32,659 nt of DNA, taken from positions 1 to 32,659 of IMG/VR virus record IMGVR_UViG_3300030109_006050; one strand, 5' to 3'. The DNA comes from a virus. The notes under the pieces are model-generated. The model did not search any database and was not told where the DNA came from. It worked only from the letters and a program-made list of their open reading frames with translations. This document shows, piece after piece, positions 1 to 32,659 of this stretch. Positions within the stretch are counted from its first letter, which is position 1. The number at the start of each line of letters is the position of its first letter. The position numbers were made by a program, and so were the translations under genes.

Positions 1-269
1 TTATGAACATGATCTTGTAAAGGTGTGAAAACTAAAACGGCTGGAAGAAGTAGAACAATTAATGCTACTTCATCTTTCCAGGATCCTTTCATTTGATCCA
101 CGGCACTTTGCTCCCATGCAACTTTACCTGCAATTTGATCTTCTTTAAGTTTCTGTGTTGCCTTTATTGTTGTAAGTTTTAATTCTTGTTTTGCTTTTTT
201 TGTATCTACAAAACCCTTGACGCCATCTGCGACGACGCCAAGTAAAGGTTTAGCAAGTAGTTGCCACAT
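1..269 (-). CDS. Putative membrane protein, holin-like (partial)
   Basis: This minus-strand gene starts at ATG 269-267 and runs off the left edge, so only about 89 residues are visible. The N-terminal half is charged and rich in Lys, Gln and Thr and probably helical. It is followed by a hydrophobic stretch (EVALIVLLLPAVLVF, about residues 69-83) that looks like a membrane segment. I do not recognise a named family. A charged helix plus one or two membrane segments, directly behind another tiny membrane protein, suggests a holin or other lysis accessory protein, but a virion membrane-contact protein is equally possible. It lies 5 bases downstream of the 39-residue gene and is presumably co-transcribed with it. 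The function is inferred only from size, hydrophobicity and position. Confidence 0.7.
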   Translation of the reverse strand, partial: MWQLLAKPLLGVVADGVKGFVDTKKAKQELKLTTIKATQKLKEDQIAGKVAWEQSAVDQMKGSWKDEVALIVLLLPAVLVFTPLQDHVH

Positions 270-274
270 AAATT

Positions 275-394
275 CTATATTGCTCCAATAATAATGATGA
301 CGATTATAGCTACAATACCAGCTTTAATCCAATCTTTCATACTCCAGTCGGACCATTCTTTCAAATGTGCCCATAGATCTTGTACTAGTTTCAT
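275..394 (-). CDS. Small single-pass membrane protein (39 aa)
   Basis: A 39-residue gene starts at ATG 394-392 and ends at TAG 277-275. It has an excellent ribosome binding site, AAAGGAGG, about 5 bases before the start, which is the main reason to accept so short a gene. The N-terminal half is amphipathic and Trp-rich (W8, W14, W17, W22). The C-terminal half, from about residue 26, is an almost pure Ile/Val/Ala/Gly membrane helix. This arrangement fits a small holin, antiholin or membrane effector. It sits in the same operon as the membrane protein to its left, so the two could form a lysis pair. No family is recognised and the role is inferred. Confidence 0.75.
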   Translation of the reverse strand: MKLVQDLWAHLKEWSDWSMKDWIKAGIVAIIVIIIIGAI

Positions 395-422
395 ACAAAC
401 CTCCTTTGTTGATAGGGTTTTA

Positions 423-608
423 TTACTTTACGCCTTTAAAAGCAACTTTTTTGATCTGAGCGTTGCTAGTCTGTCCTTTTGGACCTGCACCTTTGTTTTG
501 TTTAACAATAAAAGGTGAATAAACTATCGCAGCATCAGAACCTACTTTCAAATTTGGAAATGGATTTTTTTGTTTTACCACTTCTACTTTTGTTTTTTTA
601 AAGTTCAT
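423..608 (-). CDS. Small basic hypothetical protein (61 aa)
   Basis: This 61-residue protein is rich in Lys, Val and Gln and has no Cys and no membrane segment. Its ATG overlaps the stop codon of the preceding gene in a TAATG junction, so it is probably translated by coupling. The C-terminal half reads like short beta strands (IVYSPFIV, IKKVAFKGV). I do not recognise a family. Its place among small genes downstream of the portal suggests a late virion or head-completion accessory protein, but nothing in the sequence proves that. Confidence 0.6.
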   Translation of the reverse strand: MNFKKTKVEVVKQKNPFPNLKVGSDAAIVYSPFIVKQNKGAGPKGQTSNAQIKKVAFKGVK

Positions 609-814
609 TATCTTGCCTTTCCATATCCACGTTGAGCTAATCTACCTGCTAGACCACCGTTTTTAAAACTTGTTTTAGTATTAATAATTGATCCTTCTCT
701 AGAACCTTTTACCATACCGCCTTTTTTTAGAAAACCCATTTTGTTACGAACTTGTTTTGGTAACTTTGGTAACCCTTTATTATTTTTTGGTACTGGTTTT
801 AAATTTTTTTTCAT
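608..814 (-). CDS. Small Gly/Lys-rich phage protein (68 aa)
   Basis: A 68-residue, strongly basic protein with two Gly-Gly patches (KKGGMVKGS around residues 30-38 and KNGGLAGRL around 52-60) and the C-terminal end RGYGKAR. Similar short GG-hydrophobic patches occur in several large late proteins of this window. No enzymatic motif is visible. The start is ATG 814-812, one base beyond the stop of the upstream gene, and its own stop is fused with the next gene's start as TAATG. The high charge and low complexity suggest a nucleic-acid-contacting or structural accessory protein; this is inference. Confidence 0.6.
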   Translation of the reverse strand: MKKNLKPVPKNNKGLPKLPKQVRNKMGFLKKGGMVKGSREGSIINTKTSFKNGGLAGRLAQRGYGKAR

Positions 815-815
815 A

Positions 816-1028
816 CTAATGAATTGTTTTATTATCTGACATATCTTTTAACGACTGTTCTACAACTTGTAAAGCCTGATAATCTTCCATTGTTACGTGC
901 AGCAGGTCTTTTGCGACGATAGCAAGAGCCTCAAACATTACAAAGTTCTCATCTAATGAACAATTTTCATCAATAACAAGATCTCTTATTTTTATAATAT
1001 AATTACTAAGTTGTTCTTCTTTTGTCAC
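816..1028 (-). CDS. Small acidic helical protein (70 aa), GTG start
   Basis: This 70-residue protein is acidic and predicted to be nearly all helical, with no Cys and no known motif. The first codon is GTG (1028-1026), supported by an AGG element a few bases upstream. The gene overlaps the end of the upstream 68-residue gene by 23 bases and stops one base before the next gene starts. That tight packing argues it is real, though the product is unrecognised. Position downstream of the portal gene suggests a late protein. Confidence 0.6.
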   Translation of the reverse strand: MTKEEQLSNYIIKIRDLVIDENCSLDENFVMFEALAIVAKDLLHVTMEDYQALQVVEQSLKDMSDNKTIH

Positions 1029-1212
1029 GTTTACCTGCCTTTTGTAGGGCTATAGCTATAGAAAGCCTTTGTTTAGCCTTCTTTTTACTAATCCCCTTTT
1101 TAGAAGCTAGAGTATTAATTGCCTTTTGTCTACTCTTACTTGTTTTAGCTTTATTTAATTCGCTAATGTTAGCAGATATTGTTTTACGGCTAGTTCCTTT
1201 TTTGAGAGGCAT
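1006..1212 (-). CDS. Small basic phage protein with MPLKKG start (68 aa)
   Basis: This is a highly basic 68-residue protein opening with MPLKKGTSRKTISANI. I recall short phage proteins with the same start (MPLKKG, then S-x-KTIS-x-N) followed by an Ala/Ile-rich segment ending in AGK, seen here as IAIALQKAGK. Their function is unknown to me. The middle section (KAINTLASKKGISKKKAKQRL) looks like an extra helix-turn-helix-like insertion compared with the shortest members. The start lies inside the last codons of the portal gene (23-base overlap), so expression is probably coupled to it. DNA binding or a packaging accessory role is possible but unproven. Confidence 0.65.
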   Translation of the reverse strand: MPLKKGTSRKTISANISELNKAKTSKSRQKAINTLASKKGISKKKAKQRLSIAIALQKAGKRDKRRTT

Positions 1213-3541
1213 CTAATTTTTTAAGATTTATATTTGCTCTTAGTTGAGCAATGTCTTCAGCTGACTCAATTCTTGCTTGATCTGTTTTCTCTTTTTGTGC
1301 TAATTTTGCTTGATCTAAATTTAATTTTGCAAAATCATATTCAGCATCTTTTTGATCTCTCATCGCTCTTTGCTGTAATTCTTGTTGTTTTAATTGTATT
1401 ACAGGATCAGGTTGACCTTGTCCTGACATCTGAGCTTGCTGTTGTTGTAGAGCAGCTAAAAGCTGTGCTTCGACTTGAGCAATTTGTGAAGTTTTTAATT
1501 CATCAATATTTTGGGCTTGTTCTCCCATTTGTTCTTCAGCTTGCATAACTTGTGAATCTACAGTTTCTCTTGCTTTAAGTGAAATGTGCTGCATGATATG
1601 TTTATTAATATCTAAAGCTATCATAGGTAAAGCTTGAACTACTGAAGACATACCAAAAAGTAAATGAGCCTGTATATGAGCATCATGGTTTTGTCCTTCG
1701 TATGCTTCAATCTTATCTTGATCTAACAAACGTTGATGCTCCATTGTTGGGCTCATAGGTTCTGGTTTATCCAGTTTCATAATTTTATCTATGTCTGAAA
1801 CGCCTAAAGCTTCATACATTCTACGATAAGCTTCTTTGATGTTGTGTAATTGTGGCGCTGATGTGGCCATTTGTAATTGAGTTTGTGCCAATTGAATTCG
1901 TTGAGCCATACTAAACATATTAGGATCTGCTACAGGTATAATGTCAATTGCTTCATCAAAATCTGTAACTTTGATCGACCTATCTCCTCCAACTACCTGA
2001 TATGGATAATCAGAAGGAAGATAAGTTTTGATCACATTGGCTAGAAGCTTAAACTCTTTTTTCATCGAATAATAAATCCGTTTATGAATTGAGCTCATTA
2101 TTCTTGATCCTCTTTCAAGTAAGGCAATTGTTGTACCTACAGGCGCGCCTTGATTTGCATCACCGACTTGCATGTCAGCAATTTGTGCAAATCGTTGGCC
2201 TGCTTGCACCACAAAACCTAGAAGAGCGAATAATGTTTGGGATGGTTCTTTGTAAGGTAATGGCATTAATCCATCACGTATTGCACCTCCTGGTGCATCT
2301 ACATCTCTAAATTCACCAGGTTGTAAAGGGCTATCATCATCTCTAATTCTCAGTCCTCTCGCTTTAAACCCAGCAGGTAAATTTGATAAAGTTCCTGCGT
2401 CAAGCAATTGTCTAAGTGCTTGTGTTGCTGATCTTGATAGACCACCAATTAAATGTATTAAACCAAATCCATAAAAACCAAGCCCTTGTAAAAATTTGAA
2501 ATGAACAAAGTATTGTGTTTTCTTAAAAAGTTTATCGCCTTCTTCAAAGTTTCTTCTAATTGATAGCACGTTACGCGACTCTTCATCAATAGTAACAATA
2601 TAAGGAATTTTTATACCTGTCTTTTCTTCACCTTGTTTATCTTCGTATCCTATTAAATCTAAGTTCACGTGAAATTCTAATAGAGACATCATCATGCCTT
2701 CGCCGACTTGTTCCACACCTTCTAATTTATCTATCTTATCTTTTACTGCATAACTATTTTGTGAATTGTCATCGTAGGTTTTTAAATCTATATCTCTGTA
2801 AAATCCTGACACTTGTTTTTTACGAACTTCGTTTTCAGTCATACGAACAACATGTGTAATGCGCTCGCAACTTTCTAAATCTGTTGCTGTGTAAGGAACA
2901 ACTAAATCTTCTGCGGGAATAAATTTTGACACAGCTCTTCCAAGACTTGCATCATAATATATTTTTTTAAATGTAGATCCTGATAGAGGTAAATAGAAAA
3001 GCATCTGATCAAGTTCAGGTGTGTACTCTTCCATCACATTTGTAATTTGATAATTCATAAAATCTTTTACGCGCTGTGACTGCTGATATTTTTCTGGCGT
3101 TTCGTCGCCCACGACATACGTTCGAACAGGACCTGATGCAGGCATCAATTCTTTGTAAGCGGAGGAACTGAATTGTGTGACTGCTTCTGCTAGTAGTGGA
3201 TGTGTTACTCCACTTGCTCCCTGAAATGGTTGTGTTCTTTCATTATATTTAAATCCCAGTAAATCTAATCCTTGAGAATATGTTTTTTCCCATTCTTCAC
3301 GGGACGATTTATCATTTTCATATTCACCCATAAGATCGGAAGAAATAATATTTAATTCACTTTCATCTATCTCTTCTGCTAAATTGCCTGAAAATTCTTG
3401 TAGCACGTCTCGCGGATCGTCGGTGACGGTAACCTCTTCTGAAACAATTTCAATTTCTACAGGTTCCTCATTTTTTATTGCGTCCTCGATTGTCTCTCCG
3501 ACAACGGCTTCTATTTTCTTTTCTATGTTATTTTCGGCCAT
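1190..3541 (-). CDS. Portal (head-to-tail connector) protein
   Basis: This 783-residue protein forms the dodecameric ring at the capsid vertex through which the terminase pumps DNA. The body (about residues 60-600) has the layout of the large P22-type portals. It includes the segment QPFQGASGVTHPLLAEAV near residue 105, followed by SSAYKELMPASGPVRT, a recurring signature of podovirus-type portals as I know them. The long C-terminal part (about 660-783) is Gln/Ala-rich and probably coiled coil, matching the barrel/crown helix of P22-like portals. The first 50 residues are acidic and low in complexity. It lies two genes after the large terminase subunit, the usual packaging order. The start at ATG 3541 is 6 bases after the previous stop. 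The functional call is strong; the exact portal family is not certain. Confidence 0.9.
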   Translation of the reverse strand: MAENNIEKKIEAVVGETIEDAIKNEEPVEIEIVSEEVTVTDDPRDVLQEFSGNLAEEIDESELNIISSDLMGEYENDKSSREEWEKTYSQGLDLLGFKYNERTQPFQGASGVTHPLLAEAVTQFSSSAYKELMPASGPVRTYVVGDETPEKYQQSQRVKDFMNYQITNVMEEYTPELDQMLFYLPLSGSTFKKIYYDASLGRAVSKFIPAEDLVVPYTATDLESCERITHVVRMTENEVRKKQVSGFYRDIDLKTYDDNSQNSYAVKDKIDKLEGVEQVGEGMMMSLLEFHVNLDLIGYEDKQGEEKTGIKIPYIVTIDEESRNVLSIRRNFEEGDKLFKKTQYFVHFKFLQGLGFYGFGLIHLIGGLSRSATQALRQLLDAGTLSNLPAGFKARGLRIRDDDSPLQPGEFRDVDAPGGAIRDGLMPLPYKEPSQTLFALLGFVVQAGQRFAQIADMQVGDANQGAPVGTTIALLERGSRIMSSIHKRIYYSMKKEFKLLANVIKTYLPSDYPYQVVGGDRSIKVTDFDEAIDIIPVADPNMFSMAQRIQLAQTQLQMATSAPQLHNIKEAYRRMYEALGVSDIDKIMKLDKPEPMSPTMEHQRLLDQDKIEAYEGQNHDAHIQAHLLFGMSSVVQALPMIALDINKHIMQHISLKARETVDSQVMQAEEQMGEQAQNIDELKTSQIAQVEAQLLAALQQQQAQMSGQGQPDPVIQLKQQELQQRAMRDQKDAEYDFAKLNLDQAKLAQKEKTDQARIESAEDIAQLRANINLKKLDASQKRN

Positions 3542-3547
3542 ACTTTT

Positions 3548-5893
3548 TTATAAATTATTAATATCAATTAATCCACCAAAATTAAACGAAGGTATAGGTA
3601 TACGCCTTTTAATGAGGCCGCCATCTTTTTTCTTTTCAATTAAACTCTCTAAGAGTTTGACGACTTTGCTGCTTTCGAGGATGTTTTTGTAGCTTTCGTC
3701 TCTTGATTTTGAGACTGCTTGGATCGTTTTGATGAGACTGTTGAGATAGTCGATGTTGAACGTGGAAGACCTGTTATCTTCAAGAATTCCTGTGCTGATA
3801 CTTCTTTGAAGGCCATTTATAATCTTTCTATAATCGTTTTTTTCTAAATAGTCACCTGACCAATAGACGTTTCTGTTATATACCATATCAGCTTTATCAC
3901 CAAATACTTTTTCAAATCCTGATTTTATAAGGCTTCCTTCTGGAGCTTTATTATCAAAAGTGAGGAATTCTGCAACAAAACCTCCTGGTACGTTCTTAAC
4001 ATTAAAATCAAGTCCAAGCTCATTGTGCAACTTTTGAATCTGATCCTGTGAGTAATTTCCTTGATAGTATAGCATGCCCGTTCTATTTCGACCCTCAATT
4101 GGTGTATCAGATATAATAAAATTGCTGGCAGCCATTGCGTCTTGATTTAAGTGCTGACCTAACAAAGCTAGCACCTGCATTCGTTGGGGATCCGATAATT
4201 CAACAAATTTGTTTCCAACCTTTACTGTAAGGGGGACGACAACATTAAAATTTGCTTTACCATCATAGGTGCCTGCTCCAAGTTTCATTTTACTTATATC
4301 CACTTTTTGTCCAATTACAGCTGAGACAGCCATTTCCATAATGGAAGGCTCTTTTCCTCTTTTTGTAATAAGTTTGCTAAGATTAGATCGATGAACTAAA
4401 TTGATTTGATTCATTAGCGTTTTATCATCACTAAAATTATTTATAAGCTGTTCAATTTTTTTACCATCTTCCGTTAAAAAACTTCCTACCTCTATTGTTG
4501 CTTTGACCGCCTCTTTGTAGGGAACCTGTGTTGCTTGTAGCTTTTCCACGAAGCGTGAATCAAGTATTTCTATTGGATCCAATTTATTATTTCTAAATTT
4601 AAATCCTTTTTCCTGAAGATCTGCGATAAGCTCGTTTCCCATATCTTCGTAGTTTGTTGATCCTCCTCGACTCTCTGACCATAATAAAGCCTGAAGCTGG
4701 TAGGGTTGTAATTTTTGATCATCAGGTAAATTTTTGTTAACCTCAAAAGTCATTCTGTTAAGTGAGTTTGTAATTAAAGCATATAATTCTGGATTTGATG
4801 CAAGTGTCGTTGGATCTATTCCAAATATTCTAGCCATTTGTAAATCATTAACGGTATTTGGTTCGCGGTCCGTGAGTCCCGTAAAATATTTAAACGTATC
4901 AACATAATTACCAAACTTAGGTGTGTTGACTACCTGATCAGGTAATTTTAAAAATTTATCGAGTGACTGTTCTTGGCGAAAACCCATGCGAATAGGGCGG
5001 CCATTCTTATAATCAGAAAATACTCCAATAGCAATTTTAAGGTTTTCTTTAGGAGTTACACCACCAGACGTGATTGATAGTATATCAAAAAATTTATTCT
5101 TATCCTCATCCGAATATCCTTCTAAAAAATTATCAACCCACTGAGCGCCTTTCTCGTACCAGAATCTAGATGCTGCGTCTCCTTCAAGAGCGCGATTAAC
5201 AAATTCTGCGTTAGGCATTTTAAAACCAAACTTCTCTGTTAACGCTTTCATGTCTATTTTAGTTTTACCGTCAAGCTCAGTAATTGATGATGTGCCTATT
5301 TGATTTAATAATTCATCATTAAAATCATAATCTATTTTTCCTGCTTCAATATTTGAATAGTCTATGCTTCTTAAATCTTTGTCCCCATAAATTTTAATTG
5401 GGTTTAAGGTTTCTATATATTGTTTAGTGTTTTTATCTTTAGCTAAAAATTCTTCTGCTTTTTTAAATTGTTTTTTAGCCTCTCTTTGAACAAGATCTTC
5501 AAATAGTGATTCAAAAATATTTTTTTGTGGGCCTTTGGGTTTTTTTGGAGGCTCATTATCTGGTTCGTCTCCTCTTGTCATTTCTGAAGAAGGCATTTTT
5601 TCCAAATCTTCTTCTTTAACATCTATAGGATCCTCGTCTTTTTTTGTTTCCAAAATAGATAAATCTGTTTTTCCAATTACTGGCGATGGACTATAGAAAC
5701 TATCCTCAAATGTTTTAAAATTATCTTTGTATTGATCTGGAAATAATTGCTCTATGTCTACCAAATCATCAGAACTGTAACCAGATAGGTCTATGCCTTT
5801 ATTCGATCTGAAATACTCAATAACAGCTGGTATGGTCAGTCCCATTCCCGCTGCAACAGTTGCTAATGGTATTAATGCTGCCTGAACTACCAT
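3548..5893 (-). CDS. Large unknown protein between terminase and portal (781 aa)
   Basis: A 781-residue protein of unknown role. Residues 1-30 contain a hydrophobic stretch (LIPLATVAAGMGLTIPAVI) that could be a membrane anchor. Residues 80-150 are acidic and Pro/Lys-rich, probably disordered. A folded region at about 230-410 has the pattern F-WYEKGAQWVDNF, then LSITSGGVTPKENLKIAIG, then TVNDLQMARIFG and YQLQALLW. It resembles a domain I recall from phage polyvalent and head-associated proteins (DUF7178-like), but I am not sure of the family. The C-terminus has two GGLI patches (758-761 and 773-776), a feature shared with other late proteins here. It directly abuts the terminase stop (TAA then ATG), so the genes are co-translated. 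An ejected internal protein is a reasonable guess. Confidence 0.75.
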   Translation of the reverse strand: MVVQAALIPLATVAAGMGLTIPAVIEYFRSNKGIDLSGYSSDDLVDIEQLFPDQYKDNFKTFEDSFYSPSPVIGKTDLSILETKKDEDPIDVKEEDLEKMPSSEMTRGDEPDNEPPKKPKGPQKNIFESLFEDLVQREAKKQFKKAEEFLAKDKNTKQYIETLNPIKIYGDKDLRSIDYSNIEAGKIDYDFNDELLNQIGTSSITELDGKTKIDMKALTEKFGFKMPNAEFVNRALEGDAASRFWYEKGAQWVDNFLEGYSDEDKNKFFDILSITSGGVTPKENLKIAIGVFSDYKNGRPIRMGFRQEQSLDKFLKLPDQVVNTPKFGNYVDTFKYFTGLTDREPNTVNDLQMARIFGIDPTTLASNPELYALITNSLNRMTFEVNKNLPDDQKLQPYQLQALLWSESRGGSTNYEDMGNELIADLQEKGFKFRNNKLDPIEILDSRFVEKLQATQVPYKEAVKATIEVGSFLTEDGKKIEQLINNFSDDKTLMNQINLVHRSNLSKLITKRGKEPSIMEMAVSAVIGQKVDISKMKLGAGTYDGKANFNVVVPLTVKVGNKFVELSDPQRMQVLALLGQHLNQDAMAASNFIISDTPIEGRNRTGMLYYQGNYSQDQIQKLHNELGLDFNVKNVPGGFVAEFLTFDNKAPEGSLIKSGFEKVFGDKADMVYNRNVYWSGDYLEKNDYRKIINGLQRSISTGILEDNRSSTFNIDYLNSLIKTIQAVSKSRDESYKNILESSKVVKLLESLIEKKKDGGLIKRRIPIPSFNFGGLIDINNL

Positions 5894-7351
5894 TTAATAG
5901 TAAACATATTGTTTTGGTATAGATACACTGTCTTCATAATCGTCCTTTAATGATACAAAATTACCTTGTCGATACCTCATCAATGCTTGAGTCATAGTAT
6001 CAACTAAATCATCATGCTCACCATAAGGAAAAGCTGCGCATTCTTCAATCATTTCTTCAGCAAACTGTTTTTCAGGGGCCCATACCATTCCACTTTCAAA
6101 AACAGGTGCAACAGAATTGACACGTGATACTTTATCGTTTCCTTTTGAAGGAGAGTAACCAACAACTGGAATTCCAACTTGTCTAAGTTCCTGAAGCAAT
6201 GGCATTCCTGAAGCTTTTGCTTCTATGATAACAGTTTCAGGTTCCCAATATTTGTATTGTTCTAAAGCAACCTTCTTTAATTCTGGAAATTCTAAACGAT
6301 CTTTTAGGCAATCAAGTAAAATAATATTATCTTTATATCCGTCGTTTGATTTAAATATACCCCATGTACTTATTGCAGAGAAATCGGCACTGTCTCTTTT
6401 AGAAAAAGCTGTGTCATAACTTTGTATCACATGTAGTAGATCTGGAATTTGATCTTTTTTCCATGTTTTCCACCATTCACGTTTTATTATTGCACCTTCT
6501 TCAGAGGTTGGCTTTTGTTGGTACTGAGCCTCCCAAGACATAACGGGTAAGTTAGCCTTAATTTTTTCTAATTCATCAAGTTTCCAATATTCTGGCCAAA
6601 TAGGTTTACCACTTGGTAAGATTGCTGGAAACTCTATTACCTCCCATTGATCTGCTTTTACTTCTGCTTGCTGTTTCATTAGTCTACCTGTTAAATCTCT
6701 TTCAGACCATCTAGTCATAACAATTACAATAGCTGCTCCTGGTTGAAGTCTCTGTCTAGGTCCTGATAGATACCAATCAAATGCATTATCAAAACTTGTA
6801 TCATTGATATTTTGTTCTGAATGAGGATCATCAATGATCAGTAAGTCTGCACCACGACCAGTAATAGCACCACCGATACCAGCACCAAAATATTCTCCTC
6901 CATGATTTGTCTCCCATCGTCCTGAAGCTTTAGAGTCTGCCTTCAAACTGACATTTTTATAAATTTTTCTAAAAACATTATCGTCCATTAAGTTTCTCAT
7001 TTTTCTACCGAACCTGTATGATAGTTCTGCAGTGTGAGTAGCCTGTATAATTTTTGTTTTTGGTTTTTTACCCATCAACCAAGCTGGAAATAGGTAAGAT
7101 GCAAATTCTGATTTAGTGTGCCTTGGAGGCATATTAACAATTAATCGTTTAAGTTTGCCTGATGCAATCTCTTCAAACTTTTTTGCAAGTATATTGTGGT
7201 GATATCCATCTATAAATTCTGGCCAAACCATTTTAACAAAGTGCATGAAACTGGATTGTGCTTTATTGCTATCGTCATGCATAGCAATTGCTAACATTAG
7301 CCTTAATTCTTCATCCGAATACTTTGAAAATTTATTATTATTGGTGGCCAT
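5894..7351 (-). CDS. terL: Terminase large subunit (ATPase-nuclease)
   Basis: This 485-residue protein is the motor that cuts and packages phage DNA. The ATPase domain shows a Walker A-type motif MPPRHTKS (74-81, Lys80), Walker B LLIIDDPHS (170-178, with acidic D174/D175) and a TRW coupling segment near 213-215. The C-terminal RNase H-like nuclease domain shows the metal-binding acids in order: D313 in SYDTAFS, E377 in IIEAKASG, and D447/D448/D451 in EHDDLVDTM. All key residues are present and the length is normal. AGGAG lies 6 bases before the ATG, embedded in a small CCTAGG palindrome. It acts with the small subunit and portal. Unusually, it is separated from the small subunit by a nuclease gene and an opposing gene. 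Confidence 0.96.
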   Translation of the reverse strand: MATNNNKFSKYSDEELRLMLAIAMHDDSNKAQSSFMHFVKMVWPEFIDGYHHNILAKKFEEIASGKLKRLIVNMPPRHTKSEFASYLFPAWLMGKKPKTKIIQATHTAELSYRFGRKMRNLMDDNVFRKIYKNVSLKADSKASGRWETNHGGEYFGAGIGGAITGRGADLLIIDDPHSEQNINDTSFDNAFDWYLSGPRQRLQPGAAIVIVMTRWSERDLTGRLMKQQAEVKADQWEVIEFPAILPSGKPIWPEYWKLDELEKIKANLPVMSWEAQYQQKPTSEEGAIIKREWWKTWKKDQIPDLLHVIQSYDTAFSKRDSADFSAISTWGIFKSNDGYKDNIILLDCLKDRLEFPELKKVALEQYKYWEPETVIIEAKASGMPLLQELRQVGIPVVGYSPSKGNDKVSRVNSVAPVFESGMVWAPEKQFAEEMIEECAAFPYGEHDDLVDTMTQALMRYRQGNFVSLKDDYEDSVSIPKQYVYY

Positions 7352-7382
7352 AGGGACTCCTAGGGCCTTTTTACACTAAAAA

Positions 7383-7396
7383 AGGGGGTACCCCCT
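7383..7396. repeat. Perfect 14-bp palindrome AGGGGGTACCCCCT
   Basis: The sequence AGGGGGTACCCCCT equals its own reverse complement and is flanked by A-runs on both sides. The lack of a loop makes it poor as a hairpin terminator but suitable as a dimeric protein binding site. It sits 32 bases before the terL start, within the presumed terL 5' leader. A binding or cutting site for terminase or a regulator is possible; this is inference. Confidence 0.55.
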
Positions 7397-7442
7397 AGAA
7401 AAAAGTTGTCATATGAAATTTTGGTGGCTGAAAATTTAAAAC

Positions 7443-7470
7443 ATGCGCTTGCGTCCTCGCCCCTGCGCAT
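7443..7470. repeat. Inverted repeat ATGCGC/GCGCAT
   Basis: Six-base arms ATGCGC (7443-7448) and GCGCAT (7465-7470) are separated by a 16-base GC-rich spacer. In an otherwise AT-rich genome this dyad stands out. It may be part of a packaging or regulatory site. Short arms mean chance occurrence cannot be excluded. Confidence 0.35.
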
Positions 7471-7494
7471 ACGGGACGATTTTCGGGGGTAAAG

Positions 7495-7514
7495 AATGGC
7501 GGTAAACGGCCATT
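7495..7514. repeat. Hairpin AATGGC/GCCATT
   Basis: Six-base arms AATGGC (7495-7500) and GCCATT (7509-7514) surround an 8-base loop. On the plus strand a short T-run follows, and on the minus strand only CTTT follows. As a terminator it would be weak in either direction. It lies about 120 bases past the end of the VRR-NUC gene in its direction of transcription. Confidence 0.3.
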
Positions 7515-7636
7515 TTTGTCAAAAAATGCAGGTACCCTAACGTTTTTTAGCGGTTCGCGACCAAGATATAAGTTACAATAATAATAATTATCGTAAGTTA
7601 TCCTGATTTATGGCGCATTTCTGCGGGTATTTTGGG

Positions 7637-8032
7637 TCACAAACCGTTATTTTTTTTAAAAAACTCGATTATTCCTGACCAACTGACCGCGTTAGGCGGT
7701 TCGCGCACGCCTTTTTCTAATATTTTCTGCCATTTTGATGTCTCATACAGAATTTCACGCGCTCCGTGAATGGGTTTCGCATGTTCAGAGAAAACAATAA
7801 TAAATGATTTTCTAGGAGTGATTGTAGATAGTTTAAGACACATAGAAATTTGATGAGGACTCAATGTAATTTTATTGGCCTTTGCAATTTTGCATTCAAC
7901 AAATATCGTATCCATGTGTGGTGCAATCCCAATAAGATCTGGGAAACCTTGTTGTGTTGTTGTCTCAATCCTGAACCAATTATAAATTGTCACGTTTTTC
8001 TTTATTAATTTGACAAAGCTAGACTCTTTCAT
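7637..8032 (-). CDS. VRR-NUC-type endonuclease (PD-(D/E)XK)
   Basis: A 131-residue protein with the compact restriction-like nuclease core. The metal-binding pattern is GFPDL (29-33, Asp32), then FVECKIA (Glu46, Lys48), then LSPHQ (57-61, Gln61), which is the usual order in the VRR-NUC family of phage and FAN1-like nucleases. An early Glu (E3) precedes it. Family members cut branched or flapped DNA. Such small phage proteins are taken to act as Holliday-junction resolvases or packaging-associated nucleases that clear branches ahead of terminase. Its position between the two terminase genes supports the second idea. The start ATG is 8032-8030. The nuclease call is strong; the substrate is inferred. 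Confidence 0.85.
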   Translation of the reverse strand: MKESSFVKLIKKNVTIYNWFRIETTTQQGFPDLIGIAPHMDTIFVECKIAKANKITLSPHQISMCLKLSTITPRKSFIIVFSEHAKPIHGAREILYETSKWQKILEKGVREPPNAVSWSGIIEFFKKNNGL

Positions 8033-8077
8033 GCTAAAATAAGATATGGATCAAAACAAATATGTAGGGTTACACAA

Positions 8078-8281
8078 ATGAAGATATTTATTCTTGTAAT
8101 AAGTTTATGGGGATACAATGGATCTACTTGGGTTTACACTGGTAATCAATTAATACTACAAGAAAAATTTAATGAATTAAAACTTTGTGAAGAGATTGGA
8201 CGTAAGTTTATGAAATTTGATATGAATAAATACTTTACTTTTAAAGTACAATGCATCGAAGACATTAACAAAGACATTTAA
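8078..8281 (+). CDS. Small conserved phage protein, MKIFILVISLWGYNG type (67 aa)
   Basis: This 67-residue plus-strand gene stands alone between minus-strand packaging genes and overlaps the end of the small terminase gene by 4 bases, tail to tail. The N-terminus MKIFILVISLWG is short and hydrophobic and could be a weak signal or membrane segment. It is followed by an aromatic-rich stretch (YNGSTWVYTGNQ) and two Cys (C37 and C59). I recall near-identical starts in many marine phage genomes, with no known function. No strong ribosome binding site is visible before the ATG (only TAGGG). Its orientation suggests separate early expression. Confidence 0.7.
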   Translation: MKIFILVISLWGYNGSTWVYTGNQLILQEKFNELKLCEEIGRKFMKFDMNKYFTFKVQCIEDINKDI

Positions 8282-8796
8282 TCTTCAATAAGTTTAGGTT
8301 CTTCTTTTACAGGTGTAACATCAATTATATTCTCTTCACCTTTAATACCTATTCCTTTATTCTGTAGCTCATTTAATTTTGCTACTAATTGTTCACGCGT
8401 AAGATTTTCAATTGCACTTTCCATTCTTATAGTCGGATCATACAATCCAGAAGCTTTACCTCTCAATGCTTCAGCATTAATTGATGCAGCATAATGTTTG
8501 TCTTCTTCAGCAATCTTACTGAGCTTATCAAGTCTAGCTAAATGCTTGTCCATATTAACAGCATACTTATCTTGCAATTCTTTTTTAAGATCATAGATTG
8601 CCTCTGCAACCAATGGATATTTATTTGGATCTTGTAATTCATAAGCAGATTTTCTTGCAATAGCATCCGAGTAACCAGCTTTTCTTGCAGACTCTGAAGC
8701 AGATTGTTGTCCAGTTAATGTATGATAACAAAATTCATGAACAAATCTTAGTTGCTTTGGAGTTAATTTTCTTGCTTTTCGACCATCTATTTTCAT
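8278..8796 (-). CDS. terS: Terminase small subunit
   Basis: A 172-residue DNA-recognition subunit of the packaging terminase. The N-terminus has the typical LTPKQLRFVHEFCYHTLTG...SASESARKAGYSD pattern (about residues 11-46). This is the helix-turn-helix, DNA-binding start of the Terminase_2-type small subunits. The central part (about 60-120) is helical and would form the oligomer. The C-terminal tail is charged and probably contacts the large subunit. It is the first gene of the left late arm, with AGAGG before the ATG and the long control region upstream. It is not adjacent to terL as in most phages, because a nuclease gene and an opposing small gene intervene. Confidence 0.9.
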   Translation of the reverse strand: MKIDGRKARKLTPKQLRFVHEFCYHTLTGQQSASESARKAGYSDAIARKSAYELQDPNKYPLVAEAIYDLKKELQDKYAVNMDKHLARLDKLSKIAEEDKHYAASINAEALRGKASGLYDPTIRMESAIENLTREQLVAKLNELQNKGIGIKGEENIIDVTPVKEEPKLIED

Positions 8797-8926
8797 TTTA
8801 AACCTCTATAAAGCATAATTTCACACACATTTTATAACAAATTAATTAATAAATTTCTACTCACGTTATACTAAAACACATAAAAACTGCCATTTTTTTT
8901 TAAAAACCTTACATTGCTTACACTAC

Positions 8927-8947
8927 CCTTACACTACTAGTGTAAGG
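8927..8947. repeat. 21-bp palindrome, arms CCTTACACTA/TAGTGTAAGG
   Basis: Two perfect 10-base arms, CCTTACACTA and TAGTGTAAGG, flank a single central C. It looks like a classic operator for a dimeric repressor or activator. The half-site recurs as single copies on both sides in the same region and once near terL (7371-7378). The arms are long enough that chance is unlikely in an intergenic region. Confidence 0.75.
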
Positions 8948-8982
8948 AAATAATGACTGTTTTCTTTACTAAAACAACCACC

Positions 8983-9000
8983 TTACACTTGTTACACTTG
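8983..9000. repeat. Tandem 9-bp repeat TTACACTTG x2
   Basis: TTACACTTG occurs twice head to tail without a spacer and shares its core with the palindrome 36 bases to the left. Directly repeated half-sites next to a palindromic site are usual for operators or for initiator-binding iterons. Only two perfect tandem copies exist, so an origin is less sure than an operator. Confidence 0.6.
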
Positions 9001-9102
9001 TTTTGAGATAAACTGTTTACTGAACATAAACACGCGCCAAATTATGCTTTACAGCGACCCACGAAGCGCGAAACAAATTAAACAATACAATTAATATAAT
9101 AA

Positions 9103-9435
9103 ATGATACATAAAACATGCCTCATGGATCACAAACACAAAAAGGGATTTACATCTCATTTGTATGCAATTCAATATTTAACTAAGCTTGGATATTGGGT
9201 CTTCGATAATATTTCCAAACAAGGCCCTTGCGATCTTATGGCAATGAATGAAGAGGGTAATATTTTATTAGTCGATGTTAAATCAACAAGTAAAAGAAAA
9301 TCAGGAACACATGCAGGTTACTACATAAAGCGCGCACCATCAGAACTACAAAAAAAGATTGGAATTCGTATATTAATGGTATCAGAAGACGGATCTTGTA
9401 CCTTCGAAAAACCCCAGAAATTAGCCACAAAATAG
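9103..9435 (+). CDS. PD-(D/E)XK endonuclease, resolvase-like (110 aa)
   Basis: A 110-residue protein with a minimal nuclease fold. After an N-terminal helix (KGFTSHLYAIQYLTKLGYWVF) come GPCDL (Asp44) and LLVDVKS (Asp58, Lys60), the D...(D/E)xK catalytic pattern. Small proteins with this order include Holliday-junction resolvases and phage PD-(D/E)XK endonucleases. It would cut branched replication or recombination intermediates or degrade host DNA. It is the first gene of the rightward early arm. The start is uncertain: ATG 9103 has no ribosome binding site, and the in-frame ATG at 9124 (MDHKHKKG) fits family N-termini better. It differs clearly from the VRR-NUC nuclease at 7637-8032. Confidence 0.8.
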   Translation: MIHKTCLMDHKHKKGFTSHLYAIQYLTKLGYWVFDNISKQGPCDLMAMNEEGNILLVDVKSTSKRKSGTHAGYYIKRAPSELQKKIGIRILMVSEDGSCTFEKPQKLATK

Positions 9436-9450
9436 ATAAGTATTGCAGCT

Positions 9451-9470
9451 TATGTAATATAATGTAATAA
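9451..9470 (+). promoter_or_regulatory. Recurring AT-rich leader motif (copy 1)
   Basis: The 19-base string TATGTAATATAATGTAATA lies 26 bases before the SprT-like gene and recurs exactly at 22552-22570, also just upstream of an early gene. Both copies have a TTG 9 bases before the embedded TATAAT. A related AT-rich leader with ATGTAATA lies at 11740-11780. The motif contains a perfect -10 box but no -35 box at normal spacing, so it may be a phage-specific or activator-dependent promoter. Confidence 0.5.
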
Positions 9471-9495
9471 AATAGTATAAATAAAGGAGAAAGAA

Positions 9496-10002
9496 ATGAA
9501 AAGAAGAAAGAATAAAAAATTAAAAGTTTCGGTATCACTACCAAGACTATCTTCTGGAGAAATTGGACTTAGTAGTAAAGAGTCTTATGAAAAAATGGTT
9601 TCTGTTTATTTGGCTAGACTAAATATTTCTAAGAGATTACAAAATACTTTATCAATCAAAGTTCACATTAGAAGATCCGTTTTAAAAACAAATACTTTAG
9701 GTTCTTGCACTATTCCTTTGAATGGTTCTAAAGCATCTAAAAGTTTTAAAATTGTTTTATCATCTAAAAGATCATTCATTGATCAACTACAAACTCTTGC
9801 TCATGAGCTATGTCATGTTGCACAACAAGTGACTGGTAGATTACAGTGCAGAGTTTGGTCTACTGACAATCAAACTCACGTTAGATGGGAAGGTAAAGAG
9901 TTAGGTGTTTATCTTAAAGATGTTGCTTATGAAGATGCACCTTGGGAGCATGAGGCTACTAAGTTTGCAGAAGAGCAACGTAAGAACATTTTTAGAAAGT
10001 AA
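9496..10002 (+). CDS. SprT-like zinc metalloprotease
   Basis: A 168-residue protein with the zinc-binding helix LAHELCHVAQQVTG (HELCH at 103-107: His103, catalytic Glu104, His107). A second conserved segment, PWEHEATKFA (149-158), probably supplies the third ligand and a supporting acidic residue. This pairing is typical of short SprT/wss1-like domains in phages. Cellular SprT family members cut proteins crosslinked to or bound on DNA; the phage target is unknown. The N-terminus is very basic (residues 1-10), fitting DNA association. It has a strong AAAGGAGAAAGAA leader before ATG 9496 and is followed 11 bases later by the next gene. The metalloprotease call is good and the role is inferred. 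Confidence 0.8.
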   Translation: MKRRKNKKLKVSVSLPRLSSGEIGLSSKESYEKMVSVYLARLNISKRLQNTLSIKVHIRRSVLKTNTLGSCTIPLNGSKASKSFKIVLSSKRSFIDQLQTLAHELCHVAQQVTGRLQCRVWSTDNQTHVRWEGKELGVYLKDVAYEDAPWEHEATKFAEEQRKNIFRK

Positions 10003-10013
10003 GGAGAAAGAAA

Positions 10014-11108
10014 ATGAATATTGGAGAAATCAAACAAGTATACATACCGATTGTAAAAGTAACTTTTAGTTATACTTATGTCGATGATGATGAGATTAAA
10101 ATAACAAATGCTGGAGAACATAAGTTTCCTATAAAAAAATTATTTGATGGATCAACTTACGATCTTTTTAAATATAATGGTACTGTTGCTGTTTATAAGA
10201 GAACAGAAAAAAAGAAGAATTATTATTTTGCATGGGGTATCTCTAATAGAGATAGTAAATATGATAAAAGTATTGGTGAGCAAGTTCATACTTATGAATG
10301 GGCCGAACCTGTAAAAATTTCTGGTGCTACTAGAGATTATATTGAAGATATTAGCCCTCTTAAAAAAGGTTTTGAAAACATAAACGCAAAATTATGGGAT
10401 TATTATTCTTTTACTACTTTTAAACCTGATCTTTGGATTACTAAATTACATCAGTATCAAGATAGAATTCGTATTAAAGAAGAGCAGGACTATCAAAAGA
10501 AGCAGGAAAAGTATGCTAGAGAAAATCGTGCTAAGTGTGGTGCTTGTGAAAGATACATTGAACGATGGGATGAAGGCAATTGGGATGGCGTTATTTATGA
10601 CCATGGTTTTCAGCAAGTAGGCCACCGTGCAGGCGTTTGCGTTGGTGCTAGATATCAACCTTGGGAAAAGTCCCCTGAAGGTAAAATTGCTTATATTAAA
10701 GATTTAGAGTCTCAAAAAGATTGGCTTCTTAATAACAAACCTGATGAAAAGCTTTTAGCTAAATTAAAAAAGTCTGTAGAGATATATGTTTCTTTTAAAA
10801 AAATGCTTAAAGAGTTGTATGAGGTTAATAAAAAAGAATATGAGGAAAGTGTAAGATATTTCGACAGAAGCGATGATGATTTTATTCGTTGGATAAGAAT
10901 TTATCACAATGTAAATATTGAAATACAATATCCTGTAAATTATTTACATTCCCTTCATGTATGGAAAGAGACTCAACTTTCAGAATTATTAAATGTATGG
11001 CAGGCTAAAGTAGATTTGTTAACACATTTAATAATTAATGAGCAGGATAAAGTTGATAATTGGAAAGCACAACTAACACCAAAGGAGAAAAGAGATGCAT
11101 CTAATTAA
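10014..11108 (+). CDS. Unknown early protein with zinc-type CxxC/HG/C motif (364 aa)
   Basis: A 364-residue protein with a beta-rich N-terminus (1-100), a charged helical linker (145-172), and a compact metal-binding patch. The candidate ligands are Cys175 and Cys178 (KCGACERY), His197 (DHGF) and Cys209 (GVCVGARYQPWEKSP). I recall this CxxC, then HG(F/Y), then (S)C-G-R-x-P(W/Y)E-S pattern in many phage proteins of unknown function. The C-terminal third is helical, with Trp-rich segments and probable coiled coil. It is preceded by AAGGAGAAAGAAA and its end overlaps the methyltransferase start by 14 bases. No enzyme is recognised; DNA or protein binding through the zinc site is inferred. Confidence 0.75.
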   Translation: MNIGEIKQVYIPIVKVTFSYTYVDDDEIKITNAGEHKFPIKKLFDGSTYDLFKYNGTVAVYKRTEKKKNYYFAWGISNRDSKYDKSIGEQVHTYEWAEPVKISGATRDYIEDISPLKKGFENINAKLWDYYSFTTFKPDLWITKLHQYQDRIRIKEEQDYQKKQEKYARENRAKCGACERYIERWDEGNWDGVIYDHGFQQVGHRAGVCVGARYQPWEKSPEGKIAYIKDLESQKDWLLNNKPDEKLLAKLKKSVEIYVSFKKMLKELYEVNKKEYEESVRYFDRSDDDFIRWIRIYHNVNIEIQYPVNYLHSLHVWKETQLSELLNVWQAKVDLLTHLIINEQDKVDNWKAQLTPKEKRDASN

Positions 11109-11736
11109 CGACGATTGTCGTAACCACGTCTCACGTATCGCGGATCTTGATAACTGTTTAGTTATTTATGATCCGCCTTACGATCAGTGGGATCAAGTAT
11201 TAAACATCACCAGCACGTCAAAAATAGCGTTTACATCACCACAAAGACGTCATGAAACAGAAAATATTTTAGGTAAGCCAAGAAATGAAATCGTATGGTT
11301 TTTTAAAGATGGTAGATGGGTCAGTAAAAATTTACCAAGGATCACACACAATTATATTTTTGTGTATGGTAAAACTGGTGATGCTGCAGTTGGGCCTGAT
11401 CAAGAAATTAAAACAATGAAAAAAGGTAATACATCAATTGGTAAAGATAATTTGGGCCCAAGAATATTTACAACGAAACCACGTAAACATTTAAACAGTG
11501 TATTAGAATATCCGCGTAACATGAAGAACGGTTCATGGGGCAAGCCAGTTGGATTATTAAAAAATTTAATTGAATGGATTAAACCAGACATCGTTTACGA
11601 TTTATATATGGGTACAGGTTCTGCAGCAAAAGCATGTCTTGAACTTAACATCCGTTATGTAGGAATTGAAAAAGATGTAGAGGTTTTCCAGAAAACACAT
11701 GCGCAATTATCCGCAGAAAACAGCCGTTTATTTTAG
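11095..11736 (+). CDS. DNA methyltransferase, beta-class (N6-adenine or N4-cytosine)
   Basis: A 213-residue SAM-dependent DNA methyltransferase that would add a methyl group to the exocyclic amine of A or C. The catalytic motif IV DPPYDQW comes first (Asp26-Tyr29). The SAM-binding motif comes near the end, in YDLYMGTGSAAKACL (168-182) followed by YVGIEKD (188-194). This circular order defines the beta class. A GKP segment (149-151) matches the HxxxKP helix region. No separate target-recognition domain is obvious and no partner restriction enzyme lies next to it, so it looks like an orphan enzyme, probably for protection against host restriction or for modification during packaging. A good AAGGAGAAAAG precedes ATG 11095. 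Confidence 0.88.
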   Translation: MHLINDDCRNHVSRIADLDNCLVIYDPPYDQWDQVLNITSTSKIAFTSPQRRHETENILGKPRNEIVWFFKDGRWVSKNLPRITHNYIFVYGKTGDAAVGPDQEIKTMKKGNTSIGKDNLGPRIFTTKPRKHLNSVLEYPRNMKNGSWGKPVGLLKNLIEWIKPDIVYDLYMGTGSAAKACLELNIRYVGIEKDVEVFQKTHAQLSAENSRLF

Positions 11737-11739
11737 GGC

Positions 11740-11780
11740 TTGCATTAATGTAATAAATCATTATATTATATTACATATTA
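11740..11780 (+). promoter_or_regulatory. Putative promoter before the 119-aa gene
   Basis: TTGCAT (11740-11745) and TATATT (11762-11767) are 16 bases apart, giving a reasonable sigma70-like promoter with a start point about 24 bases before ATG 11798. The spacer contains ATGTAATA, and the reverse strand contains TATGTAATATAAT, matching the repeated leader motif at 9451 and 22552. It starts a new transcription unit after the methyltransferase gene. Confidence 0.5.
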
Positions 11781-11797
11781 ATAAAGGAGAAAGAATA

Positions 11798-12157
11798 ATG
11801 AAAACAGATATTATAAAAAATTATACCAAAATTAAAGGTCAGTTAGATTATAAGACAACTGACTTTTGTTTTAAAATAGTTGGTTTTGATGATGACACAT
11901 TTAAATTACCTAATGGCAAAAATCATCCAACAGTAGTTTTTCAACAAAAAAAATCTCATACTAGGGGTTACTGTTATTATGTAGGAACAATTCTTAGATG
12001 CATTTTAAAAGATAAACATGGTCTATGTTTGTATTCTCATACTTATGATGGTCATGCTTCTATTGAACTAGATGATTTGAAAAAAAGTTTTTTATCTGCA
12101 TGTAAAGAAATTTATTCAGATAAAGAAATTAAACAATTGATGAGAAACGTCGCATAA
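11798..12157 (+). CDS. Hypothetical early protein (119 aa)
   Basis: A 119-residue protein with alternating beta-like segments (FCFKIVGF, HPTVVFQQ, YCYYVGTILRCIL), five Cys and a helical C-terminus. I recognise no family. ATG 11798 is chosen over an upstream in-frame ATG at 11699 because the AAAGGAGAAAG leader sits right before it and because the upstream part overlaps the methyltransferase. It is followed by a gene with the same leader, so both belong to one early transcript. The function is unknown. Confidence 0.7.
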   Translation: MKTDIIKNYTKIKGQLDYKTTDFCFKIVGFDDDTFKLPNGKNHPTVVFQQKKSHTRGYCYYVGTILRCILKDKHGLCLYSHTYDGHASIELDDLKKSFLSACKEIYSDKEIKQLMRNVA

Positions 12158-12168
12158 AGGAGAAAGAA

Positions 12169-12423
12169 ATGAAAATAAATAAAATACAAAATCAATATGT
12201 AACTGGGGTTCAAAGACTTGATAATTCAGTCAACGGCAATCCTAAATATAAGTTTCTGTTTGAAGGTGGTGGTGTAGCAACCACTCCTTCTGATGCAGGA
12301 TGGGTGTATGCTTTTAGTCAGCATACATTTTTTCAACAGTGGGTAGACATCACTTATCATGTCACCAAGTCAGGAAAAGCTATTCTTGATTCAATTGCTT
12401 TAAATAAGCAGGAGGAAAAATAA
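12169..12423 (+). CDS. Hypothetical early protein (84 aa)
   Basis: An 84-residue protein, with Gly/Asn-rich loops (FEGGGVATTPSDAGWVYAFS) and two aromatic clusters, that could be a small beta/alpha fold. No Cys and no membrane segment are seen. The start ATG 12169 carries the repeated AAAGGAGAAAGAA leader, and the stop is 2 bases before the ParB-like gene. No family is recognised. Tight linkage suggests a partner or regulator of the ParB-like protein, which is inference. Confidence 0.65.
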   Translation: MKINKIQNQYVTGVQRLDNSVNGNPKYKFLFEGGGVATTPSDAGWVYAFSQHTFFQQWVDITYHVTKSGKAILDSIALNKQEEK

Positions 12424-12425
12424 AT

Positions 12426-13205
12426 ATGAATAAAAGTTTTAGTAGAACTATTCGTAAATCTTTTGAATACGATAAATTTAAAAAGATCCGCGGTAATAGA
12501 GAGATTAATCCAAGACACGTTAAGTCTCTCAAGGAGGCCATGGTAAAAAACTATGTGCCAGTACCAGCAATTGTTAATGAACAATTTGCACTTGTTGATG
12601 GTCAACATAGACTTGAAGCATGTAGAGAACTAGAACTACCATTTTTTTATTACATTGTTAATGGTAGTGACATTAATGATGTTACATCAATTAATCGTAA
12701 TAGAAAAAATTGGGGTTTCACTGAATGGATGAACCGATACGCAAGTAATAGTTACTTTGAGTACCAAGTTTATAAAACTTTTTTTGAACGTTGGGGATTT
12801 GATCATTGGAGCACAATATTTTTACTTTGCCGTACTAAAGGTTATCGTGGAAGAGGTAAGCTCAAGCAAAAGTTTGAAGATGGAACGTTAAAGATTGAGA
12901 CGTTGGAACAAGGTAAAAGATGGGCCAAACGTATCATGGATCTCGAACCGTATTACGCGAACTTTCGTAGACGTGCATTGATCCAAGCGATGATAAGAGT
13001 ATTTCATGATCGAAGATATGATCATAAATCATTTATTAAAAAGTTATCGCAGAACAGAGACATCATGTATGACTGCTCCACAGTCGGTCAATACTTACAA
13101 CGTATTGATGATATCTTTAATAAAGGCAGCATGAAAAAAAATCGTGTAGACTTTTATCATATGTGGGGTGATCCTGATTCTATTTTTCAGGAGGCTGCTG
13201 CATGA
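12426..13205 (+). CDS. ParB/sulfiredoxin-fold protein
   Basis: A 259-residue protein with an N-terminal ParB-like domain. Residues 20-72 carry NPRHVKSLKEAMV, then PAIVNEQFALVDGQHRLEACREL. The DGQHR motif (58-62) is the nucleotide-contacting signature of ParB/Srx-fold proteins, which in cellular ParB binds CTP. The rest (about 90-259) is helical and basic, with no recognised DNA-binding domain and many Arg/Trp/Tyr. There is no ParA partner nearby, so plasmid-like partition is unlikely. Phage proteins of this fold may act as nucleases, as DNA-binding regulators or in DNA modification. AGGAGG precedes the ATG with somewhat long spacing. The fold call is strong and the role is open. Confidence 0.82.
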   Translation: MNKSFSRTIRKSFEYDKFKKIRGNREINPRHVKSLKEAMVKNYVPVPAIVNEQFALVDGQHRLEACRELELPFFYYIVNGSDINDVTSINRNRKNWGFTEWMNRYASNSYFEYQVYKTFFERWGFDHWSTIFLLCRTKGYRGRGKLKQKFEDGTLKIETLEQGKRWAKRIMDLEPYYANFRRRALIQAMIRVFHDRRYDHKSFIKKLSQNRDIMYDCSTVGQYLQRIDDIFNKGSMKKNRVDFYHMWGDPDSIFQEAAA

Positions 13206-13396
13206 TTAAAAAGATATATAATTTTTTTAAAAAACCAAAAATTGATTTGATTAAGTTTCATATTGTTAGTAGTCAATACAATGGTGTAATTGGTTGGAAA
13301 GAAAATGATAATGAAACTTTATATCCCGCTTCTGGTGTGTATGCCACACCAGTTAGGGGAGAAGATACCTGGAAAAGAGAAGGAGAATTAAAATGA
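13202..13396 (+). CDS. Hypothetical small protein (64 aa)
   Basis: A 64-residue protein with a basic N-terminus (MIKKIYNFFKKPK) and a beta-rich, aromatic rest. ATG 13202 overlaps the TGA of the ParB-like gene as ATGA and is preceded by a consensus AGGAGG, giving coupled translation. The next gene overlaps its own stop in the same way. No family is recognised. Confidence 0.6.
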   Translation: MIKKIYNFFKKPKIDLIKFHIVSSQYNGVIGWKENDNETLYPASGVYATPVRGEDTWKREGELK

Positions 13397-13560
13397 TACA
13401 AACACATGTACCTCAACAAATAACAAAGGGGACAAGAAAGTTACTTGATCAAATTATTAAAGTAACAAAACTATCTAGACCTAAACAATTAGAAATGCTG
13501 GTTGAAGATTACTGGAGAATAGTTCAGGATGCGAAACAAGCTAATCGTAAAAAAACTTAG
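13393..13560 (+). CDS. Hypothetical small helical protein (55 aa)
   Basis: A 55-residue gene with ATG 13393 overlapping the preceding TGA (ATGA) and GGAG seven bases upstream. The product is basic and mainly helical, with no Cys or membrane segment. Its last 20 bases overlap the tail of the opposing 65-residue gene, so the two transcripts converge here. It is short, but the coupled start and ribosome binding site support it. The function is unknown. Confidence 0.6.
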   Translation: MIQTHVPQQITKGTRKLLDQIIKVTKLSRPKQLEMLVEDYWRIVQDAKQANRKKT

Positions 13561-13738
13561 GGTCATCATTACGTATGGGCGCTAAGATTTTTCTTAGTGC
13601 CTGTAAACCTTCGGCAACCGTTTTGGCCCACTCTTCTTTCGAGTAAGACCTGTTATAAGACGGATCCCAAAATTTAACAACGACAAGACCACACTCTTCA
13701 CATTCATTAACTTTCCTTACGGGACTGTTAGGTAACAT
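13541..13738 (-). CDS. Small protein with CxxC motif (65 aa)
   Basis: A 65-residue minus-strand protein with one CEECG knuckle (Cys13, Cys16) that may bind metal with help from another chain, followed by a Trp/Tyr-rich and then helical part. It has its own sigma70-like promoter at 13760-13787 and a strong GGAAGGGGG ribosome binding site, so it is probably made well and early. It lies on the opposite strand from its neighbours and ends tail to tail with the 55-residue gene. No family is recognised. The layout (own promoter, small, inverted) is typical of phage accessory genes acting on the host, but that is inference. Confidence 0.65.
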   Translation of the reverse strand: MLPNSPVRKVNECEECGLVVVKFWDPSYNRSYSKEEWAKTVAEGLQALRKILAPIRNDDPKFFYD

Positions 13739-13759
13739 GTTACCCCCTTCCGCTTGCTA

Positions 13760-13787
13760 ATTATACGCGTAAATCAATTTTTTTCAA
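13760..13787 (-). promoter_or_regulatory. Sigma70-like promoter, TTGAAA-16-TATAAT
   Basis: On the minus strand, TTGAAA (13787-13782) and a perfect TATAAT (13765-13760) are 16 bases apart. Transcription would start near 13753, about 15 bases before the ATG of the 65-residue gene, leaving just room for its ribosome binding site. This is the best match to the bacterial housekeeping promoter that I see in the window. Confidence 0.75.
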
Positions 13788-13793
13788 GAAAAT

Positions 13794-13833
13794 GGTGAGG
13801 CGGGAGGAAATTAAGTGAATAAAATGCCTCACC
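13794..13833 (-). terminator. Possible terminator/hairpin after the DnaJ-type gene
   Basis: Eight-base perfect arms GGTGAGGC and GCCTCACC enclose a 24-base loop directly after the stop of the DnaJ-type zinc protein gene. The following bases (ATTTTCTTG) are only moderately T-rich, so termination may be partial. It separates that transcript from the next promoter at 13760-13787. Confidence 0.5.
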
Positions 13834-13836
13834 GAT

Positions 13837-14076
13837 TTATTCATTATCATATATTTTATAATTTTTAAAGCCTTCTGGATCTAAAGGTGGACCGTAGTAA
13901 AATGATGTAATTTCATCAGATATACCATCACTCCAAGTTTGTTTGTAGTGTTTTTTCTCATCTAAAGTGCCTTGTGAATCACAAACGCTGCATTGTTCTA
14001 TTGCTGTCTCAGCCTCAAATCTAAGCCTTAAATAACCATTACCTTTGCAATTTGGACATATAACTATATCAGCCAT
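13837..14076 (-). CDS. DnaJ-type zinc-finger protein (79 aa)
   Basis: A 79-residue protein with two knuckles, CPNCKGNG (Cys7, Cys10) and CSVCDSQG (Cys29, Cys32). They make one zinc site of the kind in the DnaJ (Hsp40) central domain, CxxCxGxG-like. No J domain is present, so it cannot by itself stimulate DnaK. The C-terminal half is acidic and aromatic. Its start overlaps the end of the helicase gene by 13 bases and has AGAGGA before the ATG, so it is translated with that helicase. It may be a zinc-dependent adaptor for protein or nucleic acid binding; the partner is inferred to be the SNF2-type helicase. Confidence 0.75.
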   Translation of the reverse strand: MADIVICPNCKGNGYLRLRFEAETAIEQCSVCDSQGTLDEKKHYKQTWSDGISDEITSFYYGPPLDPEGFKNYKIYDNE

Positions 14077-15527
14077 TTTTTTAATTCCTCTGCCAGCACC
14101 GATGATGCTAGATTAATTTTGTTTCTAAGTGAATGAATTATCTTTTCATCCACAGTACCTTTACAGACAAGATCTACATAAGTAACTTTATTGTCAGTAC
14201 CAATACGGTGATTTCTAGCTTCAGCCTGCTCACGTATCTCTAGATCATAATTATTAGAATAAAATACAGATAGACTTGCTTTTGTTAATGTTAAACCACG
14301 ACCACCTGTCATTGGGTTACCAACAAAGTATTTTGTTTCAGGATCATTTTGAAATGCTTCAATACCTTTTTGTCTATCCTTTTCACTTGTATCACCATAA
14401 AAATCTACCACGGACCGCGGCCCATGTTGTTTAATTAATGTATCACGAATGAATTCAATATCATGACGGTAGGTTGCCCAAATGATCGCTTTACCACCAT
14501 GCTCTTCTAGAATAGCTAGTAATTCTTTGATACGGTTATTTGACAATGAGACGACCCTACCATCGTCAGTTGCCATATGTCCACAAACAATTTGGTGTAG
14601 CCTTATCAATTGGGCAAGCACTGAGGTTGTAGTCAGTGTTCCTTTTTGGATTTGTACTAATGCCATTTTTTTCATTTGCATGTACGCATCCAATTGTTCT
14701 GTTGTTAAAGATACATTTCTCTTCATCCATATCTGTGATGGTAAATCTAATGCATCCTTCTTTAAAACTCTGTAAGAAAAAGTTTTTAATTTATAATTTA
14801 ATTCATCTAAATTTTTATAATCAATTACTTTATTAAATGATCTACCACCGTAAGATAACCTTGTCATAACACAGTAACGCATTTTAAAAGTAAAAATAGA
14901 ACTGAATCCTAAAAGATCAGGATTTAAAAAATTACATTGTGCATATAAATCTTCTGGAGATTTAGTAATAGGTGATCCAGTCATAATAACTCTATAACGT
15001 GACATCAAACCAAGTTTAGTTATTGCTTTAGTTCTAAGTGCTGATGGATTTTTTATTGTCGTGCTTTCATCAATTGTCATCATTGCTTGTCTTGTCATAA
15101 GAAATCTTCTAGCAAAATCTTTTCCACGAAGCGTGGCAAACGCATCAACATTCATAATTAAAATATTCAAATGAACTTTTGCAGGTTCTGTAATAAAGAG
15201 ACTTTGTAATTCTTCTTCATGCTTCTTTGTCTTTTTACCTGTCCAAACAACAACATTTTTTTCCACATGTTCTGGACAATGTGTATTAATTTCATTGATC
15301 CAAGTGCCTTTAACACCGTTAGGACATATAACTAACAAACTATTTATGTAACCATTGTCATAAAGATATGCAGTAGAATCAATTAATACTTTGGTTTTAC
15401 CACAACCCATTTCCATCAATAAAGCGTACTCTTTATTGCCTTTTATGAAATGATTTAACATTGCACCCATGGCAGCTAATTGGTGACGATACGGTTTCGT
15501 CTTAAAACTATATTGTAATTTCAGCAT
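14064..15527 (-). CDS. SNF2-family helicase/translocase (SF2)
   Basis: A 487-residue ATP-dependent DNA translocase. Motifs appear in order: Q-like FKTKPYRHQ (8-16), Walker A MEMGCGKTK (about 39-46), Walker B IDESTTIKN (152-160; DESx rather than the commoner DEAH), motif III TGSP (183-186), motif V GGRGLTLTKAS and motif VI QAEARNHRIG near the C-terminus. This two-lobed SNF2 pattern is common in phages, where such proteins are thought to remodel protein-DNA complexes or aid recombination and replication. ATG 15527 is preferred over a TTG 10 codons upstream, which has no ribosome binding site and would start within the predicted promoter leader. It is the first gene of an inverted cassette with its own promoter. 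Confidence 0.92.
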   Translation of the reverse strand: MLKLQYSFKTKPYRHQLAAMGAMLNHFIKGNKEYALLMEMGCGKTKVLIDSTAYLYDNGYINSLLVICPNGVKGTWINEINTHCPEHVEKNVVVWTGKKTKKHEEELQSLFITEPAKVHLNILIMNVDAFATLRGKDFARRFLMTRQAMMTIDESTTIKNPSALRTKAITKLGLMSRYRVIMTGSPITKSPEDLYAQCNFLNPDLLGFSSIFTFKMRYCVMTRLSYGGRSFNKVIDYKNLDELNYKLKTFSYRVLKKDALDLPSQIWMKRNVSLTTEQLDAYMQMKKMALVQIQKGTLTTTSVLAQLIRLHQIVCGHMATDDGRVVSLSNNRIKELLAILEEHGGKAIIWATYRHDIEFIRDTLIKQHGPRSVVDFYGDTSEKDRQKGIEAFQNDPETKYFVGNPMTGGRGLTLTKASLSVFYSNNYDLEIREQAEARNHRIGTDNKVTYVDLVCKGTVDEKIIHSLRNKINLASSVLAEELKKWLI

Positions 15528-15548
15528 ACTTTCTTTATTATTAGAACA

Positions 15549-15577
15549 TCTATACAAAAAATATTTGCATGGATCAA
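15549..15577 (-). promoter_or_regulatory. Putative promoter for the SNF2 cassette, TTGATC-17-TATAGA
   Basis: On the minus strand TTGATC (15577-15572) and TATAGA (15554-15549) are spaced by 17 bases, each matching four of six consensus bases. The start point would be near 15542, about 15 bases before ATG 15527, the same layout as the promoter at 13760-13787. A perfect inverted repeat abuts its -35 side at 15580-15600. Confidence 0.5.
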
Positions 15578-15579
15578 CA

Positions 15580-15600
15580 AATTACTCTAAAGGAGTAATT
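15580..15600. repeat. Inverted repeat AATTACTC/GAGTAATT between divergent genes
   Basis: Two perfect 8-base arms enclose a 5-base loop (TAAAG). It lies between the leftward SNF2 promoter and the rightward gene at 15618, so it could be an operator for both. In the rightward mRNA it would be a hairpin ending 8 bases before the ribosome binding site CAGGAG and could limit its access. Confidence 0.6.
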
Positions 15601-15617
15601 ATACAGGAGATTGAATA

Positions 15618-15947
15618 ATGGGCAAAGTTTACGTGATACAAGAAAACTCTAAGTTTAATATCATTTCTGCTAGGCAGTATGGTGAGCTTATCCCAATCTT
15701 TGAAGAGGGAAAACAAATAATGTTATCCCCAGCACCAGCAATACAAAAATTAAAATACATTTTAAGAGACTTTAATGATGATGATTTTTTATTATTGATT
15801 GGTGATCCTTCAATGATAGGATTAGCATGTGCAATCGCTGCTGATAAGAATCGAGGTAAATTTAAAGTTTTAAAATATGATCGTAGAACTTATGAATATT
15901 ATCCGATTGATATAGATATTAATGAAAGGAATAAGAAAGATGACTGA
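15618..15947 (+). CDS. Hypothetical early protein (109 aa)
   Basis: A 109-residue protein opening the rightward replication arm. It has an N-terminal beta segment (KVYVIQENS), a helical middle and a hydrophobic FLLLIGDPSMIGLACAIAADKN stretch (about 57-78) that looks like a Rossmann-type beta-alpha unit rather than a membrane helix. I do not recognise a family. CAGGAG precedes ATG 15618 at good distance, and the end overlaps the next gene by 8 bases. Co-expression with the next two genes suggests a role in early DNA metabolism, which is inference. Confidence 0.7.
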   Translation: MGKVYVIQENSKFNIISARQYGELIPIFEEGKQIMLSPAPAIQKLKYILRDFNDDDFLLLIGDPSMIGLACAIAADKNRGKFKVLKYDRRTYEYYPIDIDINERNKKDD

Positions 15948-16497
15948 TAAAATCGATTTTACTAATTTCGTTGACGATAAAGAAGAGGTACAAATCTCTG
16001 AGGTCAATGATATCTCTGAAGCTTCTAATAAGTATTTAGAGACAGAAAGTGAAATTTTGGATCTTGAACAACAACTTAAAAGTAAAAAAGCTGAGCTAGA
16101 ACAATTTGGTAATAATATTGTTGACCTAATGGAGTCTAGAGGCGTGCAAGAAATAAAATTAACTAATGGTGATGCAGTTTCCTACAAACCATTTTATGCG
16201 GCTTCCATATCGAAAGATAAACAATCAGAAGCGTTTAATTGGTTGAGGGATAATGGACATGGAGAACTTATTAAAAATACAGTCTCCGTGCAATTTGGTA
16301 AGGGTCAAGACGAAACGGCTACAGATTTAATTTTTAATCTGGAGCAACAAGGAATGTATCCTGATCAAAAACAAAAAGTCGAGCCAATGACTTTAAAGGC
16401 ATTCGTTGCTGAGCAATTAGGCAAAGGCAACGCATTACCAATGGAAACATTTGGTGTTTATGTTGGTAATAAAGTTAAAATAAAAAAGGGTAAATAA
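15940..16497 (+). CDS. Conserved early phage protein with N-terminal coiled coil (185 aa)
   Basis: A 185-residue protein. Residues about 25-60 form a clear coiled coil (heptads in NKYLETESEILDLEQQLKSK). A folded part follows, with EIKLTNGDAVSYKPFYAASI, then FNWLRDNGHGELIKNTVSVQFGKGQD and MTLKAFVAEQLGKG. I recall this order in many T7-like and marine podovirus genomes near the replication genes, without a proven function. ATG 15940 is chosen over an in-frame ATG at 15922 because AAAGGA lies at correct distance before it. It sits directly before the next unknown gene with a 2-base gap. A DNA-binding or nuclease-inhibitor role has been guessed for similar proteins but cannot be shown here. Confidence 0.78.
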   Translation: MTDKIDFTNFVDDKEEVQISEVNDISEASNKYLETESEILDLEQQLKSKKAELEQFGNNIVDLMESRGVQEIKLTNGDAVSYKPFYAASISKDKQSEAFNWLRDNGHGELIKNTVSVQFGKGQDETATDLIFNLEQQGMYPDQKQKVEPMTLKAFVAEQLGKGNALPMETFGVYVGNKVKIKKGK

Positions 16498-16499
16498 CG

Positions 16500-17330
16500 A
16501 TGAACGATGTAACGAAAAAAAAGAAAAACGAAATAAGCACAAACGTTGTGGACTTTACTGCCCCAGAATTTGCTGGTGCAGGATTTGAAAACGTTGTTGC
16601 TAGTGAATTAGCAATTCCATTTTTAAAAATTGCTAGCTCACAAACTCCTGAGATTAAAAAAAGTAATCCTAAATTTGTTGATGGATTACAGGAGGGTCAC
16701 ATTTTCAATTCTGTAACAAAGGATTTTTATGAAGAGGTGATTGTTGTACCAAGTTTCTTCAGGGTTAGAGGAGTTGAATGGTATCCATTAGGCGAAGGCA
16801 CTGGAGCACCAGTAAAACTTTATCGACCAGAAGATATTCCACCACTTGTGCGTGGAGCTGACGGGGAGGATCACTACATGATCGATGGCAAACCGTCACA
16901 AACCTATATTAATAAAACAGCTGAATATTTTGTTTTAATTGTAAAACCAGATGGCTCTACAGAAAGAGCTCAAATGGTAATGCAAAAGACTCAATATAAA
17001 AAAGCTAAATATTGGAATACCATGATGGCCAATCAAAAGATTGAAAGTAATGGTAAAATGTTGACGTTGCCGATGTTTGCTAATGCTTACTCTCTAAAAG
17101 GAGTGCATGAAGCAAATAAGAAAAACGATTGGTGGGGATGGAAGATAGACTTACACAAATCAGTAAACGATTATTCTAACGCTTCTTATATTGTTAACGA
17201 GGCAAATACATTTAAGGAGCTTGTAAAATCTGGTGAGATTGATCCAGCACCTGAGACACAGGATGATCCAGTTACTGAGATGAAATCTGTAAATCAAAGC
17301 CAAGACGATTTAGTTTTGGGATCTTCTTAA
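16500..17330 (+). CDS. Conserved early phage protein, possible ssDNA-binding protein (276 aa)
   Basis: A 276-residue protein with a disordered start, then GAGFENVVASELAIPFLKIASSQTPEI (about 27-53), and a body with beta-rich segments. The C-terminal 30 residues are acidic (DPAPETQDDPVTEM...DDLVLGSS). I recall a widespread family in marine and T7-like phages with the same GAG-E...L-x-PFLKI opening, located beside primase or polymerase genes. An ssDNA-binding role is suggested only by position, beta content and an acidic tail. Its gene is followed at once by a strong terminator, so it ends a transcription unit and is probably made in larger amounts than the genes behind. Confidence 0.72.
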   Translation: MNDVTKKKKNEISTNVVDFTAPEFAGAGFENVVASELAIPFLKIASSQTPEIKKSNPKFVDGLQEGHIFNSVTKDFYEEVIVVPSFFRVRGVEWYPLGEGTGAPVKLYRPEDIPPLVRGADGEDHYMIDGKPSQTYINKTAEYFVLIVKPDGSTERAQMVMQKTQYKKAKYWNTMMANQKIESNGKMLTLPMFANAYSLKGVHEANKKNDWWGWKIDLHKSVNDYSNASYIVNEANTFKELVKSGEIDPAPETQDDPVTEMKSVNQSQDDLVLGSS

Positions 17331-17333
17331 CAT

Positions 17334-17362
17334 GAGGGGGCTTCGGCCCCCTTTTCTTTTTT
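17334..17362 (+). terminator. Strong rho-independent terminator (UUCG loop)
   Basis: GGGGGC (17336-17341), the tetraloop TTCG and GCCCCC (17346-17351) form a perfect stem, which A/G at the base may extend. TTTTCTTTTTT follows. C(UUCG)G is an exceptionally stable tetraloop. It lies 4 bases after the stop of the preceding gene and only 13 bases before the primase ATG, so it must limit transcription of the replication genes. Confidence 0.93.
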
Positions 17363-17375
17363 AATCAATGGATCA

Positions 17376-18974
17376 ATGGACGCAAAAAAATATAAAGAAA
17401 TATTTACTGGCCTCAATCGTGCAAGAGGTGCCTTTACCTTCGAAGAAGATAATCATATTGGTAAAAGCACAGGTGCATACCGTACAGTAAAAGAAGAACC
17501 ACAAGTTAGTCACTATGAGACACATCTCAAAGGCAACTATCCTTCTTTGGGTATTGTTCCTATTAATGACGATAATATGTGTACTTGGGGTTGTATTGAT
17601 GTGGATGAGTATCCACTGGACCATAAAAAAATTATCACAGACATACGTAAAAAAGAATTACCATTAATTGTTTGTCAGTCAAAATCACTTGGCGCTCACA
17701 TATTTTTATTTTCAAAGACTCCTGCACCTGCAGCAACTTTTCAAAAAGTTTTAAAAAATTTATCTGCAACTCTTGGTTTTGCAGGAACAGAAATATTTCC
17801 AAAACAATCAAAACTAATAAGCACTGATGATGTAGGTAGTTGGTTGAACTTACCTTATTTTGGCGAAACACGATACGCGTTCCTTGATAATGGTGATGGT
17901 GCTTCATTAGAAGAGTTTTTTGATATGTATGACAGGTATGTGTGTGATGATATAGAAAAACTGTCACAACAAAAACAAAGCAAATCTAAAAAGTCAAAAT
18001 TCAAATTTGATATGGCACCTCCATGTTTACGTATACTTGAATCTAAAGGTTATCCAGAAGGCACAAGAAATAATGGATTATTTAATGTGGGTGTATTTTA
18101 CCGCAAAGCTTTTCCAAATGATTGGGAAACTTTACTGCAAAAATTTCATCAAAAATATATGCCTGATTTTCCTATGGAAGAGGTAATTAGAGAGAAGAAA
18201 CAAATTTCATTAGATCAGGATGATGGTTCAATGAAATATTTTTATAGGTGTAATGACACGCCAGCTAAAAATCATTGCAACAAAGAGTTATGTGCAACAA
18301 CAAAGTTTGGCATTAAAAAAGATCAAGTTAATTCTGAGTATCCGCAAATTACAGAACTACATATTTTAAACAGTGTACCTCCAGTTTATTATGTCTTTGC
18401 AGACAGCAATGGTAAAAGATTACGTACAAGAATTGATGATGAGGATCATTTGCTTTATGCAAAACCTTTTAGAAAAATTTTTAACAGAACTCATTTAATG
18501 AATTTTCCTAAGATTGCAGAAAAAGATTGGGATGCATTAATTGATTTTTTATACAAGAATAAAATCATTATTGACGCTCCAGAAGACGCGTCCACTGTTG
18601 CAGAGTTCTTAGATTACTTACAAGAGTTTTGTTTAATTAATGGTCGTGGATCTAAAAGCATGGATGAATTAAGTTTGGATCGTGCATACTATGATGAAGA
18701 AGCAGAAAAAATATACTTTAAATTAGAAACATTTCAACGTTGGTTACAGAATACAAAAAATTATAAAAAGAATAGAAACATATTAACAAGTTATTTAAAA
18801 GATGATGCAAAAGCAGAACCTGTATCTAAGCAGGTGCACAAGAAATCTACAAGATGTTGGGAACTAAATTTTTCTTTAGATGACAATAAAGTTGAAACAA
18901 ATAGTTTAAAAATACAAAAGCCAGACGATAATGTCTTAGGCACTAGCAATGATGATGAGGAGATACCGTTTTGA
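17376..18974 (+). CDS. Archaeo-eukaryotic primase (PrimPol-type)
   Basis: A 532-residue primase/polymerase that would make primers for replication. The AEP catalytic motifs are present. IDVDEYP holds the metal-binding Asp75 and Asp77, SKSLGAHIFLF holds the nucleotide-contacting His108, and EIFPKQ...DVGSWLNLPYF (about 139-162) is the third conserved region; the combination resembles primases of phages and TOTE-type conflict systems. A Cys-rich segment (CNDTPAKNHCNKELC, about residues 290-306) may be a zinc knuckle. The C-terminus ends DDEEIPF, like the tip of bacterial SSB. No ribosome binding site lies before ATG 17376, which follows the terminator T-run closely. The SF1 helicase gene overlaps its stop codon. 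Confidence 0.87.
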   Translation: MDAKKYKEIFTGLNRARGAFTFEEDNHIGKSTGAYRTVKEEPQVSHYETHLKGNYPSLGIVPINDDNMCTWGCIDVDEYPLDHKKIITDIRKKELPLIVCQSKSLGAHIFLFSKTPAPAATFQKVLKNLSATLGFAGTEIFPKQSKLISTDDVGSWLNLPYFGETRYAFLDNGDGASLEEFFDMYDRYVCDDIEKLSQQKQSKSKKSKFKFDMAPPCLRILESKGYPEGTRNNGLFNVGVFYRKAFPNDWETLLQKFHQKYMPDFPMEEVIREKKQISLDQDDGSMKYFYRCNDTPAKNHCNKELCATTKFGIKKDQVNSEYPQITELHILNSVPPVYYVFADSNGKRLRTRIDDEDHLLYAKPFRKIFNRTHLMNFPKIAEKDWDALIDFLYKNKIIIDAPEDASTVAEFLDYLQEFCLINGRGSKSMDELSLDRAYYDEEAEKIYFKLETFQRWLQNTKNYKKNRNILTSYLKDDAKAEPVSKQVHKKSTRCWELNFSLDDNKVETNSLKIQKPDDNVLGTSNDDEEIPF

Positions 18975-20491
18975 TTAATATAATATTAGGACCGCCAGGA
19001 ACTGGTAAGACAACAAAATTATTAGAAATTTGTAAAGCAAAAAAAGAACAAGGAATATCTTGGGATAAAATTGGTTTCTTTTCTTTTTCTCAAAAAGCAG
19101 CATACGAAGCAAGAGATAGAGCAAGAGAAAAATTTCAAGCATCAAGAGAAGAGCTAGATAACTTTAGAACATTACATAGTTTTTCATATAGAAACCTTCC
19201 TATTGATGATCACAATTTATTTAAGAAAAAAAATTGGAGAGAGTTATCATCTATGATTGGTTGGGATCTTAATTTTGATGAATCAGAAGAAAGTATTTTT
19301 ACAAACACAAATCATAAATTTGTAAATTTAATTAATTTATCAAGACTTAAAAATACTGAATTAATTAATGAGTGGCGCGCAAGTGATGATAGAACTATGT
19401 CTTGGGCAAGATTAGAGTTTCTTAACGACACAATTAATAAATTTAAAAGTGAGAATGATTTATTTGATTATACAGACATGATTGTTCATTATACAAATGA
19501 TCCTCATGTAAAAAATTTTGATGTTTTATTTATTGATGAGGCTCAGGATATGCCGACAATACAATTTGAAATGATTAATAAATTAATTAAGAATTCAAAA
19601 GAAACATATATTGCAGGCGATGATGATCAAGCAATCTTTCGTTGGATGGGTGCTGATGTAGATAGGTTTATTGCTCTTGAAGGCAATGTGCAGGTGTTGG
19701 ATAAGTCTTATAGATGTCCAGAAAGAATTTTTAAATTAGCAAATTTTATTATTACTAAAATTAAAAATAGAAGAAATAAAGAATGGTCACCTAAAAAAGA
19801 ACAAGGAACTGTTAAAAGAGTAACACATTTACAACACATAGATTTATCAGAAGGCAACTGGTTGTTGCTTGGTAGAACAAAAAAAATAAGAAACGAAATG
19901 ATTGAGGCACACTTAAAAAGTCTTGGTATGTGGTATGGAAGAGGTGAACATAGACCTGTTTCTAGAAGCATTTTAAACGCAATTGACGCTTGGAATAGAT
20001 TACAAAATGATATGACAGTGTCTTACAGCGATGTTCAAAGCATTTATAATCAAATAATTGCTAAAGGTAGACTTAAAAGAGGCGCAAAAACCTTCACAGA
20101 CGAAGATAAAGAAAAAATTTACTCTCTTGATACACTTAAAAAGGATCATGGTTTACTAGTAGATGGTGAGTGGTATCAAGTAATGAATAAAATATCTGAT
20201 TATGATGTTGCTTACATAAGAAGATTAATTGATATGGGTGAAAATTTACAAAAAGAACCAAGAATTAAAACATCAACAATACATCAAGCTAAAGGCGGTG
20301 AATGTGATAATGTTGTTGTATTAACTGATGTAGGTAAATTAGTTTATAAATCTTACATTAGAAACCCTGATGATGAGCATCGGGTGTTTTATGTTGCTGT
20401 TACAAGAGCAAAACATAATTTATTTATTGTTGAACCACAAACACAGAATTATTATTCAATGTATTCTGATTTTGATCATGAAGAAATCTAA
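18971..20491 (+). CDS. SF1 (UvrD/Rep-like) DNA helicase, TTG start
   Basis: A 506-residue ATP-dependent 3'-5'-type helicase. Walker A GPPGTGKTT (7-15) opens the protein, followed by motif Ia-like FFSFSQKAAYEAR, Walker B LFIDEAQD (Asp189, Glu190), motif III GDDDQAIFRWMGAD, motif IV SYRCP, motif V STIHQAKGGECDNVVVL and motif VI YVAVTRAKHNLF. All motifs of the UvrD/Rep group are intact, while the accessory 1B/2B domains look small. The first codon is TTG (18971-18973), overlapping the primase TGA. GAGGAG at 18957-18962 is its ribosome binding site and also encodes Glu-Glu of the primase tail. It is likely the replicative or recombination helicase acting with the primase and polymerase. Confidence 0.93.
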   Translation: MINIILGPPGTGKTTKLLEICKAKKEQGISWDKIGFFSFSQKAAYEARDRAREKFQASREELDNFRTLHSFSYRNLPIDDHNLFKKKNWRELSSMIGWDLNFDESEESIFTNTNHKFVNLINLSRLKNTELINEWRASDDRTMSWARLEFLNDTINKFKSENDLFDYTDMIVHYTNDPHVKNFDVLFIDEAQDMPTIQFEMINKLIKNSKETYIAGDDDQAIFRWMGADVDRFIALEGNVQVLDKSYRCPERIFKLANFIITKIKNRRNKEWSPKKEQGTVKRVTHLQHIDLSEGNWLLLGRTKKIRNEMIEAHLKSLGMWYGRGEHRPVSRSILNAIDAWNRLQNDMTVSYSDVQSIYNQIIAKGRLKRGAKTFTDEDKEKIYSLDTLKKDHGLLVDGEWYQVMNKISDYDVAYIRRLIDMGENLQKEPRIKTSTIHQAKGGECDNVVVLTDVGKLVYKSYIRNPDDEHRVFYVAVTRAKHNLFIVEPQTQNYYSMYSDFDHEEI

Positions 20492-20636
20492 AAACAAAAT
20501 GAAAGATCATGAAGACTTTATAGATAAGTTAAATAAAGCGGCGGCTAAACATTTGGTAAAGTTAGGTGTTGAATCCGATTGGAAAGATACTTACAGAAGA
20601 ATGTGTAACAGAAGAAAAAAAAGAGGTAACAAATGA
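20478..20636 (+). CDS. Small basic hypothetical protein (52 aa)
   Basis: A 52-residue, very basic helical protein ending in RRKKRGNK. It overlaps the end of the helicase gene by 14 bases and the polymerase start by 4 bases (ATGA). The start is uncertain: ATG 20478 or the in-frame ATG 20499 are both possible and neither has a strong ribosome binding site. A longer in-frame extension upstream lies wholly inside the helicase gene and is not credible. Its location and charge suggest a DNA-binding accessory factor, but there is no homology that I can name. Confidence 0.55.
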   Translation: MKKSKNKMKDHEDFIDKLNKAAAKHLVKLGVESDWKDTYRRMCNRRKKRGNK

Positions 20637-22507
20637 ATAATGTAACTCAAACAAGTTTTTTTAGACCAACATCAGAGTGGTCCCCTCCAAAAAACTTACC
20701 TGATCTAAGATCTGCAAAAGAAATTGCTTTTGACCTAGAAACATATGATCCTGAATTGAAAACTAAAGGTCCTGGTTGGACTACTAATAATGGGCATGTC
20801 ATAGGTATTGCTGTTGCAGTAGATGGTTGGAAGGGTTACTACCCAATAAGGCACGAAAATGGTTTTAATTGGGATCGTACAAGAGTTTTATCTTGGATGA
20901 GAGACTTAATGAAGACGGATGCTAAAAAAATAGCTCACAATGCGATTTATGATATTGGATGGTTAAGTGCTGAAGGAGTTGATGTTAAAGGTCCTATTAT
21001 TGATACAATGTTAACAGCAACAATTCTAAATGAAAATAAATTTTCTTATGCATTAAATAGTGTTGGAAAAGATATTTTGAGTGAGGTTAAAGATGAATCA
21101 AAACTTAATCAAGCTGCAGCTGATTTTGGGGTAAACCCAAAAAATGAAATGTATAAATTACCAGCAATATATGTCGGCGATTATGCAGAGCAAGATGCAG
21201 ACTTAACTTTACGACTATATCAGGCTATGCGTCCTATGATTGAACAACAGAGCCTGCGTTCAATATTTAAATTAGAGATGGAGCTATTACCAATAATATT
21301 TGAAATGACAAAAAAGGGAGTGAGAGTAGATGAAGAGAGAGCAAAGAGTCTTAAAAAAAGTTTTAAGAATACAGAAAAGAAGGTACTTGATAGCATATTG
21401 GAAGATGTGGGTTTCGCAGTTGATATTTGGACTCCAAACTCGGTTGCAAAAGCTTTTGATAAACTTAAAATAAAATATCCAAGAACTGAGATTGCAGATG
21501 CACCAAGTTTTACAAAAGAATTCTTAACAAATCATAAGCACCCAATTGCTCAAAAAATTGTTAAAGCAAGAGAGTACAATAAAATGCAAACAACATTTAT
21601 TGATACTATTTCAAAGTTTGCTTACAAATCAAGAATACATGCTAACATACATCAATTAAGAGATGGCACTGCTGGAACTATTACAGGAAGATTTAGTTAT
21701 AGTAACCCAAACTTACAACAATTACCTTCTAGAAATAAAGAAATTAAAAAACAAATAAGAGGATTGTTTTTACCTGAAGAAGGTGCTGTATGGGGATCAT
21801 TTGATTATAGTCAGCAAGAACCACGGATCGCGTCACACTATGCTTTTAACCTAGGCTGTGATGGGGCAGAAAACGTCGTAAACATATACAACAAAGATCC
21901 TAATGCGGACTTTCATAATATCGTTGCACAAATTGCAAACATTGAAAGAGATCAAGCAAAAACAATTAATCTTGGTTTATTTTACGGGATGGGTGTAAAA
22001 AAATTAGCGGATGAATTAAAAGTTGATAGAGATTTAGCAAAACAAATTTTGAATGAGTATAATAAGAATGTTCCATTTGTAAAAGATTTATCACAAAGGG
22101 TTTCAAATTATGCAAATGAAAATGGATTTGTATCTACAATAAAAGGAAGAAAATGTAGATTTGAATTATGGGAACCTACAACATTTGGAACTTACAAAGC
22201 TTTACCAAAATTACAAGCTAAAGAAGCTTATGGTAAACATCATCATTTACAAAGAGCTGGAACTTACAAAGCACTTAATAGATTAATACAAGGTTCAGCT
22301 GCAGATCAAACAAAGCAAGCTATGATTGATTTATATAAAGAAGGTTTCTTACCTTTAATACAAATACATGATGAACTAACTTTAAGTTTTGATGGGACAG
22401 ATAAAACAAAAAATTTGATTATGGATACAATGAAAAATTGTGTGGAATTAAAAGTTCCAAGTAAAGTTGATTGTGATATGGGAAAATCTTGGGGAGACGC
22501 AGGTTAA
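20633..22507 (+). CDS. Family A DNA polymerase with 3'-5' exonuclease
   Basis: A 624-residue replicative polymerase of the Pol I/T7 type. The N-terminal proofreading domain has IAFDLETYD (Asp34, Glu36), HNAIYDIGWL, and YAEQDADLTLRLY. The polymerase domain has motif A FDYSQQEPR (Asp391), motif B RDQAKTINLGLFYG (Arg439, Lys443, Leu447, Tyr451) and motif C IHDELTLS (His579, Asp580, Glu581). All catalytic acids are intact. The residue equivalent to E. coli Phe762 is Leu447, a known class among marine phage polymerases. No 5'-3' exonuclease domain exists, as in T7. ATG 20633 has AGAGG upstream and overlaps the preceding TGA. It probably works with the primase and SF1 helicase upstream. Confidence 0.96.
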   Translation: MNNVTQTSFFRPTSEWSPPKNLPDLRSAKEIAFDLETYDPELKTKGPGWTTNNGHVIGIAVAVDGWKGYYPIRHENGFNWDRTRVLSWMRDLMKTDAKKIAHNAIYDIGWLSAEGVDVKGPIIDTMLTATILNENKFSYALNSVGKDILSEVKDESKLNQAAADFGVNPKNEMYKLPAIYVGDYAEQDADLTLRLYQAMRPMIEQQSLRSIFKLEMELLPIIFEMTKKGVRVDEERAKSLKKSFKNTEKKVLDSILEDVGFAVDIWTPNSVAKAFDKLKIKYPRTEIADAPSFTKEFLTNHKHPIAQKIVKAREYNKMQTTFIDTISKFAYKSRIHANIHQLRDGTAGTITGRFSYSNPNLQQLPSRNKEIKKQIRGLFLPEEGAVWGSFDYSQQEPRIASHYAFNLGCDGAENVVNIYNKDPNADFHNIVAQIANIERDQAKTINLGLFYGMGVKKLADELKVDRDLAKQILNEYNKNVPFVKDLSQRVSNYANENGFVSTIKGRKCRFELWEPTTFGTYKALPKLQAKEAYGKHHHLQRAGTYKALNRLIQGSAADQTKQAMIDLYKEGFLPLIQIHDELTLSFDGTDKTKNLIMDTMKNCVELKVPSKVDCDMGKSWGDAG

Positions 22508-22551
22508 ATTTTTGGCTGTTTTCTGGGGTAAATTAGGTATGTGTTGATTAG

Positions 22552-22570
22552 TATGTAATATAATGTAATA
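22552..22570 (+). promoter_or_regulatory. Recurring AT-rich leader motif (copy 2)
   Basis: TATGTAATATAATGTAATA is an exact 19-base copy of the motif at 9451. It lies 26 bases before ATG 22597, the same distance as copy 1 from its gene. The 89-base gap after the polymerase gene, in an otherwise gapless arm, suggests that a new transcript starts here. It contains TATAAT but lacks a normally spaced -35 box. Confidence 0.5.
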
Positions 22571-22596
22571 TGTAATCATAATAGAAAGGATACAGA

Positions 22597-22902
22597 ATGA
22601 AGAAAGAATATCTATTAGAAAAAATCGGACCAGAATTTTTCTCTGCCATTTTTACAAAAGCAAATGGTGAAGAGAGAACTATTCTTGGTAAGCTACATGT
22701 TAAAGATCAAAAGTTTTTTGCTGGTGGTGAATTACTTGGTGACAGAAGTCATTTGTTAGAATGCATTGATGTTAACATATTAAAAAAAGTTGATGATCCA
22801 AAAAAATCTTGGAGATCAATACAATTAAATAACTTAATTAGCCTTAAAGTTAAAGGCGAAGAACTTGTTAAGAAAGGAGAAAGCAATGCCATTGCCGCTT
22901 AG
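22597..22902 (+). CDS. Conserved small phage protein, SH3-like beta barrel (101 aa)
   Basis: A 101-residue protein with the pattern FFSAIFTKANGEERTILGKLHV near the N-terminus and SWRSIQLNNLISLKVKGEE near the C-terminus. I recall this layout (F-S-x-x-F-x-K-x-(N/D)G-x-x-R ... (Y/W)RSI-x-L-x-x-I) in many phage small proteins predicted as beta barrels, of unknown function. AAAGGA lies before ATG 22597. It opens a unit of small genes behind the polymerase. Its last bases overlap the next gene, which begins in another frame. Nucleic-acid binding is an inference from the fold type. Confidence 0.72.
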   Translation: MKKEYLLEKIGPEFFSAIFTKANGEERTILGKLHVKDQKFFAGGELLGDRSHLLECIDVNILKKVDDPKKSWRSIQLNNLISLKVKGEELVKKGESNAIAA

Positions 22903-23068
22903 AGACTTTGATTTTATTTTAAATTATAATGTTGCAGAACAAACTAATACTGAGGCAACTCAATTAGAATTTAATTTTGCACCTCAACCAGTTAAAACAC
23001 CTTTTGATTCATTTGTGTTAGATGGACAAGAGGAACAAGAAGAGCAGGAGGATCAAGATAATGGATAA
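22886..23068 (+). CDS. Small acidic hypothetical protein (60 aa)
   Basis: A 60-residue protein, acidic at the C-terminus (GQEEQEEQEDQDNG), with no motif. ATG 22886 is chosen because the AAAGGAGAAAG leader lies just before it; an in-frame ATG at 22865 has none. It overlaps the preceding gene by 17 bases and the next by 8. The acidic Glu/Gln tail may partly reflect the AGGAGG signal of the next gene embedded in it. The function is unknown. Confidence 0.6.
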   Translation: MPLPLRDFDFILNYNVAEQTNTEATQLEFNFAPQPVKTPFDSFVLDGQEEQEEQEDQDNG

Positions 23069-23243
23069 AGAATATTCAGATGAGTTGAAGCAATTAAATG
23101 CTTCAACTCGCCATTACAAACAACAATTAAAAGTAAAGCCTACTAAACTTTACTTTAGTAAAGAAGACAGTCATAGTATTGCAAGAAGAATGATTGCTAA
23201 CAATGAAAAAAGAATAAAGGAGATAGAAAGCTATTATGAATAA
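23061..23243 (+). CDS. Small helical hypothetical protein (60 aa)
   Basis: A 60-residue basic helical protein, probably coiled coil at the end (RRMIANNEKRIKEIESYYE). ATG 23061 has GCAGGAGG at good spacing, so it is preferred to an in-frame ATG at 23022. It overlaps the next gene by 8 bases. No family is recognised. Confidence 0.6.
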   Translation: MDKEYSDELKQLNASTRHYKQQLKVKPTKLYFSKEDSHSIARRMIANNEKRIKEIESYYE

Positions 23244-23739
23244 ATCTTGGATGAATGAATATGATACCGAGCTTGGTCTTTATAAATATAAAGGCAAGCA
23301 GGTTATTTGTAAAACTGAAGAAGAGAAAAAGAAGAAGGCTGAAAAATATCCAGCTACAGGTGCTATAGATCTCAGTAAGCCTCCTTCAAAATACTTTTAC
23401 GTATTAACATGTGATACAGAAGAGTCTATTAATGCTGAAATTAAAAGAGATAAACAAATTAAAAATTCTTTTATTACAGAAAAGAAAACATCTCTTTCAC
23501 CAAAACAAGAAAAGAAAAAACGTCAGCAAGATTTGATAGGTTTTTTATCTACACTTGTTAATATTGGTTTAAAGAAAAAACCATTGATAGCTAAGATGAG
23601 AGAACAGTTTCCGAAACTTAGTTCTTCTCAGATTTGTCGATTTGTAAATAATCAGTTGAAATTAAAAGTAATTACAATTGATACTAAATATAAAACTAAA
23701 CCTGTTATTATCAAAGGTAAATATTGGAGGGCCCTATGA
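23236..23739 (+). CDS. Hypothetical protein, Lys-rich (167 aa)
   Basis: A 167-residue protein. The first half has a beta-like N-terminus (LGLYKYKGKQVICKT) and a highly charged Lys/Glu linker. The second half (about 95-150) reads as a helix-turn-helix-like domain: LIGFLSTLVNIGLKKKP, then LIAKMREQFPKLSSSQICRFVNNQL. That suggests DNA binding and perhaps a regulator of late genes, since it is near the end of the early arm. AAAGGAG lies before ATG 23236. No named family is recognised. Confidence 0.65.
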   Translation: MNKSWMNEYDTELGLYKYKGKQVICKTEEEKKKKAEKYPATGAIDLSKPPSKYFYVLTCDTEESINAEIKRDKQIKNSFITEKKTSLSPKQEKKKRQQDLIGFLSTLVNIGLKKKPLIAKMREQFPKLSSSQICRFVNNQLKLKVITIDTKYKTKPVIIKGKYWRAL

Positions 23740-24155
23740 TTGATTTGTTTGATTTAAAAAAAGGTGAGGCTAAATATTATGACGAGCCACAAACATTTTA
23801 TGTGGTAAGAAATAATACTAACGTTCCGCGTATTACTATTAAAGAAACATATGCGGTGTGGCGAAGAAAAACTCAAAATAAAGTTTGGTTTCAATCAAAG
23901 TATGAGAAAGGAACAAGGTCATTTGATTTTAGTTATACAATAGATCAATTAGCAAATACTATTCCCGATGCTTTGATTATGTCTAAGCTATTTAAAATAG
24001 AAAGATCACAGGAAAATGTTGATAAGTTTAGAAAACAAGCTGACTTTCTTGAAGAAAAACTAAAAGACCCTAATAACTTTACGGCAAGTATTGATGAAAA
24101 CTATTTAAAAAAATGGGGATCAAACTCTGTGAGGTTTGAAAAATTAGGTACTTAA
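23736..24155 (+). CDS. Hypothetical protein, last early gene (139 aa)
   Basis: A 139-residue protein with a beta-rich N-terminal half (TFYVVRNNT, ITIKETYAVWRRK, KVWFQSKY) and a helical C-terminal half. ATG 23736 overlaps the TGA of the preceding gene (ATGA) and has GGAGG upstream; an in-frame ATG at 23724 is unlikely. It ends tail to tail with the late operon, overlapping it by 4 bases with no terminator between. The function is unknown. Confidence 0.65.
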   Translation: MIDLFDLKKGEAKYYDEPQTFYVVRNNTNVPRITIKETYAVWRRKTQNKVWFQSKYEKGTRSFDFSYTIDQLANTIPDALIMSKLFKIERSQENVDKFRKQADFLEEKLKDPNNFTASIDENYLKKWGSNSVRFEKLGT

Positions 24156-24376
24156 TTCTTACTTATCTTGTCTTCAACTAAGTAAGATATTTTGGTTTCA
24201 AGACGTATCAAACGCTCCTTTATTTCTGGTATGTCTTGAACCAAGATTTCCTCTAAACGATCCACCTTAGTTTCAAGAGCTGACACTGTTTGTGACATCA
24301 TACCATAGACTGATCCAGCAGAAATTAAAATCATACTAATCCAAATTACATTTCTTAAATTAAGATCTTTTTCCAT
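24152..24376 (-). CDS. Small membrane-anchored coiled-coil protein (74 aa)
   Basis: A 74-residue protein with a short charged N-terminus, one membrane helix (about residues 9-27, VIWISMILISAGSVYGMM) and a following coiled coil (about 32-66, ALETKVDRLEEIL and later heptads). This shape matches inner-membrane spanins (Rz-like) or XhlA/holin accessory proteins, though it is shorter than Rz. It is the last gene of the right late operon, a usual place for lysis functions. Its ATG overlaps the preceding TAA as TAATG. The topology is well supported; spanin or holin accessory is inference. Confidence 0.7.
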   Translation of the reverse strand: MEKDLNLRNVIWISMILISAGSVYGMMSQTVSALETKVDRLEEILVQDIPEIKERLIRLETKISYLVEDKISKN

Positions 24377-25293
24377 TATATTATCCTTGATCGATTAATT
24401 ATTTGTTCAGGAGTTAAAGCATAAGAATTTAAATTTGCAAACATCATCTCAGGTTCTTTTTTTATTGTTTTAATTTTTTGAATATTAGTAGGAGCATTTT
24501 CAACAACATTTGCTCCAGTATAAATTTCTGCACCTGTAGGAGTGTTCGTCATTAACGGTTGCTGATTTGTATTAAAAGTTCCATATCTGTAAGCATTTAA
24601 AGCACGATCCGCGGCCGATAAACCAGCATTAGTGTTTGCAATTCCAACTGGTGGATCGTTTCTAGTGTCTTTTATTATTCCTTTGTTCATAAAAAAATCA
24701 CTAACTTTACCTTTGCCTGCATCAAATAATCTTTGTACTGTTCCTATACCAGGAAGAAATTTTGAAACATTTCTTATTGTGGCACCACTGCTAAAAGGAA
24801 AAACCTGTTCATACATTGTGGGATTTGCATCGTAAAGACTCTTCATATACGTTGAATAATCAGCACTATTTAAATCCCCTCTTAACTTAGGTCTATTGGT
24901 TTGAGTGGCCCCTATATTCAAACCAAGAATTCCATCTCCTAAATTTCCAGTAAAGTCTGATCTTGAAACACTTTTTCCTTGTTGAAATTTTTCCAACATA
25001 TTTCTTCTTTGAGCATCTGCAATTCTTTTTTGTTGAGCATCTGCAATTATTGCTTTTGGCGCTTGACTTGCGATAGCTAAAGATCGAGTATCCATTGAAG
25101 GATTACTTTTCATTTCTCTTATTTTATCTCTTTCTCTAATAATCTTTTCTAGATTTGATACATTACTTTTTTTGTACCCTTCAGCTTTGTATTGACCTCC
25201 GCCAGTTTGACCGCCTTTACCATCAGGCTTACTTGCTTGTTGGACAACTTTATTGCCTATTCTGACCTCTCCGTGATATCCTCCGTGTGGCAT
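24376..25293 (-). CDS. Unknown late protein, Gly-rich N-terminus (305 aa)
   Basis: A 305-residue protein beginning MPHGGYHGEVRIGNKVV and with GKGGQTGGGQY around residues 25-34. A basic helical segment (about 45-105) includes a near-duplicate phrase, IIADAQQKRIADAQRRN. The remainder is low in charge and Asn/Thr-rich, typical of virion-associated proteins. There is no enzymatic motif. It is coupled to both neighbours by TAATG junctions. A tail or internal virion role is inferred from operon context. Confidence 0.65.
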   Translation of the reverse strand: MPHGGYHGEVRIGNKVVQQASKPDGKGGQTGGGQYKAEGYKKSNVSNLEKIIRERDKIREMKSNPSMDTRSLAIASQAPKAIIADAQQKRIADAQRRNMLEKFQQGKSVSRSDFTGNLGDGILGLNIGATQTNRPKLRGDLNSADYSTYMKSLYDANPTMYEQVFPFSSGATIRNVSKFLPGIGTVQRLFDAGKGKVSDFFMNKGIIKDTRNDPPVGIANTNAGLSAADRALNAYRYGTFNTNQQPLMTNTPTGAEIYTGANVVENAPTNIQKIKTIKKEPEMMFANLNSYALTPEQIINRSRII

Positions 25294-27938
25294 TACGCGA
25301 CCATTTGTTTTGGTTTATTTTTATTCATCAAAGACGCTATCCCGCCTTCATTAGCTTCAAATAATGGTAAACCTACTTGATCCATTTGCATTAAAGTGTT
25401 TGGATTAATAACACCACTTGCTTGTTGAGGCATTTGCATGTTTGGATCTGGCATGGTTGGAACAACACTAGCCATTTGAAAATTTTCATCTGGAGTAGGA
25501 ATATTAAAACTTGTTTGAACTACTGGTAATTCGTCTTCAATAACCGTATTATTACCCTCTAATCTTTCTTTAAGTTGTGTGTCTTGATCTATTATGGAAG
25601 GTATAGGCTCACTATCTACTCCTAAATTTAAACCATCTAGTAAATTGTTATAAAATTGATACTCAGTAGTGTTTTTATCAAAACTATCTCTCAAATCATT
25701 TAACATGTTAGAGACATCCAATTGTTGTTGCTCACCAGGATTTTCTTTTAGATGTAAATCAAAAACATCTTGTGTAACTCTCTGCCAAAACCTAGGTCCT
25801 AAAGGTAATTTTGTAAAAGGCACATTTGTTATTTTGCTTTGTCTTGCTGGATCAAAAACAATATTGGCTGCCTTTGCTAAATTAGGATTACCTAAAACTT
25901 TTGTTAATCCGTATCTTGAAATTAGTAAACCTAGTAAACCAGCAAACCCTGGACCTGCTCCTAAAACAGCTCCTCCTGCTACACCAGCTGAGCCAACTAT
26001 GCCTCTTATAAAAGGCTGTAAGCCTTTAATTTGAGCTGATCTTTGAAGATAACTTGAAGGATCGCCTATTTTTATACCAGCTTCAAAAGCTCCATAATCA
26101 ATAAAATTTTTTAAAAATTGTGGATCAATGCCCGCTTCTTTTAATAAAAATTTACCTCTTTCATCTAAATTTCTTACGTCAAAACCCAATGCTTTTGCAA
26201 GGGCGCCTGGATCAAATTTTAAAACTTTATCTTTAGACGCTTGAGAACCTATTCCTCCAATAGTTTGTTCAGCTACATCAAATTGACCCCTTGCGCTTTG
26301 AAACGCTTTGTCAACAAATTCTCTTGCTACACCTTTAAATACTTTATCTCCTAAAATTGTTTTTAAATCAAATAAAGTAGTAGGAGATTTAATTTTTAAA
26401 ATTGAATCTAACATTAAATCAATGTCTTTTTTTGTAATGTCTAAGCCTGTGTCAAATATATTTTTTGTAAATACATTAAAAGAATTAGCTGCTGGGCTTT
26501 CAAACAGTGTTTTAAAATTTATAGTAAAATTATTAGCTGCTTTGTGAGCATTAATTAATTGATTAGCTAGTTCATCATCTGCTATTTTTGTAATATCAAC
26601 ACTACCAGGCATTATAGCATCATCAAGACCGACCTTTATTGTTTTAAGAATTTTAGCAAATTCTTTATTCATTTGTGTGCCTTGATTTACTATGTCATTG
26701 TAATAAGAGTTTAATTTACCATTCCATTGTCTCAATTGTTCGTAAGAAATATTACCACCTTGTTCGATAATACTTTTTTGTGTTTTATTAGCCCAATTAA
26801 AAAAATCTTTTACAGCAGTGTTGTTTGTTAACCTTTCCATATCGTTAACTCTAAACCAACCAGAATCTTTTAAATCATCAAAACTACGCATTACACCACG
26901 ATTATCGGTCATTCCAACAAACTCACGTAAAGTTTTTCCCTGTCCAAGATCCATGATACTACCAAATAATTTATTTGCATTTAAAACGTTTGGGTCTGAT
27001 AAACCTTTATGTAAATCGAAAGCTTGGTTCCAGAGTTGCGCTGATGTATTTTTCATAGATTTGAATTTTTGTACACCTGTGTTAAAAATTGAAATACCAA
27101 GCTCTGTATACTTACTTGTAGGAGCTATTTTAGCTAACATATTATCAAAAATATTATTAAGCTGTTTTAATCTTGCTCCTTTACTATTTCTTAATCCGCC
27201 ACCTATAAAAGGTAAAATACCAAGAGGTTTTAAAACAAGTGATCCAATTTTAGATTGAGCAGCAATATCAAGTTCAATACCTAAACTTTGAGCTATTCTT
27301 CTAGCTTTTTGTATTGCTGGATCACTAAAATCTAAAGTAGCTCTAGCTAATTTTGGAACTACTTCTGGTATTAATAAACCAATAGATTCCCAAAATATTG
27401 CTTCTTTTGTATCTTGATTTAATTGTTTAAAATTTGGTTTATAATCTTCATTACCTGTAATTAAATATTGTGCAATATCATAAGCTTGTGCACCTGTTAT
27501 TGATCCAAAAACACCGCCAAAAAATGCTTTTCCAAAAGCTCGGGTAATGTTTACAGGATTTGTTGGTAAATTTTTAAGATTTTTAATCTTAAACATATCT
27601 TTTAAACCTGGTAAACTTCCAAATGTACTACCAGCAATAAAGGCATCGTCTCTATCAATAAATATATCTAAACCTTCATACTGTGGCTCCATACCAAATT
27701 CTTTTAATAATTTATTTAAGTAAGTTTTATCGTATGCAGATTTAGATTTTTCAAATGCAGCAATGATTTCTTCATTTCCTGAGTTATAAATTTGTTGAAT
27801 TGTTTCCTTATCAAATTGATAATCTTCACCTTTAAAAGCCTCAACAATTTTTTTAATTCTTTCCGCTTCTTGTTCAGTAGGTGTTTGACCCTCTATTTCT
27901 ATTGGAAAAGGAATTCCATCTACCGTTATAATACCCAT
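25293..27938 (-). CDS. Large late protein, probable internal virion/ejection protein (881 aa)
   Basis: An 881-residue protein. Most of it is helical, with a Gly/Ala-rich hydrophobic region around residues 140-165 and another around 635-665 (GSAGVAGGAVLGAGPGFAGLLGLLIS), which could insert in a membrane. The C-terminal 120 residues are Pro/Met/Gln-rich and probably disordered, ending with NEGGIASLMNKNKPK. Size, helix content and glycine-rich membrane-active segments resemble podovirus internal core/ejection proteins. No enzyme motif (for example lysozyme) is seen. It sits between two other large late genes and is separated from the upstream one by a single base. The family is unrecognised; an ejection role is an inference. 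Confidence 0.7.
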   Translation of the reverse strand: MGIITVDGIPFPIEIEGQTPTEQEAERIKKIVEAFKGEDYQFDKETIQQIYNSGNEEIIAAFEKSKSAYDKTYLNKLLKEFGMEPQYEGLDIFIDRDDAFIAGSTFGSLPGLKDMFKIKNLKNLPTNPVNITRAFGKAFFGGVFGSITGAQAYDIAQYLITGNEDYKPNFKQLNQDTKEAIFWESIGLLIPEVVPKLARATLDFSDPAIQKARRIAQSLGIELDIAAQSKIGSLVLKPLGILPFIGGGLRNSKGARLKQLNNIFDNMLAKIAPTSKYTELGISIFNTGVQKFKSMKNTSAQLWNQAFDLHKGLSDPNVLNANKLFGSIMDLGQGKTLREFVGMTDNRGVMRSFDDLKDSGWFRVNDMERLTNNTAVKDFFNWANKTQKSIIEQGGNISYEQLRQWNGKLNSYYNDIVNQGTQMNKEFAKILKTIKVGLDDAIMPGSVDITKIADDELANQLINAHKAANNFTINFKTLFESPAANSFNVFTKNIFDTGLDITKKDIDLMLDSILKIKSPTTLFDLKTILGDKVFKGVAREFVDKAFQSARGQFDVAEQTIGGIGSQASKDKVLKFDPGALAKALGFDVRNLDERGKFLLKEAGIDPQFLKNFIDYGAFEAGIKIGDPSSYLQRSAQIKGLQPFIRGIVGSAGVAGGAVLGAGPGFAGLLGLLISRYGLTKVLGNPNLAKAANIVFDPARQSKITNVPFTKLPLGPRFWQRVTQDVFDLHLKENPGEQQQLDVSNMLNDLRDSFDKNTTEYQFYNNLLDGLNLGVDSEPIPSIIDQDTQLKERLEGNNTVIEDELPVVQTSFNIPTPDENFQMASVVPTMPDPNMQMPQQASGVINPNTLMQMDQVGLPLFEANEGGIASLMNKNKPKQMVA

Positions 27939-27939
27939 T

Positions 27940-30480
27940 TTATTGTTTATTAATTATCGCTTCTATTTCATCAAGCGTGTATGTTTTCTGATTTTGAAAT
28001 CCTTCTGATCCTTCACCAGCATTATAATTTTTTATTTGATCAACCATTTCATTTAGTTGATCAATTTTAGGAGATAAAGCTTGTAGATCTATATTTTGAT
28101 CGTCATCTGTTGTAACCAGTTTTAAATATTCTTGTAACAATCTGGCAACCTTCTCAGCAACAGCATCAACTTTACCTATTGCTACCTCCGATCCAAAAAA
28201 CCCTGTTGGATCAATTTCTTTTAAACTAATAGCTTCTTGCGTTGTTGTAGGTTGTCTGGTTCCTTTGAAACTAGCTAAGTCTGCAATACCTCTTGCTATA
28301 GAGTTTTTAAGATTTTGTATTTCTTGAATTTCTTCCTTACTAAATGCACTTGATATTTTTCCTTGATCATCAATAAATTGATTTCCAAGATAAGCATTAT
28401 CTATTTGATTAAACATTGTGAATAAGCCTTGAAAATTTTCTAAAATCATACCAGGAAACCCACCAATACCTGGATCATCGACAAGTATTTGTTTCATTCG
28501 TAATAATTCATTTAATGTAGCATTAGATCTAGCTATTAATTTATTAATATCATCTATTTCAGTTGTAGATTTTACACCCTCTTGTGAAATACCAATGTCG
28601 ATATTTGAAGAATTTTCTCCTGAAGGCGGTGTTCCTTCGCTACGCTCCACAATACCACCTTCTGCTTTGTTTTCTTTGCCCGCATAAGTGACTGTTGAAC
28701 CTTTTTTGCCCAAAAATTCTGTTAGATTATAATTAAATTGTAGTTCAGATCCTGGTGGATATAATTCATAAAGTTTGTTAAAATCAATTACTCTTGTTGT
28801 TTCAAGCCCGCCTTCGCCCATTGGGTTTCCTCTAGGTCCTGTTGGTGCATCTTTATACAAACCTAATAAAGCAGCAATAAATCTGTCTCTATCTTTATTT
28901 AAACCTGTAACAAAAGTTTTTTTGTCTTTAGTTTTTGCTGCTTGATTTTTTAATGACTGCAATTGTTGTTTTTGCGCTTGAGTTAGTGCAGCCATTGCTA
29001 ATTGCGTTTTTAATTGACTTTGTTTTGCTCCTTCCTGCACTCCAATTTTATTTATATCTCCAATAAATCCCTTTAAACTATCGTCAGCTGTTTGACCTGA
29101 TCCAAATTCTAGTAATCTATTAGCTGCTGCAAAATTTAAAGCAGCTTTAGATTGACTTGGATCAGATAATCTATTCATTAGAGACATATAGGTTGCATAA
29201 TTATCTTCAAAATTTTGCTGTAGAGGAGACATCTCACCAGTGATAGGTGATCCAGTATTACGCATTACGACGTCTGTAGCACCAATACCAGCTGGTTGTG
29301 AAGGCATCATCATTTGTCCTTGATCCATTTGAGCTATACCTTCATTTGATGAAGTTGCGTCTAACATTTGCATAACTGGTTGAACTAAAACTAAAACAGA
29401 TTCAGGTGTTTTATCGGCATCGGTTTCACCAACAACATCTGCTAATTCATCTCTTCTTTGTTCTTCTGTTTGTTCGTTACCTCTTATTGCATCCATTAAC
29501 TCAACATAATCTGCAGACTCATCCACAGCTTTTTGTTGATTTTCACCTTCTTTCAATATTTCTGAAGCCATTCCCTCGTCGTCTTTAAAACCACTCATGA
29601 TACCAACGTTTTCAGGATCAACTGTTTCGCCTTGCATAGGAGATCCTTGGTTTCTCATTTCAGGCATAAATTTTGTGCCATATACTTCATCCATTTCAAA
29701 TTCTCTTTCTAATCGATCATGTGTTTTAAAATATTCTTCCATGCCGCCTATTCTATCAAAATACTTATTCACTAGCTTATCTCGAATTTTTCTATCTTTT
29801 TTATATTGCTCTTCGTCTCTTTCAGCAGGACTTTGCATTCTTTCTACAATAGCTATCATCGTTTCTATTTCGTCTTGAGTACCAAATGCCTGAATAAGTT
29901 TTAATTCTGCTTCTGGAACATAGTTTGGTCCTTCTAGTTTTACGTAATCTTCCATTGTAAACTGAGCAACTCCCTCATCACGATCAAATTGTTTTGATAA
30001 GTCACCAGCGCCTGATGCGAACTCCATTAGTCTATTAATTCTTTTTTCTCCAAATCTATCAGATTTTTCGCCTGAAACGGGAGATCCCTCTTGTCTGTTT
30101 CTAATACCCTCTACTTCGTTTTTAAAATTTTCAATACCGTCAATATAACTTTCACCTTCGTTTTGATAGTTACGTTCAATAAATGATTTAAATGATGGAT
30201 CATCTGGATCATAGTAATCGCCGCCAATTATCAATCGACTTTCAGGATCACTACGACCAAAAGTAAAATAGTCTGAAATACTATCAAATATTTTACTTAA
30301 AAAACCTTGTTGTTGAGGCTGCTGTGCTTGTTGATTCATCGCTTGATCCGCTGTAAATTCATAAGGATCAAAACCTTTAGCAATATAATCTTCTACAGTA
30401 GTTTCACCAGATACGGGTGACCCAGTTTGCCTTCTTACTGGCATAGTTCTTTGAAACATTTGTCTATTCATCACACTCAT
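27940..30480 (-). CDS. Large late protein with five GSPxxGE repeats (846 aa)
   Basis: An 846-residue acidic, Gln/Asp/Glu-rich protein. Its outstanding feature is a short repeat with consensus R-x-x-G-(S/T)-P-x-x-G-E, at residues 16-26, 128-138, 276-285, 407-416 and 612-622, plus a degenerate RGNPMGEGG near 550. The segments between are of different length and sequence, so it is not a simple tandem repeat. A Gln-rich helical region lies around 480-520. There is no membrane segment or catalytic motif. It is coupled by TAATG to the gene upstream. I believe similar repeats exist in other marine phage virion proteins but know no function. A scaffold, internal or tail-fibre-connecting role is possible. 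Confidence 0.7.
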   Translation of the reverse strand: MSVMNRQMFQRTMPVRRQTGSPVSGETTVEDYIAKGFDPYEFTADQAMNQQAQQPQQQGFLSKIFDSISDYFTFGRSDPESRLIIGGDYYDPDDPSFKSFIERNYQNEGESYIDGIENFKNEVEGIRNRQEGSPVSGEKSDRFGEKRINRLMEFASGAGDLSKQFDRDEGVAQFTMEDYVKLEGPNYVPEAELKLIQAFGTQDEIETMIAIVERMQSPAERDEEQYKKDRKIRDKLVNKYFDRIGGMEEYFKTHDRLEREFEMDEVYGTKFMPEMRNQGSPMQGETVDPENVGIMSGFKDDEGMASEILKEGENQQKAVDESADYVELMDAIRGNEQTEEQRRDELADVVGETDADKTPESVLVLVQPVMQMLDATSSNEGIAQMDQGQMMMPSQPAGIGATDVVMRNTGSPITGEMSPLQQNFEDNYATYMSLMNRLSDPSQSKAALNFAAANRLLEFGSGQTADDSLKGFIGDINKIGVQEGAKQSQLKTQLAMAALTQAQKQQLQSLKNQAAKTKDKKTFVTGLNKDRDRFIAALLGLYKDAPTGPRGNPMGEGGLETTRVIDFNKLYELYPPGSELQFNYNLTEFLGKKGSTVTYAGKENKAEGGIVERSEGTPPSGENSSNIDIGISQEGVKSTTEIDDINKLIARSNATLNELLRMKQILVDDPGIGGFPGMILENFQGLFTMFNQIDNAYLGNQFIDDQGKISSAFSKEEIQEIQNLKNSIARGIADLASFKGTRQPTTTQEAISLKEIDPTGFFGSEVAIGKVDAVAEKVARLLQEYLKLVTTDDDQNIDLQALSPKIDQLNEMVDQIKNYNAGEGSEGFQNQKTYTLDEIEAIINKQ

Positions 30481-31367
30481 TACACTACTCCATATCTTCT
30501 AAGACCGCCAACACCTAAAAACGCACCTAAACCTGTTCCAAGAGCCGCTTGAATTGGAGATGGTCCTCCGCCACCAGATCCCATTGTACTCATAACTTGT
30601 GAGGATGTCGGAGCTCCTTGTAAAATATCACCATAAAAACCTAATTGTTGATATGGCTGCATTATGGTCTGTAGCTGATTTTGTCTTGCAAGATCAAGAC
30701 CAGATTGATTAAACTGTTGTTGTAACGCGCCAATACCTAATAAGTTTTGTATGTCTGATTGACCAAACTGTTGTGCTTGTTGTCCAAGATTTGCTTGTTG
30801 TGCTCCTAGTGCACCAATACCAAGTCCAATAGCTCTTTCTCTTTCTAATTGATTAAGCGCTGCTTGTTGTGCTTGTTGAAAATTTTGAAGATTTAAATTT
30901 GCTAGTGCAGAAGCTCTTGTATCCTGTTGTCCTTTTGCTAATTCTGCTTCAGCTACACCGAAACGCGATCCGCCGAACACGCCTCCTCTAACAGCATCAC
31001 CTGCTAATTGATTTTGTTGCATCGCTGCTCTTTTATCTAACTCAGCTAAAGTAGTATCAATAACTTGTTGTTGAAAAGGATTTGAGTAAGCTGCTATTTG
31101 AGAACTAGTCGGAGCTCCAGTAGCGGCCGATAATAAATTAGTTGCTGCGTCAGTTGATAATGACGCTTTTTGTAAAAAAGGTTCGTAAGCACCGATACCT
31201 GTTAAAGCATTTTGAAAAGCTAATTGTTGTGTTGGTGTAAATGCTGCTTGTTGAAAATCAGGAAGAGTATAGCCTTTTTCTGTTAAAGCTTTTGCCGTAT
31301 CAATTAAACCTAGTTTTCTAGCTTCAATATCTGGGGCTTCTCTATTTATATACTCTGTCGTAGACAT
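30480..31367 (-). CDS. Gln/Ala-rich late protein, probable virion/ejection protein (295 aa)
   Basis: A 295-residue protein almost wholly helical and rich in Gln, Ala and Leu. It has the pattern EYINREAPDIEARKLGLIDTAKAL at the N-terminus, YSNPFQQQVIDTTLAELDKR in the middle and VFGGSRFGVAEAEL soon after. I recall this trio in marine podovirus virion proteins. The long Q/A heptads (about 150-240) suggest a coiled-coil bundle. The C-terminus is Gly-rich. It has TAATG junctions on both sides. Such properties fit an internal core or DNA-ejection protein, though a tail component is possible. Confidence 0.7.
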   Translation of the reverse strand: MSTTEYINREAPDIEARKLGLIDTAKALTEKGYTLPDFQQAAFTPTQQLAFQNALTGIGAYEPFLQKASLSTDAATNLLSAATGAPTSSQIAAYSNPFQQQVIDTTLAELDKRAAMQQNQLAGDAVRGGVFGGSRFGVAEAELAKGQQDTRASALANLNLQNFQQAQQAALNQLERERAIGLGIGALGAQQANLGQQAQQFGQSDIQNLLGIGALQQQFNQSGLDLARQNQLQTIMQPYQQLGFYGDILQGAPTSSQVMSTMGSGGGGPSPIQAALGTGLGAFLGVGGLRRYGVV

Positions 31368-32401
31368 TAATTAACTCCTCTTGATTGTGATGATAGTGTA
31401 CCACCTTTTTCTAAATTTTTCATTGTTTGATACATACGTTTTGCACCTTCTCTTCTATCACCGCCTCCAGCATTTCTTACTGCTTTTGCTGTAAATACAA
31501 ATTCACCATCGCTTAACATAGCAGGTATATCATCGCTTGTGCCAGTGCCTGGTCCGTTTATAGCACCATTTTTACGAGGGAAAAACTCTTTTGATCCATT
31601 TGCTAATTGAACTACACCGCCTTCAGCTGCTCTAATAAAATCATCTGGAAGTTCGTTTACAGGAAATCCTTGATAGTCTTGTAATGTATCATAATATACT
31701 GGTTTTACTCCTTGGCCTGCTACCTGAAACTCTTCAGGATTTTGATAATAAAAAGGGTTTAGTCTTGCTTCGTCCGCAGGAATATATTCTTGATTGTCTT
31801 GTGCAGCTTGATAAGCAGAATATCCTGCAAGTACAGGCAGTCCGTATTGTAATGAATTAGATAATAATGATGATTGAGGCTTTCCTGATAAAATATTTAA
31901 AGCTTGAGCATTTGAAATGCCATAAGAGTTAGCAAAATTATTTACTGCAGTCGGAGATAAATTTCCAGCGCCTTGTTCAAATAAAAAGTTTTCTCCACCT
32001 CTACCAGGAATTAAATTACCTATTCCAGAATAAAACCTTGATCCTAAATCGGGAGAAAGAAATTGTCCTGATAACATATTGCCTGATCCAGGTAGTCCCA
32101 TAAAACCTTGAGCCGAAAGATTAGCTACATTTCCTCCAAAAAATCCTGCTCCTGCAAGATTACCAAGTCCCAAACCTAATGCAGCTGTTTTTAAAGCTCT
32201 GCTGCCTCCTTTACCTGCAACAAGTGATCCTATTCCACCACCAATTGCAGCTCCTGTTGGACCGCCTAACATAAAACCCACAGCCATACCTGCTGGTTCA
32301 GCAACTTTTTTTACAGTGTCTTTTACCTTTTTAAATATTTTACCAACAAAACCACCTATTCCGTATTGTGGTATAGTTTGTAAAAATTGTTCATCAATCA
32401 T
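31367..32401 (-). CDS. Gly-rich late virion protein with PAMLSDGEFV motif (344 aa)
   Basis: A 344-residue protein, first in the right late operon. Residues 35-95 are Gly/Ala-rich and hydrophobic and could span a membrane as in glycine-zipper proteins. The C-terminal third has AEGGVVQLANG (259-269) and then NGPGTGTSD followed by DIPAMLSDGEFVFTAKAVRNAGG (282-313). The PA-x-L-x-x-GEFV core is a recurrent motif in phage tail and tape-measure C-termini, of unknown exact role. AAGGAT lies 7 bases before ATG 32401. It is probably an injected or tail-tip protein; membrane activity is inferred from the glycine-rich region. Confidence 0.72.
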   Translation of the reverse strand: MIDEQFLQTIPQYGIGGFVGKIFKKVKDTVKKVAEPAGMAVGFMLGGPTGAAIGGGIGSLVAGKGGSRALKTAALGLGLGNLAGAGFFGGNVANLSAQGFMGLPGSGNMLSGQFLSPDLGSRFYSGIGNLIPGRGGENFLFEQGAGNLSPTAVNNFANSYGISNAQALNILSGKPQSSLLSNSLQYGLPVLAGYSAYQAAQDNQEYIPADEARLNPFYYQNPEEFQVAGQGVKPVYYDTLQDYQGFPVNELPDDFIRAAEGGVVQLANGSKEFFPRKNGAINGPGTGTSDDIPAMLSDGEFVFTAKAVRNAGGGDRREGAKRMYQTMKNLEKGGTLSSQSRGVN

Positions 32402-32439
32402 GCATAATCCTTATATAGCAACGGTTTTTTGTTGAAAAG

Positions 32440-32456
32440 CAAGATGGTAAATCTTG
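32440..32456. repeat. Inverted repeat CAAGAT/ATCTTG upstream of the late operon
   Basis: Perfect 6-base arms CAAGAT and ATCTTG with a 5-base centre lie about 40 bases upstream of the late operon start. The whole gap 32402-32517 is AT-rich and holds no gene. TATATA (minus strand, about 32412-32417) could be a -10 box, with TTGCTT 19 bases further upstream overlapping this dyad. The repeat may be an operator for the late operon; the support is modest. Confidence 0.4.
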
Positions 32457-32517
32457 AGATAAATTACCTAATTAAACATTCAATTATAGGCAAATTTCTA
32501 GTAATGTGCAACCAGAA

Positions 32518-32659
32518 ATGAGCTTTGATATATCTAGGGCACCTATGGTTCGTATCACGTGGCACGATGCGCGAGACACAGAAACTGGATGGGTACCAAT
32601 AAAAGATATAATTACTGCCCCCTTAGCCGTGTGTCAAGAAGTAGGATGGTTGGTTGTTA
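32518..32659 (+). CDS. Conserved small phage protein (partial, 47 aa visible)
   Basis: A plus-strand gene starts at ATG 32518 and runs off the right edge. Visible residues include RITWHDARDTETGWVPI near the start and then VCQEVGWLVV. I recall short phage proteins with the order V-x-W-x-DA ... GW ... C-x-x-x-GWL(V/I), probably beta-rich and of unknown function. No clear ribosome binding site is seen; an in-frame GTG at 32506 and ATG at 32545 are alternatives. It diverges from the late operon. Confidence 0.65.
   Translation, partial: MSFDISRAPMVRITWHDARDTETGWVPIKDIITAPLAVCQEVGWLVV

Follow-up and report, generated by a model that had tools for sequence, protein, structure and literature searches.

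Glycine hinges and shared C-terminal peptides in late proteins of a podovirus lineage

The capsid-targeting sequence of phage T4 is an N-terminal peptide that is removed by the prohead protease. Encapsulin cargo-loading peptides are C-terminal, follow a flexible linker and are common to different cargo proteins of a shell with the HK97 fold. In phage T7, the gene of the basic protein gp7.3 lies near the portal gene; a C-terminal loop of the protein (residues 84-98) is anchored on the nozzle, and the basic N-terminal part surrounds the DNA end (PMC11784390). For the tape measure protein of JBD30, residues 1022-1066 are predicted to form a hook from two helices and one hairpin, which is proposed to anchor the tape measure in the baseplate (PMC11445458).

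The window analyzed here is the whole 32,659-base virus fragment IMGVR_UViG_3300030109_006050, from a marine phage akin to the HTVC023P-type pelagiphages. Its portal protein shares 51% identity with the HTVC023P portal, 60% with the HTVC027P portal and 53% with the DSL-LC04 portal (tblastn). The late genes at positions 1-8800 encode TerL, a 781-residue protein, the portal and small proteins. An ejection cassette at 24152-32401 encodes proteins of 344, 295, 846, 881, 305 and 74 residues, and its core order matches that of HTVC023P, HTVC027P and DSL-LC04. Gly-Gly (GG) patches recur in the late proteins of this podovirus lineage. The features of the window are as follows.

608..814, minus strand: 68-residue basic protein with the class-A C-terminal tag, encoded by the third gene after the portal gene on the same strand; an open reading frame whose body is kept in G004 and G009.
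611..661, minus strand: NGGLAGRLAQRGYGKAR-COOH, GG hinge and class-A tag of that protein (residues 52-68); A[KQ]RGYGKAR is terminal in 139 of the 140 IMG/VR matches listed.
701..724, minus strand: KGGMVKGS, first GG patch of the 68-residue protein (residues 31-38); two close relatives have GGGLAKAT or RGGSVNNI instead.
1190..3541, minus strand: portal protein, the common neighbor of tagged genes (phrog_1216, 1.7e-52; tblastn to HTVC023P and HTVC027P).
3551..3634, minus strand: C-terminal block of the 781-residue protein, with DGGLIKRR (3602-3625) and FGGLIDI (3560-3580), conserved in relatives.
25296..25373, minus strand: C-terminal peptide GLPLFEANEGGIASLMNKNKPKQMVA of the 881-residue protein (NEGGIASLM at 25326-25352); GGIA and KP..MVA are invariant in nine of nine homologues.
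28615..28665, minus strand: AEGGIVERS (28639-28665), which leads into repeat five of the RxxG[ST]PxxGE series in the 846-residue protein.
31409..31582, minus strand: tape-measure-type C-terminal module (GPGTGTSDDIPAMLSDGEFVFTAKAV..MKNLE) of the 344-residue protein, matching PHROG tape measures to 7e-10 and JBD30 8rk3.
31601..31627, minus strand: AEGGVVQLA of the 344-residue protein, a linker ahead of the hook module; GG is kept in 15 of 15 homologues and is followed by I, V, M or T.

The 68-residue protein, for which no Pfam or PHROG family was found, ends in AQRGYGKAR with the stop codon at 608-610. The true tag is LAQRGYGKAR-COOH, preceded by a GG hinge. Degenerate DNA of A[KQ]RGYGKAR was scanned against IMG/VR without regard to position and without gene calling, which gave matches on at least 120 contigs. 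Among the matches listed, 139 of 140 directly precede an in-frame stop codon, the sole exception being an internal second copy. The called proteins among these matches are 53 to 309 residues long; their bodies, otherwise unrelated, make up at least nine families, and on 13 contigs more than one of these families is tagged. Also among the matches listed, for 114 of 123 class-A genes a portal gene is at most four genes away, on either side, in contigs picked by the tag only. The close relatives G004 and G009 retain the 68-residue body with a different C-terminus; as the tag was replaced in these two, it is not indispensable. The original prediction had proposed one targeting tag common to at least five late proteins. 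The idea holds in kind for the 68-residue protein, which carries a widespread C-terminal peptide found on differing portal-adjacent proteins, and for which targeting to the capsid or virion is plausible. A single tag for all five proteins was ruled out, as their C-termini and conserved contexts differ, and a reading of the C-termini showed that A[KQ]RGYGKAR is absent from those of the 881-, 846-, 344- and 781-residue proteins.

In a separate observation, a class-A tagged protein (L153, 773-1702) and the product of the gene after the HTVC027P portal (28689-28955) share DL[ST]GDG.VT..D[IV]L.GRGV, a segment that resembles by eye the calcium loop of EF-hand or dockerin domains.

The end of HTVC023P gp32, a portal-adjacent protein that terminates in GIRGVGAAIRGHKFIGVK, prompted a scan for a second class of tag, RGMGAAxRGxxF, with the pattern RG.GAA.RG..[FY]. 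Class-B-like ends in HTVC023P are found on gp32 (...RGVGAAIRGHKFIGVK) and gp51 (...RGGGAAVRGMGFKGVF). All but one of 120 DNA matches (119/120) are exactly C-terminal; the bodies form 22 families, and two contigs have two or more tagged families. Within contigs picked by the tag only, 60 of 81 class-B genes are at most four genes from the portal gene and 44 of the 81 directly follow it. Another observation concerns a 61-residue protein of the window (423-608), whose portal-near homologues elsewhere share the C-terminus G[AGS]GP[KQ]GQ.S..QIKKV.FKG[VL][KF]; the FKGV end of these homologues resembles class-B ends.

The class-C motif, DG.A.RG.TRG (DGIAQRGKTRGK), was tested by a scan. Exactly terminal positions account for 135 of 148 matches; 12 of the remaining 13 stop no more than about 45 residues short of the end, and most of these no more than 27. 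The bodies belong to 85 families, 30 contigs have two or more tagged families, and the genes are mostly five to nine genes downstream of the capsid gene. Clusters of tagged genes reach up to four genes. In all, this phage lineage places at least three tag types on variable, mostly basic head-module proteins. The tag sub-class agrees within the genome in 10 of 10 contigs (P 7e-5), which is suggestive only, because several of these contigs are near copies. Cultured phages yielded no class-A or class-C tagged proteins, and 85,000 bacterial and archaeal genomes yielded none of class C, in searches where the low-complexity filter may have masked short tblastn queries. Further small head-module proteins have related ends, including KGCGAVLSNRRKRT, RGCGRVMSGKRKRT, KGFGRMLKNKRPMTRIYT and KGQGRVIRSKKTRIC; the loci are L380 51047-52067 (G015), L391 33601-33939, L394 25527-25895 and L036 7313-7657. 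These ends are perhaps more tag classes.

In the 40 residues ahead of the tag core, GG is present in 78 of 80 proteins of class A, 36 of 72 of class B and 130 of 130 of class C. The hinge pattern [FYM][AKNS]xGG[ILVMSTK] is 24-45 times more frequent than in shuffled sequences in tagged proteins, against 4 times in other proteins. The patch that had been noticed in the window is therefore, in the tagged proteins, a real recurring element, a hinge, ahead of the tags. In the late proteins of the lineage as a whole, the GG patch is best read as a glycine hinge, not as one tag, with a number of distinct conserved peptides next to it.

The tagged proteins are mostly basic. Net charge per residue is +0.13 for class-A bodies and +0.12 for class-B proteins, compared with -0.01 for other, similarly sized genes of those contigs. 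None of the tagged proteins tested matched a Pfam family, and PHROG gave one clear partial match and otherwise none or marginal ones. Given the basic bodies and the precedent of T7 gp7.3, we favor docking on a fixed portal-tail or inner-head component, at somewhat short of an even chance. On this reading, the likeliest of those considered, the tags would dock basic, DNA-contacting proteins, probably disordered to judge by their composition, at the portal or head region of the virion. During assembly, the tag would attach the C-terminus of the protein to a fixed component of the portal-tail channel or of the inner head, and the basic, probably unstructured body would contact DNA, as with T7 gp7.3. 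The tagged proteins would then be located in the virion, with a binding partner there, and might serve in retention or ejection of DNA. A wider reading is less likely than not: across a large lineage of uncultured podoviruses, a few interchangeable C-terminal peptides, made of a GG hinge and a basic RG-rich end, could act as a general sorting code by which many otherwise unrelated, fast-changing proteins enter the virion and are delivered to the host.

The tagged proteins might instead be cargo inside the head, where the tag would bind the interior of the capsid or scaffold, in the manner of encapsulin cargo-loading peptides or the T4 capsid-targeting sequence, and the varied bodies would be released into the host. 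The large diversity of bodies (85 families in class C), the clusters of up to four tagged genes and the position of class-C clusters downstream of the capsid gene agree with such a role. But classes A and B are found around the portal gene and not the capsid gene, and no enzyme or effector domain was found in the tagged bodies tested with Pfam and PHROG; we consider cargo unlikely. Fainter still is the prospect that the proteins act in the infected cell, as assembly factors, regulators or nucleoid binders whose tail binds one common host or phage partner. That their genes are closely linked to those of the portal, TerL and the capsid argues against this, as do the portal-adjacent analogues in T7, which are virion proteins, although the bodies are basic and K-rich and a late position by itself is no proof of virion location.

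The conserved end could also work chiefly at the DNA or RNA level, for instance as a ribosome-binding site that lies over the stop codon and serves the following gene. Codon choice at the end of class-A tags is biased (GGA AAG GCA AGR), and the following gene begins at most 15 nt away in 95 of 95 cases; a ribosome site may therefore overlap the class-A end. Such an overlapping site cannot explain the peptide. Synonymous codons vary at most tag positions while the peptide is retained, and tags on the same contig differ at 2-6 of 9 third positions in class A and at 3-11 of 12 in class C. As synonymous sites vary between copies on the same contig, selection acts on the protein. With codons varying and residues kept at the other tag positions and in classes B and C, the nucleic-acid explanation is largely refuted and very improbable.

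The seven GG peptides quoted in the original prediction were all found in the translated proteins, with GG at residue 865 of the 881-residue protein, 608 of 846, 261 of 344, 758 and 773 of 781, and 32 and 53 of 68. Three of these patches lie inside or at the edge of the span 25335-31625 that had been given for them, whereas the 781-residue protein (3548-5893) and the 68-residue protein (608-814) are outside it. The statement that most patches are near C-termini applies to the 881- and 781-residue proteins and to the second patch of the 68-residue protein, but not to the 846- and 344-residue proteins or the first 68-residue patch. A test for enrichment in late versus early proteins of related phages had been suggested as a check of the pattern, and in the window a modest enrichment was found. 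With shuffling done protein by protein, the late proteins contain [DEKRN]GG[ILVM] 8 times where 2.4 would be expected (P 0.0055) and the early proteins 0 times where 1.0 would be, P values that are flattering because the pattern was picked after the data had been seen. Plain GG is not enriched in late proteins (45 against 39 by shuffling, P 0.17). The glycine content is higher in late proteins, at 8.0% against 5.3%.

A scoring matrix for GG sites was trained on relatives only and applied to the window and to held-out phages. In the window, the patches of the 881-, 344- and 846-residue proteins outrank all other GG sites and score well over shuffles. In held-out DSL-LC04 the top three sites are in the homologues of the 344- and 846-residue proteins; in HTVC023P they are in the homologues of the 344-, 846- and 881-residue proteins, but with scores that are also reached by shuffles. 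HTVC019P has one isolated match, in the portal, and the matrix found no sites in P22, HTVC010P and CRP-901.

In the 344-residue protein, the patch immediately precedes a hook segment that matches tape measure proteins (PHROG to 7e-10; JBD30 tape measure 8rk3_A, E 0.0079). Residues 258-313 align to residues 1002-1057 of the JBD30 protein. The structural model is poor (mean pLDDT 43) and has short strands and helices at 305-311 and 316-331. Among broader relatives, a high-scoring GG site is present in 10 of 14 hook proteins against 0.43 expected, and such sites are rare in proteins of neighboring slots. The protein is like the tape measure hooks of JBD30 gp46 and T5 pb2 in the common GPGTGTSD.IP..LS..EF, and the alignment overlaps the predicted JBD30 hook. 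Unlike the JBD30 tape measure of 1158 residues, it has 344, is encoded in the ejection cassette of a short-tailed phage, and carries its GG patch ahead of the hook.

The C-terminal peptide of the 881-residue protein is conserved in the lineage as GLPLFANEGGIATLM..KP.QMVA, in nine homologues that are otherwise mostly 34-35% identical. Its model is poor (pLDDT 52) with a low-confidence C-terminal tail, a PDB fold search with this model returned nothing, and a search with the protein as a lone sequence query yielded no relatives. IAQ is over-represented at the C-termini of ejection proteins in the same slot, with 13 of 36 against 0.23 expected. As a side observation on these proteins (L045-L122), the last 24 residues contain LFPxD in 14 of 36 against 0.05 expected, and many of the long ones end in LFPxD..G..IAQRG, with AQRG seen 6 times against 0.02 expected. 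A common origin of this end and the class-C tag is not claimed; it was dropped because, in those class-C genomes that were examined, the long ejection proteins end otherwise.

The 781-residue protein keeps its first GG and an ID.[NRYV].L-type end in four of four relatives, and its second GG in two of four. We also observed that the 846-residue protein has five spaced [RK]xxG[ST]PxxGE copies (30403-30432, 30067-30096, 29626-29655, 29233-29262 and 28615-28644). Homologues in the 846 slot have up to five copies of RxxG[ST]PxxGE, and an 825-residue protein of DSL-LC04, encoded between TerL and the portal, has one.

The higher glycine content of late proteins, the lack of enrichment of GG itself and the post hoc pattern would suit patches that arise by chance in glycine-rich, low-complexity late proteins. 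Loss of position in homologues had been named as grounds for abandoning the pattern. Homologues of the 881-, 344- and 781-residue proteins have the patch in the same position, however, and the tag of the 68-residue protein is exactly C-terminal across contigs. Chance is refuted for the 881-, 344- and 68-residue proteins and is still possible for KGGMVKGS; as a general account it is hardly tenable. Cleavage after GG, also raised in the original prediction, is scarcely credible at all: P22 gp7 is processed, though at its N-terminus according to annotation, and a cut near the JBD30 tape measure hook has been proposed from prediction only (PMC11445458), but that site is after the hook and not at GG, no protease gene was noticed among the proteins examined here, and the claim is unsupported because a cut would strip the residues C-terminal of GG, where the tag is most strongly conserved.

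No paper in the searched literature names RGYGKA, and RGMGAA and RGKTRG gave only irrelevant matches. Shared targeting peptides are a known kind of signal; a C-terminal set so broad in tailed phages is undescribed as far as we have checked, and the class-A tag appears to be a docking or packaging signal that is likewise undescribed. Should the tag direct proteins into virions, the internal or injected proteins of widespread uncultured podoviruses related to HTVC023P could be listed from sequence only, and small basic phage genes that now form a dark class would become a testable set. The structural question is then where the tag is read: on a surface of the portal, of the nozzle or of the capsid.

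Among the known systems, the tagged proteins resemble T7 gp7.3 and gp6.7, small virion proteins with genes just upstream of the portal gene, in that they are small, basic and encoded near the portal. The parallel is one of arrangement only, as the C-terminus of gp7.3, KKSLSVARSSGGGINI, has by eye no sequence motif in common with the tags, and no tail common to many unrelated proteins is shown in T7, unlike in the tagged phages. With the capsid-targeting sequence of T4, which directs proteins into the head, the tags share the use of one short peptide by different proteins. The T4 sequence is N-terminal, whereas the class-A tag is C-terminal in 139 of the 140 matches listed. Compared with encapsulin cargo-loading peptides, with which they have the HK97-fold shell in common, the tags differ in sequence, and the tagged genes belong to a tailed phage, where they flank the portal gene or come after the capsid gene; like those peptides, they are C-terminal, have a linker ahead and are carried by different proteins.

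Follow-up and report, generated by a model that had tools for sequence, protein, structure and literature searches.

A repeated ten-residue peptide in the predicted linkers of a modular phage protein: a candidate docking motif in a putative P22-like ejection cassette

Introduction

Why should a late phage protein carry the same ten-residue peptide five times, at variable spacing and with unrelated sequence between the copies? The question is raised by an ORF of 846 amino acids (aa) in a 32,659-base linear IMG/VR record, here called the window, the portal protein of which is 51-60% identical to those of Phage DSL-LC04 and the pelagiphages HTVC023P and HTVC027P. Even in P22, the recruitment of podovirus ejection proteins to the procapsid is understood only in part; we found nothing in the literature on this process in the present marine phage group, and no previous account of the motif. 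With the same ten residues recurring at every long joint, such a protein offers a concrete peptide for receptor testing. Should the peptide act as a loading tag, it would account for the way in which ejection-type proteins evolve through the exchange of modules, and its presence would show which functionally uncharacterised late proteins are carried within the virion.

Results

The 846-aa gene is the third in a block of four genes, the order of which is that of P22 14-7-20-16 (Table 1). Comparable blocks are present in DSL-LC04, HTVC023P (with one small gene inserted), HTVC027P, and Caulobacter phage RW; in the window and in these four phages, as in P22, the gene lies between a gp7-like and a gp16-like gene. 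The gp16-like assignment of the 881-aa neighbour is by position, and the protein in the same position in phage RW has an SLT (transglycosylase) domain. The GGI core of the C-terminal tag of the 881-aa protein is retained in the orthologues of motif-bearing relatives. Motif-bearing relatives also keep a peptide of the form LFANEGGIASLM...QMVA at the C-terminus, and in the other group many gp16-position orthologues have ends of the GIGSLM/GIGSL type.

Comparison of the 846-aa protein with P22 gp20 by hhalign, using a 48-row profile, gave no match (probability 0.1, E 0.62), and comparisons with P22 gp7 were likewise negative. Pfam and PHROG scans, also with the 48-row alignment, returned no function (no phrog match at 0.001), a PDB sequence profile search returned nothing usable, and a Foldseek search of the PDB with an AlphaFold2 model built with 48 sequences, whose mean pLDDT is only 61, gave no fold match at E<=0.001. 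The one BFVD match, A0A516MFJ9 (E 2.8e-6), is unnamed. Because there is neither detectable gp20 similarity nor a PDB fold match at this threshold, an ejection role is assigned from the order of the genes and the identity of the neighbours, and for the same reason we do not file the protein in the P22 gp20 family. On the basis of this synteny the protein is probably of the ejection type, kept in the head until it is injected along with the DNA. When 84,980 genomes of bacteria and archaea were scanned, no relative of the query alignment was confirmed, and thus no host link was obtained.

Table 1. Cassette genes, motif copies, and predicted modules in the window
Feature	Positions	Strand	Residues	Remarks
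344-aa neighbour	31367..32401	-		P22 gp14 position; tape-measure-type C-terminal peptide SDDIPAMLSDGEFV and EGGVV
295-aa neighbour	30480..31367	-		P22 gp7 position; PHROG "DNA ejection protein" phrog_4287, E 3e-14
846-aa modular protein	27940..30480	-		middle protein of the putative ejection-type cassette; ORF; IMG/VR relatives
Motif 1	30403..30432	-	17-26	RQTGSPVSGE; N-terminal tail, right after MSVMNRQMF
Module 1	30097..30243	-	80-128	predicted folded; pLDDT 71-96 per ten-residue block
Motif 2	30067..30096	-	129-138	RQEGSPVSGE
Module 2	29704..29967	-	172-259	predicted folded; AlphaFold2 model
Motif 3	29626..29655	-	276-285	RNQGSPMQGE; ahead of ENVGIM
Module 3	29353..29577	-	302-376	most conserved domain (RRDELADVVG..DADKTPESVL.L.QPV)
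Motif 4	29233..29262	-	407-416	RNTGSPITGE
Module 4	28747..29232	-	417-578	predicted long helices and short beta part; AlphaFold2 model
EGGIV	28648..28662	-	607-611	GG-x-V element directly before motif 5
Motif 5	28615..28644	-	613-622	RSEGTPPSGE
Module 5	28012..28569	-	638-823	predicted helical C-terminal part; AlphaFold2 model
881-aa neighbour	25293..27938	-		P22 gp16 position; C-terminal tag EANEGGIASLM

The peptide R-x-x-G-[ST]-P-x-x-G-E is present in five copies in the 846-aa ORF, a number far from the chance level: over 20,000 shuffles, the core G[ST]PxxGE appeared on average 0.0027 times per protein (Poisson P about 1e-15 for five copies). The original prediction of five copies with unrelated sequence between them is borne out on both points; its nucleotide span (28615-30432) agrees with ours, and three of its residue starts are one off. 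Among the ORFs outside the family in the loci analysed at that stage, 844,072 aa in all, the full motif does not occur, and in six whole related records it is confined to the gene of the 846-aa type, with a count of zero for the reversed-pattern control. The five window copies use different synonymous codons and are therefore not a recent DNA duplication; recent tandem duplication as their origin is ruled out by this divergence. The peptide, and not the DNA, has been kept, which argues for selection on the protein. A collagen-like or DNA-binding reading (SPKK, AT-hook) was dropped, the motif ending in GE and being near neutral.

Searches of viral contigs identified 109 distinct relatives of the protein, of which 30, from IMG/VR, carry the motif (76 copies, 1-5 per protein) and 79 do not; no motif-bearing cultured phage was found in the phage collection. 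Since most relatives are without the ten-residue peptide and have GG motifs, the peptide is specific to a lineage. Within the close group, motif 1 follows the start M-x-V-x-N-R-x-M-F, motif 3 stands just ahead of ENVGIM, and GG-x-V usually precedes motif 5; motif 4 is also found in L127, as GGPVYRKFGSPKTGE. The domain at aa 302-376 is the sole region conserved across all aligned relatives. Following the final E of the motif there is no conservation, and P3 is variable (Q, M, T, S, E, G) with GE fixed. In 27 relatives, identity to the window is 0.65 for the fixed motif letters, compared with 0.22 in folded residues, 0.20 in the rest of the linkers, and 0.14 at the x positions of the motif. The fixed letters of motif 3 are identical in 27/27 close relatives aligned, yet the pLDDT of this copy is about 30, and it is thus conserved although no fold is predicted for it. 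In L138, L126, and L142 the stretches between motif copies contain another short peptide that is repeated, of the type DPNSVVREGE. In L001 (7200-10286) two adjacent ORFs, of 369 and 658 aa, apparently encode the protein in two parts, with the break after the conserved domain.

The AlphaFold2 model of the window protein consists of separate modules with low-confidence segments between them. All five motifs are located wholly inside segments of pLDDT<50, none elsewhere, and each such linker of at least 40 residues contains exactly one motif (chance about 0.002). In a second AlphaFold model, that of L127 (790 aa, 37% identical), 5/5 motifs fall in its four long low-confidence segments, giving 10/10 copies in low-confidence linkers for the two models together, although low pLDDT may be partly due to the thin alignment and is no proof of disorder. 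The original prediction favoured a short linear motif over a domain repeat, and named a lack of conservation in homologues among its grounds for rejection. The relatives give the opposite result: 30 of them have the motif in the gene at the corresponding position, with its fixed letters conserved, the x positions and flanks are not conserved, and the copies are in predicted unfolded linkers. This combination of conserved letters and variable, predicted-unfolded surroundings is that of a short linear motif; a composition-based disorder scale does not add support, rating the motif flanks no more disordered than random positions.

The relatives also differ in the modules that they carry. The window protein and L118 have in common an extra module that brings a motif with it, one further module with a further motif is present in L118, and the sequence of module 2 is shared with L118 alone among the motif-bearing relatives compared. 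At the DNA level, L012 and L134 are 92% identical as far as nt 130, one base past motif 1, and are unrelated beyond that point, with homology resuming at motif 3; borders of a similar kind are seen in L135 and L138. Because DNA homology breaks at the motif in some pairs of relatives, modules have been exchanged between motif copies.

In the 79 motif-less relatives GG-x-V is enriched (161 versus 28 expected by shuffling), and several close relatives have YAMGGxVxP instead at the motif-4 site. The shared positions suggest that GG-x-V may be equivalent to the ten-residue motif. Within the window, the raw count of GG[ILVM] is 15 across the late proteins (5,392 aa) and 0 across the early ones (4,633 aa); it is found near the C-termini of the gp16-position and 781-aa proteins and also in a small late protein, and, to judge from sequence, the late-protein elements may be the same kind of loading signal. 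A broader possibility is that the motif and the GG-x-V elements constitute one virion-loading code, whereby the adjoining module is carried into the capsid and cargo domains are exchangeable, with GG-x-V replacing the motif in most relatives and ending several unrelated late proteins; we regard this broader reading as doubtful.

Several GG-containing sequences can be described in their own right. The 781-aa protein (window positions 3548-5893, minus strand) is encoded between the terminase and portal genes, contains DGGLIKRR and FGGLIDINNL at its C-terminus, and gave no phage match by tblastn. A 68-aa basic late protein (positions 608-814, minus strand) has two GG motifs, KKGGMVKG and KNGGLAGR. 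In about 20 relatives an EF-hand/dockerin-like loop, FPDLSGDGKITQKDIL, lies between the first two GG motifs, and such a loop is seen in the N-termini of L016, L023, L042, and L162.

Discussion

The present study suggests a model, to which we assign an even chance of being correct, in which the linker motif docks a modular chain into the procapsid. The gene product would be the middle protein of a P22-like ejection cassette and would consist of some five small modules, most of them helical, strung together by long unfolded linkers, and R-x-x-G-[ST]-P-x-x-G-E would be a docking motif, one per long linker and one in the N-terminal tail. During head assembly, several motif copies would attach to a site that is repeated on a single partner, in all likelihood the scaffolding protein or else a gp7-like or portal hub; the chain would enter the procapsid through many weak contacts and could be released upon exit of the scaffold, prior to its ejection with the DNA. 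With the docking signal placed between modules, these could be gained, lost, or swapped, with a motif at each joint. The original prediction named portal or capsid as examples of a partner; P22 biology points to scaffold, and this is our leading guess, because in P22 the scaffold is needed for E-protein incorporation, the portal is not required for it, and an N-terminal fragment of gp20 suffices to be packaged (PMC8402733, PMC4992974); a gp7-like protein, the portal, and a domain of the protein itself are possible partners.

The original prediction offered two roles for the motif, and of these docking fits better than a site for a maturation protease. If a phage or host protease cut after GE in each linker, the product would be five or six single-module cargo proteins; one motif per linker suits a polyprotein of this kind, as does the unconserved sequence after the motif E. 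There is precedent as well: T4-like and giant-phage prohead proteases cut after x-E, the E-proteins of SPN3US are cut several times (PMC10052503), P22 gp7 loses 20 residues to the host OpdA, and P22 gp20 may need host cleavage (PMC8954989). Nevertheless, we prefer docking over cutting because no Peptidase_S78 or S77 was found in six motif-bearing records (none known to be complete, and with the head region absent from the window), because no protease is recognised between portal and capsid in the cultured relatives HTVC023P, HTVC027P, and CRP-901, because conservation extends ten residues back, which is long for a cut site, and because two motifs lie 16 residues apart in one group of relatives (L127, L132, L136, L139, L140, L144, and L015). 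Also against cutting, the motif, with its variable P3, does not follow the A-x-E rule at P3-P1 described for SPN3US gp245 (PMC10052503), and it is in no other gene of the six whole records. A protease site is therefore, in our estimation, unlikely.

Two further explanations involve no external partner. In one, the motif copies would dock on a module of another subunit, for example aa 302-376, and so build a multimer or tunnel, and it can be noted that this domain is conserved in all aligned relatives and that a P22 virion contains about 30 copies of gp20 (PMC4992974). However, the domain is kept in the motif-less relatives too, and we judge self-binding to be quite unlikely. In the other, the motif would be mainly an evolutionary joint, a repeated linker sequence that acts as a recombination point and has no bound partner. 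This would account for the homology breakpoints at the motif and for the L126/L135/L138 group, in which the motif 1 and motif 3 copies have 90-94% DNA identity over 32 nt, but the synonymous differences among the window copies, with the peptide kept, indicate selection on protein and not on DNA and make a purely recombinational role very unlikely.

The docking model can be set against several known systems. The ejection proteins of P22 (gp7, gp20, and gp16; gp14, gp15, and gp16 in T7) are similar in that the late-region order is gp14-7-20-16 as in P22, the gp7-position neighbour matches the PHROG DNA ejection protein, and the related RW cassette has a peptidoglycan hydrolase in its gp16-position protein. 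In contrast, the 846-aa protein could not be matched, in sequence or in fold, with gp20 or any solved structure; no description of linker motifs or of swappable, linker-bounded modules was found for P22 or T7 in the literature searched. In the internal proteins of T4, which bear a capsid targeting sequence, and in the giant-phage E-proteins SPN3US gp53 and gp54, short peptide signals or propeptides are linked to prohead cargo entry. However, the T4 signal is a single N-terminal peptide, whereas the window motif is spread over all linkers (copy 1 is N-terminal and four more are internal), and the giant-phage propeptides are removed by a phage prohead protease, none of which was found here. HTVC023P, HTVC027P, DSL-LC04, and the GG-x-V IMG/VR relatives have middle-cassette proteins at the same gene position, with an N-terminal RxMF-type start shared by the window protein, HTVC023P, HTVC027P, and most IMG/VR relatives, and a domain of the aa 302-376 type shared by the window protein, DSL-LC04, and IMG/VR relatives; in contrast to the window protein, they have GG-x-[VI]-type elements instead of, or without, the motif. 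Finally, multivalent short linear motifs in disordered linkers, as a general class, have in common with the window motif few fixed letters, many copies, variable spacing, and a predicted unfolded context.
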